In this document: one piece after another, positions 1 to 64,000 of the stretch
Numbering within the stretch: position 1 is the stretch's first letter
How the letters are laid out: each line of letters starts with the position of its first letter
NCBI GenBank assembly: GCA_029561455.1
Contig: JAKQIY010000041.1
Span: 1 to 64,000, forward strand
Reading direction: 5' to 3'
DNA from: a bacterium
GTDB taxonomy: Bacteria; Zhuqueibacterota; Zhuqueibacteria; Residuimicrobiales; Krinioviventaceae
DNA: 64,000 nt
Translations under genes and position numbers: made by a program
The notes under the pieces: generated by a model
What the model was told of the DNA's origin: nothing
Databases searched by the model: none
Seen by the model: only the letters and a program-made list of their open reading frames with translations

Positions 1-1
1 T

Positions 2-391
2 GATTTAGCAACGGATAAAACAGGAAACGTAATAATCGGTACTCATATTGGAGTTTCAATTTATAAAGATACCCAAACAAAAATTACAAATAAACCAAAA
101 ATTAATATACCGTGTAAAACCACATTATTCCAAAACTATCCCAATCCTTTCAATTCGGAAACCACTATTAACTATAGCGTGGAAAAAGACGGCCCGGTAC
201 AAATCACCATCTATGACCTGCTCGGCCGCCGCGTGCAAACCCTGGTGGACGAGCGCCGCTCCGCCGGATCGTACCGCGCTGTCTGGAACGGCTGCGACAA
301 TAGCGGCCGCTGCGTGGCGTCGGGCATTTATTTTGTGCGGATGCAGGTTGGCGGCAAGTCGCAATCGTTCAAGATTTCATATTTGAAATAA
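2..391 (+). CDS. C-terminal end of a secreted T9SS-sorted protein (5' end outside window)
   Basis: The reading frame is open from the left edge (first codon at base 2), so only the last 129 residues are visible. The first residues contain DKTGNVIIGTHIGVSIY, which resembles one blade of the two-component-regulator type beta-propeller (D..GN.WIGT..G). A T9SS type A sorting domain follows, with LFQNYPNPFN, IYDLLGRRVQTL, W-N-G-C-D-N-S-G and SGIYFVRMQVGG, ending in ISYLK. In the family this domain carries the protein through the outer membrane and is cleaved on anchoring. The catalytic or binding part of the protein is outside the window. The internal GTG at 179 is not the start, because the frame and the domain both extend upstream of it. 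Confidence 0.85.
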   Translation, partial: DLATDKTGNVIIGTHIGVSIYKDTQTKITNKPKINIPCKTTLFQNYPNPFNSETTINYSVEKDGPVQITIYDLLGRRVQTLVDERRSAGSYRAVWNGCDNSGRCVASGIYFVRMQVGGKSQSFKISYLK

Positions 392-442
392 TTAATCGCT
401 TTCACTCCGTCCCAAACTCCGCAGACTGTGTGAAAACCAAAA

Positions 443-547
443 ATTTTGCTATAAAAAGTGTCGTGTATCGCCTTTATACGATGCGTTAGGCCGCAGGTCC
501 GACCTACAGGCTGAACCCCGTCAGGGGTGAAATGTTTATAGCAAAAT
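443..547. repeat. MITE-like intergenic element with 13-bp inverted repeats
   Basis: Two 13-bp arms, ATTTTGCTATAAA (443-455) and TTTATAGCAAAAT (535-547), are exact reverse complements. They enclose about 80 bp that includes a small hairpin around AACCCCGTCAGGGGT (513-527). A second copy of that hairpin motif, AACCCCGTTAGGGGTGGA, lies just outside at about 563-580. Short CCCC-GT-GGGG palindromes of this kind are common between genes in FCB bacteria. No ORF is present. The gap 392-824 holds this element and the one at 600-651, and I see no gene in it. Confidence 0.55.
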
Positions 548-599
548 AAATAAAAAACTCGTAACCCCGTTAGGGGTGGAACATGGTAGTACGATCAAT

Positions 600-651
600 A
601 GTCATCTCGATACGTCCCGAAAGATGAAGCAACGGGACTACTCGATGACCG
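600..651. repeat. Imperfect palindrome, CTCGATACG...CTACTCGATGACC element, copy 1
   Basis: The arms GTCATCTCGATACGTCCC (601-618) and GGGACTACTCGATGAC (634-649) form an imperfect inverted repeat. The same outer arms recur at 23945-24044 around a longer, unrelated centre, so this is a dispersed element and not a gene-specific terminator. It lies downstream of the 3' ends of two convergent genes. Confidence 0.5.
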
Positions 652-824
652 GGGTGTTCCGGTGCGTTTCAATGCCTGATCGCCCCAGGGCTGAGCCCTT
701 TTGCAGGGAATGGGCATAGCCTATCCATTTTTTACGCACGGCTTTACCCCGGCACTCCTTTATTTGACAAGGGCGACCCGCCGGATCGCCCCTTCCAATG
801 CTTCTCTTCCCCGGAATGTTCACC

Positions 825-2789
825 CTATTTCAAATATAAACACTTTTTCATAGCCGTATGATCCGGTGTGTTCAACTTGTAAAAATATACGCCCGAACCC
901 AGGTCTTTTGGCCGCCACGCCAGCGAATGCTCGCCGGCACTCATCTGCGTATCGGCCAGCTTGTCGATCTCCCGGCCCAACACATCATATACGATCACCG
1001 TAACATGGCCGGCGCGCGGCAGGGAAAAGCTGATCTCGGTAGCGGGATTGAAGGGATTGGGATAGTTCTGCTCCAGCCGGAAAACGACGGGTTTTACAGG
1101 ATCATCATTTACATTAACCACCGCCGGATCGACTATCCGCATTCGGTCAAAATAAAAATCCATATCCGTTATGGCATGATGTTCCGCCACGATCTGGAAC
1201 TGGGCTATATCGCTCCAGTCAAATTCACCCAGAGGATTGTACCACTGATCGTTATCCCATGACCCATGTTCGGTAAAATCGCTGAGCGGAATTTGCACGT
1301 GATGCCAAAAGCCATTAAAATCCGTAACATTTTCATTTATCGTATACCGCATCCGCCAGGGATGATCTTCGGGCACATCGGTCTTGCTGTCCAGAAAACG
1401 AATATCAAACGAGGCGCCGCCGGCATCGGTGCGCATCCAGAAATCCAGGGCATAACCTTCATCCAGCAACTGCGACAGATCGCGATATGGCTGGAATTCC
1501 AGGTTTATAGCGCCGTATTGGGACATATCGGACCAGTGAATGCAGTAATTACCAAACAACGGCTCCTCGCCGGAATAATGGTCCAGCGTCCCCGATGGTG
1601 CCCAACTGGCTTCCAGCAGACCGGTTTCGATAAAATCATCATAAATCGTAAACCCGGTGGTGTCCGGTTTTTTTATAAAGGTATACTGCGGCGGCGGCGT
1701 CAGCCCCAGCGCTTCAATAACGGGAATCTCCACATCATAATCGAACATCCGGTTGCTATATTTTTCAAAAATGCCGAATTCCGAACCATATTCCCACATG
1801 CTCCAGCTAATATTTTTTTCTTCCAGATAAGAACGCACCGCCTGCAGCCAGCGTACCCGGTCTTCGGTTTGACAATTGGGCTGATAAACGCCAAACTCAC
1901 CGCACCAAAGCGGCACATTCCGGTCATTGCCGAACTTGACGGCAATATCTATCTTCTTCTGCAAATAAGCAATAGTACCGGGACAGTTATCGCCCAGCGC
2001 GGTGTTGATAAAATTATTGTATTCCGATTCCCACCAGGTGCCCTTTATTGTCTCCGGCATTTCCGGCATTCGCACGGGATCGTACGGGAAAGGCACATCG
2101 GCAATATCGTTGCCGGGATTGGTCCAGGATGCGCCCTGGTGGGTAAAGATCATGGGATCGTAAAAATGAAATGTATAAATAAGATTGGTATCCGCATACA
2201 CCGGCATATTCTTCAGGTTATTGTAACTGTTCCAGCCGGCCGGGCCGATGACAATGGTATGGCGGGTATCGATAGCGCGGATGGCGTCCACAACCTGCTG
2301 CTGCATGTTGTTCCAGGCGGCGTCGGCGATGCCGTGCGGCTCGTTCAATACTTCATACAAAATATAATCGGACCGATCACGGTACCGGGTTGCAAACTGT
2401 TGCCATACCGAGACCAAACGATCCAGTATCTCCGGTTTGGTATCCTCTTCCACGCTAAAGCTGTGATTATCCAGAATGAGGTAAAGCTGTAATTCTTCCG
2501 CCCAGGTTACCGCATGATCGAGAAAATAGAACAACAGCGGGTCAACCGTATAATCAGGCGCAGCGCCGGACATGGGATGGATTTCGATGGGCAGGCGGAT
2601 GTGATCGCAGCCGAGGGATTTAATGTTTTCGAAATCCTGCCTGGTATAACGTGTAAACTGGATAGCCGACGCCGAAGACTTTTGCAGCCAGCCGGTGAGA
2701 TTAACCCCGCGTTTCCAGGGAATTTCTTTGGCGAATAATAATTGCATGCTCATTAATAAAATGATTATAGGTAAAAACGCTCTTTTCAT
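825..2789 (-). CDS. Secreted GH5 endoglucanase-like glycoside hydrolase with CBM-like and T9SS domains
   Basis: The predicted role is hydrolysis of beta-glucan or beta-mannan outside the cell. A signal peptide (MKRAFLPIIILLMSMQLLFA) comes first, then a GH5 TIM barrel to about residue 365 with RGVNLTGWLQ, the acid/base Glu in EVLNEPHG and the nucleophile Glu in PLWCGEFGVYQ. Residues of about 380-555 form a jelly-roll-like region that resembles CBM11/CIA30 modules (aromatic-rich, DFWMRTDAGG, FYFDRMRIVD). The last 85 residues are a T9SS sorting domain (LEQNYPNPFNP). I chose the ATG at 2789 over the in-frame ATG four codons upstream because GAGG lies 6 nt before it. The gene faces 3065-4024 across a shared intergenic region. 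The substrate is inferred from the family only. Confidence 0.9.
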   Translation of the reverse strand: MKRAFLPIIILLMSMQLLFAKEIPWKRGVNLTGWLQKSSASAIQFTRYTRQDFENIKSLGCDHIRLPIEIHPMSGAAPDYTVDPLLFYFLDHAVTWAEELQLYLILDNHSFSVEEDTKPEILDRLVSVWQQFATRYRDRSDYILYEVLNEPHGIADAAWNNMQQQVVDAIRAIDTRHTIVIGPAGWNSYNNLKNMPVYADTNLIYTFHFYDPMIFTHQGASWTNPGNDIADVPFPYDPVRMPEMPETIKGTWWESEYNNFINTALGDNCPGTIAYLQKKIDIAVKFGNDRNVPLWCGEFGVYQPNCQTEDRVRWLQAVRSYLEEKNISWSMWEYGSEFGIFEKYSNRMFDYDVEIPVIEALGLTPPPQYTFIKKPDTTGFTIYDDFIETGLLEASWAPSGTLDHYSGEEPLFGNYCIHWSDMSQYGAINLEFQPYRDLSQLLDEGYALDFWMRTDAGGASFDIRFLDSKTDVPEDHPWRMRYTINENVTDFNGFWHHVQIPLSDFTEHGSWDNDQWYNPLGEFDWSDIAQFQIVAEHHAITDMDFYFDRMRIVDPAVVNVNDDPVKPVVFRLEQNYPNPFNPATEISFSLPRAGHVTVIVYDVLGREIDKLADTQMSAGEHSLAWRPKDLGSGVYFYKLNTPDHTAMKKCLYLK

Positions 2790-3011
2790 TCCAAACCTCA
2801 TCTACATTAAATGATTACAGTAATGTAAATCAATTTATTATCAAAATTTCTTTCATGCAATGAAAATTATTTAACAAAGCTCACGCTGTCGCTCCCTTTA
2901 TTCTTTTATTACTTGTTCTTAAAATAAAGCAATACCTGAAAATTTTTTATTAAACAAGTAAATTCCATTTGCAATATTTAATTTTATATTGTACTTTTAT
3001 TCCATACATAT

Positions 3012-3025
3012 TTTAAACGTTTAAA
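3012..3025. promoter_or_regulatory. LacI-like 14-bp perfect palindrome, possible operator
   Basis: TTTAAACGTTTAAA is a perfect palindrome with the central CG and AAACGTTT core typical of LacI-family operators. It lies 40 bp before the ATG of the gene at 3065, in the divergent gap shared with the GH5 gene. The surroundings are very AT-rich, so a chance palindrome is possible. No LacI regulator gene is in the window. Confidence 0.35.
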
Positions 3026-3064
3026 TCGCTTGTTTTATATCACACTTTTGGGAGAGGAGTCGAT

Positions 3065-4024
3065 ATGAAAAAAAGAGCAGCTACAGTAATGTTTCAGACA
3101 GTTATCGTTGCGTTTTTATTTCTGACCGGACTTGTTAGCGGTCAAAATGTGATCTCTAACGGTGGTTTTGCCGACACGACCGGATGGTCAGTAAGCAATC
3201 TGGATGCTTCAACTCTTGCTGAAGCCACTTTTGGCGTAGATGACGAAGAGCGTCCGGCAATGGGCAGCGGGCCCTATCTTTACCTGACAGGCGTTGCTTC
3301 CGATTATTCAAATATTGCCGTTTTTCAAAAAGTAACCGTTATCGGCGGAACGCAATACCAGTTTTCCGGCGCGTTCAAAGATTTAACCTATGGACAATTA
3401 AATCAATTCTGGAGCGAAATTTATATCAGCGTTGAGGCTCCTGTCGATGGTTCCGATTACACCCCGCTGGCCGGTTCCAACTCGAATCGCTACCTGGCCT
3501 TCAATACCTGGACCGGCTGTGGTTCTGGTGTCGATGGCACTTACCAGGACAATGGCTGTAACTCGCCAAATACCGGATTATATACTGCCCCGGGCGAAGC
3601 GGGCGTGCCGGTAGAAGTTTATGTGGTTATTAAAACCGGCATCTGGTGCGGCGGTCCCGAATACTCTTTTGACGTAGCTGTCGATGAAGTCAGCCTTACC
3701 CCGGTTGGCGGAACTGCAATCAATAAAAATGACCTTGCAAAAAATGAACAATATCAATTGTTCCAAAACTATCCCAATCCCTTTAACCCGGCAACGACGA
3801 TCAACTTTTCGTTGCCCGGCAATGAAACGGTGTCGCTGGCAGTCTTTGATCTGACCGGACGAAAGATCAAAACACTGGTTAACGAAACATTCAATGCCGG
3901 AAACCATACGGTTACCTGGGATGGGTGTAATGATGCCGGACAACGTGTACCTTCCGGCGTCTATTTGTATAAAATACAAACCGGTAATTTTTCCATGATT
4001 AGGAAAATGACCCTGTTGCAATAG
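3065..4024 (+). CDS. Secreted carbohydrate-binding-like protein with T9SS sorting domain
   Basis: This 319-residue protein has a clear signal peptide (about 1-26, ending LVSGQ). The central part, about 28-215, starts NVISNGGFADTTGWSVSN, the usual opening of a galactose-binding-like jelly roll of the CBM type, and ends with an FDVAVDEVSLTPV strand also typical of that fold. Residues of about 235-319 are a T9SS sorting domain (LFQNYPNPFNPATTI, VFDLTGRKIKTL, SGVYLYKIQTG). There is no catalytic domain, so it is probably a cell-surface glycan-binding protein. AGGAG sits 5 nt before the ATG. It is followed by a strong terminator and preceded by a possible LacI-type operator. The ligand is unknown. 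Confidence 0.75.
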   Translation: MKKRAATVMFQTVIVAFLFLTGLVSGQNVISNGGFADTTGWSVSNLDASTLAEATFGVDDEERPAMGSGPYLYLTGVASDYSNIAVFQKVTVIGGTQYQFSGAFKDLTYGQLNQFWSEIYISVEAPVDGSDYTPLAGSNSNRYLAFNTWTGCGSGVDGTYQDNGCNSPNTGLYTAPGEAGVPVEVYVVIKTGIWCGGPEYSFDVAVDEVSLTPVGGTAINKNDLAKNEQYQLFQNYPNPFNPATTINFSLPGNETVSLAVFDLTGRKIKTLVNETFNAGNHTVTWDGCNDAGQRVPSGVYLYKIQTGNFSMIRKMTLLQ

Positions 4025-4083
4025 GATCAGCCGCCGGTTTGGGGAAGGCTAATCCCTCAAGTTAGCTTTGTCTCATCTTTACT

Positions 4084-4132
4084 CAGGACAAGGAGGCGGT
4101 TCACCGTTCTCCTTGTCCTGCTCCCATTTTTT
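4084..4132 (+). terminator. Rho-independent terminator of the 3065-4024 gene
   Basis: A perfect 12-bp stem, CAGGACAAGGAG (4084-4095) with CTCCTTGTCCTG (4109-4120), is followed six bases later by T6 (4127-4132). It separates the secreted protein gene from the microcompartment pair. Confidence 0.85.
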
Positions 4133-4220
4133 AATAGGTATATAAACTTTTTTTTTCGTATTTTAATCCCATTAATAAATTAAACACCATACTTTAACCG
4201 GTTACGACCAGGTTTTTTAC

Positions 4221-5543
4221 ATGTCTCTTGTTGAACAGGTAAAACAGGCGGGAGTTATCGGCGCCGGCGGCGCGGGCTTTCCCACACATATCAAATTAGC
4301 TGCTCATGTGGAGTATTTTCTCGTCAACGGCGCGGAATGCGAACCGCTAATGCACAAAGACCGCGAGTTGATGACGCACTTTGCCGCCGATATAATCGCC
4401 AGTATAAAACTCGCCCGGCAATGCGTTGGCGCGAAACAAGCCGTCATCGGCATTAAATCCAAAAACAAAGAGGCTCTTGCCGCTATAAATAATGCTATCG
4501 ACGACCCGGCTATATCGATCCACGAGTTTGGCGATTATTACCCGGTTGGCGATGAAGTGGAACTGGTGTACGGCATTACCGGCCGTCACATCCCGCCGCA
4601 GGGCCTGCCCCTGGACGTGGGCTGCGTGGTTAATAATGTCGAAACCGTTTATAATATTTACCGGGCCAACCAAAACCTGCCCGTAACCGATACATTCATC
4701 ACTATCACCGGGTTAGTGAAAAAGCCGGTAACTACCCGTGTGCCGGTGGGCATGACGGTTCAGGACGTTCTGCAACTGGCCGGCAGCCCCACAATTGCCG
4801 AATATGGTATTATGGAAAGCGGCCTGATGATGGGCAAACTGGTCACCGATCTGCAAAAACCGGTCAACAAAACCAGTGGGGGACTGATCGTTCTCCCCGC
4901 CGATCACCCGGTGATTACCCGTTACAGTAAAACCCGCCAACAAATGGATCGCATCGGTCATTCCGCCTGCGATCAGTGCAGCTTTTGCACGGAACTCTGT
5001 CCCCGCTATTTGCTGGGTTACGATATTCAGCCCCACCAGGTCATGCGCAGTCTCGGCTTTTCGGTAATGGGCCCGGAGTTGTGGAACAAGTACGCGCTGT
5101 TGTGCTGCCAGTGCGGGATATGCTCCCTGTATGCCTGTCCCGAAATGCTCTATCCGCGCGAAGCTTGCGCCCGCGGCATCCAGGAGTTACGCGCCGCCGG
5201 CAAGGGTACATGGCAGGGCAGCCGCGAGGTGAAAACCCATCCCATGCACGATTCGCGCCGCCTGCCGCTCAAACAGTTAATGAACCGGCTGGGAGTTGCC
5301 GGTTATGACGCCCATGCCGAATATACGGAAACCAACGTACAGCCGGAGATTGTTCATATCTGCTTGCACCAGAACGTCGGCGCGCCGGCTGAAGCGGTTG
5401 TCAGTGTGAACGACCGGGTAACCAAAGGCCAGCTTGTCGGCCGCATACCGGAAGGCAAACTGAGCGCCAATGTCCACGCCAGCATCACCGGCCGGGTGAC
5501 GGCTATTAAAGATAATATGCTCATTATTGAAAGAGGAAAATAA
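4221..5543 (+). CDS. pduS: PduS/RnfC-like Fe-S flavoprotein of bacterial microcompartments
   Basis: PduS-type proteins are FMN and double [4Fe-4S] electron carriers that reduce cobalamin or regenerate cofactors for enzymes inside a microcompartment. The 440 residues match PduS length. The N-terminal RnfC-type nucleotide/FMN segment has GVIGAGGAGFPTHIKL and VNGAECEPL. An SLBB-like domain comes next (TITGLVKKPVTTRVPVGMT). Two cluster motifs follow: C250-x2-C253-x2-C256-x3-C260-P and C295-x2-C298-x2-C301-x4-C306-P. The C-terminal end has a barrel-sandwich repeat (GKLSANVHASITGRV). The next gene starts 4 nt after the stop and encodes a PduT-like shell protein, the usual partner. No other microcompartment gene is in the window. 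AGG lies 8 nt before the ATG. Confidence 0.9.
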   Translation: MSLVEQVKQAGVIGAGGAGFPTHIKLAAHVEYFLVNGAECEPLMHKDRELMTHFAADIIASIKLARQCVGAKQAVIGIKSKNKEALAAINNAIDDPAISIHEFGDYYPVGDEVELVYGITGRHIPPQGLPLDVGCVVNNVETVYNIYRANQNLPVTDTFITITGLVKKPVTTRVPVGMTVQDVLQLAGSPTIAEYGIMESGLMMGKLVTDLQKPVNKTSGGLIVLPADHPVITRYSKTRQQMDRIGHSACDQCSFCTELCPRYLLGYDIQPHQVMRSLGFSVMGPELWNKYALLCCQCGICSLYACPEMLYPREACARGIQELRAAGKGTWQGSREVKTHPMHDSRRLPLKQLMNRLGVAGYDAHAEYTETNVQPEIVHICLHQNVGAPAEAVVSVNDRVTKGQLVGRIPEGKLSANVHASITGRVTAIKDNMLIIERGK

Positions 5544-5547
5544 ACAG

Positions 5548-6099
5548 ATGGCGCCTAACGCAATCGGTCTTTTGGAGCTGAACAGCATCGCCGCCGGCAT
5601 CGATGTGGCGGATACCATGTTGAAATCTGCCAATGTGCAGTTGGCGCTGGCGCGTACGATTTGTTCGGGCAAATACCTGGTGATTGTCGGCGGCGAGGTA
5701 GCCGCGGTGCGCTCCAGCGTGGAAGCCGGTAAAAGCAAATGGCCCGGCGCGGTGATCGATTCGATTGTGCTGGCCAATATCGACGCCCAGGTGTTTCCGG
5801 CTATTGCCGGGTCCAATAAAGTGGATACCCTGGCGGCGCTGGGCATTATCGAATCCTTTTCCGTGTCCGCCCTGGTTGAAGCGGCGGATGCGGCGGTCAA
5901 AGCCGCTAATGTGCAGCTTTTGGAGATACGCCTGGCGATGGCTCTGGGCGGCAAGGCGTTTGTTTCCCTCACCGGCAGCGTGGCCGGAGTACGGGCTGCT
6001 GTAGAAGCCGGGGCCGCGCTGGTCGCCGAAAAGGGCCTGCTGGTGAACAAGGTCGTCATTCCCGCGCCCAGTGCACAGTTGTACAAGGATTATATTTAA
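5548..6099 (+). CDS. pduT: PduT-like tandem BMC shell protein with cluster-binding Cys
   Basis: This is a BMC-T protein with two BMC domains, about residues 4-90 and 95-180 (AIGLLELNSIAAGIDVADTM and AALGIIESFSVSALVEAAD). In PduT of Salmonella a Cys at residue 38 in the first domain puts a [4Fe-4S] cluster in the pore of the trimer; here TICSGKY places Cys39 at the matching site. Length (183) also matches. I start at ATG 5548 and not at the in-frame TTG 21 nt upstream inside the pduS end, because MAPNAIG fits the family N-terminus; AGAGG lies 12 nt upstream. Together with PduS it would carry electrons across a shell, but shell hexamers and pentamers must be encoded elsewhere. Confidence 0.9.
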   Translation: MAPNAIGLLELNSIAAGIDVADTMLKSANVQLALARTICSGKYLVIVGGEVAAVRSSVEAGKSKWPGAVIDSIVLANIDAQVFPAIAGSNKVDTLAALGIIESFSVSALVEAADAAVKAANVQLLEIRLAMALGGKAFVSLTGSVAGVRAAVEAGAALVAEKGLLVNKVVIPAPSAQLYKDYI

Positions 6100-6203
6100 A
6101 CCAAACCGGGGGATAAAAGACTAAAGGGGGATCAGACCGATACGGAACGCCGCTATTCTTAAAATGAGCGCCGGAACCGGTTTAAACCCTGTGAGGAGTT
6201 ATT

Positions 6204-6746
6204 ATGGCCAACCATGTTTACATTGCCTGTTCGCTGGACGGCTTTATTGCCAAACCCAACGGCTCCATCGACTGGCTGACCTCGATTCCCAATGAAAAAG
6301 ACGATGACTGGGGCTATTCCCGGTTCATCAAAAAAATTGACGCCATTATCATCGGTCGAAAAACCTTTGAAACGGCGTTACTGTTTGGTGAATGGCCATA
6401 TAACAGACCGGTTTTTGTATTAAGCAATAATATTAAACAAATACCGGACTTTATCAGGAGCAAAGCCGAGTTAATAAACGGGGATTTACACAAGATCATA
6501 GATTTGTTACATATCAAAAAATTCAACAATATCTATATCGACGGCGGGCAAACCATCCAGTCCTTTTTAAAAGCGGATTTGATCGACGAGATGATCATCA
6601 CCACCATTCCCATCATTCTGGGCAATGGCATCCCTCTTTTCGGTAGCATCGACAAGGAACTGGAATTTAAACTGGTGAATTCGGAAGTGTTGAATAATTA
6701 TATGGTCAAGAGTTATTATAAAAGGATCAGGAATAATCAAAAATAG
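6204..6746 (+). CDS. DHFR-fold reductase, RibD C-terminal family
   Basis: The 180 residues resemble the RibD C-terminal/YyaP group of dihydrofolate-reductase-fold proteins: MANHVYIACSLDGFIAKPNG, then DAIIIGRKTFE, then IYIDGGQTIQSFLKADLIDEM. Proteins of this group bind NADPH and include riboflavin-pathway reductases and many stand-alone members of unknown substrate. The residue pattern is not that of FolA, so a folate role should not be assumed. GAGGAG lies 7 nt before the ATG. It follows pduT after about 100 bp with no visible terminator and could be co-transcribed. A two-sided hairpin closes the gene. Confidence 0.85.
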   Translation: MANHVYIACSLDGFIAKPNGSIDWLTSIPNEKDDDWGYSRFIKKIDAIIIGRKTFETALLFGEWPYNRPVFVLSNNIKQIPDFIRSKAELINGDLHKIIDLLHIKKFNNIYIDGGQTIQSFLKADLIDEMIITTIPIILGNGIPLFGSIDKELEFKLVNSEVLNNYMVKSYYKRIRNNQK

Positions 6747-6777
6747 TATGCTTTACCAGTTAGTATTGGTAAAGCAT
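6739..6777 (-). terminator. Terminator of the minus-strand lipoprotein gene, possibly bidirectional
   Basis: ATGCTTTACCA (6748-6758) pairs perfectly with TGGTAAAGCAT (6767-6777) over an 8-nt loop. On the minus strand it is followed by five T (6739-6743), inside the last codons of the convergent reductase gene. On the plus strand the T-rich tail is weak. Confidence 0.6.
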
Positions 6778-6839
6778 TATTACCGGTCAATATCATATCA
6801 TCATCAATCCCCAATACCACAATACCTTGTTGCTTTCTG

Positions 6840-7628
6840 TCACTCACCCACTGGTGGCGGATTATCCCGTAATTCCGCTTCCGTCAGGGTCGTCATACAG
6901 AACCATTGCCAGTCTTTAGTTACATATTTAAACTTGCCGATGCCGATATCGCCGTTAGTTTTGAAATTATCCCATGGCGCGGTCAAGGTAGACCAGTAAT
7001 CGCCGCCTACGCTCAATAAATAGCGGGCCGTAGCGCGGTCATCCACCAGGGTGGTATCATCAAGCACGAGACGGGCGCGCACCATGGTAATCACCCCGCC
7101 AATATCGTTGGGATTAATACTCTTACGCCCGTTACTTGACCAGAAATGGAAATTATAGCCATCCCCGGCGGTGACGGAAATGCCGCCTTCCGGTTCGGAG
7201 CGTTCATCCGCAGGTTTATTAGCGTCCCCGGAAAAATCTTCCACATAAGCGTTACCATCGATATTTGTACTGGAATCCGCAGTTTGCCAGGTGTGCTGCG
7301 TTTTGCTCAGAATATAAGTGCGTATTTGTTGCAAATGCACACGGGTATTGCCGGCGGGATTGCCCTGGGCGTCTTCATACACCTGTCCCCAGGCGATCAT
7401 CGCTTTGAACGCGCCGGGATTGTTGCCCATACCGAGACGCGGCCCGCTGTACCAGTCATAAGTGGACGGTATTCCATGCGGCGTGCCCTGATGCGGCGGG
7501 ATCATGTCCCCGGCGATTATATCAATAATATCCGGTTGTGCAGCTTTGGGTTTTACCGGCTCGTCTTTTTTACAAGCGCTTGTTATAAGAAATATTATGC
7601 ACATTAAAAAAGGTGATGTCTTCATCAT
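6840..7628 (-). CDS. Lipoprotein of unknown function, polysaccharide-binding-like
   Basis: The N-terminus is a lipoprotein signal peptide (LITSACKKDE, lipid on Cys of about residue 19). The 262-residue body is rich in Trp, Tyr, Asn and Gly and contains AWGQVYED, GGISVTAGDGYNFHFWSS and VVTKDW-type aromatic strands, the look of a beta-sandwich that binds or acts on polysaccharide at the cell surface. I do not recognise a named family. No catalytic motif can be assigned. Two ATG codons start the gene; the upstream AGAGAAAG is a weak ribosome site. It is a single-gene unit between the terminator at 6739 and a palindrome-rich gap. Confidence 0.7.
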   Translation of the reverse strand: MMKTSPFLMCIIFLITSACKKDEPVKPKAAQPDIIDIIAGDMIPPHQGTPHGIPSTYDWYSGPRLGMGNNPGAFKAMIAWGQVYEDAQGNPAGNTRVHLQQIRTYILSKTQHTWQTADSSTNIDGNAYVEDFSGDANKPADERSEPEGGISVTAGDGYNFHFWSSNGRKSINPNDIGGVITMVRARLVLDDTTLVDDRATARYLLSVGGDYWSTLTAPWDNFKTNGDIGIGKFKYVTKDWQWFCMTTLTEAELRDNPPPVGE

Positions 7629-7689
7629 GTTTCACTTTCTCTGTTGTCATTTTTACCAAGTTACGGGGCTTATAAAAGGTATTACTTTT

Positions 7690-7922
7690 GAACAAGGGGT
7701 TGCAACCCCTTGTTCTAATTTTCCTGGTTCCAAGCCTCTCGGCTCTGCCGGAAATCTGGCACAGGCGCGCTAATTGCAAGTCCTTATATACTGCTGATTA
7801 TCAGCCGGAGGCTGAACTACTAACGCCAAGCCGGAGACTTGCGAGGTTAATGCCTGCTATTGCATTTTTTTACAGGATAAAATGTCCTGCTTTATTTTGC
7901 GCCCTGGGGAACATCCCCAGGG
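7690..7922. repeat. Palindrome-rich intergenic mosaic with a 26-bp perfect palindrome
   Basis: The gap 7629-7980 has no gene. It begins with a perfect 26-bp palindrome at 7690-7715 (half-site GAACAAGGGGTTG). After that come CAGCCGGAGGCTGA, a 7-bp inverted pair GCAAGTC/GACTTGC around 7777-7839, a CAGGA...TCCTG hairpin near 7873-7890, and a 9-bp stem CCCTGGGGA/TCCCCAGGG at 7902-7922. Such clusters are typical of mobile REP-like repeats. None has a T-tract in the direction of the neighbouring genes, except that the first palindrome is followed by TAATTTT. Confidence 0.5.
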
Positions 7923-7980
7923 TGATCTGATCATTCGTCCAACAAGTCCATGCCGTCCACGCTAAATATAAACCGAAACC

Positions 7981-10900
7981 CTACTCCAATTCCTCCAATT
8001 TGATATTGCGGTACTCTATTTTGGTGCTGTGGTTTTGCAGACCGATATAGCCCTTGCGGTTGCGTAGGCCGGGATGAGTATCGGTGCGGTGCATGTAATT
8101 GAGCAGATCGGCGTTGATGATTTCATGGCCGTTTACAGTAACCTGTACCAGGGTATTAATGCAAACAATTTGCATGGTTTGCCACTCGCCGGCCGGTTTG
8201 GTGTAGCGTCCCGCCGGGGCCAGCACGCCATAGATGCTGCCGGTATACTGCCAGGGCTGCAAGGTGGTGTACTCGGAGCCGCCGTCATCCAGTACCTGAA
8301 TTTCCATGCCGACATAAGCGGCATCGCCCTCGCGCGGCGCGCGGATGAACACGCCGCTGTTGCCGTTCGGCGGCAGACGGAATTCCAGGTCAAGTTTAAA
8401 ATTACCGTATTGTTTTAGCGTGGAAATCCAGCCGCCACCCCCGCCGTTGGTATAGAGAATACCGTCCGCCACCTGCCAGGTGTCCGGGGTATTACCAACT
8501 ACTTGCCAGCCGGTCAAATCTTTGCCGTTAAACAGATCACCATTGAACAGTGGTTCGCTATCCGGCAGTTCACGAATAAAAATATTTTTAAAATACAGAG
8601 GGTGCAAATGCGCCTGCAATTCAATCTGACCGGTGGGGTAGATGGCTTGATCCCGCTCCCAGTAATTTTCCATGATCACATTATCCACCACCAGCACATC
8701 GTTCAGCCACACGCTCACCCGTTCACCGCGCATGATAACATGAAAACGGTTCCACTGCCCAACTGGTTTATCCGCCAATTGCAGGGGTTTGTCCGGATTT
8801 TTCTGATTATTGTACAACCCGCCGGAGCCAACCGGGAACTGCGCCGGATCCCAGATCTGCACCTGCGGAGAACCGCGCAGGTACAGGCCGCTATCGCCAA
8901 GTTTTTCAATCTTCCAGTCCACCCACAACTCAAAATTGGCGTAATCCTTGATCGTACACAGGCTTTCGCCCAGGCCGTCAAAGCACAACACTCCGTCGAC
9001 TACATACCAGTGGGCGCGCATACTGCTGTCCGCTTTGGCCTGCTCTTGCGCGAGTTGTTCGGGACTCATTTTGGCGCGCTGCACCGGATCGGCTACCAAA
9101 CCTTTCCAGCCGGTCAAATCCACACCATTGAACAATGCCGTAAAGCCCTCCGGAGGCACATTTTCGCTTGCCTCTAACACTGGGGTTGTTGCCAGACTTG
9201 CCAGCAGCTTTTTATCCGCGCCCGCTTCGATACAGGCCAGCGCTACCTGCTCCGATGACAGTCCCGCGCCGGTCTCTTTATCTTGCGTCGCTATTTTTAA
9301 TGCGGCCATAACAGCGTCGCGGCTCAGGTCGGCGTCATGAGTAAAGGAAAGCGCGTATTTTAGCGCCGCAACCGATTTGATAGTCGCCAGGTGCGCCAGA
9401 ACCAGCCGCTTTTCATCGGGGCGAGCAGCAGCCGGCATGAACTTTTGACAATACATCAGGGCGCGTGGTTCGCCCATCACGGTCTCGCGCAGCAGGCGCA
9501 TCGCGCCGCGAATGGCAAGGATTTGCTGTGTGGTATCTTTAGTGGTTCCCGCCAGGTCGAGCAGCGGCTCCAGGGCGGATTCGTCCGGCCAATCCGTTAT
9601 CGCGCGGATAGCGGCGTCGCTTAATTCCGGGTTAGAAATTTCCGCCTGTACGAGTTTCAGAAAACGACTGCTGCCCACAGCTTTGAAGATACCAAATAAA
9701 TCGGCTTTTTCCGGGGCTGCCGCTTGATTATAGATCGCAACAAACTTGTCTGCAGCAGTCCGGGCATCGGCGCCATCGCGGACAATGGCGACCAGAACGG
9801 ATTTTGCCGCCCGCTTTTCTGCTCCTGAGCTGTTCAGGTAAACCTCAGATACATACCCCAAATCATCGCTATCGGCAAACGGCGCCAGGGTTTCCAGGGC
9901 GGCAACCCGCACTTTTTGTTCGGATTGCATTTCGGCAAACAACATCGGCAAAAATTCTTCAGCATTACGCTGTTTTATAATATCCATTAAAACCAGTTTC
10001 GCTTCCGGGGACTGGGCGGAAAAAGTAGTTGCTATTTTTGGCAAAATTACCTGGCTCGGCAGCGTAAGCAATTGCTGGTGAATGGCATCCCGCTCAATCT
10101 TTTCCCGGGCAACGTTCAAAGCTGTTAATAAATCATTGACCGAGCTATCCCCGGCTATTTTCACCAGGGCAGGGATCGCCGCCAGCCGGACGACTGTTGG
10201 GCCCGATTGCAGCTTTTCACGGAGTACCGGCACTGCCCCGGTATTGCCCTGCTCGCCCAGCATGGTAACAATATCCACCTGCACTTCGGGCGTGGAGGTT
10301 TTGAGTAATTCATTCCATTGCTGTAAATACTTGTCATCTTTAAAGGGGTTTGTCAGGCGCAGCGCCGCTACTCGTTCCGTTACACTACCTGAAGCGACCA
10401 TTTTCTGAATATCGGCAAACGCTTTTTCTCCGTTTATTTCCACTAACAGGGACAGCGCGGCAATTCTATCCTGTTCTGCTGTTGTGCCGGACAAAAGTTC
10501 ACGGCAAATCGATTCACATTTTGCCGTATCGCCGTGTTTCGCGCGGTTGCGGGCAAACAGCAGCAACAAATCTGCTCCGGCTTGCTTTTCAGCAATGGCC
10601 GCGCGTATTTTGTCTTCCGCAGGAGCGTATCCCATATTCGCCAGGGCGTGCAGAGCGCCGGCCCGGCCATTAGGCTCATCACAAATACCCATAATTGTCG
10701 AAGCGGTTTGCTCATATTGTAATTCTCCCAGCGCCTGAACGATAGCCAGTCGTTGCGGATACCACACCTCTTTTGAAGCTTTGTGCAGCGCTTTGCCCGC
10801 CTCCGCCCCGCCAATTGTTACCAGCGCCCGCGCTGCCGGATCGCAAAGTTGTTCGTGATGTAAAAGAACACTAATCGGCTTGATGGATTCTTTACCGGCG

Positions 10901-11286
10901 ATGCTTTGTAACTGCGCCAGCAAAAACGCCTTGTGTTTATCCGGTAAATCGGTTAATAATGCTTTATGCAGGGCGGAAAGGAGCATTTTTTTCTGCTGTT
11001 CGCGTCCCGGTTGAGCAGCGCTATGGACCAGGCCGCTGATTGCATAATGTGCATTAACGGATTTCAGTGTGTCCGGAGCGGCCAGGTCCTTACAAATAGA
11101 CACAATATTTTCTTCGCCGCCATCCAGAATAGCTTGCATAACCAGGTCATTTTGCACGTTGTTAGCCGCCGGTATTTGCTGTAGCAACTCCTGCAACATA
11201 CCCCCTGTTGCCGACGTTCCGGCCAGGGCGCTACCGGTGATAATTATAACTATATTTATAAAGGTAGAAATCGTTTTTTTCAACAT
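7981..11286 (-). CDS. Secreted HEAT-repeat protein with two DUF1080 (3-keto-disaccharide hydrolase) domains
   Basis: A signal peptide (about 1-22) is followed by about 680 residues of alpha-helical HEAT/armadillo-like repeats (ALVTIGGAEAGKALHKAS, ALHALANMGYAPAEDKI, AVPVLREKL). Two DUF1080 domains follow, at about 714-908 (ALFNGVDLTGWKG ... DSGLYLRG) and 909-1101 (LFNGKDLTGWQVV ... NSGVFIRAP). DUF1080 has a concanavalin-like fold; characterised members cleave or hydrate 3-keto-glycosides made by an oxidoreductase. The second domain keeps the YVGMEIQVLDD strand usual in the family. A TAT Gfo/Idh/MocA oxidoreductase lies 38 bp upstream in the same direction, which supports a shared pathway. GAGG lies about 9 nt before the ATG. 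HEAT plus double DUF1080 is common in planctomycete-like exported proteins. Confidence 0.85.
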   Translation of the reverse strand: MLKKTISTFINIVIIITGSALAGTSATGGMLQELLQQIPAANNVQNDLVMQAILDGGEENIVSICKDLAAPDTLKSVNAHYAISGLVHSAAQPGREQQKKMLLSALHKALLTDLPDKHKAFLLAQLQSIAGKESIKPISVLLHHEQLCDPAARALVTIGGAEAGKALHKASKEVWYPQRLAIVQALGELQYEQTASTIMGICDEPNGRAGALHALANMGYAPAEDKIRAAIAEKQAGADLLLLFARNRAKHGDTAKCESICRELLSGTTAEQDRIAALSLLVEINGEKAFADIQKMVASGSVTERVAALRLTNPFKDDKYLQQWNELLKTSTPEVQVDIVTMLGEQGNTGAVPVLREKLQSGPTVVRLAAIPALVKIAGDSSVNDLLTALNVAREKIERDAIHQQLLTLPSQVILPKIATTFSAQSPEAKLVLMDIIKQRNAEEFLPMLFAEMQSEQKVRVAALETLAPFADSDDLGYVSEVYLNSSGAEKRAAKSVLVAIVRDGADARTAADKFVAIYNQAAAPEKADLFGIFKAVGSSRFLKLVQAEISNPELSDAAIRAITDWPDESALEPLLDLAGTTKDTTQQILAIRGAMRLLRETVMGEPRALMYCQKFMPAAARPDEKRLVLAHLATIKSVAALKYALSFTHDADLSRDAVMAALKIATQDKETGAGLSSEQVALACIEAGADKKLLASLATTPVLEASENVPPEGFTALFNGVDLTGWKGLVADPVQRAKMSPEQLAQEQAKADSSMRAHWYVVDGVLCFDGLGESLCTIKDYANFELWVDWKIEKLGDSGLYLRGSPQVQIWDPAQFPVGSGGLYNNQKNPDKPLQLADKPVGQWNRFHVIMRGERVSVWLNDVLVVDNVIMENYWERDQAIYPTGQIELQAHLHPLYFKNIFIRELPDSEPLFNGDLFNGKDLTGWQVVGNTPDTWQVADGILYTNGGGGGWISTLKQYGNFKLDLEFRLPPNGNSGVFIRAPREGDAAYVGMEIQVLDDGGSEYTTLQPWQYTGSIYGVLAPAGRYTKPAGEWQTMQIVCINTLVQVTVNGHEIINADLLNYMHRTDTHPGLRNRKGYIGLQNHSTKIEYRNIKLEELE

Positions 11287-11324
11287 GATTATCCCTCAAA
11301 TAATAGACATTGTTCAGTCACATT

Positions 11325-12578
11325 CTAGACATGCCATGGAGCGCGCATGGGTTGGTGAATAAGGCGGTTGGCTTCGTCATCATTAATAAATTCCTGTTTA
11401 TCCGGATCGAAACGCAATTTACGGTTCAATTGTATGGCGCATTTGGCCAGGTTGACCATGGTACAGGAACGATGACCGTTTTGCTCGTTAAGGGCGAATT
11501 TGCGCCGCTCCCGCACCGCCTGGTAAAAATCGGTCATCTGTTGTTGCGGTTCCGGAAATTCGCGCATTTTTCTATCCAAATCAGGGATGTCCGATTTAAA
11601 ACCTTTGTACAACTTACCATTGGGACCTTCCAGGAAGGGCACATGCTCGTTTTGCGATTGTCCGTCCAGCGTTATTTCACAGCCGTCGGCATATTTCATA
11701 GTGATTGTGCGCCAATAACCGCAGGCGTCCGGGTGCGATTGCGGAGCATCCGCTTCAATTTCAATGGGACTGGTATGGTCTTTTTCCAGTAGATACTGCA
11801 CCGGATCGAGGTAGTGCTGGCCCATATCGCCCAGGCCGCCGCCGTCATAATCCCAGTAACCGCGAAACCCGACATGCACACGGTTGGGATGGTAGGGCTT
11901 CCAGGGCGCGGGTCCCAGCCACATATCATAATCCAGTTCTTCCGGGATCCACTGCGGTTGATAACTTACTTTACCGCGCCAGTAAAATTTCCATTCAAAG
12001 CCGGTTGAGGCGCTGATGTTGACCTTGAGCGGCCAGCCCAGTAATCCGCTCTCGACCAGTTTTTTTACCGGGGCAATGGTGGTACCGAAACCGTAAAAAG
12101 TGCTGTCAAAGCGGAACCAGGTGTTAATGCGGAAAATCCGGTCGTAGGCCTGAACCGCCTCCACCACTTTTTGTCCTTCGCCGATCGTGCGGGTCATGGG
12201 TTTTTCGCACCAGATATCCTTACCGGCTTTGGCGGCATCAATGGAAATGAGTCCATGCCAGTGCGGGGGAGTAGCTATATGCACAACATCAATATCCGGA
12301 CGGGCGAGGACGTCGCGGTAATCGTGATAGCCCTTAACCTCCGGGCCAACCATATCGAGCGCGGTTTGCAAATGTTTGGCATCCACATCGCACACAGCCA
12401 GCAGCCGCGCGCCGGGATAGCGCAGGTGTCCCTGCCCCATGCCGCCAACGCCAATCACCGCTTTGGTTATTTCATCGCTGGGCGGCGTATATCCCTGACC
12501 GCCTAGCACATGCCGCGGCACAATGGTAAACGCCCCGGCGGCCGTGATAACGGATTTCATAAAAGTACGACGATTCAT
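11325..12578 (-). CDS. TAT-exported Gfo/Idh/MocA family oxidoreductase
   Basis: The family oxidises or reduces sugar hydroxyls with tightly bound or soluble NAD(P). A TAT signal (MNRRTFMKSVITAAGAFTIV) is followed by a Rossmann fold (AVIGVGGMGQGHL, LLAVCDVD) and the conserved EKP motif (DIWCEKPMTRTIGEG). The C-terminal sheet domain carries GGGLGDMGQHYLDPV, with an Asp and His at the positions used by the family active site. The frame stays open to 12734, but the ATG at 12578 is preceded by GAGG and gives the TAT start, so the longer hydrophobic extension is rejected. The gene is directly upstream of the DUF1080 protein, which points to a periplasmic 3-keto-sugar step. The substrate is unknown. 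Confidence 0.88.
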   Translation of the reverse strand: MNRRTFMKSVITAAGAFTIVPRHVLGGQGYTPPSDEITKAVIGVGGMGQGHLRYPGARLLAVCDVDAKHLQTALDMVGPEVKGYHDYRDVLARPDIDVVHIATPPHWHGLISIDAAKAGKDIWCEKPMTRTIGEGQKVVEAVQAYDRIFRINTWFRFDSTFYGFGTTIAPVKKLVESGLLGWPLKVNISASTGFEWKFYWRGKVSYQPQWIPEELDYDMWLGPAPWKPYHPNRVHVGFRGYWDYDGGGLGDMGQHYLDPVQYLLEKDHTSPIEIEADAPQSHPDACGYWRTITMKYADGCEITLDGQSQNEHVPFLEGPNGKLYKGFKSDIPDLDRKMREFPEPQQQMTDFYQAVRERRKFALNEQNGHRSCTMVNLAKCAIQLNRKLRFDPDKQEFINDDEANRLIHQPMRAPWHV

Positions 12579-12742
12579 GTTTTTCTGCCTCGCCTGATTA
12601 TGTTCATTAATTGAATAAATTATTTGGATGGAGAAAAGATAAAAAAGAAAATGGTAATTTGCAAGGATTAAGAATGGGGTTAATACTAATAAAGTTAGTA
12701 CTTGAATTGCAAAGATGCAATGATGCTGCTTCACCAGAAATA

Positions 12743-13300
12743 TTACTTTGTATTACTCAATTTTTTAACCCCCTGCACAAACACCATAAAACTATGTGAC
12801 CGGGTATTTACCGGGTCAAGATAGGGCGCTATTTGTCTGGACCCGCTTACCTTTTGGTATTCAGGGACAAGACGCTCAAGTTCCTGCGCCGCATTGGCGA
12901 GAGTATCCGGGTATCGGTATTTAGCCTTATTTTGCTTTTTTGCCAGACCGCTTTTATTCATACCTCTTTCAACTGCCAGTAAATCGGCCAGGTACCAGCT
13001 TTCCAATTCATGACAAGCGATTCGTACTAAAAAATCATGTCTGCCGGAATTTTGACATTTTTTTAATAACCTCTGTTTTATTATATGACAATCCCCGGCA
13101 TCTTTGTCCCGCAATATAATGAATTTTGCTTCGGGATTTAAATAACCTCGTAGTTTAACTTCTAAACGTTTCTCGAGATCGGTTTTACCTTCAAAAGGGA
13201 TAGTACGAAAGGTAACATTTTCAGGAAGAATTTTCGGCAACAGGCCTTTCAACATTTCTTGCGCGGAAGGTTCTTCCAGCAGAAAAACCAGTTCGGTCAT
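12743..13300 (-). CDS. DUF4276 TOPRIM-like protein, partner of the AAA ATPase
   Basis: The 185 residues match DUF4276. The first strand ends in Glu-Glu (FLLEEPSAQEML, residues 9-10), a later strand carries a D-x-D (ILRDKDAGDC, Asp65 and Asp67), and the family signature CHELESWYL is at 96-104. The Glu plus DxD layout is that of TOPRIM metal sites, so a nuclease role is plausible but not shown. Start: ATG at 13300 overlaps the TGA of the upstream ATPase (ATGA), with GGAG 10 nt before it, so the two are translationally coupled. The in-frame start 12 codons upstream, inside the ATPase gene, is less likely. Confidence 0.8.
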   Translation of the reverse strand: MTELVFLLEEPSAQEMLKGLLPKILPENVTFRTIPFEGKTDLEKRLEVKLRGYLNPEAKFIILRDKDAGDCHIIKQRLLKKCQNSGRHDFLVRIACHELESWYLADLLAVERGMNKSGLAKKQNKAKYRYPDTLANAAQELERLVPEYQKVSGSRQIAPYLDPVNTRSHSFMVFVQGVKKLSNTK

Positions 13301-14484
13301 TGCGGGTCGGCTCCTGCAAAAAAACCTTCCTTCCACAAATAACCGAGTTTGTCTCCTTCTTCAACATATTTACGGACCTGTTCATCGTCTGCTGCCCGGT
13401 GGATATGTGTATAGCCGTTTTGCTTTTCCAGCCAGCAAACCTCTTCCAGTCGTGCTGCATTCAACAAGTCCGGAGAATGTGTGGAAACAAATACCTGGCC
13501 GCCGCGACGGGCATAATCCCGAAATTCTTCCAAAAGTTCTCCTAATAATTTTGGATAAAGCTGGTTTTCCGGTTCTTCAATACATAAAAGAGGGAATGGC
13601 GCAGAGTCATGCAGCAGTAAAAGATAGGCGAACATTTTAATGGTGCCGTCGGACACATAACGGTCAATAAAAGGGTCTTTAAAAGAACCGTCCTGGAATT
13701 TTAACAACAGCCGCCCATCCTGGGTTATTTCCGGGGTAATGGCGCCGATTCCGGGCACCCGTTTTTTCATTTTTTCCAATATAGCCGTAAAACGGACTTG
13801 ATCATTATCATAGAGATTTCTGGCCACATTTTGCAGGTTATCGCCGGTAACGGAAAGGTGATCCCCAAAGCCGGCGGCGTCTTTGCTGCCCCTGGCCAGG
13901 TTTATATGAAAATCGGATACATGCCATCCTTCAATTAATTCACGAAATTTGTTAGCCGCCTTAAAACGCTGAAATTGTCCCAACCCTTTAATGGCTAAAT
14001 TGTCCAGAGATACTTTTTGCTCTTCACGATTTAAATCCTCATCCGGCTTGGAAAAATCTTCCTCATTTGTAATTGCATATCCTTTTCCCATACTAAAATC
14101 TAAAAAATGAAAAGGAGATCCATAAGCTCCTCTTTTATATCTGAGAATTTCTCGCTTAATACACGGTTTGTTATCGACCAAACAAATTTCCAGAATATAA
14201 GTAACCAGTCTTTCTTTACCCGTAATCTCCATCCGGTATTGGATTTCAAAAGTAATATCCTGATCTTTCTGTCCCCGCGATACCATTTCATTAAAGCCGC
14301 CTCTGCTTTGAATGGCTCGCGTTACATTAAAAGTAAGACAATCTTTAAGAAAACCAAACACATCAAAAATAGTTGTCTTGCCGCTGCCGTTGGAACCAAC
14401 GATCAGGCACAGTGATGGTATGTTTTCTAAAGAAAAGTCCTGAAGCGCTTTGAAATTCTTAACTTTAATACTCTCTATTTTCAT
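13297..14484 (-). CDS. AAA/ABC-type ATPase of the OLD-like group (AAA_21)
   Basis: This is an SMC/RecF-like ATPase of 395 residues. Walker A is GSNGSGKT at 30-37. Near the C-terminus are the Walker B-like LLCIEEPENQLYP and the H-motif VFVSTHSPDLLN. The layout MKIESIKVKNFKALQDF at the start is standard for this group. In other systems such ATPases sense a trigger and release or activate a TOPRIM or other nuclease partner (OLD, PARIS, Septu, Gabija are examples of the principle). Here the partner is the coupled DUF4276 gene. The pair is an isolated two-gene unit with about 170 bp of AT-rich DNA on both sides. Confidence 0.85.
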   Translation of the reverse strand: MKIESIKVKNFKALQDFSLENIPSLCLIVGSNGSGKTTIFDVFGFLKDCLTFNVTRAIQSRGGFNEMVSRGQKDQDITFEIQYRMEITGKERLVTYILEICLVDNKPCIKREILRYKRGAYGSPFHFLDFSMGKGYAITNEEDFSKPDEDLNREEQKVSLDNLAIKGLGQFQRFKAANKFRELIEGWHVSDFHINLARGSKDAAGFGDHLSVTGDNLQNVARNLYDNDQVRFTAILEKMKKRVPGIGAITPEITQDGRLLLKFQDGSFKDPFIDRYVSDGTIKMFAYLLLLHDSAPFPLLCIEEPENQLYPKLLGELLEEFRDYARRGGQVFVSTHSPDLLNAARLEEVCWLEKQNGYTHIHRAADDEQVRKYVEEGDKLGYLWKEGFFAGADPQ

Positions 14485-14661
14485 CAGGAAACATCTCCGG
14501 ATTTGAGAATGCCAGGATTATGCTCTTTATTACATCGATAATAGCAGGTACAAATACTAGATTAATAATGTAATCATGATATTATAATTGTTTGTGTCAA
14601 TTTTAATGAAATATATAATTTTTATAAAATTAAGCAAGGATTTTTTAATGTTTTCCTGGTG

Positions 14662-17283
14662 TTATTTTAGCAACACTGCCTTTTTTACATCCCCCTTTTC
14701 CCCGTTTACCACCAGTGCAACAAAATATATCCCCGCGCTGATTTCTCCCGCCTTCCAGGCTACCTGCTGTTGGTTAGCGGCCGGATAGAGCGTTTCCACA
14801 AGTTGTCCCCGGAGATTGTAAATGTCCAGCCGGACTTTAGCTCCATCCGGCACACGGAACGTGAACCGGGTCTCCCCATTAAACGGATTGGGATAATTCT
14901 GATACAACATAACCGTTTCCGGCTTGTGTTCGGGATTATTAATCCCAGATGATACGGAATTGAGCGCCCCGGGAGTGCCATGCCCCTGTGAAACTCCCCA
15001 GTTTTCGGGCAGACTGTTATCTTTATCCGGCTGAACAAGTTCCAGGGTTGGGCCATCGCCATCCGCCGCCGTCGGCCAGGGGGAATGGTCGTCATAACGC
15101 ACAGAATCAATCAGCGCTCCGCCGGCGTCGTACAAGCGCAGTAATTCCCCTTCGTTAGCCAGGTTAAAGGGAAAATTATCGGTTACGACATTTACATCAG
15201 GAAACAACGCCTTGAAGCTGGTTAGATCTTTACACAGCGTCAAATACCCGTTAGTCGCTATTTCCGTCCCTTGCGGAAAGACAAACACATGGGCGTCGTT
15301 TTCATCTTTAAACTGCCACCCGGACAGGTTAACAGAGCGGTTATTCGGGTTGTATAATTCCAGCCAGTCGCCGGGATCAAAATCATTGCCGGAATGATAG
15401 TTTATTTCATTGATGACCAGCCCGGTCTTTTCATAATTAACAGGGAGCAGAGTTGTAATTAATGCAGAGGCGACCGGCTGCAATAACGGCGAAAGCAGAT
15501 GAATGGAATCGCCCGGAGCAATAGCAAAACAGAGGTTACCGACCGCCGGGGTAAAACCCGGCAGCGAAGCGGCAAAGTTCTTATTGGTAACTATAAACAA
15601 TGAACTATGGGCCTTCAGAGTGGTATTTTCGGGGATCATAAAATCCTGGTAACAGGTATCCACGCGCACATGAAAACAGGACAGGTCGATGTTTTGCGAA
15701 CCGGGATTCTGCAATTCAATAAAATAATCCTGAAAAGCAGCGCATACATTGCCAATGCGAACATTTTCAACAGGATTCCTGACCGAACTGTACAGTAAGG
15801 TCATGGTATTGGTGCGTACCTGCTGCAGATTATAAAGACCATTATGCGGGTAATTGTTATTCGAACCGGTGAAGCAAAAAGGGATCAGATTTGAATCGGG
15901 TTGTGTTATGGTCAATTCGTTGCCATAGATCAAATCACCGGCCTGGAAATCATTATGCTTGCCGTCGTCCCATAAATTCAGGGTTTTAATAGTGTATTTG
16001 CAGCCAAATATTTCCCATTGCAAATCGGGACTATAGACAACTGTAACCGGTTGTTTTTGAGCAGACCTGATCCTGAAAATCACTTTATTATCATCGCGGG
16101 TTGGATTAGGGTTTGAACAATAAAAATCATCCAACCCGGTTTTGGGGAAAGATACCTGTCCGGCATTGTTAACCGCCCGGTTGTGCAGAAATTTTTGCAG
16201 AACGGCTCTTTCCTCATCAAACTCCCGGTTGCTGCTTCTTTTGGCCGAATCCTGCCAGACATCACATTTGATGGCATTATAGGTCGAATCTAAACACCCG
16301 GCAAGATAGGTAAAACCATCAGTCAATATGGTATTGATTTTATTAACAAACAACGAATTCCACTCTTTCTTATCCAGCAGTCGCTGCAATAACTGGTTAT
16401 GATACAGGCATTTCATGCGATATCTGGTTTCCATTACCTCGGCATAGTCTCCCTGCCAGCTATTACCAAAGGTAATATCATTATCCCAGGGAATGATCTC
16501 CCAACCATCAGTATCGGGATTATAATAAAGATTCATGTTTTTGGTAAAACAATCCTCGGCGGTAATAGAATATTCAACAGCAAAATAAGTAAGGACTTGA
16601 TCCACAGCCATTATTTTCACTATTTCGCTGTTGAATTGCGGTTCGGGCAGATATAGATATTTATTGAACAAAAGCTGCAATTTTTTATAATCACCCGGCG
16701 TTCCTTCCTTTTTCTCCCAGGTGGCGGCATAATCATCGTAATGTGCCAGGGGCGCCATAGTGGCGCCGTGATCCATAGCCTTGTACAAATCGCCATCCGG
16801 ACGGCCGCGTTTATTGAAAAACACATTGTCGATATCTTCAACCAGCAGGTGCACGCCCAAATACTGATCGTTCACAACCAGGTTGATATGCCGGGTTGCC
16901 GGCGCCGGATAACCGTAATAACGGAACAAACTCATTGCCAGGTGGTTGCGCAGCAGCGATTTATCACGATACTCGGCGTTGATATTAATCGCCTTTGCGT
17001 CAAATGGATTATCCCGGTCGGGAAACTTGATGCGCCAGCTTTTTTTGGGCAAGGTTCGGGAAGAGGTCCCCTTGAAATGTAAACGACATACCAGGGTCGT
17101 ATCGAAAACGGTCAGGGTCACCGGGAACCATTCGTCGGTATACGGGTTGGAGTATAATTGGCGTAACAGCTCGGGGTCAATGTCAACGCGGAAAACCGGC
17201 AGGGTTAAATTCATTTTCGCCGCTGAAAACGCCGGGATAATTCCGGTAATGACCAGAAACAGCAAACAAATTATCCGTTTCAT
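14662..17283 (-). CDS. Secreted CotH-kinase-family protein with lamin-tail domains and T9SS sorting
   Basis: The 873 residues start with a signal peptide (about 1-20). A CotH domain covers about 25-390: FKGTSSRTLPKKSWRIKF, INLVVNDQYLGVHLLVEDID and the metal-binding-like WEIIPWDNDITFGNSW. In Bacillus, CotH phosphorylates spore-coat proteins; in FCB bacteria the exported versions are uncharacterised. Two lamin-tail-like beta domains follow, the second clearest (INEINYHSGNDFDPGDWLEL ... NLSGWQF). The end is a T9SS sorting domain (LYQNYPNPFNGETRF). The ATG at 17283 follows an AAGAG-like weak site. The gene stands alone. A role in surface or extracellular protein modification is inferred. Confidence 0.85.
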   Translation of the reverse strand: MKRIICLLFLVITGIIPAFSAAKMNLTLPVFRVDIDPELLRQLYSNPYTDEWFPVTLTVFDTTLVCRLHFKGTSSRTLPKKSWRIKFPDRDNPFDAKAININAEYRDKSLLRNHLAMSLFRYYGYPAPATRHINLVVNDQYLGVHLLVEDIDNVFFNKRGRPDGDLYKAMDHGATMAPLAHYDDYAATWEKKEGTPGDYKKLQLLFNKYLYLPEPQFNSEIVKIMAVDQVLTYFAVEYSITAEDCFTKNMNLYYNPDTDGWEIIPWDNDITFGNSWQGDYAEVMETRYRMKCLYHNQLLQRLLDKKEWNSLFVNKINTILTDGFTYLAGCLDSTYNAIKCDVWQDSAKRSSNREFDEERAVLQKFLHNRAVNNAGQVSFPKTGLDDFYCSNPNPTRDDNKVIFRIRSAQKQPVTVVYSPDLQWEIFGCKYTIKTLNLWDDGKHNDFQAGDLIYGNELTITQPDSNLIPFCFTGSNNNYPHNGLYNLQQVRTNTMTLLYSSVRNPVENVRIGNVCAAFQDYFIELQNPGSQNIDLSCFHVRVDTCYQDFMIPENTTLKAHSSLFIVTNKNFAASLPGFTPAVGNLCFAIAPGDSIHLLSPLLQPVASALITTLLPVNYEKTGLVINEINYHSGNDFDPGDWLELYNPNNRSVNLSGWQFKDENDAHVFVFPQGTEIATNGYLTLCKDLTSFKALFPDVNVVTDNFPFNLANEGELLRLYDAGGALIDSVRYDDHSPWPTAADGDGPTLELVQPDKDNSLPENWGVSQGHGTPGALNSVSSGINNPEHKPETVMLYQNYPNPFNGETRFTFRVPDGAKVRLDIYNLRGQLVETLYPAANQQQVAWKAGEISAGIYFVALVVNGEKGDVKKAVLLK

Positions 17284-17519
17284 TTTCTTTACTCTTTATA
17301 CAGAAATGAATCGCCCGTTAGTGATATTATACTAAATTTTTGTTAAAAGCAAATATTATTTTTAAAAGACCCTGTTATAACCGAAAACCAGGCTTTTTAT
17401 ACTTTTATAATAATGAAGTATTGTCATCCCTACTGTATGACCCGACCGGAAAAGCATAAGCAAACATTTTAAATTACGTCTTTAAAGTCACTTTCATGCT
17501 GATAAAAACAACTCTGCCA

Positions 17520-25604: not shown

Positions 25605-26477
25605 TTATTTATATTTGCTCAACAGGTGTTTGGTCAATAATTCCTTGCCCTGACGAATGGCGTCGCGGCCGCTGGATTCAATGCCGTACCAGCCGCGATA
25701 ACCGGAATTATAACACAACTCGATCAGCTTTTTGGTGGTCTCTTCGTCCGGCTGGTTGCGGTAGGACAAGCCGCCGGCCCAGGGCAGCATTTTCTGTATA
25801 TAAGCATAATTATCAAACTCTTTGCTGGGACTGCGCCAGTCCGGATACGAGCCGAAATAGAGACTGTTCACCAATTTAAACAACGCCGCCATCCAGTCCG
25901 CGTCGTTAGAAAAGCCGCCGTGATTCTCGATGAGGATACTGATATTGGCCGGTATGGCGTATTCCAGCATTTGCTGATAGGTATCCGCCGACCATTTTAA
26001 CGCTTCCTGGGGGTCGTCACCCTGCTTGCCGCGGCAATTGGTGCGGATGGCGTGGCAGCCAAGGTAATGGGCAATATCGATCCATTTTTGGTGATTGATT
26101 ACCGTCTGTTTGCGCTCCGCCTTGTCCGGCGTGCAGGTTTCGCCCTCGTCATCCACCATGATCAGCACCGAAGTGACGCCCTGGTCGGCAACATTTTGTT
26201 TGAGCTGCGCCAGGTAACCGGCGGTGGGATTTTCAAACAAGGTATTCACATATTCGATGCCGCTAATGCCGAAATCCTGTCTGGCTACTTTTGCAAAATC
26301 CAGGGTTTTCCATTTGCCGGCCTGGATTTCTTCAACCAGCGCCCATTGCGCCAGGGAAATATCATCCTTCACCGCATGCGGCGTGGCAGTAGTGCGGGAA
26401 GGCTTGAACAAACCAATACTGCCGGCTGCTACCCCTGCTGCGGCAACGGTTTCCATAAAACGACGACGTGTCATCAT
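25605..26477 (-). CDS. TAT-exported sugar isomerase/epimerase-like TIM barrel (AP endonuclease 2 family)
   Basis: A TAT signal (MMTRRRFMETVAAAGVAAGS) precedes a xylose-isomerase-like barrel. Visible signature parts are FGISGIEYVN, LGCHAIRTNCRG, ISILIENHGGFSNDADW, the DWR segment before SPSKEFDNYAY, and the final GYRGWYGIESSG. These supply the Glu, Asp, His and Glu metal ligands usual in the family. Relatives act as sugar isomerases, epimerases, hydratases or 3-keto-glycoside lyases. GGAG lies 8 nt before ATG 26477, so I reject the start six codons upstream. It is the first gene of a two-gene operon with the Gfo/Idh/MocA oxidoreductase. Confidence 0.85.
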   Translation of the reverse strand: MMTRRRFMETVAAAGVAAGSIGLFKPSRTTATPHAVKDDISLAQWALVEEIQAGKWKTLDFAKVARQDFGISGIEYVNTLFENPTAGYLAQLKQNVADQGVTSVLIMVDDEGETCTPDKAERKQTVINHQKWIDIAHYLGCHAIRTNCRGKQGDDPQEALKWSADTYQQMLEYAIPANISILIENHGGFSNDADWMAALFKLVNSLYFGSYPDWRSPSKEFDNYAYIQKMLPWAGGLSYRNQPDEETTKKLIELCYNSGYRGWYGIESSGRDAIRQGKELLTKHLLSKYK

Positions 26478-26580
26478 AAATTGTACTCCTGTCAAGATTA
26501 ACGAATGTTCCGGGTATGCAGCGTAATATACGCCAGGGGGAGATATAATTGCAACAATTTTATTTTTATTAAAATTGTGC

Positions 26581-26625
26581 TTATATAAAACAACAAAGGG
26601 CCGTTCTTTTAACAGAACAGCCCTT
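26581..26625 (-). terminator. Terminator of the 26652-28361 gene
   Basis: On the minus strand AAGGGCTGTTCT (26614-26625) pairs with AGAACGGCCCTT (26596-26607) with one G-U pair, followed by TTGTTGTTTT. It is 26 bp after the stop codon. Confidence 0.75.
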
Positions 26626-26651
26626 AAAGTTTCTTGCCTTTTTGTATATTG

Positions 26652-28361
26652 TTACTTTAGCAACAGCATCTTTTGCCGGGCTACAAAATGCTCGCCGGCC
26701 TGAATTGTATAAAAATATACGCCGCTGGCGACGCGGGAACCATGGTCGTTGCTGCCGCTCCAGGTAACGGAATGACTGCCGGCCGGCGTCATCTTGTCCA
26801 GCAGGGTGCGGACGGTTTTGCCATTGATGTCGGTAATGATCAACGTCACATTGCACATTTCAGCCACGTCATAACGAATGGTGGTTGCCGGATTAAAGGG
26901 ATTAGGGAACGCCGGGTATAAGGCAAATTTCTCCGGGATTTCCATCCCTACCTGTACCTCGACCTGCTGACTGTAATCGATCAGCCCGTTAATATCCACA
27001 CTGACCAGGCGGTAATAATAGCTGTTCTTATTATCTGCGGTATTATCGGTAAAAGTGTAGGTATGACCGGATGTCGTTGAACCCTGCCCTTGCAATTCCG
27101 GGTTAGTTTTATAACCGGCAATCTGCTGCCAGGCAAGCATTTGTCCCGTGCCATTTTTCTCCGCCCGTTCAATATTAAAGCCCAGATGATTAGTTTCGCT
27201 GGCGGTTTTCCAGGTAATAACCACGGCATTGTTCTGCCGGGAAGCGTTAAAGCCTATCAGCTCCACCGGCAGGCTTTCATCCATTTCAGTAATAAGCACA
27301 TTCGAGGGATTTGTGTCGCTGTATCCCCCTTGCATCCATGCGCCGGTAGCCGGCACAATAATATCTTCGCAGCTGGAAAAACCGGGGCAAAATGATAATG
27401 ACGGGTTTCCATTAGTCAGGGACCACTTTGCATCACAACTTTTATTCACAAGATAATAAGTACCATCTTTAATATACTGGGGGTAACTTCCATAATCGCC
27501 GTCTCGTTCATAAATACCGTTAAAATCTTCATCTTCCGCGTCGGTTACATTATAACGTGTCGGGTAGCCGTTGAATACGATTATATTAAAAGTTTTTTCT
27601 AAATACAATTCGCCATCATCGGTGGTGCGGATCTTTACCGAATAGCTGCTTTTGGTGCTTTTATGGGCAACAAAAGCGGACTTTAATGTACTGCCCTCAA
27701 TGGTAAAACTGGCATTATCCGCGCCGCCGGCAGCAAAAGAATAGGTATGAACGCTCGCATCTTCCGAATCGGTAGTCGTGAGTGTTCCAACGGTTGTACC
27801 ATTGGGATCATCTTCATTCAGTACCCGGTTGGACAATGTTAAACTGTTGGGCGCCACATTCACAAGGGTGTAATCAATGTCATCGCAATACCAGTTGGTG
27901 TTTGAGCCGGGCGTGACCCCGCGAATTTTGGTAATACCGGTCCAGTTGTCAAAAGTGACCTGCGTATAAGAAGTGGTTACTGTCACATCTTTGTTGTATA
28001 ATTGTGATTCTTCATCCAATCCGTAAAAACTGACTGTAAAATTGATGGATGAGCTTTTGATCCATAAACTGTTGAGCTGGATTTTGTTCCCGGTAGTCTT
28101 TCTTACAACCCAGGCGGCGCCATAATTAGAGCCCTGAAATATACAATATGGCGAGCTGCGATAACCGGAAGCGCTAATTGTACCCCATTCACTATCAAAG
28201 AACCAAGTATGTTCGTTTTCAGTCCAGGAAATACCGGAAGAGTTAAATGTTAAAACATAAGCGTTTGCGGTTTGGGTCTGGAATACCAGGATCACTGTTA
28301 ACAACAAAAGCACTAAAATACATGTTTGCTTTTTACCATTACTTACTTTATCAAGCTTCAT
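26652..28361 (-). CDS. Secreted multidomain protein with cadherin-like region and T9SS sorting domain
   Basis: The 569 residues have a signal peptide (about 1-34). The next part, about 35-165, is an Ig/jelly-roll-like domain (TFNSSGISWTENEHTWFFD). It is followed by a cadherin-like stretch (LNEDDPNGTTVGTLTTTDSE), a small domain of about 270-345 with NGIYERDG, PQYIKDG and AKWSLTNG, an FN3-like region (VVITWKTASETNHLGFNIER) and a T9SS sorting domain (YPAFPNPFNPATTI). The NGIY...KW domain is also the main part of the next upstream gene. GGAGG lies 8 nt before the ATG. Function unknown; probably surface adhesion or binding. Confidence 0.8.
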   Translation of the reverse strand: MKLDKVSNGKKQTCILVLLLLTVILVFQTQTANAYVLTFNSSGISWTENEHTWFFDSEWGTISASGYRSSPYCIFQGSNYGAAWVVRKTTGNKIQLNSLWIKSSSINFTVSFYGLDEESQLYNKDVTVTTSYTQVTFDNWTGITKIRGVTPGSNTNWYCDDIDYTLVNVAPNSLTLSNRVLNEDDPNGTTVGTLTTTDSEDASVHTYSFAAGGADNASFTIEGSTLKSAFVAHKSTKSSYSVKIRTTDDGELYLEKTFNIIVFNGYPTRYNVTDAEDEDFNGIYERDGDYGSYPQYIKDGTYYLVNKSCDAKWSLTNGNPSLSFCPGFSSCEDIIVPATGAWMQGGYSDTNPSNVLITEMDESLPVELIGFNASRQNNAVVITWKTASETNHLGFNIERAEKNGTGQMLAWQQIAGYKTNPELQGQGSTTSGHTYTFTDNTADNKNSYYYRLVSVDINGLIDYSQQVEVQVGMEIPEKFALYPAFPNPFNPATTIRYDVAEMCNVTLIITDINGKTVRTLLDKMTPAGSHSVTWSGSNDHGSRVASGVYFYTIQAGEHFVARQKMLLLK

Positions 28362-28374
28362 AAGCCTGCCTCCT

Positions 28375-28746
28375 TTATGGTTTTTTGGTTACTTTCTCCT
28401 GCTTGATTATACTAAAAACCGGTAATGCCGGTTGCTCTTTTTTCGTTGCACAGGTCAATTCCCAACCGAACAACGGACACTCTTGAATATCCAGCTTGTT
28501 TTTATACATCATTTTGCCGTCTATTAACAACACCCACTTGCTGTGGCAGCCTTTGTAACGGATTTCGCAATTCCCCTTTACATACAAGGGACGATCATTA
28601 AAAGCGCCGCTTAATACATAAATACCATTCGCTTCCGCTATCCCGGCCTTTTTTACACTTAAATTTTGCGCTTCGAGCCGGGCGGTAAATACCAGTACAA
28701 AAATTAACAAAATTTGTAAATTTTTAAATTTATAAAGCAATTGCAC
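28375..28746 (-). CDS. Small secreted protein sharing the NGIY...KW domain with its neighbour
   Basis: The 123 residues have a signal peptide (IFVLVFTARLEAQ) and then one domain with the series NGIYVLSG, RPLYVKGN, SKWVLLIDG and FGWELTC. The same spacing occurs in the downstream 569-residue T9SS protein, 13 bp away, so the two are probably co-transcribed and derive the domain from a common source. The domain resembles widespread small beta domains of unknown role. The start is GTG at 28746, with GGAG about 10 nt upstream; no ATG is available before the signal peptide. Confidence 0.7.
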   Translation of the reverse strand: MQLLYKFKNLQILLIFVLVFTARLEAQNLSVKKAGIAEANGIYVLSGAFNDRPLYVKGNCEIRYKGCHSKWVLLIDGKMMYKNKLDIQECPLFGWELTCATKKEQPALPVFSIIKQEKVTKKP

Positions 28747-28769
28747 CGTCCTGGCTCTCCTGTTCCCGG

Positions 28770-29843
28770 TTATTGATAGGCTACAAAATTATTAATAACA
28801 AGACCCATTCCAAATGCTGCTAAAAAAATGTAAAGTGTCAAGATCAGCGTTTGTTTTTTGCCAAAGAAACTCAGCAACATGATAAAAGAAGAAACGCAAA
28901 TTGCTGTTGAAGTCAATGAAAACGCGATAGCTGTACCTATACCCAGGCCGTTACAAAGCAGCGGCCGCAGAAACAGCACATCGGCGCCGTTACAGAAATA
29001 GAGCGGAATGCCGACCAGGGAAAAACCGGCCAGTCCTTTTATACTGCTATTTAGAACATGCTCCGCCACTATATTTTTCGGCATAAAAAGTTCAAAGCTA
29101 AGGCTAAAAATACCGGCAACAAGCAACCAGGGTAAGATTTTTACAAAAATTTGCCGGGTTTTTTCCAGTAATCCCTGTCCTGCCACGGCGCAACGATTTG
29201 TTTTACATGCTAGTGATTGACCGGAAAAGAGCCGGGATGTCCGCGTAGTAAAAAACTCTATTATATAACCAGCGCTTATGGCAATAACCAAAGCCCCCGC
29301 AATTCGCAATATCGCATATTTCCAACCCAGAACGGTGAACGATAAAACTATAATGTATGGATTCAATATCGGCGCGGCGACGATAAATGTGACCAGGGTA
29401 CGATAGGATAGCCGGTCTTCCATTGTATATAATAACGGAATAACACTGCACGCACATACCGGGATTACTGAAGCATATAAAAAAGCAGTAAGCGGATTTT
29501 GCGGATAGTATTTTTGATACCTGCTGAAATAATGCTCAACCAGCACGGAAAGAAATACACCGGTAAGAACCAGCATACCGAGTTCAACAAAATTTTCATA
29601 GATCAGAAATAATACAGGGGGTAATGAGCGGTTGAGAATACATTTGGAACGATCAACGTAAGAGATGTTGTTGATGGTTTTATAGATGAAATCTATGGAT
29701 AATAGCAGAAAGGAAAAATACAAGGTCAACTGCAGAATATGCAGTCCGCGATCATTGTGTTTATTAAATTTAAAACAGGATAAAATGCGGTCGTTCTTAA
29801 AAAAAGCAAGATTTTGTGCAGATGATTCCCCTTTCTGTAGCAA
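28770..29843 (-). CDS. ArsP/DUF318-family permease
   Basis: The predicted permease (COG0701, PF03773) has eight or more membrane segments. The family motif is in ASVIPVCACSVIPLL followed by FIVAAPILNPYIIVLSF. Known members export organoarsenicals; many others have unknown metals or metabolites. The Cys pair in VCACS is usual in the group. A second half repeats the layout (GIPLYFCNGADVLFLRPLL, where ordinary members often have a similar P..CS.G). The start is uncertain: only TTG 29843 is open at the right place and it has no ribosome site, so the real start may be a TTG further in. It precedes 28375-28746 by 23 bp. Confidence 0.75.
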   Translation of the reverse strand: MLQKGESSAQNLAFFKNDRILSCFKFNKHNDRGLHILQLTLYFSFLLLSIDFIYKTINNISYVDRSKCILNRSLPPVLFLIYENFVELGMLVLTGVFLSVLVEHYFSRYQKYYPQNPLTAFLYASVIPVCACSVIPLLYTMEDRLSYRTLVTFIVAAPILNPYIIVLSFTVLGWKYAILRIAGALVIAISAGYIIEFFTTRTSRLFSGQSLACKTNRCAVAGQGLLEKTRQIFVKILPWLLVAGIFSLSFELFMPKNIVAEHVLNSSIKGLAGFSLVGIPLYFCNGADVLFLRPLLCNGLGIGTAIAFSLTSTAICVSSFIMLLSFFGKKQTLILTLYIFLAAFGMGLVINNFVAYQ

Positions 29844-29977
29844 CCGAGCCGTAATATTTCAGTCCAATAGTTTTGAGTTCGAGTTGACATTAACATACTA
29901 ATTTTTTGAAATAATATCAACAGCCATTTTTTGGAGCGGATCATTTTACATCAGTCTAAAACAATTATTACTGTTTC

Positions 29978-30610
29978 TCAGTCAATATAGTAATACCCTT
30001 CCCTTGTATCTATGGCACCGCTCTTGTACTTTCGGGATAAATTAAATGTAACTGTTGCAGTAACAGGTGGAATTATTAAAAGATAAAAAGGCTCATGATC
30101 CGTCCTGGTCAGTAACATACCGAGCGTTACGCCGCCAAGACTGCCAAGCATGGTATTATAAAAAGAGCTTGCTTCATTCCCGGAAATTCCGCCAAAATAG
30201 ACGCCGGCGCCGGCGCCAAGACAAATACCGGTCACTAACTGGGGCGGAATCCATGAAGCATTAAACTCCTTGTCATTATAAAATGGCGTGGCTATTAATG
30301 CACCAAGCCAGGCCCCAATGCCGCCAGCCAACGCCTGTTTGGTTATGGCGCCGAATTTTAATGGCGGCCGGGAAACAGGCGACCGCAGAGGTTTATTGGA
30401 ATAATGAATGGCCGGGTAATTTATATATGAAACAGAACCGGCCGAACTCAATTGCCGGTTTGGAAAAGGATAGTAATTATTTGGCACGGCACTATTCATA
30501 CAAAAATGTTTATAATAAAAACTATCTATTGAAAAAGCGTCGCCTTGAGCAACAGTTAACCCGGGAATGAGTATCATCAACGTTAACAGAAATGTGGGCA
30601 TTGTTTTCAT
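29978..30610 (-). CDS. Predicted exported protein with glycine-rich hydrophobic region
   Basis: The 210 residues have a signal peptide (about 1-21, ending GLTVAQ), a 65-residue Tyr/Pro-rich stretch (NNYYPFPNRQ), then a hydrophobic glycine-rich half with two helical hairpin-like segments (LAGGIGAWLGALIATPF and GICLGAGAGVYFGGI, LGSLGGVTLGMLL). The end is polar. This looks like a small outer-envelope protein but no family is recognised. GGAGG lies 4 nt before the ATG. Confidence 0.6.
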   Translation of the reverse strand: MKTMPTFLLTLMILIPGLTVAQGDAFSIDSFYYKHFCMNSAVPNNYYPFPNRQLSSAGSVSYINYPAIHYSNKPLRSPVSRPPLKFGAITKQALAGGIGAWLGALIATPFYNDKEFNASWIPPQLVTGICLGAGAGVYFGGISGNEASSFYNTMLGSLGGVTLGMLLTRTDHEPFYLLIIPPVTATVTFNLSRKYKSGAIDTREGYYYID

Positions 30611-30780
30611 TCTTCCTCCCTTTTAATTTTTTTTACAAGAATACCTGTTCGCTGCAATAACTATACAGTTGTGTATTTATGTGACGCTTACGGTTAAAAA
30701 AATGTTTACATAATTAGGATTTTTCCCCACATTCCTATTGTTTTGCCCAGGAAACGAATAGTTTTATTTTTTTTGCTTCT

Positions 30781-30924
30781 GGTTCCCAATCTCCCGATTG
30801 AGAACCCGCTTGTACAAAATCTCTGCGTTGAAATGTAAAGCTCATATTAAAAATTAAATAACTGCCTGAAGGGAATCGGAGATTCCTGACCACTCTCGTT
30901 CAAGATCGGGAGATTAGGAACGAG
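30781..30924. repeat. Pair of inverted CTCCCGAT palindromic repeats
   Basis: A 26-bp unit at 30781-30806 (GGTTCCCAATCTCCCGATTG, then AGAACC) and a 30-bp unit at 30895-30924 are related in opposite orientation. Each is itself palindromic at the ends (GGTTC/GAACC and CTCGTTC/GAACGAG). A small GGAATC/GATTCC hairpin lies between. They look like remnants of a REP-type family. Confidence 0.55.
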
Positions 30925-31075
30925 AAGATAAAGAAAAATTGGCTCTATATGCTTTTCAGTGGGTAATTTTTTGACGATTGTTGCATTATTTCAAAAGGTT
31001 AACAGGTAAAAAGAAAGCTATTTGCAGTTATATTTATTATTATCAGAAGAGACCTGGATCTACAATGTTCTTTTT

Positions 31076-31140
31076 CCTCTGCGTTCTCTGCGGTTTCATT
31101 CTTTTCATTTTACCGCTGAGGACGCCGAGAACGCGAAGAA
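31076..31140. repeat. CGCAGAG-type imperfect hairpin
   Basis: CCTCTGCGTTCTCTGCGGT (31076-31094) pairs imperfectly with ACCGCTGAGGACGCCGAGAA (from 31112). This sequence type is a common interspersed intergenic repeat of many phyla. Confidence 0.5.
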
Positions 31141-31415
31141 AAGCATTCAAACAATTGTTATTATAGCTCTTATTGATAGCAGTTTTTCTTTACTAATCTT
31201 TTAGTTTAAAAGGTTGTTTTTTGAATGGCAGGCAATATTTTCTACAAACACAAGTTTAATGTAATTATTGTTGTTCAACAAAAAGTTACATTAACCAGGT
31301 CTTTAAAACTGATATGACTGTATCCTTGTTCTTAAAATAGCAGGTGAATTACCCACTACAAACAATATGGAACCAAAAAATTTTTTTATACTGTAGCTCT
31401 TTTTTATTCAAACCT

Positions 31416-32492
31416 TCATCCCGCTTTCCGCGTCGACGTCCTCCCATCCTTGTGGCAGTCCGCGCATTTAGCAAAGTGAATATTATTCTTGCTGGCCGGA
31501 TCACGGAAGGTGGTGTCCATCACTTTTACATCCAGTCCGCAATTGGACAGGGCAGGATGGCAATTGCCGCAGGATTGCGCGGTTTCGTGTTTGTGCGGCG
31601 CGTGACAGGCCAGGCAGCTCAATCCCTCATGCACGCCGCGCGGGGTGCGGTCATCGCTGGTTCCAGCCTGATGCCACGCATCTGGCGCATGGCATTGACT
31701 GCACACCCGCTGCCGCACATCATCGGAGACCTGCACCGGGCGCGCCCCTTCCCATAGTTTCAATGCCGGTAAATCGGCGGCGGCAAAATGCGTTTTTTCA
31801 CTGCGCACGTAAAATTCCACATTGACCAGCCGGGCAGGCCGGGTCGAGGCAATCATCTGTGGCTCGGCATAATCGGGCGCCTGCGCCGGTTGTCCGGGAC
31901 GATGGATATGATGACACGCCAGGCAGGGAATAACCGGCTGCTCTGCTTTTTCAGCATCCACAAACCGCCAGGGACCCTGGTTGTTGACCGGCGTAACAAT
32001 CTCTGCAATGTTACCGGAGAAAAACATCCCGTGGCAGCGCATACAATCGTTATGCGGCTGCTCGGTGTGGTTGTGGGTCGCGTCCAGGTAAATATCGGCG
32101 TAAGTAACGGAATGGCCACCCGCTTGCCAGTCCGCATACTCGGCTTCGTGGCAGCCTTTACAGCGCGGCAGAATTCGGAGGATTTGTTCTTCCTGCATGG
32201 CCAATTCCGGCCTGGAATTTCCGCTAAAATGCCCAACCACCCGCCGGCCGTTTTCCAGCATACTGTGCCAGCCGTTGCTCAAAGCGCCGCCGTGACAGGA
32301 CTTGCAATTAATGTCGCGGTGATACGAGTCCGCCCAGTTATCATAGTTGGTTTGCATTTCATGACAGGATAAACAGGTTTTGCGCGGCGAAGCCAGGCTC
32401 CACCAGGTAAAAAAAGCGCCAAAAGCAATAAGTAACGCCAGCGTCAGCGCTCCGGCTAACAAGATCATTGTAGTTTGATTGGGTTTTTTCAT
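31416..32492 (-). CDS. Nine-haem c-type cytochrome, membrane-anchored, of the FAD dehydrogenase operon
   Basis: After an N-terminal membrane anchor (LLAGALTLALLIAFGAFFTWW) there are nine CXXCH motifs: CLSCH, CKSCH, CKGCH, CMRCH, CLACH, CSQCH, CLACH, CGNCH and CADCH. The first part resembles NapC/NirT-type anchors. It would take electrons from the GMC flavoprotein encoded 70 bp upstream and pass them to quinone or terminal acceptors. In characterised gluconate/glucoside dehydrogenases the cytochrome subunit has only one to three haems, so this is an unusual replacement. Start ATG 32492 has only a weak GGGC upstream. Confidence 0.9.
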   Translation of the reverse strand: MKKPNQTTMILLAGALTLALLIAFGAFFTWWSLASPRKTCLSCHEMQTNYDNWADSYHRDINCKSCHGGALSNGWHSMLENGRRVVGHFSGNSRPELAMQEEQILRILPRCKGCHEAEYADWQAGGHSVTYADIYLDATHNHTEQPHNDCMRCHGMFFSGNIAEIVTPVNNQGPWRFVDAEKAEQPVIPCLACHHIHRPGQPAQAPDYAEPQMIASTRPARLVNVEFYVRSEKTHFAAADLPALKLWEGARPVQVSDDVRQRVCSQCHAPDAWHQAGTSDDRTPRGVHEGLSCLACHAPHKHETAQSCGNCHPALSNCGLDVKVMDTTFRDPASKNNIHFAKCADCHKDGRTSTRKAG

Positions 32493-32562
32493 ATTTTGCC
32501 CATATTTTTTAATTTTTTTGCCCTACCAGGATATAACGGGTTAACCTGCCGGTTTTACATTG

Positions 32563-34218
32563 TCAGGAGCGGAATTTAGTTCCCTGCCACTCTTTATTTA
32601 TAAAAGCCGCCACCCAATAACTCAGGGCCATAATGGTCAGCACCGGGTTAAATCCGCCATTGGAAACATGCAGGCTGCCGTCGGCGACGAACAGGTTGTC
32701 GATCTCGTGCATTTGCCCGAATTTATTGGTCACCGAGGTTTTCGGATCATTGCCCATGCGGCAGGTGCCGGCCTGATGTTGGCTGCCGCTCACATCCCGT
32801 CCGGGCAGGCTTTGCCAGGTTTTGACCGCCCCGGCTTGCCGCAGCCATGCTTCCGCGCGGTCGGCTAAAAATTTGGCAACAACAATATCATTTTCATGGC
32901 GGTGCCCGGAAAGCCGCACCACCGGTATGCCCCAGTGATCTTTAACCACCGGGTCAACCTCCACGCGCGATTCGTACACCGGCAGTTCCTGCACCGGCCC
33001 ATGCACCGCAATGTGCCGTTTAAAATAACTGCGCTGAAACTCTTTGTGCTCTTTGCCCCAGCCGGCTGCGCCCTGCGGCCTGATAGAAGAGAACTGGTAC
33101 GGCATACGGATAAATTCGTTAGCCAGTAACCCGCCGCCGATGAGTCCGGGATTGCCGTGATTAAAATCGCATACCGCGATGCAGGCGCCGGGACCAACAT
33201 CGTCATAGACCTCTTCCTTAAACAAGCCATACGCGCCCGTATAGGCATGGCCCTGCAAAGTCCGCCCCACCCGGTCGTTATTATTACCGGCGCCGTTAGG
33301 GAACAAGGCAGATTTTGAGTTCAGCAGCAGCCGCGCGGTTTCGGTTGCGGAAGCGGATAACACCACAATATCGGCAGTTTGCCGCTGTAGCATGTCGTTT
33401 TCATCAAAATATTCAACGCCCTTCGCCAGGCCGCGATTATCCAGAATGATTTTACTCACTTGGGAATCAGTTCGCAATTCGCACAAACCGGTAGCCAGGG
33501 CAATGGGTATGACCGTATTCTGCGTGCCGCATTTGGCGTTAACGGGACAAGCATAGCCGACGCAGGTGCGCATGCGAATGCACGCCGGACGGCCATTATA
33601 AGGCACGGAATTGCGCAACATGGGAATGGGAAAAGGATGGTAGCCCAGACTTTTGGCTGCCTTGTCCATAATTTGCCCTTCGCGATTATAAGCAAACGGC
33701 GGCATGGGCTGGGGCTTGTTGCGTGGCGGCGCATAGGGATTGCGGCTGTCGTCGCCGGAAACACCGATCTCCCATTCGGCTTTTTCATAAAACGGTTCCA
33801 GGTCGTCGTACGATATCGGCCAGTCCTCAAGAACGGACCCGGCTACGCTGCCGTAAATACTGCGTAATTTGAAATCCTGCGGCATGAACCGCCAGGCCAT
33901 GGCGCCGTAGCTCAGCGTGCCGCCGCCCACACAGGCGGCGTTATTGCTGTATGCCCAGGTGTTCGGTAATACTACCCGGCTTGAGCCGTTGCTATCGACC
34001 ACCACACGGCGATAGCGTTCATTATCCGGACCATAGCCGCAGCCCAGCGTAAACATACGTTGCGACCACAATTCGTCATGATCTATATCGTTAAAATCCT
34101 GCTTTTTACCACGCTCAAACAACACCACCGAAAGACCGGCTGTACTCAATTCTTTGGCCATAATACCCCCGCCGGCTCCGGCGCCAACTATCACAGCATT
34201 GACATGTTTGTTAGCCAC
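32563..34218 (-). CDS. GMC-family FAD oxidoreductase, glucoside 3-dehydrogenase / gluconate 2-dehydrogenase-like large subunit
   Basis: The 551 residues begin with an FAD dinucleotide-binding motif (AVIVGAGAGGGIMAKEL). The middle has VGGGTLSYGAMAWRF, usual in the group, and the C-terminus HQAGTCRMGNDP and VSNGGFNPVLTIMAL with active-site His/Asn candidates. It has no signal peptide, but the upstream subunit has a TAT signal and can carry it through, as in the known three-subunit enzymes. Starts with GTG at 34218 with GGAG 6 nt before. Middle gene of the operon: small subunit, flavoprotein, cytochrome. The 3-position specificity is inferred from context. Confidence 0.87.
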   Translation of the reverse strand: MANKHVNAVIVGAGAGGGIMAKELSTAGLSVVLFERGKKQDFNDIDHDELWSQRMFTLGCGYGPDNERYRRVVVDSNGSSRVVLPNTWAYSNNAACVGGGTLSYGAMAWRFMPQDFKLRSIYGSVAGSVLEDWPISYDDLEPFYEKAEWEIGVSGDDSRNPYAPPRNKPQPMPPFAYNREGQIMDKAAKSLGYHPFPIPMLRNSVPYNGRPACIRMRTCVGYACPVNAKCGTQNTVIPIALATGLCELRTDSQVSKIILDNRGLAKGVEYFDENDMLQRQTADIVVLSASATETARLLLNSKSALFPNGAGNNNDRVGRTLQGHAYTGAYGLFKEEVYDDVGPGACIAVCDFNHGNPGLIGGGLLANEFIRMPYQFSSIRPQGAAGWGKEHKEFQRSYFKRHIAVHGPVQELPVYESRVEVDPVVKDHWGIPVVRLSGHRHENDIVVAKFLADRAEAWLRQAGAVKTWQSLPGRDVSGSQHQAGTCRMGNDPKTSVTNKFGQMHEIDNLFVADGSLHVSNGGFNPVLTIMALSYWVAAFINKEWQGTKFRS

Positions 34219-34249
34219 ATTAAACTCCTGTTATTATGATCCCGTTCAC

Positions 34250-34801
34250 TCAGGATTGCCGGTAACGGTTTTGCCCGATGATATAAGGCATATCCAGGTC
34301 CAGCATTTTATAGCTGATATAATTTCTGTTACCGCCGTGCCGCGGACTACCGTAAAAGCCCTGCATGGTATGGTCGCGCAACAGACTGAAGAAGCGCTGC
34401 GGCGATTGTTCTCCCCATTCTTGTTGGTCGACATTGCCGGATTCCAGCGCCTTTAAAACTGTGGTTTGTTCCTCCCACTTCAGTTCTAAAAATGTTTTAC
34501 CGAACATTTTCCGGCAGGTGTGCTGCAAAAGCGGCAGTCCCCGGCGATAGTCAGCCTGGTAAGCGGCCAGCGGCCCAACCAGTTGCTTGTCAATATAAAA
34601 CACCACGCCCGCTTCGATGGCGCCGGGATCGTCGTCCGCCGGGATGATCTGCCCGGTGATCGCTTCAACCAGTTTGGCTTCCTCTTCCGTAAAAAACCGC
34701 CAGTGGGAAAAATGTGCGGAACATCCCAACAAGGATACGACGCCCAGTCCGGCTGCCGTTTGCCCGATAAAACGGCGGCGCGAAATGTCATTCACAGTCA
34801 T
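34250..34801 (-). CDS. Gluconate 2-dehydrogenase subunit 3 family, TAT small subunit
   Basis: The family (PF13618) is the small chaperone-like subunit that escorts the GMC subunit. The TAT signal is ISRRRFIGQTAAGLGVVSLL, directly followed by a Cys (LLGC), so a lipidated TAT subunit is possible. The body has FTEEEAKLVEAITGQIIPAD and FFSLLRDHTMQGFYG, both typical. GGAGG is 5 nt before the ATG. First gene of the dehydrogenase operon, 31 bp upstream of the flavoprotein. Confidence 0.87.
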   Translation of the reverse strand: MTVNDISRRRFIGQTAAGLGVVSLLGCSAHFSHWRFFTEEEAKLVEAITGQIIPADDDPGAIEAGVVFYIDKQLVGPLAAYQADYRRGLPLLQHTCRKMFGKTFLELKWEEQTTVLKALESGNVDQQEWGEQSPQRFFSLLRDHTMQGFYGSPRHGGNRNYISYKMLDLDMPYIIGQNRYRQS

Positions 34802-34854
34802 GTTGTCCTCCTCTATAATCCAACCGGCCCTGCAGATAACGCCGGGCGCTGAAT

Positions 34855-35967
34855 TTATGCTTTAAGGAATATTTTCTGTTTATACAAAAAGTATAAAAAC
34901 AACCATTTAACCAGCAATACACAGAACAAGGTGAATAAGCCGGACAGTATGCCAAGGTGATCGACAAAGCCATGTATGAAAATATCGGCAATGATCTTGA
35001 AATTAAACAGGCTTTGTGCAACATAAATAGTAATGGGATTCAAGCCGATAACGATAAAAACAAATGCCCAGCGTCGATAGCCGCGCATATCGATGATCCA
35101 GTAAAACAAGGCCAGCAATAAAACGCTCCAGCCGCCAGCCCATAACACATAAGAACTGGACCAGAACAGCTTGTTGATCGGGAAAACCAAACCCCATACC
35201 CACCCTGCTAACAGCAGAATGACGCCGCCGCCGCATAACCACAATATTTTTTTCTGCTGCGGGACTGCCGATTTCAACCAGTGTCCGGCCAATACCCCCA
35301 GTAAGGTTGTGGCCACAGCAGGGATCATACTAATTATGCCTTCATTATCGCCAAAGGTATAGCAACAAAACGATCCCGGCAACAACAACCGGTCCAGGTA
35401 CCCGGCAAGATTACCTTCAGGTGTCAGCACCCCGGCGCCAAATCCCGGCACCGGGATCAGCGCCATAGCGCCCCAGTACAACAACAGGATGGCCCCGGCA
35501 ATGATCGCCTGCGCTCTGACTTTGGTATTGATCATAATTATTGCGGTAATAAAATAACAAATGGCTATTCTGTGCAGCACCCCGGTATACCGGTAATGAC
35601 TGAAATTAAAATCAAACAAGCCGTTATAGATTAACGCCAGCACAAACAAGGTTACGGCGCGCTTGATAATGTGCATATAAATTTGTTTTTTCGGCTCGCC
35701 CTTTTCCATCCTTTTGCCCAGCGCAAAGGGCATACTCAAACCCACAATGAACAAAAACAGCGGGAAGATCAAATCGTAAAAGGTAAAGCCATGCCATTGC
35801 GAATGATCCAGTTGACTGGCAAGACTATCGGTAAAAGGGAGTTTGAATAACCGGAAAAAGGTTTGAAAAAAGGCGTCCCCGCCGATGATCCAAAACATGT
35901 CAAAGCCGCGCAGAGCATCGATGGAGAGAATTCGCCCGGAAGGTACATTCTTTATCTGCTGTTGCAT
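34855..35967 (-). CDS. DUF5009/NagX-like membrane acyltransferase-type protein
   Basis: The 370 residues have about ten membrane segments. The N-terminal RILSIDALRGFDMFWIIGG and FTFYDLIFPLFLFIVGLSMP are hallmarks of the COG4299 family, which is related to heparan-alpha-glucosaminide N-acetyltransferase. In bacteria it is often next to sugar-degrading genes and is thought to modify or move sugars, but this is not settled. ATG 35967 has GGAG 8 nt upstream; two in-frame GTG codons just before it are less likely. It precedes the dehydrogenase operon by about 50 bp and may be part of it. Confidence 0.85.
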   Translation of the reverse strand: MQQQIKNVPSGRILSIDALRGFDMFWIIGGDAFFQTFFRLFKLPFTDSLASQLDHSQWHGFTFYDLIFPLFLFIVGLSMPFALGKRMEKGEPKKQIYMHIIKRAVTLFVLALIYNGLFDFNFSHYRYTGVLHRIAICYFITAIIMINTKVRAQAIIAGAILLLYWGAMALIPVPGFGAGVLTPEGNLAGYLDRLLLPGSFCCYTFGDNEGIISMIPAVATTLLGVLAGHWLKSAVPQQKKILWLCGGGVILLLAGWVWGLVFPINKLFWSSSYVLWAGGWSVLLLALFYWIIDMRGYRRWAFVFIVIGLNPITIYVAQSLFNFKIIADIFIHGFVDHLGILSGLFTLFCVLLVKWLFLYFLYKQKIFLKA

Positions 35968-36078
35968 TTTCACCACTCCTGTGAAATGATTTTATTCGAA
36001 AATCAATTTTAACTTTTATTGCCGGTGTGATAATGTTGGTAATCTAAAGCAGGAATAACAAAATTACAGAGTATATTA

Positions 36079-37143
36079 TTAAAAAGATTGCAATAATTCA
36101 AGCATTTTTCTGTCTAACTTTTGCCCGTTAAATATTTCATATTTGACATCAGCGCGATTGCTGTTCAAAATTCCAAAAGCGCCGCGGAAATTCCACAACG
36201 CCCAACCCCAGCCAACTTCTTTCCACAAAGACAGGTAATCTTTCATCCAGGCCAGCGCCGTTTTGTGGGGAGTTTGGTTGTAACAGCCCCACTCGCCCAC
36301 ATGCACCATTACCCCCTGCTTTTCCAACTCTAGCCAGGGGGCAATAACTTCTTTGTGTAACATATCCTTATTCCAGACAATATGTTCATCGCTATTCAGA
36401 GGCCAGGAAGGATTCGGCCACAGCCCGGATTCCCCGATCCAGTCGGCTTTATAATGGCTCACTTGCATGGGGTCATACCCCCGTGTGCTTTGCGCAATAT
36501 TCAAATCTTTTAACCCGAAAACCGGCGTCCGGCCCCACCTCAGGCCGTCGGCAAAAATCAGCCGCTCGGCGTCATAGCGACGGATTGCGCCGACCATAGC
36601 TTGTACAACCCGGACATAGACTTGTTCCGGAATATCCGATGGTTCATTTAAAAGATCAAAACTTAAACGTTCGGAGGAAATACCTTTATAACGTTTCGTA
36701 AAGCATTCCCAATGCAAACAGGTCGCTTCAAGCGCCTTTTCATTTTCCCACAGCGACACCGGTTCGCGGGGAGTATTTACACAATAACCCGGAGCGCGAT
36801 GAAAATTCAAATTGACATGAATGTTGTATTGTCGGCCAAATTCCACTGCCTGGTCAATCTCTTTCAACACCTTTTCATCAAATTTCGTCCAGTCATTAAC
36901 ATCGGACCAGCACCAATACGACATGGGCAGGCGCACAAAATTAAAGCCCCATTCCGCCATCCAGGCAAAATCCGTTTCCCGGTACGGGGCATTGATCTTG
37001 TCGGTAAACTTTTCCAGCAGGTTAAACCCCCGCCAGCGTTTATCGTCGCCGGGTTTGAGCGCGGGAGTTTTACGACATTGGGCGCCGGTCATAAGTAATG
37101 CAGAAGCGGTTGTTACTGTTTTCAAAAATTCGCGTCTTTCCAT
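36079..37143 (-). CDS. GH5 family glycoside hydrolase, exported
   Basis: An N-terminal RREFLKTVTTASALLMTGAQC stretch reads as a TAT-like signal ending in a lipobox-like Cys. The barrel then shows RGFNLLEKF, FVRLPMSYW, HVNLNFHRAPGYC, the acid/base Glu in FDLLNEPSD, and the nucleophile Glu in MVHVGEWGCYNQ. The end, WGWALWNFRGAFGILN, is also standard. The 354-residue length has no extra domain and no T9SS signal, unlike the other GH5 at 825-2789. It lies 21 bp after the CHAT gene and could share its transcript. AAGGA precedes the ATG. Confidence 0.88.
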   Translation of the reverse strand: MERREFLKTVTTASALLMTGAQCRKTPALKPGDDKRWRGFNLLEKFTDKINAPYRETDFAWMAEWGFNFVRLPMSYWCWSDVNDWTKFDEKVLKEIDQAVEFGRQYNIHVNLNFHRAPGYCVNTPREPVSLWENEKALEATCLHWECFTKRYKGISSERLSFDLLNEPSDIPEQVYVRVVQAMVGAIRRYDAERLIFADGLRWGRTPVFGLKDLNIAQSTRGYDPMQVSHYKADWIGESGLWPNPSWPLNSDEHIVWNKDMLHKEVIAPWLELEKQGVMVHVGEWGCYNQTPHKTALAWMKDYLSLWKEVGWGWALWNFRGAFGILNSNRADVKYEIFNGQKLDRKMLELLQSF

Positions 37144-37164
37144 CTTTTTCCTTATATGTGGTGT

Positions 37165-40100
37165 TTATCTGAAATCACCGGTAATTGTAAACGCTCCCCA
37201 GAACGCAGGATAGGGATTGATCTCGGTATAGACAACCTTTTGCGCCAGTTGTAACGCTTCGGCCCGGCTCTTGCCTTCGGCCAGGTAACGGAAAAATCGT
37301 TTGATGAGCACCGCCGTTGCCAAATCGTCCACTTTCCACAAACTGGAAAGCAGCGACGCCGTACCGGCATAAATAAAACTGCGGGACAAGCCGATCACTT
37401 CATCGCCGCCGTGAATAGCGCCCAGGCCGGTCTCGCAGGCGCTCATAGCCACCACAAAAGCATCCAGGTTTAAGGAGAATATTTCATGCGCTTCAAGCCG
37501 GCCATCGTTACTGGAATCCGGGGCTAACAACAACGCCGAAAGCATCGGGTTGGCGTCGTCGTACTGGCCGTGACAACTGAACAACAACAGCGGCGGATAT
37601 TCATGCTGATCCAAAAAATTGGTTTCCGAAGCCCGCTTTTCAAAAAAGCTGTTCACCGTGGGATAATAGCGGGTCATGGCATTCACTTCCAGGGAAGCAA
37701 ACGGCAGAGACCAGCTTTTGTCGCCCAGATCCGGGTTGCCAAATGCCAAAAGCGGCATACTGCGCCGGTCGCGCGTGAGCAGGGAATCGCCACGCGCCAT
37801 GCAAAAGCCATATACTGTGGCGCTGGGTGCAATCGAATTGGCTTTTTTCAAACCAAAAAACTCGCCCATTTGATCCTGTAGTACAGCAAACGGCAGGTAA
37901 TGCATTTGTCCCTGGGGAATAATAACCACCTGTTTAACAGCGGCCAGGTCGCTTTCCCATGGCGCAAAAAACACATTATATAATTCCTGCGACCATTTGG
38001 TAATGGAAAGCTGTTTTTCCAGGGCCTGACGCAAATCGAAAATCTCCTGGACGACCTGTTGCTCATTGACCTGCTGCTTTTTAAAAACATAATGATCCCA
38101 CCTGACAAACCATGAATACAGATAGTCTTTATAGAAATAAAATTCCAGAATCGCGGCGCTATCCGGCAGCATCGCCTGAATTTTTTCTAATGGCCAGGGA
38201 TTGACGCTCATCATATCGGAAAGCTGGGGATTGGTTTCCTGCAATTTCAATAAATGCGCGGTATAGGCGTTTTTCAGCATGTCCATCTCCGCTTCAAGGG
38301 CAAGTGCCTGCCGCGCATGAACGCTGTCCGCAGAGGTTCGCAGGTAAAACAATTTGGATTGCAACGCCTGCATTTGCGTTTGCAAACTATCGCCAATTGC
38401 TTCATCCACGCCGTTTTTAAACGCTATCTTTTTATTGCCAAGCAAATCCAGAAAACTGCGGCTTTTGGCGCGTTCCACCAGCATCAGGGCATCGCCGCCG
38501 CGGTTATTATTAAAGAGCAGGGAAATAAGGGCGCCATAAACCTCCATTTTATCATCAACAAACCCGGAGGCATATTCTTCCACCTTGATGCGGGCGCGCA
38601 TTTTTTCAATCACATCCAGCGCCAGGTAATAATTTCGGATCGCGTCATCCGTGTTTTTTTGCAACGTATCGGTTTCGGCCAGGTTCTTGTAAGCGCGCCA
38701 TTCAATATCCGGTATGAATAAACGGTTCGCAGCTGCCGCAGCCAGGTTAAAATAGACCCGCGCCGAATCGGGTTTATTGTTTAGAAAATGCAGCCGGCCA
38801 TATTCCAACTGGCATTGCGCCTGGTTGCGCCGGTCGCCAATGTCGCTGGAAATTTGCATAGAGCGGTCGCAATAATTCCGCGCCGTGGCTAGTTCCTTAC
38901 GGGCAATATAAATCGAAGCGATATTGCGAAAATCATAAGCCAGGCCGCGCCGGGAACCGATTGTCGAATCAATAGCCGCAGCCTGTTCAAAGCTGGAAAG
39001 CGCCAGGTCGTCGCGCCCCATGGTGCGCTGGATCATACCGATATTTTTATATATAGTCGCCTGGTCGCTTTTATCATTCCGCGCCGAGGCCAGTTCCAGG
39101 GCTTGCAATTCAAATTCCATAGCCGGCTGCGCCTGTCCCAAACTAAGAGCGATCAAACCGCGGGTTGCATAACCGACCTGCAATAATTTTTCATCATTTA
39201 AATCTTGAAAAATTTCCAGCGCCTGGTTTTGATTGGTCAGCGCATTCTGAAAATCGCCGGTCTTCCAGTAAACATTGGCAAGGTATTGTTTGGATAAACC
39301 GATCAGCTTACGGCTGTTTGCCGCAGAAGAGATTTGCAGGGCTTCCTGCTGGTATTGCAGAGCCTGCTGGTAATTGGCCATCTTTTCTGCGGTTATGCCC
39401 AGGTTGTGCAGCGCATCCACCAGGTCCGGCGACGGCCCGAGCGAGCGGAAAATTTCCAGCGCTTGTTGCTGTACCTGCATAGCGTCATAATAATTATCAT
39501 AATAAACAAAATTAATGCGGCCAATATCGCGCAGACACTGGGCGACCCCGGCCGGTTTATTGATCGACTGGAATTTTTCTTTTGCCTGGGTGAAAAATTC
39601 TATAGCGGTAGCGTACTTGCCGCCGCGTTCATATATAAGCCCGGTCTCGCGCAGGGATTTGGCTTCTTCTTCCTTCAGGCCATAGCGTTCGGCCAGTTCC
39701 GAGAATTTGGCTTTGGCGGCTATACCATTATCATAATCGCCCTTTTGAGTATAGAAAAAGGCCAGGTTGCTGTAACCGGAGGCAATGCCGGAGACATTGT
39801 TCTGTTTTTGCGCTTTATCTATCTGGGCAAGCTGAGTCTCTATCGCTTTATCCCACAATCCGCCGTTTACGGCCGTTTCCAGGATACGCTGCTGTAATAA
39901 TCGCACACTCTGCTCATCTTTCTTCAGTTCTGCCATTTGCGCAGCGCTTTCATAAAAACGAATAGCATCGGTCCATTCCCCCAATTCAAAAGCGCTATGA
40001 CCGCGGCGTACCTGTGTCTCAAAACCTTCAACAGCATAACGGGTTTCTTCCACCTCGCTCATGCCACCAAATCCGTAAAGCTGAAAGCGCCCCCAAAATG

Positions 40101-43100
40101 ATGGTGGTTTGCCCTGTTCCCTAAAGCCGGCCTGGGTGGCCCGCAGCGCCTCGGCAACCGGCATTCCCTGTATTTTTTGGTAAAATTGGGTTATAAATTC
40201 AGCATTCTCTTGCGGCGTGGTTTCCCATAACGTTACCAGCATGGAAGGCGCGCCGGCATAACGAAATGCCCGTTCCCAGGCGATGAACGGCTCATTATAC
40301 CTGTTAAACGGAACGCTGTTTTCAAAGCCGATATACACCAATCCGGCATTTAACGACATTTTATACAGATCTATCGAGCTAAAGACCGCCGCGCTCGATT
40401 GCTTGATGCGGAACCCCATACGTGACCGCGCCGGGTCGATTGCATTCCAGTCGCCCGTTACTGACATGTAGATCAGGTCGGACATGGTCATGGGCTGAAT
40501 CTGCTCGCTAAAGCTGTTCGGCTGAGTGCTGCTCAGAGGCAGGGCAACGGTATACCCGTATTCTTTTAACTGGTTGTGGGTATCCTGTAATGAGGCGAAA
40601 AACACCCGCTGACCGGGGATTTTACGTTTATCTATAGAAAAATAATAATCGGAAAGACTGGAACAGACAACAAAAGGCAGCGGTTGCCGTTCCGGGTTGA
40701 GTCCCTGCAGCAGTACCGCCCAGGGCGCCAATACCGCGTCCAGCGACGGAATGATGATCACGTGATCTACCTGGTCTTGTATAGCTTGCAGCGGCGTCAA
40801 CAGTGAAGCAATGGCCGTTTCAGCCGTCCGGGGATCCTTTCCTGACTTTATATCGGCATTGAGCTGCCTGAATTGCATACTCAACTCATTGGCGGAAACC
40901 GGCACGCTGTTAAATGTTATCTGCGCCGTCGTTATCAGCCACACCAGCGCCTGATCTTCCTGGCTGTCAATGTACAGAATTGCTTCCCGCTCCTGCAGCC
41001 GGTCCTGAACTTGTTTTACCCCTACCGGGTTTACCCGTACCAGGGTCTCCAGTTCAGGCACTTCTTCGCGGGCGCTTTCCAGCAGTCCCTGGTATTCCTG
41101 TCTATATTCTTCCAATTCCGCACGGGTAGCTACAATTTGTGAATAAGGAATATTGTACTGATTTTTATATTTCAACAGGGTTATTTGTAATTCATTGATC
41201 TTGTTTTGTAAATATTTGGCATTACCGTAATAGATCTTGTGCCGTTCCTTGCGCAGTTCAATGTTCTCGCCGCTCACAATATCCAGGTACAAATTTGCCC
41301 GCAATCTTTCAGAAAAAGCCAACGCTTCCTGGAAATCGCCTTCCTCCACCAGGTATTTTATGGCCCGGCGATAGGGGATCTGGTGTTCCAGGCGCACTGT
41401 AGCGGCGTTTGCCCCGCCAATTTTCTCCGGGTACGACTGCATTACTTCTATGGCTTCATTAAAGTACTCGTAAGCATCCCACTGAATTGCATATTTGCGT
41501 TTAACGGACAGATCCATTATGGATAACAGATCACCCAGGTCGGTATCGATCCTCCATAATAGATCATAATAAGCGTTACGGATCGCCAGCTTGCGGCTGG
41601 CATTAAGATAACTGAACGATTCGTCGGCATTACGCAGTTTCATATATAATCTGCCCAGCTCGTAATTGACGGAACATTCATCATAGTCCAACTCATATTC
41701 CCTGCTGATCCGCAGCGCCTCTTCCAGGTAAGTTTTGGTATATGAAGCATTATTTAAAAAAGTCATGGTGGCATTTATATTGGCGGCTTTATCCTGTGTT
41801 TCCGGGTTGGTAAAGCTAATGAGCGAAAAATCGGCCAGGTAACGGTACAGGTTGCATTTTAATTGCGCATAACGGGCTTCTTCATCCTGGGTTGCCGCCA
41901 GGGCATCATTGATCTTTTCAGCGGCAATATCATGATAACGGCGCAAATCATTACCAACCAGGCTATAGTCCAATTGTCCTTCCTGAAGACCGGCATTCAG
42001 CGCCAGGACAATTTTTGCCAGGTTGGTGCTGTTGATGATAACCCCTCTTTTAATATCCCGCTTTTTACTGACCTCAAAGGACTGGAGAAAATAATTCCAA
42101 GAATTGGCATAATCGCCCTTTAAAAAATAGAGAAAACCGATATTGTTCAAAAAAGTAGCGTTTGCTTCATAGTCCTTGCGTTTTTTATACAAATCCATCT
42201 TTTTTTGCAGGTACGAGATGGCTTCGCTATAGTTCTTTTCACGAGCATAGCTGTTGCCCAAAATTGAAAAAACCAGGGCGCGTTCATCGTTGGTGGTCAA
42301 TTTCAAAGCGGCGCCCGATGCCATTTTACTCAAATCGAGAAAGGGCAAAGGCATGTATAACCCTAATATTCCCAATTTAACCCGGCTGGCTTCGTTTTTA
42401 ACTTCCTTTACTTTGCCGCTTTCCAGCAGATCTATTGCCAGTTGGGCATAATAAATGGCGTCTTTAGGTTCGTCGAGCATCAGGTAATTATAGGCAATGC
42501 TGCGGTAACTGCGCATCAGTTCGTCATACATGTTCTTGCGCTTTTGCATCTCCGCCGCACTTTGAAAATACTCTATAGCATATTCATTAATATCGCCAAT
42601 CTGGTACAACAGGGCCAGGCGGCTGTTGTTCAGTAACACATGCCATTCATTGCCCTGTTCTTTATAAAGTTTTATAGCGCGTTTTAAATAGCGCGGGCCG
42701 CGCTCCAGGTCTTCCACCACCAGGGCGCAGTGACCCATGCGCTCAAAGATCAGCGCTTCGCGCTGTTCATCAAAAAATGTGGAATCCAGAGCCAATTTGA
42801 TATGATAGTATTTATAGGCATTTTCAAAGCCGAACTCGCCGAGGTTGTAATAGTTATTAGCCAGGTTCAGGGCCAGGTTGGCTTCCAGTTCGGGATCCTG
42901 GCGCTCGTCATTCAAGCCAATCGCTTTGGTCAGTTCATGAATGGCGCGTTCATAATAACCGCGCGGGGCGTCCAGCTTGGCAAAGGTGATGGTATTATAT
43001 AACGAAATAAACGGCGCCTCGATCATTTCCTTTGCCCTGGTAAAAAAGCTCTTGGGCTTGGCGCGCTGCCGTTGCAGCGCCTGTTCCATCATTTCATAAT

Positions 43101-45618
43101 TATAGCTAATGGTTAAATACGGCTGCACCAGGGTATAATCCATCGCCAGGGAACGGGCAATGGTGGAACTGGAACGATTGAGAATGCCCGGGTCGAGCGC
43201 ATCCGGTTCATTATATAGCTCGGCTTTTTCGGTTCCCTTGTAAGAATAGGCCAGACCCAGGGAATATAATACAGTTTGTTCCTTTGGATATTTCTTGACG
43301 AGCCCCTCATATTCCACCACCGCCTGGTCGATTTTACGCAAATAATACATACATTCAATGTAACCACGGTGGGCGTCCAGCGTGGATGGCGACATTTCTT
43401 TGGCGCGGGCATAACGTATCAACGCCAGGCTGAATTCCTGCATCTGTTTCAGTTCGTCGCCCGATTCCAGCAAGGCATCGAGTAATTTCTGCCATGCCTG
43501 GGTGTACAGGGCCGGTCGGCCGGTCTCAAACTTTTTATAGAGCTGTTCCAGCAGGGTGAAGGCCTGTAACTTTTCACCCATTTTTAACAACGCTTCGGCT
43601 TTGAACATTTGCGCGGTAAATACTTCATCTTCCAGATCGGGAAAAAGGGAAACGATCAGATCAAATTCCTGAATGGCTGAAGCATAATCGCCGGCGCGGT
43701 ACAATATCTCGCCGATGCGTTGCTGCGCTGCGGCCGCCAGCAGCGGAAACTGTGAATACTGGCCAACCAGTTCGCGATATTTGCCAACCAGTTGCGTCTC
43801 CCGCGTCACCTTAACCGTCAGCAGATCGAGGATCCGGTCGCGGGCCGGCACCATCCATTGCCGCTGTTCGGGGTAATTGATAACCACCTGCAGATAAGCA
43901 TTGATCACCTCTTCCTGGGCGGCAAAGCGTTTGAACACATCGCCGATCTTTAACTGGCTTTCGGCGCACTGTGACCGCTGCTGTGGAAATTCCCGCAATA
44001 CCTTCTGATATTCCCGGAACGCTCGGGCATCCTGCCCGGCTTTGAAAAGCAAATCGCCCATCATAATACGCGCGGCTGCTGCCGGCTCCGCCTGGTCTTT
44101 ATACTTGCTGTTAATAGCATCAAGTCCTGAAAGCAGCATTTCCAGGTTATCCTTGTGCCGGTTTTGCTGCGCCGTCATCCCCAACATCACCATTTCGGCA
44201 TAAGCGGTTATGATTCGCTCATCAGGATAATTATCCAATAATAATTGCAAAAATTTTGTGGCTTCATCGGGAAAGCCGATCAGATCGTAACACACGCCCA
44301 TTTCGTACAATGACTGCGCGGCCAGGGGATTATCGGTACCGTGAAAATCCAGCACCCGGCGGAACGCCAGGGCGCGATCCCACAAGATCAGTTGCTCGCG
44401 GTTGCTTAGAGTAGCAGGGTCCCAATCCAAAAACAGGGGGCCTAGCGTTTGCCGCGTCATTCTGGCCGGCAGGGCATAAGCTGTTACCGCCAGGTCATAT
44501 TGTTCCTGCGCAGTGTTCATCTGCGCAATATAACCCATAGCCGGGAACGACCACACATCCAGGTTGCCGCCACGGTCGGAAGTAAAATAGATACGGTTGT
44601 TGGCGCCTGACCAGGGCTGCATGGCATTTTCACCGCCGGAGGTCAACGGCATGGCATAATGCACCATGCGTAAATTAAAAGACCTGCCCAGCGCCTCCAG
44701 CATGGGGTTACTTGCCTGCGCCGTATCGACCGGGGATTCGTATACTTCAGCTTCCCAGACTATGGCGCGGTCTGCCGGGGAAAGACGCATATCGGCATTT
44801 GTATCGAAATGGTTGCGTAAAAAGGTCACATTTTTTGCGTTTGGGTTCCAGGTCGGAAAACCATCAATATCCGGCCCTTTGGTTATTTGCCAGGTGGGAC
44901 TTTCTCTTTTATCCCAAAGCAGGGTATCGTTGCCGGTGGGTTTGGGCCCTTTAAGATAGATAACAAAAATATCGCCGTTATTTTCGTTGCCGTCACGGAA
45001 TGAGGTAAAAGCAATAAAACGTAAATCCGTGCTCCATACCGGGTGGGTGCCGCCTAAAAAAGTCAACTGGCTGGTTTTGCCGGTATTATCGTTATGAAAC
45101 CACAATTCCTCGCGCCCGGTGCGATCCGAAACCCAGCACACCTTTTTACCATCCGGGGAAACGGCGGGATATCCATCGAGGCCCAGGTAATCGGTGAGGC
45201 GTTCCAGTTTATCTTTGGGATATAATTTACCTTTAACTTCCCGTAATTGAACCCGCCAAATATCGCCGGCGGCGTCGCTACGCTGTGAAACAAAAACAAT
45301 GGATTTTCCGTTCGGGCTCCACACCGGATAATAATCATCCGCTTTGTGCGTAGTGATCTGAATATCGCGTCCGCCCGCCGTCGGGCGTATCCAGATGTCA
45401 AAATTCCCGGATTGCCGCGATACATAGGTCATCCATTTGCCATCCGGGGAAATCCGCGCCGACAAATCGATATCCGGGTGTGTGGTTACCTGTTGATAAT
45501 CCAGGCTCTTTTTGTCAACCGCCTGCGAAAATACCCGGCTTCCATTCAGGCCGGATATTTGGAGAATAATGAACAAAAGAACTGTTCTTTTTATACCGGT
45601 TAAAGCGCTTTTTTTCAT
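37165..45618 (-). CDS. Exported giant protein: TolB-like propeller, TPRs, inactive CHAT, TPRs, active CHAT protease
   Basis: CHAT domains are separase/caspase-like Cys proteases. In order: a signal peptide (about 1-32); a PD40/TolB-type propeller of about 40-370 (ISPDGKWMTYVSRQSG, WSPNGKSIVFVSQRSD); TPR-like helices of about 410-1480; a first CHAT-like domain of about 1560-1835; more TPRs to about 2440; a final CHAT domain of about 2510-2817. The final one has the dyad His2683 (LFSCHGQYD) and Cys2728 (MSACETGLG). In the first domain the aligned sites are Thr1721 (YMSVTGDW) and Phe1765 (YIGFENS), so it is a pseudo-protease. This matches the two-domain plan of eukaryotic separase. There is no T9SS domain, so it is probably periplasmic. 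It lies 24 bp after the YdbL-like gene. Substrate unknown. Confidence 0.88.
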   Translation of the reverse strand: MKKSALTGIKRTVLLFIILQISGLNGSRVFSQAVDKKSLDYQQVTTHPDIDLSARISPDGKWMTYVSRQSGNFDIWIRPTAGGRDIQITTHKADDYYPVWSPNGKSIVFVSQRSDAAGDIWRVQLREVKGKLYPKDKLERLTDYLGLDGYPAVSPDGKKVCWVSDRTGREELWFHNDNTGKTSQLTFLGGTHPVWSTDLRFIAFTSFRDGNENNGDIFVIYLKGPKPTGNDTLLWDKRESPTWQITKGPDIDGFPTWNPNAKNVTFLRNHFDTNADMRLSPADRAIVWEAEVYESPVDTAQASNPMLEALGRSFNLRMVHYAMPLTSGGENAMQPWSGANNRIYFTSDRGGNLDVWSFPAMGYIAQMNTAQEQYDLAVTAYALPARMTRQTLGPLFLDWDPATLSNREQLILWDRALAFRRVLDFHGTDNPLAAQSLYEMGVCYDLIGFPDEATKFLQLLLDNYPDERIITAYAEMVMLGMTAQQNRHKDNLEMLLSGLDAINSKYKDQAEPAAAARIMMGDLLFKAGQDARAFREYQKVLREFPQQRSQCAESQLKIGDVFKRFAAQEEVINAYLQVVINYPEQRQWMVPARDRILDLLTVKVTRETQLVGKYRELVGQYSQFPLLAAAAQQRIGEILYRAGDYASAIQEFDLIVSLFPDLEDEVFTAQMFKAEALLKMGEKLQAFTLLEQLYKKFETGRPALYTQAWQKLLDALLESGDELKQMQEFSLALIRYARAKEMSPSTLDAHRGYIECMYYLRKIDQAVVEYEGLVKKYPKEQTVLYSLGLAYSYKGTEKAELYNEPDALDPGILNRSSSTIARSLAMDYTLVQPYLTISYNYEMMEQALQRQRAKPKSFFTRAKEMIEAPFISLYNTITFAKLDAPRGYYERAIHELTKAIGLNDERQDPELEANLALNLANNYYNLGEFGFENAYKYYHIKLALDSTFFDEQREALIFERMGHCALVVEDLERGPRYLKRAIKLYKEQGNEWHVLLNNSRLALLYQIGDINEYAIEYFQSAAEMQKRKNMYDELMRSYRSIAYNYLMLDEPKDAIYYAQLAIDLLESGKVKEVKNEASRVKLGILGLYMPLPFLDLSKMASGAALKLTTNDERALVFSILGNSYAREKNYSEAISYLQKKMDLYKKRKDYEANATFLNNIGFLYFLKGDYANSWNYFLQSFEVSKKRDIKRGVIINSTNLAKIVLALNAGLQEGQLDYSLVGNDLRRYHDIAAEKINDALAATQDEEARYAQLKCNLYRYLADFSLISFTNPETQDKAANINATMTFLNNASYTKTYLEEALRISREYELDYDECSVNYELGRLYMKLRNADESFSYLNASRKLAIRNAYYDLLWRIDTDLGDLLSIMDLSVKRKYAIQWDAYEYFNEAIEVMQSYPEKIGGANAATVRLEHQIPYRRAIKYLVEEGDFQEALAFSERLRANLYLDIVSGENIELRKERHKIYYGNAKYLQNKINELQITLLKYKNQYNIPYSQIVATRAELEEYRQEYQGLLESAREEVPELETLVRVNPVGVKQVQDRLQEREAILYIDSQEDQALVWLITTAQITFNSVPVSANELSMQFRQLNADIKSGKDPRTAETAIASLLTPLQAIQDQVDHVIIIPSLDAVLAPWAVLLQGLNPERQPLPFVVCSSLSDYYFSIDKRKIPGQRVFFASLQDTHNQLKEYGYTVALPLSSTQPNSFSEQIQPMTMSDLIYMSVTGDWNAIDPARSRMGFRIKQSSAAVFSSIDLYKMSLNAGLVYIGFENSVPFNRYNEPFIAWERAFRYAGAPSMLVTLWETTPQENAEFITQFYQKIQGMPVAEALRATQAGFREQGKPPSFWGRFQLYGFGGMSEVEETRYAVEGFETQVRRGHSAFELGEWTDAIRFYESAAQMAELKKDEQSVRLLQQRILETAVNGGLWDKAIETQLAQIDKAQKQNNVSGIASGYSNLAFFYTQKGDYDNGIAAKAKFSELAERYGLKEEEAKSLRETGLIYERGGKYATAIEFFTQAKEKFQSINKPAGVAQCLRDIGRINFVYYDNYYDAMQVQQQALEIFRSLGPSPDLVDALHNLGITAEKMANYQQALQYQQEALQISSAANSRKLIGLSKQYLANVYWKTGDFQNALTNQNQALEIFQDLNDEKLLQVGYATRGLIALSLGQAQPAMEFELQALELASARNDKSDQATIYKNIGMIQRTMGRDDLALSSFEQAAAIDSTIGSRRGLAYDFRNIASIYIARKELATARNYCDRSMQISSDIGDRRNQAQCQLEYGRLHFLNNKPDSARVYFNLAAAAANRLFIPDIEWRAYKNLAETDTLQKNTDDAIRNYYLALDVIEKMRARIKVEEYASGFVDDKMEVYGALISLLFNNNRGGDALMLVERAKSRSFLDLLGNKKIAFKNGVDEAIGDSLQTQMQALQSKLFYLRTSADSVHARQALALEAEMDMLKNAYTAHLLKLQETNPQLSDMMSVNPWPLEKIQAMLPDSAAILEFYFYKDYLYSWFVRWDHYVFKKQQVNEQQVVQEIFDLRQALEKQLSITKWSQELYNVFFAPWESDLAAVKQVVIIPQGQMHYLPFAVLQDQMGEFFGLKKANSIAPSATVYGFCMARGDSLLTRDRRSMPLLAFGNPDLGDKSWSLPFASLEVNAMTRYYPTVNSFFEKRASETNFLDQHEYPPLLLFSCHGQYDDANPMLSALLLAPDSSNDGRLEAHEIFSLNLDAFVVAMSACETGLGAIHGGDEVIGLSRSFIYAGTASLLSSLWKVDDLATAVLIKRFFRYLAEGKSRAEALQLAQKVVYTEINPYPAFWGAFTITGDFR

Positions 45619-45642
45619 ATTTGGTAAATATCTCCAAATCGT

Positions 45643-46203
45643 TTACTTTTTCTCCGTCCATGAACCATCGGACTTTTGCATTAACGTGCCGGAAGGTGAA
45701 TTATCGTAATTGAGTTTGAAAAATATCTGGTTTCGCTCTTCTTCATTTGCCTCTGCCGCCGATTGGTTGATGGCAATTATTCTCTCGTATACAACTTCAC
45801 GATCCTGGTTCTCTTCGGCAATGACCTGGTCGACCAGGCGCTTATAATCGGCGTCGCCGGTATATTTTTCGGTCGGCACAACTTCCAGGTAACCTTTATT
45901 ATTTTCGCCAACGACCTTATCGCGTTTAAATTCATCAATCTCATCCTTGTTGAATTTGCGGTTCTGCACCGCATCCAGCACCTGTTTGCGCTGCGCCGAG
46001 ATTACCCCGGTTTGTCCGCCGCCAATGGAACGGGTGGAAGCGATCACCCAGCTATCGCTTTCAATTTGCTGATAAACGCCCAGCACCTGGTTTTCCAGGG
46101 TGGTTTTTTCACCGGTAATATTAAATTCCGGCACCTGAACGCTGCAACCCAAAATCACCATAGCCAGCGCTAATAATACCCCATAATATTGTGAATAACG
46201 CAT
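45643..46203 (-). CDS. YdbL-like (DUF1318) lipoprotein
   Basis: The 186-residue protein has a lipobox (LAMVILGCSVQ). The C-terminal half follows YdbL of E. coli: KVVGENNKGYLEVVP (YdbL has a GRVGET..GYL motif), then a helical segment with LVDQVIAEENQDREVVYERI, and the end MQKSDGSWTEKK (YdbL ends in a similar NGKWVRK). In E. coli ydbH, ynbE and ydbL form an operon for phospholipid transport to the outer membrane; here the upstream gene is a YdbH-like AsmA protein. The ATG at 46203 has GGAGG 5 nt upstream; the start ten codons earlier is rejected. Confidence 0.82.
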   Translation of the reverse strand: MRYSQYYGVLLALAMVILGCSVQVPEFNITGEKTTLENQVLGVYQQIESDSWVIASTRSIGGGQTGVISAQRKQVLDAVQNRKFNKDEIDEFKRDKVVGENNKGYLEVVPTEKYTGDADYKRLVDQVIAEENQDREVVYERIIAINQSAAEANEEERNQIFFKLNYDNSPSGTLMQKSDGSWTEKK

Positions 46204-46234
46204 TTTAACCTCCAAAACACTGCATACATGCACA

Positions 46235-49200
46235 TTAACTTTTTAAACTGGCGGTCTTGGCGAGCGCCATTTGAATAAAGAAATTGATCGGTTTCCGATT
46301 CAATTCAATCTTGCTGCCGCTCAGCTTGGCCGGAAAATACCATGGCTGGGAAAAATCTATAAATGTATAAAAGAATCCATATTTAAATGAAAACGTGAAC
46401 AGTTGCGGTTTAAAGCCCAGGTTGATGAGCCGCCGGGTCGTGCGAATGCCGGAATCCACACCTTCCGGGTCCAGAGAACGCAGTAAATTATCCGCCACTT
46501 TGGGACCAATCTCGGTAATATAGAAATCACCTTTAATATCCAAACCCTGGGCAATGTTCAAGCCGGTGCCGGAGAATTGTGCATTGGCGTTGATAACCCC
46601 CAAACTTTTATCGCGCTTGATTCCCGCCAGTAACAAGTCGGAATTAATGCCGGAAAAATGCCCGGAAAGCTGATAGGTTGCCTGGTTAATATCGCCCCCA
46701 GCCAGGTTAATGGAAATGCGCCCGCCAATATTACCGCCATACACCGATCCGTAATACGATGGTATATCAATGCGGCCCCGGCCCAGGATCGCTTCCATAT
46801 TAAAATTGTCGATCTCGTATCCTGCCGCCTGAATTTTACCAATAGATAAATAGGAAACTTCGGGTAGAGTCTGCCGGTAATATGGCCGGTATACCAGGTA
46901 ATCGACCGAGCCGTCGGTAGGCGTCAGAATCGGCGGTTTTTCACTTTCCAGAAATATCTGGTTCACCAGATCGAGCGCCTGGTCAAATTTGAGATCGGCG
47001 TTAATATCCTGCACGCGGGTTTGCTGCGGCAGAAATAAGGTTAAATTTTTCGTTTTAAGTGAGCCGGACAGGTTGAGCAAGGCGGTATCCATATTCACCT
47101 GCACCAGCAGATCGGTCACGCCGCGCACCACAAATTCCGGGGTAATCTTGAGCGAATCCGGGGCATCCTGCTTGAACCACAACATGGCGGCAATTTGCGG
47201 ATTGGTATCCACATTGTTAATATCGGCATTAAAAGACCCGCCGGCCTTGAGATCGGGTAAATTGATTTTGCCTTTATTTACCTGAAAAGACAACATGTCT
47301 TTGCTGGTAACTTCCAAAGCAATACTGTTGTTCAACAGCATCGAGGCTTTGCTCAACATATCCGTATGCACTGTATCTATATTCAGAGCCACTTTTACCA
47401 GGGTGTTCATTGCGGAATTGAGGTCCGCAACCACATCCAGCTTGATCCCGCCTATATCAACCAATTGCGAAGGATATGTTACCCCGGTTTGGTTGGTAAA
47501 CAAGTGAGCATTGACCTGGTAATCGAGGGTCTTGGGCTTTACCTTACCGGTCATAACAGCTTCGAGCTGGGTATTGCCGGTTACTTTGAGATCTGCAAAT
47601 TGCTGCCGCAGGCGGTCGGGCAGCCAGTCGAAAATAGCGGCATGCCTGAGCAGCAGGTTTTCCAGTTTCATTTCGACTTTTTCCTTGCCACCCTGCACGA
47701 CGCGGCCGCTGGCCCTGGCGGTCAACAGATCATTTAATTGCATGGTCAGGCTTTTCAAACGGATATTTTGAAACAAGGTATCGGCGCCAAGATCGGCATT
47801 AGCCAGAAAATATATGGAAGGCAGAGTTTCCTGTTCATATTCAAATGGAACGACCAGGGAATCGGTTACAAATTTTATCCGCGCGGTAATATCGTCAATA
47901 CTTTTGATCGTAAAACTAGTCTGCAATTCACCGCGGGTTTGCACCGGCGAGGGGAAATTTTTGGTATCGATATTGGTTATAGCTATTTCCCCGGCGCCGG
48001 AGATACTTTTTATAGTGTTTGAATTATTAATATGTATCTGCGAGTTTAAATTTGTTCCCAGGGCGTTGGCAATTGAAAAATTGACATCGGCAAAGCGGGG
48101 CAGCATTTTATCATTTAATCCCGCATTCATGGTCAGTAAAATTTTCCCGGTATAGGCAGCAAGAGTGTCCGAAATAGCATAAAACGTAGAATCTATAGAA
48201 AGCGTCGTGTTCAGGTTAAGGCCGGCGATGCCGTTTAAAACCAGTTTGCCGGATGCCTCGGCAGAAAAATTCAGCTTTTCCAACTCTGCCTGTCCTTTAT
48301 CCATTGTTACCCCAAAATCCAGGAACTCTACTTTGGTATGAAAGTTCAGGCCGCTGCCGGGGAGGCTGTCCGGTGGAGTGCCGGAAAACCAGGTATCTTT
48401 TAAAACCAGCGCCGCATTTTGATTATGAAAGGCAAGTTCCGGCAACAGTGAATCGGCAACAAACAATTTACCCAAAGTCATTACCTGTTCAACAGGCACT
48501 GCACAATGTTCTATCCGGGCCGAGACTTGCGGCGAGGTGGTGGAGATAAACTTTTGCACCTCGGCAGTCAATCCCAGCCATTTTTTATCATCCACACTCA
48601 CGTTCATCCTGGTAAGCCGTGCTTTTTCCGCGTTCACATTCACAACGGCGGACAAATCCAGGTTCAGCGAAAAAGGCATTTGTAAAGAACTGAAATTGGG
48701 TATAGCCGTTGATGCAAAAAATAATTGCTCCAGCAACAACCTGGCGTCCAGCGTCACGGAATCGAGCGTTACAACGTTGAGTTCTGTAGCCAGATCGATA
48801 TTCCCGTTTACAGACATATTGCCGGTTTTAGCCGAAACCTGTTCAAAAGAAAAGTCGGCATTCTCCGAATTGATCTTGAAAGCTCCTCTTAACAGACTGT
48901 CGTTTGCCAGGATATTGCCACGGGGAACCGTGATCTGATCTATGTAGACGTCCAGGTCCTCAAGAAATACTTTTTGGGTCAGGGAAGAATCCTGCGTGGT
49001 AATTTTTATTTGCGCATCTTTGATGCGTAACTTGTTCAGTTCCAGAGCCAGGGGAGAGACCGGTTGCGCTACGGAATCCGGCTTTACTTTTTGGGTGGTA
49101 TCCGGCGCCAGGGTTAAAAACGCTTCAATTTGCGGGGTATCCAGGATTACTTCGCTGATGCGCAATTCCTTTTTCAACAGGCGTTTCAAGCTGTATTTTA

Positions 49201-49546
49201 ACCGCACCGATTTTACAGCGGCAAAATCCACCGGAAAAGGCGGGTTTACTGCCGTTGCCAGAGAATCCGGCAGCTTTTCCAGCCGGACATTGGTCAATTC
49301 CACGCCGGTCAATGGGTTGATATGAATTTTATCTATGACCAGTTTGCGGGAAAAACTTGTTTCTACAAATTGCGCGGCTTTGGCTTTAACATAATCCGAT
49401 GGAACTACAAACCGGAACAGGATTACCAGCAATAACAGAATGAACACAATAGTTAATCCGAGCACACCAAGAAAACGCAGGAAAAACAGCGCTAACCGCC
49501 GCAGGAATGACTTTTTTGCGGACTTTTCTTTTACCTTTTTTGCCAT
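46235..49546 (-). CDS. AsmA/YdbH-like membrane-anchored envelope protein
   Basis: The 1103 residues begin with a basic tail and one membrane helix (FLGVLGLTIVFILLLLVILF), then an AsmA-type chorein-like start (VKAKAAQFVETSFSRKLVID) and long repeated beta strands to the end (INPLTGVELTNVRLEKL, LNLDLSAVVNVNAEK, YEIDNFNMEAILGRG). Such proteins form periplasm-spanning grooves that move phospholipid between membranes. The YdbL-like lipoprotein directly downstream makes YdbH the closest comparison, although the whole sequence is only generally AsmA-like. Start ATG 49546 has only AGGG about 10 nt upstream. It heads a run of four same-strand genes ending with GH5. Confidence 0.8.
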   Translation of the reverse strand: MAKKVKEKSAKKSFLRRLALFFLRFLGVLGLTIVFILLLLVILFRFVVPSDYVKAKAAQFVETSFSRKLVIDKIHINPLTGVELTNVRLEKLPDSLATAVNPPFPVDFAAVKSVRLKYSLKRLLKKELRISEVILDTPQIEAFLTLAPDTTQKVKPDSVAQPVSPLALELNKLRIKDAQIKITTQDSSLTQKVFLEDLDVYIDQITVPRGNILANDSLLRGAFKINSENADFSFEQVSAKTGNMSVNGNIDLATELNVVTLDSVTLDARLLLEQLFFASTAIPNFSSLQMPFSLNLDLSAVVNVNAEKARLTRMNVSVDDKKWLGLTAEVQKFISTTSPQVSARIEHCAVPVEQVMTLGKLFVADSLLPELAFHNQNAALVLKDTWFSGTPPDSLPGSGLNFHTKVEFLDFGVTMDKGQAELEKLNFSAEASGKLVLNGIAGLNLNTTLSIDSTFYAISDTLAAYTGKILLTMNAGLNDKMLPRFADVNFSIANALGTNLNSQIHINNSNTIKSISGAGEIAITNIDTKNFPSPVQTRGELQTSFTIKSIDDITARIKFVTDSLVVPFEYEQETLPSIYFLANADLGADTLFQNIRLKSLTMQLNDLLTARASGRVVQGGKEKVEMKLENLLLRHAAIFDWLPDRLRQQFADLKVTGNTQLEAVMTGKVKPKTLDYQVNAHLFTNQTGVTYPSQLVDIGGIKLDVVADLNSAMNTLVKVALNIDTVHTDMLSKASMLLNNSIALEVTSKDMLSFQVNKGKINLPDLKAGGSFNADINNVDTNPQIAAMLWFKQDAPDSLKITPEFVVRGVTDLLVQVNMDTALLNLSGSLKTKNLTLFLPQQTRVQDINADLKFDQALDLVNQIFLESEKPPILTPTDGSVDYLVYRPYYRQTLPEVSYLSIGKIQAAGYEIDNFNMEAILGRGRIDIPSYYGSVYGGNIGGRISINLAGGDINQATYQLSGHFSGINSDLLLAGIKRDKSLGVINANAQFSGTGLNIAQGLDIKGDFYITEIGPKVADNLLRSLDPEGVDSGIRTTRRLINLGFKPQLFTFSFKYGFFYTFIDFSQPWYFPAKLSGSKIELNRKPINFFIQMALAKTASLKS

Positions 49547-49677
49547 GGTTGCTTAACCCTGGTATAGTGTTAAAACATGTTTTTATCCGGGTTGGTTTAA
49601 CCGGGGTGTTTAAATAAAAAATATTCAAGTAAACTGTTTTTTAGCAAATAGTATAAACACTCTATTTTCTTAATCAA

Positions 49678-51105
49678 TCAACCCACTTTATCATAAAGAT
49701 AACCGCCGGTTATCGTTTGCGGTTCCGGGTGGCGTTCCAGGAACTCTTTTTCATTCATCGCTACCAGTGGGCTGATTTCTATAACATCCAGAACGTTGCC
49801 GGCTTTGTCGCGTTTTACCGGAATTCCGGCCTTTTCAAGCCAGGAACCGAACAGATTTTCCAGATCCTGGCGCGCCTGTTCCGGCGAGTCCTGTCCTTCT
49901 TTGTTTTTAATTGGACTGAAATCTTGTTTGCGATCCGTTTCCTGCACCATTATCGTTTCGGCAAACGGCAGTGCATCAAATATAAACTGTTCAAACTTGT
50001 AACCGTTAGGTTTTTCCGGTTTTTCCTGGTTACCGAAAGCATCAATCCAGGGTATTTTTTTATGGGCAAGGTGATATGGTAAACTGATATTTTCATCTTT
50101 TAAACGCCGCAAAAAGCTGACGTTAAAAACATGTATTGCTATACTGCCCTGACCAAACACCAGCCGGCCATCAGCATTTCGGGCTTCCATTTCCTGTTCC
50201 GAAAGCTCGGTATATTCAATAACCACATTTTTGCCGTTGACCTGGCCAATGTTACCCAGCTTTTCATACGGATCGCTTTTATACACGGTTTTAGCGGACA
50301 TTTCCGCCCCTTTTAAAACATGGTTGCCGATAAATACCGGGTCACACACTCTAGTCAGGGGGCTGTCTACCTGGAAATAAAAAATATACTCAATGCCGCG
50401 CTTTTCCATATCCTCAAGGATCTGGTTTTTAAACATCGCCCGCAGTAAACCGCCATGACCGTCCGGGGCGACGCTTAATTTACCCTTTTCTTCAAGGAAC
50501 ATTTTTCCGCCATCGCTCAACGCCGGCAGCATTCCCTGCCGGAAAAAAAGTATGGTTTCCCGGTCTTTGCCAAAAAATTGTTTTTGGGCAAAGAACTCTG
50601 TAGTTTGTGAATAATTCAATTCACTGGTCATAATATAAAATGGAATAACTGTCTGTAACCTTCGTTCCAAAGCCAGTATTTTTTCCGTATGGTATTGAAA
50701 CAGGGTTCTGCCGGTAACCGGCCCCACCGGGAAAGTGCCTTTCGGACCATCGTATCCGAGGCGGGTGCCCTGGCCGCCGGCCACCAGCATAACCGCGACC
50801 TTTCCCTGTGCGATTGTTTGTTCACCGCAGGCGCGCGCCCGGTCAACACCGGCAATTTCTTCCGGCGTTTTGGGTAATTCTATTACCTGCAAGGGCTGCA
50901 AGGTTCCGGGGACATACTGGCCGGTCTGTTGTTTATTTTGCAATAGAGAGCGGCAATACTCCAGCAGTTTGAAATCAATTTCATTAACCTGGTGGAGCAA
51001 TACCTGTTGCTGCTGTTCGTCCAGTTGGTCAAAAAACTGTAAAATATGTTCCTGACCGTAACGCTTTAGCTCTTGTACAAGTTGATTAATATTGCTTTTA
51101 TCCAT
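49678..51105 (-). CDS. UDPGP-family UDP-sugar pyrophosphorylase (UDP-GlcNAc/UDP-glucose type)
   Basis: This is a eukaryotic-type UTP-sugar-1-phosphate uridylyltransferase. The signature VMLVAGGQGTRLGYDGPKG is followed by FYIMTSELNYSQTTEFF, the Gly-rich substrate loop APDGHGGLLRAM, FYFQVDSPLTRVCDPVFIG and the GYKFEQFIFD segment, all typical of the UDP-N-acetylglucosamine pyrophosphorylase branch. It makes UDP-sugar for cell-wall or glycogen-type glycans. The ATG at 51105 lies inside the last codons of lon, an 8-nt overlap, so translation is probably coupled. The ORF can be extended five codons upstream with an ATG, but the shorter start fits the overlap and family. Confidence 0.87.
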   Translation of the reverse strand: MDKSNINQLVQELKRYGQEHILQFFDQLDEQQQQVLLHQVNEIDFKLLEYCRSLLQNKQQTGQYVPGTLQPLQVIELPKTPEEIAGVDRARACGEQTIAQGKVAVMLVAGGQGTRLGYDGPKGTFPVGPVTGRTLFQYHTEKILALERRLQTVIPFYIMTSELNYSQTTEFFAQKQFFGKDRETILFFRQGMLPALSDGGKMFLEEKGKLSVAPDGHGGLLRAMFKNQILEDMEKRGIEYIFYFQVDSPLTRVCDPVFIGNHVLKGAEMSAKTVYKSDPYEKLGNIGQVNGKNVVIEYTELSEQEMEARNADGRLVFGQGSIAIHVFNVSFLRRLKDENISLPYHLAHKKIPWIDAFGNQEKPEKPNGYKFEQFIFDALPFAETIMVQETDRKQDFSPIKNKEGQDSPEQARQDLENLFGSWLEKAGIPVKRDKAGNVLDVIEISPLVAMNEKEFLERHPEPQTITGGYLYDKVG

Positions 51106-53530
51106 TGTGATCCATATCAAGCTTTTTCTTTTCAGTTTTTGCGCTGGTCTTTTTTTTAATCGCTTTTTTTCTTCCTTTTATTGCCAAATCCAGAACCTGA
51201 TCCAGCGTTTCCACCGGATAAAAAACCATATCTTTTTTGGCATTTTCAGGGATCTCTTCCAGATCCTGTTTGTTCCTGGCCGGGATGATGACATTTTTAA
51301 TTCCCGCCCGTCTTGCCGCCAGCATTTTTTCCTTAATTCCGCCAACCGGCAGCACTTTGCCGCGCAGGGTTATTTCCCCGGTCATGGCAATATCGTTGCG
51401 GATCGGTTTCTTTGTTAATAACGATACCAGCGAAGAAGCCATCGTCACCCCGGCGGATGGCCCGTCTTTGGGGATAGCGCCGGCCGGAACATGCACATGA
51501 ATATCGCTTTTCCCGAATATCTTTTCATCAATGCCCAGCATACCGGCATTGGCGCGAATATAAGATAATGCCGCCTGGGCGGATTCCTTCATAACATCGC
51601 CCAGTTGCCCGGTCAGGATCAAGCCTTTGCTGCCGGTCATTAGAGTGGATTCAATAAACAACACATCGCCCCCGGTCGGGGTCCAGGCCAAACCGGTAGC
51701 AACTCCCGGTTTACTGGTGCGTTCCGCGATTTCGGAATAATATTTTACCGGGCCCAGCATTTCCAACAGTTCCGCCTGCCTGATGACGATTTTTTTATCG
51801 TTTCCCGAAGCCACCTGCTTGGCTACTTTGCGGCACACCGTGGCTATTTGCCGTTCCAGATTGCGGACGCCGGCTTCGCGGGTATAGTCGCGGATGATAC
51901 GCTGCACTGCATCTTTACTGAAAGAGATATGCTTTTTCTTTAAGCCGTTTTCATTGATCTGCCTGGGTATTAAATACTTGGTAGCAATGAACACTTTTTC
52001 TTCTTCAATATAACCCGGCAGTTCCAGCACTTCCATACGGTCGTGCAGCGCCGGGGGTATGGTATCGAGTACATTGGCGGTAGTAATGAACATAACTTTG
52101 GAAAGATCAAAAGCGACATCCAGGTAATGGTCGGAAAATGAAAAGTTTTGTTCCGGATCCAGCACTTCAAGCAGCGCCGAAGATGGATCGCCGCGAAAAT
52201 CCTGGCCGATCTTGTCCACTTCATCGAGCATGAAAATGGGGTTATTGCTGTCCGCATTCTTTAATCCCTGGATTATTCTGCCGGGCATGGAGCCGATATA
52301 GGTGCGGCGATGGCCGCGGATTTCTGCTTCATCATGCACGCCGCCCAGCGAAATGCGAACAAACTTGCGCCCCATTGCCCTGGCAATAGAGCGGCCCAGC
52401 GAGGTTTTACCCACTCCGGGTGGGCCGACAAAACATAATATCGGGCCGCGCGTATCGTTCTTTAACTTGCGCACCGCCAGGTACTCCAAAATCCGCTCTT
52501 TAACCTTGATCAGATCATAATGATCTTCGTCCAACACTTTATGCGCTTCAGTAATATCGAGGTTATCTTCGGTAGAGCGTTTCCAGGGCAAAGCGATCAT
52601 CCAGTCCAGATAAGTGCGCGAAACGGTGTATTCGGCTGCGCCGGGCTGCATTTTCGACAAGCGATCCAGTTCCCGTTGCGCCTCTTTTTCCGCCGCTTCC
52701 GGCATACCGGCTTCCCTGATCTTTTTTTGCAGTTCGTCGATCTCTACCGAGCGCTCGTCGCCCATACCCAGTTCTTTTTGTATAGCGCGCAATTGTTCGC
52801 GTAAAAAATATTCGCGCTGGTTCTTGCCCAGTTCGCTCTGCACTTTATCCTGAATTTTAGAACCCATTTCCAGCACTTCGAGCTCGCGGTTAACATAAAC
52901 TGTCAGTTTTTCCAGCCGCTGCTTGATATTCACCGCTTCAAGGATGATCTGTTTTTCTTCAACGCTTAAACTGAGATTGGACGCCACCAGATCGGCCAGC
53001 TTACCGGGGTGCGAGGTGTTGACAATAACCACCTGTAATTCATCCGGCAATTGCGGCACCAGGGACACGACTTTTTGAAACTGCACGGCAACGTTACGTT
53101 TCAACGCTTCCAGTTTGGTGGTCTCTTTAAAGCTGTCCTGCTTGGGCTCGGCTTTAAAAACAAAATAAGGATCGGTGCTGATGTTTTCCAGCAACTTTAT
53201 GCGTGAAATACCCTGAACCAGCACGCGCAGGGAGCCATCCGGGAATTTTAACATCCGCAGAATGATTGCGGCCGTCCCATACATATAAATATCATCAATA
53301 CCGGGATCTTCAATCTCGGCGTTTTTTTGCGCCACCAGCCCTAATATCCTGGTTCCGGCTATAACATCATTGATTAGTTTAACGGACTTTTCCCGCGCCA
53401 CCACCAGCGGGGTGACAATATTCGGAAAAGCTACAGTATCACGTAACGGTAAAATTGCCAATGCCGCCGGTATTTTTGCTTCCAGTTCCGAAGTGGCTTC
53501 CACACTTATGTTAAATTGGTTTTCCTCCAT
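51098..53530 (-). CDS. lon: ATP-dependent protease La (Lon)
   Basis: The 810 residues give the complete bacterial LonA: an N-terminal substrate domain with ALAILPLRDTVAFPNIVTPL, coiled region, AAA+ core with GPPGVGKTSLGRSIA (Walker A) and FMLDEVDKIGQDFRGDP (Walker B), and C-terminal serine protease domain with the Ser-Lys dyad in PKDGPSAGVTMA and GGIKEKMLAARRAG. A basic Lys-rich tail closes the protein. It degrades damaged and regulatory proteins. GGAG is 8 nt before the ATG. The hsp20 gene is 50 bp upstream in the same direction, which suits stress-linked expression; no heat-shock operator is seen. Confidence 0.97.
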   Translation of the reverse strand: MEENQFNISVEATSELEAKIPAALAILPLRDTVAFPNIVTPLVVAREKSVKLINDVIAGTRILGLVAQKNAEIEDPGIDDIYMYGTAAIILRMLKFPDGSLRVLVQGISRIKLLENISTDPYFVFKAEPKQDSFKETTKLEALKRNVAVQFQKVVSLVPQLPDELQVVIVNTSHPGKLADLVASNLSLSVEEKQIILEAVNIKQRLEKLTVYVNRELEVLEMGSKIQDKVQSELGKNQREYFLREQLRAIQKELGMGDERSVEIDELQKKIREAGMPEAAEKEAQRELDRLSKMQPGAAEYTVSRTYLDWMIALPWKRSTEDNLDITEAHKVLDEDHYDLIKVKERILEYLAVRKLKNDTRGPILCFVGPPGVGKTSLGRSIARAMGRKFVRISLGGVHDEAEIRGHRRTYIGSMPGRIIQGLKNADSNNPIFMLDEVDKIGQDFRGDPSSALLEVLDPEQNFSFSDHYLDVAFDLSKVMFITTANVLDTIPPALHDRMEVLELPGYIEEEKVFIATKYLIPRQINENGLKKKHISFSKDAVQRIIRDYTREAGVRNLERQIATVCRKVAKQVASGNDKKIVIRQAELLEMLGPVKYYSEIAERTSKPGVATGLAWTPTGGDVLFIESTLMTGSKGLILTGQLGDVMKESAQAALSYIRANAGMLGIDEKIFGKSDIHVHVPAGAIPKDGPSAGVTMASSLVSLLTKKPIRNDIAMTGEITLRGKVLPVGGIKEKMLAARRAGIKNVIIPARNKQDLEEIPENAKKDMVFYPVETLDQVLDLAIKGRKKAIKKKTSAKTEKKKLDMDHNG

Positions 53531-53579
53531 TTATATCTCCCGCTTATCGTTATCAATTCTTTCCACTGCCAACGCCTTT

Positions 53580-54035
53580 TTACCTGTTTGCATCTACACC
53601 GTGCCGGTCATGGATCGGGATTTCAACAATATCACTTTTTTTGGAAATAACAATTTCCAGAATGCCCTCACCAAGCGTTGCTGATATATTATTATGCTCC
53701 AATATTTCAGGAATAACTATGGCTTTTTCAAACATTCCGTAACTGATTTCCAGTTGATGAAAGGAAACCGGCCGATGCGGTAATTTTTCCCGGCGCTCGC
53801 CGCAGATCAACAATTTTCCGTTTCTCACTTTGACGGACACATCGCCATGTTTAACTCCAGCCATTTCAATTTTTATAATTACTTCATCTTCGCTTTCAAT
53901 TATATCCGTATTCGGTTCCCAATGCGTCGTCTGGTAATGATCAATATCTGCGCAAAAAGCCTGCGCTTTGCGCCGGTTATCAAAAGAAACGGTATCCGTA
54001 ATTTCCCGGATGACATGAATCAATTGTATGGGCAT
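53580..54035 (-). CDS. HSP20/alpha-crystallin family small heat-shock protein
   Basis: The 151 residues contain the alpha-crystallin domain of about 45-140: EPNTDIIESEDEVIIKIEMA with AGVKHGDVSVKV, RNGKLLICGERRE, and the C-terminal ATLGEGILEIVI. The usual tail motif I-x-I/V is present as VEIPIHD. It holds unfolded proteins for other chaperones. AGAGG lies 8-9 nt before ATG 54035. It is directly upstream of lon. There is no CIRCE-type repeat in the 98 bp before it. Confidence 0.9.
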   Translation of the reverse strand: MPIQLIHVIREITDTVSFDNRRKAQAFCADIDHYQTTHWEPNTDIIESEDEVIIKIEMAGVKHGDVSVKVRNGKLLICGERREKLPHRPVSFHQLEISYGMFEKAIVIPEILEHNNISATLGEGILEIVISKKSDIVEIPIHDRHGVDANR

Positions 54036-54133
54036 TTTACTTACCTCTACCCTTATTTATAAATAAATACAACTAATTACTCTTTACTTAAACAACAGCA
54101 TTCTGAATTTTATTTACCTGGCTTTTTATCAAG

Positions 54134-54790
54134 TTATTGCAATTTTTTAATTTTTGCCAAATCCTCATCCTTACCCATCATCACCAGGATATCACTATCT
54201 TTGATAATGTGATCGGCGGTGGGAATCAGGACCACATTTTCGGGTACCAGTTCTTTAACAATCAAAACCAGAACGCCATAACGGTTACGCAAATCCAGCG
54301 CTCCCAGGGTCTTGCCGACCAGCGTGTTGGGCGCGGCAATTTCCAAAATACTGATACCTTCCGACAATGTAATACTATCCAACACATAATCGCTTTCCAT
54401 AGATTGCGAGAGCCGCACCGCCACATCTCGCTCCGGGAAAACCACCTCGGTCGCGCCGATAATATCCAAAATCTTACCATGATCTTCGGTAATGGCTTTG
54501 GCGATGATCTTTTTTACACGCAGTTCCCGTAAATACAAGGTTACCAGGATGCTGGCGTCGATCTGATCGCCGAGACTGACAACAACAGCATCCAGATCCG
54601 TTAATCCCAGGCTTAACAGGGTTTCCTTGTCGCTGGCATCGGCAACAACCGCCCGGTCCACAAATCCCTTTACCCGCTCCACCCGTTCTTCACGCTTGTC
54701 TATTGCCATTACCTGGTAACCTTTAGAAGACAGGGTTTTCGCCAGGTAATAACCAAAACTGCTCAAACCGATAATTGCAAATGATTTCAT
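54134..54790 (-). CDS. ktrA: TrkA/KtrA-type potassium channel regulatory subunit
   Basis: The 218 residues have an RCK_N Rossmann domain (SFAIIGLSSFGYYLAKTL, VMAIDKREERV, VVADASDKETLLSLG) and an RCK_C domain from about 135 (ISILEIAAPNTLVGKTL, IIKDSDILVMMGKDED). It gates the TrkH/KtrB pore encoded 98 bp upstream in response to nucleotides. GLSSFG replaces the common GLGRFG loop. GGAAAG is 6 nt before the ATG. Confidence 0.92.
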   Translation of the reverse strand: MKSFAIIGLSSFGYYLAKTLSSKGYQVMAIDKREERVERVKGFVDRAVVADASDKETLLSLGLTDLDAVVVSLGDQIDASILVTLYLRELRVKKIIAKAITEDHGKILDIIGATEVVFPERDVAVRLSQSMESDYVLDSITLSEGISILEIAAPNTLVGKTLGALDLRNRYGVLVLIVKELVPENVVLIPTADHIIKDSDILVMMGKDEDLAKIKKLQ

Positions 54791-54888
54791 TCTAGTCTTT
54801 CCAATTAATAGTTTTGTATAACTGTTTTACAAAAAACAATCTTTGCCTTATCCGGTTCACTAAACCGGAAATATTCTTTTAATATTTG

Positions 54889-56238
54889 TCAACCTACCCA
54901 AACCTGTTCTTCAGCATAACGAATATGCAGGCTCTTTTTGGTAGCAATCGCCAGGGCAATAGTTAACGGGCCTATCCTGCCGAGATACATTAAAAATATA
55001 ATGGCTATTTTGCCGGTCAGGGATAAAAACGGTGTTAGCCCCATACTCAGCCCGACTGTGCCGAGAGCTGAAAAGGCCTCAAAAACCACCTCAACAAAAG
55101 TAGATCGTCCCGGCGCCGGGATTCCGGGGGGGTGCTCTGTCATAAGCATCAGGATTATTACAGCCGTTAATAAAAACAATGCAAAAAAGAGAATTGCAAT
55201 AGACTTGGAGATCACCTGTTCCGGCACTCCACGCTTGTATAATCTTACTTGTCGCTGGTCGTTGATTCGGGAAACAATCATCGCCATAATTACGGCAAAA
55301 GTGCTGGTTTTTATACCACCGCCGCATGAGCCCGGAGATGCGCCGATCAACATTAATATGATAATAATCATGATCGACCCGTTATTCAGATTTTCAATTT
55401 TAATTGTATTGAATCCGGCAGTGCGGGGGGTTATAGATTGAAAGGCGGCATTTAATACTTTATATGGTAAAGCCAGGTGGCTGAGAGTATTATTCCATTC
55501 CAGTAATAAAATAGCCACCATACCAATCAGAATCAGGGCGGCTGATGTAGAGATCACAATAATACTATGATAACCAAGTTTACGGCGGTGATTTTTAATT
55601 AAATGAATGACATCAAACAGCACCCAATAGCCAATACCCCCGGTAACTATTAATGCCATGATGACAAGGTTAACTGTTATATCATTCTGGTAACGTTCCA
55701 AACTGTTGGGGTACAGGGCAAAACCGGCATTACAAAATGCGGATATGGAGTGAAAAATACCATGGTAGAGAGCTGTAAAAAATGGATACTGTTTTATAAA
55801 CCGTAGAGTTAACAACAAGGCGCCAATCATTTCAAAAGTCAGTGTTCCTAGAACAATCCCCGACAATAATTTCCCCAGCTTGGGTATATGCATCCCTCCC
55901 AGGCTGTCTTCAATCAATTGCCGGTTTCGTACATTCATTTTTCCGGCTATAATGTATGCGCCCAAAGTTGAAAAGGTCATAATTCCCAAGCCGCCAAACT
56001 GGATCAGTAATAAAATGATAATTTGCCCGGCCAATGTCCACTGCGTACCGGTATCAACCACCGCCAGGCCGGTAACACAACAGGCGCTGGTTGAAGTAAA
56101 AAGTGCATCAATAAAGGTTACCTGATGATTAGAACTAAACGGAAGTAATAATAAAAATGTGCCGCCAATAATGAGTATCAAAAAACTTATTGCCATTGAT
56201 TTAGCGGGAGTGATATTTTGCTTTTTATTCTGCACCAT
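54889..56238 (-). CDS. ktrB: TrkH/KtrB-type potassium transporter pore
   Basis: The 449 residues contain the four membrane-pore-membrane repeats of the superfamily. Each P-loop has the key Gly: CCVTGL, FCNAGF, RTAGFNT and GTVGLSMG. Residue count suits KtrB and not the longer TrkH. It works with the RCK protein encoded downstream. The ATG at 56238 has no clear ribosome site. A small hairpin TCCGGTT/AACCGGA at 54851-54869 follows the stop, with a T-run 17 nt later. Confidence 0.93.
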   Translation of the reverse strand: MVQNKKQNITPAKSMAISFLILIIGGTFLLLLPFSSNHQVTFIDALFTSTSACCVTGLAVVDTGTQWTLAGQIIILLLIQFGGLGIMTFSTLGAYIIAGKMNVRNRQLIEDSLGGMHIPKLGKLLSGIVLGTLTFEMIGALLLTLRFIKQYPFFTALYHGIFHSISAFCNAGFALYPNSLERYQNDITVNLVIMALIVTGGIGYWVLFDVIHLIKNHRRKLGYHSIIVISTSAALILIGMVAILLLEWNNTLSHLALPYKVLNAAFQSITPRTAGFNTIKIENLNNGSIMIIIILMLIGASPGSCGGGIKTSTFAVIMAMIVSRINDQRQVRLYKRGVPEQVISKSIAILFFALFLLTAVIILMLMTEHPPGIPAPGRSTFVEVVFEAFSALGTVGLSMGLTPFLSLTGKIAIIFLMYLGRIGPLTIALAIATKKSLHIRYAEEQVWVG

Positions 56239-56335
56239 ATTTAATAATACTATCTTGCTAAATTATACAATCCGAAAATATGTGACCGCTATAATATAAT
56301 AAAAAAAAACAATATTTCATTTTTTATCTCAATAA

Positions 56336-56365
56336 AAAAGAGGTGAGCCGCGGCTCACCTCTTTT
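56336..56365. terminator. Perfect 30-bp palindromic terminator
   Basis: A perfect 30-bp palindrome (half AAAAGAGGTGAGCCG) ends in TTTT on both strands. On the minus strand it lies 110 nt after the stop of the GYF-MinD gene, so it would end that transcript and insulate the ktr genes. The gap 56239-56474 holds nothing else. Confidence 0.8.
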
Positions 56366-56474
56366 AAACTTTTCCTGCTAAAATTACAAGCAAGGTTCAC
56401 TATGTTTTGTGCTTTCCCTTACCTGCCACAGAGTAATTAAACAGGCCGGGTTATTATATCAAACACCAGAACAT

Positions 56475-57761
56475 TTATTTTTTAAATATCGGGTCCAGGT
56501 GCCGTATAGAACAGGGTAGACCGCCTTCCTGGTATTCACAATCACCCCAATACATACAGTTTATAGAACAGATCGTACTGCTGTCACGAAGATTGGTTTT
56601 GGGGTATTCTTCCGCATCTAGTGCTACGTTTTTAATGACGCGGTGTTTTTCTCTGAATCCTTTCCAGCCATCCTTTTTTAACAAGCCGGAAGTGATCAAC
56701 CGGGCCAGGCTTTTTGATGCTTTTGATTTGGGATTGTCGAGAATAAACGGCCGTAATTCTTTGATCGATTTACGTACATTGTCATCGTATTCAATATACC
56801 CGATATAATTCACGTCAATAGATAACAGCTCTTTAGCGGCAGTTTTAAATGTGTCCCCTTCTTTAATTTCCTCGTTTGAATGCACCATATTTAAGATCAA
56901 AAGCGGTTTGAATTCGGAGAGAAAAGTATTAATTTTCCCGGCGGATTCCTGGTCACCCTTTTCGATTTCCTGTATTATATCGACCATGGTAGAATTCATA
57001 CGACCGCGTTTAGCATCCATTTCGCGTTCCAGAATTTCCAGAACCAGGGTGTTGTTTTTAAATTCTCTTACCAGTTTCCGTAAAAAGGCTACTTTAAGGA
57101 AATTAAAGGTTTCCTGGATCGCCATGGGATCCGGTGTGGTTACCAGGATTCCCTGGTCGGCGGCAATAAAAAAGTCGATAACATTATAAGAAGACCCGGC
57201 GCCCAAGTCCAGCAAGATAAAATCAGCATTCAGTTCGCGCAGCTGGTTGATGAAACGTAGTTTCTGAAAATACTGGGGATTAGCCAGGCCCAAAGTGCCG
57301 CAGGCGCCGCTGATTAGCTTGAGATTTTTCACCGGCGTATCGAGCATAATATCATTCAGGCTGTCGCGCTGCATGGTATAAAAATGATAAAATGTATACT
57401 CGGGGTCTAAAATACCCATGCAGGTGTGTAAATTAGCCCCGCCCAGGTCTGCATCAATTGTAACCACGTTATAATCGAGCGCCGCCAGCCCAATTCCCAG
57501 CGAGGCGGTAAGACTGGTTTTACCAACGCCGCCCTTCCCGCCGCCGATTGCATACACTATTTTTCGCGTTTCTGCAGTTTCTAAAGGTGAAAAAATTTCA
57601 CCTAAATTATCCAGTTGCCCGGCTTCTATCCATTCCTGGGTATCTTCATGAAAGACTAAATCCTTGCGGCTGAATTCTCCGTTTGCGGCCAGTCTCTTTA
57701 ATTCTTTAGTAGAAAAGGGGCCCTTTTCCTGGTTATTTATTTTAACAAATAATTCCGACAT
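56475..57761 (-). CDS. GYF-domain MinD/ParA-type ATPase with Cys-rich tail
   Basis: The 428 residues start with a GYF_2-like domain (KGPFSTKELKRLAANGEFSR, WIEAGQL, residues about 8-55). A deviant Walker-A ParA/MinD domain follows (AIGGGKGGVGKTSLTASLGI, VVTIDADLGGANLHTCMG, FILLDLGAGSSYNVID). The end carries four Cys in TICSINCMYWGDCEYQ...LPC, spacing x3, x5, x8, which looks like a metal or Fe-S site. It resembles the FlhG/FleN group that positions large assemblies, but no flagellar gene is nearby. The TM gene follows upstream by 55 bp. The weak GAG site before the ATG does not help choose a start. Confidence 0.85.
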   Translation of the reverse strand: MSELFVKINNQEKGPFSTKELKRLAANGEFSRKDLVFHEDTQEWIEAGQLDNLGEIFSPLETAETRKIVYAIGGGKGGVGKTSLTASLGIGLAALDYNVVTIDADLGGANLHTCMGILDPEYTFYHFYTMQRDSLNDIMLDTPVKNLKLISGACGTLGLANPQYFQKLRFINQLRELNADFILLDLGAGSSYNVIDFFIAADQGILVTTPDPMAIQETFNFLKVAFLRKLVREFKNNTLVLEILEREMDAKRGRMNSTMVDIIQEIEKGDQESAGKINTFLSEFKPLLILNMVHSNEEIKEGDTFKTAAKELLSIDVNYIGYIEYDDNVRKSIKELRPFILDNPKSKASKSLARLITSGLLKKDGWKGFREKHRVIKNVALDAEEYPKTNLRDSSTICSINCMYWGDCEYQEGGLPCSIRHLDPIFKK

Positions 57762-57816
57762 AGCTCAATTATCCTGAAAAAGCAAACACATCATAAACAT
57801 CCACATAAATCGCTTC

Positions 57817-58983
57817 TTATTCTTTTTCCGCAGCCGGCGCTTGTTCCGGTTCAGCCGGTTTTTCTTCGCTTTCCTCTTCCTCTTCTTCCGCATCTTTACG
57901 TTCGAGCAGGTTTTCCTGGTCTTTAAACTTACGCATAACCAAATATTGCAAGGTGTTTCCAGCGGTTAACGTTGTAAAGGCATACGATATGACCAGTGCG
58001 CCGATAAACAGTACACTGAGAGCATAAAGATAGGAAGAAATAACTACAGAAATCGGTAATTCAGTGAGGGGTATCAGAGAATAATTATGAGTGAAGAAGA
58101 GCTGCGGTGCGCATCCTTTAAAAATGCTATCTATAATACTTTGAAATATGAATGTCCAATCCTGCACCATAGCCTGTCCATTATTACAAAGATTGATAAA
58201 ATCGTTGCCCATAAAATTTACAAACAAAGCATTCATGATCACCAGCGCTTTTTTCACAAAAAAAGCAAATATTGCAAAACTGAGCAGGGTTTGCACAACA
58301 TTGATTGCCTGGTAAAAAACAAACCGGCAGGGTTGGCTCCAGGTAATGGAAAACACCTGAAATACCGCCTCAAAAGCATCTTCATCGGTGGTGGCAATAA
58401 TACCGGGCGTCAATAACAGCGCAACAATAGTTACAATGCCAAAAAATAACATAATCAGCGCGCCGATAAACCACAGGATTGTGAACAGGCTGACTCCCAG
58501 TTCACCTATAAATGGAATTTTTCCCAGCAAGCCAATGACCAGACTGCCCAAAACCATCAACCCGATAAGAATAGCTATGGAAATCGGCGTTAACAGGATT
58601 GACCATACTTTTTTAAAAGCAAAACAATAAGCTTCTTTCCAGGAATAAAAATGATTGCCCTTGCTTACCATATACAGTGCCCGCGCTACTGCAGTATTGG
58701 TAACCAGGTAAACAAACAGCAGTAACAGAACGCCAATTGCCCATAATAACCATGAATACCAGGGAAAAGATTCTCCGGTTATAAAAAGACAGGGAAATAA
58801 TCCAAATCGACCCCAAACGTCTCCCAGTTTATAGTTATTTAAAATATAACTGAGATAGGTAAGCGCCAGGTAGCCTGCATAACCGAAAAATAAACCGGTA
58901 AATTGAATCCAGATCCTTTGAATACTAAATGCAATTCTGGGTGCGTTAAACAGGTCACGGTAATCAAATCTCAATTTTAACAT
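57817..58983 (-). CDS. Polytopic membrane protein with acidic C-terminal tail, unknown
   Basis: The 388 residues have about six membrane helices (LFFGYAGYLALTYLSYIL, WLLWAIGVLLLLFVYLV, PISIAILIGLMVLGSLVIGL, FIGALIMLFFGIVTIVALLL, LLSFAIFAFFVKKALVIM, YLYALSVLFIGALVISYAF) and an acidic Glu/Pro tail with a run of E from about residue 360. No family is recognised. GGAG is 7 nt before the ATG. It sits directly upstream of the GYF-MinD ATPase, same direction, and is a candidate membrane partner of it. Confidence 0.7.
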   Translation of the reverse strand: MLKLRFDYRDLFNAPRIAFSIQRIWIQFTGLFFGYAGYLALTYLSYILNNYKLGDVWGRFGLFPCLFITGESFPWYSWLLWAIGVLLLLFVYLVTNTAVARALYMVSKGNHFYSWKEAYCFAFKKVWSILLTPISIAILIGLMVLGSLVIGLLGKIPFIGELGVSLFTILWFIGALIMLFFGIVTIVALLLTPGIIATTDEDAFEAVFQVFSITWSQPCRFVFYQAINVVQTLLSFAIFAFFVKKALVIMNALFVNFMGNDFINLCNNGQAMVQDWTFIFQSIIDSIFKGCAPQLFFTHNYSLIPLTELPISVVISSYLYALSVLFIGALVISYAFTTLTAGNTLQYLVMRKFKDQENLLERKDAEEEEEESEEKPAEPEQAPAAEKE

Positions 58984-59069
58984 TTATAATCTCCTGTCGT
59001 TAAATTTATTTGCAACATTTAGAAAATAATATTATCAAAATTATGGCAGATAGTCAAGATTTTTCTAAA

Positions 59070-60380
59070 TCAACTCTCTGCGTTTTTGTCGTTATTCTTT
59101 TCAATGTCGGGATTATTGGTTATGCGCACCAAAATAATCCGGTTATTTTCCACTTTTTCAACTTTTAACAAGTACTTGTTATACACTACTTCCTGCTTTT
59201 CGCGCGGCACTGTGCCGGTCATTTCCAAAATAAAACCGCCGAGAGTATCATATTCGTCTTTTTCCGGCAAATTGATATTGATCAGGTCGTTAAGCGATTC
59301 AATATCTATTTTGGCATTTACCAGGTAATTATTTTTATCAACTGTTTTAAACAACGATTGTTCCTGGTCATATTCATCACGAATGTCACCGACAATTTCT
59401 TCGATTACATTTTCCAGCGTAACTATCCCTGATGTACCGCCATACTCGTCTACGACAATTGCCAGGTGCTGCCGCTCTTTCTGAAACAAGCGCAGCAGAT
59501 CATCAATTTTTTTGCTTTCGGGAACAAATATAACCGGCCGGGCTAATTCCAGCAAATCTTTCTTTTGTATGGGATTGGAAACAAATGGCAGTAAATCTTT
59601 GGCATTAATTATCCCGCTGATCTTGTCAATCGTTTCTTCATACACCGGTATGCGTGTATGTCCTTTTGTTTTTATCAGTTCTATCAGCTCTTCCAGCGAA
59701 GAATCATGAGAAATACAAACCACATCCGGCCTGGGGATCATGATTTCCCGCACTATAGTATCGCCAAATTCAAAAATCGAATGGATCATTTCTTTTTCTT
59801 CTTCTTCCAGCTCACCTTGTTCCTCACCTAAATCCAGCAAAGCCTGGAATTCGTTGGAATGGAAAAATTTTTCCTCTTTTGATTCTCCTAATTTAAAAAT
59901 ACGGCTTATAAAGCTGATACTTTTATCTATGATTACTGTTAATGGAAAAAACAAATAATAAATACCATAAACAGGAAGGGAAAGCCGGTAAGCCCAGGTA
60001 CGGGCGTTTTTAACGGCAATAATTTTGGGTGTTATTTCACTAAACACCAAAATTAAAAAGGTAACTGCCAGTATATTAATCAGGTAAGCTAATTTTTCAT
60101 CAATCCCTGCACGCAGACACAGCCGGGTGGTGATAATTGCCGCCAGAGAAGCAGCTGAAACATTTACAAATGTGTTGCCCATCAACAGCGCGCTTAATAA
60201 ACGACGAGAGTTTGCCAGTAAACGGGTAACTCTTTTGGCGCTGCCGGTTTTTTCCTCCGCAATTTGCCTGATGATAATATCATTTAATGAGAAAAAAGCT
60301 GTTTCGGAACCGGAGAAAAAGGCAGAAAAGATCAAAAAAACAAAAAAAACAATTATATATAAATGTATCGGGTCTTCCAA
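59070..60380 (-). CDS. CorC/HlyC family (DUF21-CBS-CorC) membrane protein
   Basis: The 436 residues have the DUF21 membrane domain (VFLIFSAFFSGSETAFFSL), two CBS domains (REIMIPRPDVVCISHDSSLE, TRIPVYEETIDKISGIINAKDLLPF) and the C-terminal CorC_HlyC domain with LAIVVDEYGGTSGIVTLENV. CNNM/CorC members are Mg2+/Na+ exporters or regulators of CorA. It lies 107 bp after ybeY in the conserved phoH-pgpH-ybeY-corC order. The start is TTG at 60380, with GGAG 11 nt upstream; no closer ATG is present. Confidence 0.92.
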   Translation of the reverse strand: MEDPIHLYIIVFFVFLIFSAFFSGSETAFFSLNDIIIRQIAEEKTGSAKRVTRLLANSRRLLSALLMGNTFVNVSAASLAAIITTRLCLRAGIDEKLAYLINILAVTFLILVFSEITPKIIAVKNARTWAYRLSLPVYGIYYLFFPLTVIIDKSISFISRIFKLGESKEEKFFHSNEFQALLDLGEEQGELEEEEKEMIHSIFEFGDTIVREIMIPRPDVVCISHDSSLEELIELIKTKGHTRIPVYEETIDKISGIINAKDLLPFVSNPIQKKDLLELARPVIFVPESKKIDDLLRLFQKERQHLAIVVDEYGGTSGIVTLENVIEEIVGDIRDEYDQEQSLFKTVDKNNYLVNAKIDIESLNDLININLPEKDEYDTLGGFILEMTGTVPREKQEVVYNKYLLKVEKVENNRIILVRITNNPDIEKNNDKNAES

Positions 60381-60486
60381 AATTTATTATTTCTCCTCTG
60401 TTTGTTCCAGGTTGACCGATATTTAGTTACGAAATTACAGGAAAACCTTTAATTATACATACTAATAAATATATATTATTTAAGCA

Positions 60487-60918
60487 TTAAAACAAATTAA
60501 AATTTTTTAAAATTTTATTCTCCTGCTCGCGCATTGTTAGTCGGTCGGGTTCGGTCTGATCATCATAACCAATCAGGTGCAAGATTCCGTGTGCAATTAA
60601 CCGGTATAATTCGCTTTTAAAAGTAACCGCAAATTCAATGGCCTGAGCGCGGGCGTGGTCTATGCTTATATATATCTCTCCTTCGCTATATTCTTCAAAA
60701 TCTTCACTTAGATCAAAAGATATAACATCGGTGGAGGTATTATCGTGCAAATATTTGTTATGAATATCGGCAATGATTTCATCAGAAATTAATACCAGGT
60801 TGATATGCCATACTTTGTCCTGCTCAGGAGTTGATAGTATATCCTGTACCAGGGATTCTATTTCAGCTTCATCCAGGTCGTCAACCCCGTAATGATTTTC
60901 GATTATTATCTGGTGTAT
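60487..60918 (-). CDS. ybeY: Endoribonuclease YbeY with a probable AUA start codon
   Basis: YbeY matures 16S rRNA and polices ribosomes. The Zn site HGILHLIGYDD has two His and ends in Asp where the common form has His, as in Bacteroidetes enzymes. ADIHNKYLHDNTSTDVISFD is the standard core. The frame is open back to a TAA at 60931. Between that and the core no ATG, GTG or TTG occurs before TTG 60750, which would remove the first 56 residues, including strand IHINLVLISD-type core. The ATA at 60916-60918 has GAGG exactly 7 nt upstream and gives HQIIIENHYGVDDLDEAEIE, a natural YbeY start. So the 143-aa product appears to begin at AUA, or the base is wrong. It follows pgpH by 71 bp. Confidence 0.85.
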   Translation of the reverse strand: MHQIIIENHYGVDDLDEAEIESLVQDILSTPEQDKVWHINLVLISDEIIADIHNKYLHDNTSTDVISFDLSEDFEEYSEGEIYISIDHARAQAIEFAVTFKSELYRLIAHGILHLIGYDDQTEPDRLTMREQENKILKNFNLF

Positions 60919-60989
60919 TGTATGACCTCGTTAGTTACATATCTTATTAAATATAACGACAAACATGCAAACCGGTTCCGGAATTGCGC

Positions 60990-63341
60990 TTATATTTGTT
61001 TGGCGGCAGCCGGTTTTTTTTCTGTTGGATACTCAACGCGGCTGTGAAAAATGCCGTTAAGAATTTTCTGAAAAGCCTCGGATATATTGGAAAGATCTTT
61101 CAACGTCAACGGGGTATTGTCAAGTTCCCCGCTTTTAAAACGCTCATCAATGATCTGTTCCACAAGCCCCTTGATGCGGCTTGGCGAAGGCTCTTTCAGA
61201 GTTCGCGACGCCGCTTCAACGGCGTCGGCGCACATCACAATAGCAGTCTCGCGCGACCGGGGTTTTGGACCAGGATAGCGGAACTCATCTTTTGATACCT
61301 GGTCTTCGCTGGTCTTTTCCAATGCTTTCTGATAAAAATAGGACATTAAAGAAGTGCCGTGATGTTCATAAATAAATTCTTCCACTTCTTTGGGCAAGTT
61401 ATATTGCCGCGCTATATCCACTCCCTTTTTTACATGATTGGATAATATCAATGAACTCATCGAAGGAGAAAGCTTTTCCTGGGGATTTCTTCCTTTGGTC
61501 TGGTTCTCTACAAAATACTCGGGTTTTTCCATTTTACCAATATCATGATAATATGAGCCAACTCTGGCAAGTAAAGCATTGCCTCCAATAGCCTCGGTAG
61601 CCGCTTCGGCCAGGGTGCCGACCAGGATACTATGATGGTAGGTGCCCGGCGCTTCAATAGCAAGCTGCCGCAACAAGGGTTGATTTAAATCGGACAACTC
61701 CAGCAACGTCATATCCGTTGTCATTTCAAATACAAATTCAAAAATGATGACCAAACCATAAGCAAAAATCGGGGATAAAAAAGCGTTGATTAATCCAAAG
61801 CCAATATCCTGGGCAATACTGCTGAAAGGAATATAATTGATTAAATCATGCACCAGAATTGCCAGCACATAGGCGCCGGCTATAGCTGCGAATGAATGTA
61901 ATACCCAATTACGGGTTCTAACTTTGGTTACAGTTAAAATCGCAATTGTTGATACAAAGATCGAGATAAATGCTATGCCGAATTCATCGCCGCGCATAGC
62001 CCCCACCAGCAGGCTGACGGCTACTGCAACCAGAAAGCCCACCCGTGAATTAAAAAATATGGTAATAATGATTGCCGCTATAGAAACCGGAATTAAATAT
62101 ACGGAAAGTGAAAAACTGTTCAGCAGAAAAGTTATTATTCCCAACAGAATAATGACTATGAGTATTAATAAAAATTCTTTTCGGTCATTCACAATTTGCG
62201 GATGATCGCGCCATAGAAAAATAAACAATATTCCAAGGATCAGGGCCACCAGAAAAAATTTCCCGATATTTGGTAATAAACGGGACCAAAATCCCGAGGA
62301 TTCACCTAACTCTGCTTTGGCAAGGGCTAAAGAATTAAGCCGCTCTATATGGGTCGCGGTAATGCGCTCATGGCTGTCAATAATTCGTTCTCCTGCCAAA
62401 ACCTGGTCCTTGGCAAGAGGAACATTGGCTACAGCCATGGTGTTCATTTCTTCAGTTTCCTGCTTGTTATACAGGATATTTGGCGCCAGATAATGTACCG
62501 CAATTTGATAGATTATTTTAATCCGCTTTTCATCCAGCTTGTATCTGGTGCGTAAATTATCCAGCAAGGTTTTTGATGCTTCTTCTTTATCAAAATAGTA
62601 ATTAATATCTTCAAGGTATGGAACTTCATAATCTTCAGGAGAAACCCGGGATGTATCACTATTAACCTGGTGTACTGTAATTTTCGTTGTCGCTTTGGGT
62701 AATTCCTGCTTGTTCAAATCCAGTATTCCGGTAGAATAAAAATCATTTACCGCCGCCCTGGTAATGCGCGCTATATCTTCAAAGGCTGCCATTCGGGTTT
62801 CAAGTTCATTTTTAGTTCGCACCGAAGCCGAATTGCTTTCAGTAAAACCGGAAATGAGTAAACCGACATCTTCATTGGAAACAATGATGCCATCATTGCG
62901 GAATAATTGCTGCAGCCGGTCACGGTTGACATTGGTCGTATTGAGCAGCGTGCGAACCTGATTTAAAAACCTGGCCAATTTTTGCTTTTGCTCCGTTTCG
63001 ATGGTGTTGTTACGCATAAAAACCGGCGCAATACTTTCGCGGGCCTGTGTAACATCGGCATTGTATTCTTCCGGGCTTTTATTAACCGGGAAAGAGAAAG
63101 GGGCTATTATTTCTGCACCAACATATACCCGGCCTTCTTTCAGGTCGGTAAACTGGAACGATTTCCCCCTGGGAAAAAACAGGGAAAGTAACAGTGCACT
63201 AAAAAACAACACAACCAAATTTAAAGAATACCGCCTGATGAATTTTTTTATTTTCTTTTCGGCGCCACTTTTTTTTGTTTTTTCAGTTGTTGTGGTTTTT
63301 TTCTTTACCTTTTTAAATCTGTTTCCAAACAGTCTCATCAT
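60990..63341 (-). CDS. pgpH: 7TM-HD family c-di-AMP phosphodiesterase-like protein (PgpH)
   Basis: The 783-residue protein has a membrane helix near the N-terminus after a Lys-rich tail, a long extracytoplasmic domain (about 55-345, 7TMR-HDED), seven membrane segments of about 360-560, and a cytoplasmic HD domain with HHSILVGTLAEAATEAI, YYHDIGKMEKPEYFVENQ and CADAVEAASRT. PgpH of Listeria degrades c-di-AMP. ATG 63341 is chosen; the TTG four codons before it is also possible. Neither has a strong ribosome site. It lies between phoH and ybeY in a gene order conserved in many bacteria. Confidence 0.93.
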   Translation of the reverse strand: MMRLFGNRFKKVKKKTTTTEKTKKSGAEKKIKKFIRRYSLNLVVLFFSALLLSLFFPRGKSFQFTDLKEGRVYVGAEIIAPFSFPVNKSPEEYNADVTQARESIAPVFMRNNTIETEQKQKLARFLNQVRTLLNTTNVNRDRLQQLFRNDGIIVSNEDVGLLISGFTESNSASVRTKNELETRMAAFEDIARITRAAVNDFYSTGILDLNKQELPKATTKITVHQVNSDTSRVSPEDYEVPYLEDINYYFDKEEASKTLLDNLRTRYKLDEKRIKIIYQIAVHYLAPNILYNKQETEEMNTMAVANVPLAKDQVLAGERIIDSHERITATHIERLNSLALAKAELGESSGFWSRLLPNIGKFFLVALILGILFIFLWRDHPQIVNDRKEFLLILIVIILLGIITFLLNSFSLSVYLIPVSIAAIIITIFFNSRVGFLVAVAVSLLVGAMRGDEFGIAFISIFVSTIAILTVTKVRTRNWVLHSFAAIAGAYVLAILVHDLINYIPFSSIAQDIGFGLINAFLSPIFAYGLVIIFEFVFEMTTDMTLLELSDLNQPLLRQLAIEAPGTYHHSILVGTLAEAATEAIGGNALLARVGSYYHDIGKMEKPEYFVENQTKGRNPQEKLSPSMSSLILSNHVKKGVDIARQYNLPKEVEEFIYEHHGTSLMSYFYQKALEKTSEDQVSKDEFRYPGPKPRSRETAIVMCADAVEAASRTLKEPSPSRIKGLVEQIIDERFKSGELDNTPLTLKDLSNISEAFQKILNGIFHSRVEYPTEKKPAAAKQI

Positions 63342-63362
63342 AAACCGCTTCAATTCGATTTT

Positions 63363-64000
63363 TTAAGATTGACGATTGCCATTAGCTGCATAATTTTCAT
63401 AAGCATTGATTATTTTCCGAACCAGGGGGTGCCTTACCACATCCCGGTCGGCCAGATAAATAAAATCAATACCATCTACTCCTTTAAGAATTGTTTGGAT
63501 CTGTATCAATCCAGATTCCGTTTTGGGGGGCAGATCAATTTGTGTAATATCGCCGGTAATAATAGCGCGTGAATTGGCGCCAAGCCGGGTGAGAAACATT
63601 TTCATTTGTGCAGTAGTAGAATTTTGCGCTTCATCGAGAATGACAAAGCAATTATTCAGAGTTCTGCCGCGCATAAAAGCCAAAGGCGCCACTTCAATGA
63701 TATTGGCTTCCATTTGTTTGGTAAGTTTTTCAGCAGGCACCATGTCAAACAGGGCATCGTACAGGGGTTGAAAATAGGGATCAACTTTTTCCCGGTAATC
63801 GCCGGGTAAAAATCCCAGGCTTTCACCGGCTTCTACTGCGGGGCGGCAGAGAACAATTCTATCCACTTTTTTTTCACGTAAATAAGAAACAGCTATAGCC
63901 ACAGCCAGATAGGTTTTACCGGTGCCGGCCGGGCCGATTGCGCATACAATATCATTTACTTTACTCGACTCAAAATACCTGGTTTGACCTTCTGTTTTAG
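63363..64000 (-). CDS. phoH: PhoH-family ATPase (5' end beyond window)
   Basis: The frame runs to the right edge. The visible 211 codons include Walker [57 protein letters not shown] (Walker B), and [11 protein letters not shown]. PhoH is an ATPase tied to RNA metabolism, often beside ybeY. The internal GTG at 63902 is not the start because the P-loop lies upstream of it. The gene begins the phoH-pgpH-ybeY-corC run; its stop is 21 bp before the start of pgpH. Confidence 0.95.

What the first reader, a model, noticed from the sequence alone, without database searches (positions are those of the whole stretch)
37165..45618. Exported prokaryotic separase-like protein with a dead and a live CHAT domain
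Seen: one 2817-residue frame with a signal peptide, TolB-like propeller, two TPR blocks and two CHAT-like domains. The C-terminal domain keeps His2683 and Cys2728; the inner one has Thr1721 and Phe1765 at the aligned sites, 44 residues apart against 45. Known: CHAT proteases are separase relatives, and separase itself has an inactive and an active caspase-like domain behind a TPR superhelix. Inference: an exported, perhaps self-regulated protease that senses something through the propeller. Characterised TPR-CHAT proteins are cytoplasmic, so export is unusual.
Basis: partly seen in the sequence, partly recalled or inferred. Interest (0 to 1): 0.8.

Follow-up and report, generated by a model that had tools for sequence, protein, structure and literature searches.

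The report
Exported protease tied to membrane-bridge genes
A very large exported relative of the cell-division protease separase sits, across most of an uncultured bacterial phylum, beside two genes of the type that build lipid bridges between the two cell membranes, and is missing where they are missing, which suggests it controls or holds that bridge.

Summary
In detail: one uninterrupted 2817-residue gene (minus strand, not stated) with an N-terminal signal, TolB-like propeller, TPR, CHAT, TPR, CHAT. Both CHAT units have the Csx29/separase fold. His2683/Cys2728 are present; the inner unit has Thr1721 and Glu1766 (not Phe1765) there. Each CHAT unit already spans separase's inactive plus active halves, so this is a tandem of two whole units, one catalytically dead. 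Exported TPR-CHAT proteins are the norm in this phylum (18 of 20 sampled). The more interesting result lies outside the coordinates. The gene follows a DUF1318 (YdbL-type) lipoprotein gene in 42 of 48 loci, usually behind an AsmA-superfamily gene. The three genes occur or are absent together across 82 genomes (Fisher p about 1e-14, not corrected for ancestry), while the next neighbour gene stays. The two relatives with classical YdbH have DUF1318 but no giant. The C-terminal dyad was lost at least four times with the gene context kept; where intact, that domain is strongly conserved. Best reading: a periplasmic adaptor-protease belonging to an AsmA/DUF1318 intermembrane-bridge module. No activity or interaction has been shown.

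The parts
37165..45618 (-). Giant propeller-TPR-CHAT-TPR-CHAT protein, 2817 aa
   Evidence: orthologues
45523..45618 (-). N-terminal export signal (about residues 1-32)
   Evidence: hydrophobic n/h-region; 50 of 51 orthologues; no SignalP available
44539..45501 (-). TolB-like beta-propeller (about residues 40-360)
   Evidence: PD40 116.6 bits; TIGR02800 TolB 108.8 bits, below its cut-off
42004..44361 (-). First TPR block (about residues 420-1205); 705-1205 is the most conserved stretch, peak at 901-950
40039..41511 (-). Inner CHAT unit (residues 1370-1860), catalytically dead (Thr1721, Glu1766)
   Evidence: pLDDT 91.6; Z 25.5 Csx29, 24.2 separase
38629..39981 (-). Second TPR block (about residues 1880-2330)
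   Evidence: TPR_12 and related families
37168..38631 (-). C-terminal CHAT unit (residues 2330-2817) with His-Cys dyad
   Evidence: pLDDT 84.8; Z 33.2 Csx29, 27.7 separase
37570..37572 (-). Codon of His2683
37435..37437 (-). Codon of Cys2728
45643..46203 (-). DUF1318 (YdbL-type) lipoprotein; ORF opens at 46233, but the start with a GGAGG site is ATG at 46203; stop 24 bp before the giant
   Evidence: PF07027 50.1 bits over cut-off 27; lipobox ...VILGC; sequence; synteny
46235..49546 (-). AsmA-superfamily protein, 1103 aa, N-terminal membrane anchor
   Evidence: DUF748 in 22/22, AsmA 17/22, YhdP 7/22 orthologues

Best explanation
The protein is the third member of an envelope module made of an AsmA-superfamily protein (anchored in the inner membrane, spanning the periplasm), a DUF1318/YdbL-type lipoprotein, and this giant exported adaptor-protease. 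Proposed mechanism: the conserved first TPR block docks on the DUF1318 lipoprotein or the AsmA bridge; the propeller and the dead inner CHAT unit are structural or regulatory; and the C-terminal CHAT unit is a cysteine protease that the rest of the molecule switches on or off, so that assembly or lipid flow of the bridge is coupled to cleavage of an envelope protein (possibly a bridge part). SHOWN here: anatomy, folds, dead inner dyad, conserved and constrained C-terminal dyad, gene linkage, co-occurrence, repeated loss of the dyad with the context kept. INFERRED: periplasmic location, physical contact, lipid transport by this AsmA protein, protease activity, direction of control. The coupling to the AsmA/DUF1318 module is the firm part (about 0.8); active protease in intact lineages about 0.65; control of the bridge by proteolysis about 0.3.
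For: Linkage: DUF1318 gene directly upstream, same strand, often overlapping or within a few bases, in 42 of 48 unique loci with enough contig, and within 2 kb in 45 of 48 (duplicates removed by hand); AsmA gene before it in most. Where order is rearranged, the giant stays with one partner: with DUF1318 alone in families f8, f12, f13; near the AsmA gene in f11. Co-occurrence in 82 genomes: giant/DUF1318 [[56,3],[2,21]] p 2.5e-14, giant/AsmA [[57,2],[2,21]] p 3e-15; families f9, f10, f4 and one genus of f2 lack all three. Specificity: the next gene upstream (UDP-sugar pyrophosphorylase) is kept in 16 of 19 genomes without the trio. Replacement: classical YdbH (PF11739) passes its cut-off in only two genomes of the phylum, G064 and G076, exactly the two that have DUF1318 without the giant. 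Protease: with the dyad intact the last unit is 46.6% identical to the window on average, against 24.3% for the dead inner unit; where the dyad is lost it falls to 24.4% although TPR1 stays at 45.7%. At least four separate losses on the TPR1 tree. Precedent that AsmA bridges and TPR-scaffolded periplasmic proteases are coupled: PMC12569750.
Against: Two Delongbacteria have a related giant; the one with upstream sequence (L141) has no DUF1318 or AsmA gene beside it, so the link is not universal. Lineages without the dyad, with a single CHAT unit (G068, G011) or with no recognisable CHAT (G028) keep the context, so proteolysis is not needed for whatever the core does. The co-occurrence test ignores shared ancestry and the number of independent co-losses is small. 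The window's own AsmA protein scores 42.7 bits for DUF748, under its cut-off of 50; membership rests on its orthologues. Lipid transport by it is an analogy. The pyrophosphorylase gene is also often nearby, so part of the synteny is general gene-order conservation.
Confidence: 0.55

Rival explanations
1. Stand-alone exported, self-regulated separase-like protease that senses a ligand through its propeller; the neighbours are incidental.
For: Signal, propeller and intact C-terminal dyad are there; Delongbacteria have the giant without the partners beside it.
Against: Synteny and joint absence with AsmA-like and DUF1318 genes, specific against a neighbour control; dyad lost at least four times with the context kept.
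Confidence: 0.17
2. Purely structural adaptor or scaffold of the AsmA/DUF1318 bridge; CHAT folds serve as protein-binding modules and the dyad is not used for proteolysis.
For: Inner unit dead in all orthologues seen; C-terminal dyad lost in f1 (part), f3, G068, f7 with gene order kept.
Against: Where the dyad is intact the unit is about twice as conserved as the dead one, and conservation falls when the dyad is lost, as expected of catalysis.
Confidence: 0.15
3. Accessory part of the type IX secretion machinery (which uses propellers, TPR proteins and caspase-fold sortases), present in this phylum.
For: T9SS sorting tails and SprA are present, several tails in this window; fold similarity to gingipains Z 15-19.
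Against: SprA is found in 78 of 81 relatives, including those lacking the giant, and sorting tails in all 81: no covariation. No T9SS machinery gene was recognised next to it.
Confidence: 0.04
4. Envelope-based defence or cell-death effector related to Craspase.
For: Closest solved fold is Csx29 of the type III-E CRISPR Craspase.
Against: Csx29 model 42.1 bits against a cut-off of 300; only a generic TPR model in the defence library, none for the neighbours; exported; kept through the phylum with fixed partners.
Confidence: 0.03

Closest known systems
Csx29 (TPR-CHAT of the type III-E CRISPR Craspase; PDB 7y84, 8eex)
   Same: TPR plus a CHAT region with pseudo and active halves; same fold (Z 33.2 for the C-terminal unit, 25.5 for the inner), His-Cys dyad in the C-terminal unit
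   Different: Exported, has a propeller, two units in tandem with one dead, AsmA/DUF1318 neighbours, Csx29 family score far under cut-off
Separase (PDB 5u1s, 7nj1, 5fby)
   Same: Fold of the whole protease region (Z 24-28), dyad, helical repeats in front
   Different: Each unit here equals separase's complete protease region; separase has one such region and acts in eukaryotic cells on cohesin
YdbH-YnbE-YdbL of E. coli (intermembrane phospholipid bridge)
   Same: AsmA-superfamily gene, lipoprotein and DUF1318 in one gene cluster; both types occur in this phylum and appear to replace each other
   Different: AsmA protein is not of the PF11739 YdbH family; DUF1318 is itself a lipoprotein; no separate YnbE recognised; a 2800-residue adaptor-protease is added
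LbcA-CtpA and NlpI-Prc (TPR lipoprotein plus periplasmic protease)
   Same: TPR-scaffolded periplasmic proteolysis; PMC12569750 reports that overproducing AsmA-family bridges lowers CtpA activity
   Different: Unrelated protease folds and separate polypeptides; gene linkage to an AsmA bridge was not described in the passages read
DdvA, a transmembrane anti-sigma factor (PDB 8rot, 8rw5)
   Same: Second non-CRISPR bacterial protein with this fold (Z 25.5 and 20.5)
   Different: Known here only from the PDB title and fold match; no paper was found in the library

Membership tests
CHAT domain family (PF12770) | Profile match over the curated cut-off | tested here: met
   201.7 and 53.0 bits against 24
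CHAT domain family (PF12770) | Catalytic His and Cys | tested here: met
   Met in the C-terminal unit (His2683, Cys2728); not met in the inner unit (Thr1721, Glu1766)
CHAT domain family (PF12770) | Caspase-like fold | tested here: met
   AlphaFold models pLDDT 91.6 and 84.8; Csx29, separase, gingipain and caspase hits
Csx29 (type III-E CRISPR) | NCBIfam NF041237 over its cut-off | tested here: not met
   42.1 bits against 300
Csx29 (type III-E CRISPR) | Association with Cas7-11 and crRNA | not tested
   No arrays or cas genes were searched for; none was recognised among the neighbours scanned
Separase | Protease region of a pseudo half and an active half | tested here: met
   Each unit aligns with the full region
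Separase | One dead CHAT-size domain followed by one live one, equivalent to separase's two halves | tested here: not met
   The dead and live units are full-length duplicates of each other and each covers both halves of separase
Separase | Cleavage of cohesin after a separase motif, inhibition by securin | not testable with these tools
   Biochemical property; no substrate known
YdbH-YnbE-YdbL system | DUF1318 (YdbL) member | tested here: met
   50.1 bits against 27
YdbH-YnbE-YdbL system | YdbH of PF11739 | tested here: not met
   No match in the window's genome; only G064 and G076 of the phylum pass
YdbH-YnbE-YdbL system | Separate small YnbE lipoprotein | tested here: inconclusive
   No separate gene between the partners; the DUF1318 protein itself carries the lipobox and a conserved N-terminal segment, with no YnbE match in Pfam
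AsmA superfamily (partner gene) | Match to an AsmA-type profile | tested here: met
   DUF748 in 22/22, AsmA in 17/22, YhdP in 7/22 orthologues; the window member alone has DUF748 at 42.7 bits, under its cut-off of 50
TolB | TIGR02800 over its cut-off | tested here: not met
   108.8 bits against 343: a TolB-like propeller only

The most novel reading that the evidence does not exclude
A separase/Craspase-type protease is a built-in regulator of an AsmA-type intermembrane lipid bridge in a whole phylum: bridge state is read by the first TPR block and passed through a dead CHAT unit to the live one, so that lipid flow to the outer membrane is governed by proteolysis.
Probability: 0.28. Interest if true: 0.88.

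Novelty: new variant of a known kind. Interest (0 to 1): 0.7.

Why it matters
Which partners AsmA-type bridges need, and where and how their complexes assemble, is an open question (stated for E. coli in PMC12977461). A phylum-wide third gene, absent from the two relatives that use classical YdbH, is a concrete candidate partner. It would also put a separase/Csx29-type protease in the bacterial envelope with a defined pathway, and it offers natural experiments: at least four lineages lost the catalytic dyad while keeping the module.

Tried and rejected
T9SS accessory: rejected because SprA and sorting tails are everywhere in the phylum regardless of the giant. Defence system: only a generic TPR model matched. 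Separase-like dead-plus-live pair: rejected by the full-length alignment of the two units and their fold coverage. General gene order as the sole cause of the synteny: weakened by the neighbour control. The primary YdbH-YnbE paper (PMC11126948) and any DdvA paper were not held. Profile searches of A2/A3 against PDB sequences were swamped by repeat proteins, though Csx29 appeared for A3. Promoter and terminator scans gave counts somewhat above shuffles but nothing usable.

Full report
OBSERVATION. The finding's coordinates hold one uninterrupted frame of 2817 residues on the minus strand. Pfam finds a CHAT domain in two stretches, TPR families along the chain and PD40 propeller repeats at the N-terminus. 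Searched alone in the genome, the C-terminal CHAT scores 201.7 bits and the inner one 53.0, both over the cut-off of 24. A profile-profile alignment of the two units (465 columns, E 3.5e-63) pairs Thr1721 with His2683 and Glu1766 with Cys2728, so the spacing is 45 in both; Phe1765 is one residue off.

FOLD. The inner unit (residues 1370-1860) was modelled from 40 orthologues at pLDDT 91.6 and matches Csx29 at Z 25.5 and yeast separase at Z 24.2. The C-terminal unit (2330-2817) was modelled at pLDDT 84.8 and matches Csx29 at Z 33.2, separase at 27.7, the anti-sigma factor DdvA at 25.5, gingipain at 18.7 and caspase-6 at 12.0. In both cases the match runs over the whole protease region of separase, inactive plus active half. 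The two units are therefore complete duplicates in tandem.

RELATIVES. The family runs through the phylum of the window: 72 of 99 sampled genomes match the inner region, many with open frames of 2500-2880 aa, and the first TPR block finds clear orthologues in families f1-f3, f5-f8, f11-f19 and f21-f23. Named records are candidate division KSB1 (Zhuqueibacterota), unlabelled MAGs, and three Delongbacteria at 28-32% identity. That scan used two short peptide patterns, so absence elsewhere is weak evidence. The most conserved stretch is residues 705-1205, peaking at 901-950. The inner dyad is absent in every orthologue seen: one member keeps the His, none has the Cys.

EXPORT. 50 of 51 assessable orthologues have a strongly hydrophobic N-terminus, in a few (L069, perhaps L083 and L104) ending in a Cys that would fit a lipobox. 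Of 20 stand-alone TPR-CHAT proteins from the phylum, 18 also have a hydrophobic N-terminus. Export is the rule here, not an oddity. This is a hydrophobicity test, not SignalP.

NEIGHBOURS. Immediately upstream lie a DUF1318 (YdbL-type) lipoprotein gene, whose stop is 24 bp before the giant's start and whose likely start is ATG 46203 after GGAGG, and an AsmA-superfamily gene. In 40 fetched loci and further named contigs the order AsmA, DUF1318, giant recurs. Counting unique loci with enough contig, the DUF1318 gene is directly upstream in 42 of 48 and within 2 kb in 45 (script total 40 of 50, to which I added four overlapping cases beyond its limit and from which I took two duplicate contigs). 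In f8, f12 and f13 the AsmA gene has moved but DUF1318 stays; in f11 DUF1318 has moved but the AsmA gene lies just downstream of the giant.

CO-OCCURRENCE. In 82 genomes the giant and DUF1318 give [[56,3],[2,21]] and the giant and the AsmA gene [[57,2],[2,21]] (presence typed, with G023 and G056 counted as present because one search shows their N-terminal fragments at contig ends). Families f9, f10 and f4 and genus g13 of f2 lack all three. Most exceptions are fragmented assemblies. As a control, the next gene upstream, a UDP-sugar pyrophosphorylase, is still present in 16 of 19 genomes that lack the trio. Classical YdbH passes its cut-off only in G064 and G076, the two genomes with DUF1318 but no giant; there it stands in the classical order with a small lipoprotein-like gene and a short YdbL. 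So within one phylum DUF1318 is found either with classical YdbH or with this AsmA protein plus the giant. The p-values ignore ancestry.

IS THE PROTEASE USED? The C-terminal dyad is intact in most lineages and lost in at least four: part of f1, f3, G068 and G028 (four changes at the least on the TPR1 tree; G068 and G028 are long branches). G011 and G068 end after the inner unit, and G028 has no recognisable CHAT; all keep the DUF1318 gene beside the giant. In 30 intact orthologues the last unit averages 46.6% identity to the window, in 6 dyad-less ones 24.4%, equal to the always-dead inner unit (24.3%), while TPR1 stays at 41.8% and 45.7%. This is what an active site under selection would give, together with a core function that can do without it.

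MECHANISM. I read the protein as the exported adaptor-protease of an AsmA/DUF1318 envelope module. In E. [quoted passage not shown] In Pseudomonas aeruginosa, raising AsmA-family proteins lowers the activity of the TPR-lipoprotein-bound protease CtpA, as phospholipid transport is linked to NlpI-Prc in E. coli (PMC12569750). A TPR and caspase-fold giant encoded with an AsmA bridge would join such parts in one module. That it touches the partners, cuts anything, or moves lipid is inferred.

LIMITS. Delongbacteria have the giant without the partners beside it in the one full-length locus with upstream sequence.

Noticed in passing
L162 (G000:C68:40000-59900), ORFs 5895-9221 and 9391-12861: Two further TPR-CHAT genes of about 1110 and 1160 aa in tandem in the same genome; they match the second TPR-CHAT half of the giant.
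   Followed up: partly
L148 and L147 (genomes G076, G064): Classical YdbH, small lipoprotein-like gene and short YdbL in order, in genomes of the same phylum that lack the giant.
   Followed up: yes
L143 (uncultured Prevotellaceae, ONDS01000017.1): A row of large TPR proteins (624, 1548, 1330, 783 aa) that match the giant's profile weakly to moderately; possibly only TPR similarity.
   Followed up: no
G016 and G020, G006, G023: Single in-frame stops in otherwise open genes: TGA in the pyrophosphorylase (G016, G020), TAA in the AsmA gene (G006), TAG in a CHAT gene (G023).
   Followed up: no
window 14662-17283, 20701-23586, 26652-28361, 3065-4024: Proteins with type IX secretion sorting tails, one with a CotH kinase domain; sorting tails are abundant in all relatives searched.
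   Followed up: partly
window 7981-12734: 1101-aa protein with HEAT repeats and 3-keto-disaccharide hydrolase domains beside a GFO/IDH/MocA oxidoreductase, a likely 3-keto-sugar pathway.
   Followed up: no
window 31416-34801: Multihaem-looking cytochrome (many CxxCH), a GMC-type oxidoreductase and a small TAT-signal protein in a row, by eye an alcohol or sugar dehydrogenase cluster.
   Followed up: no
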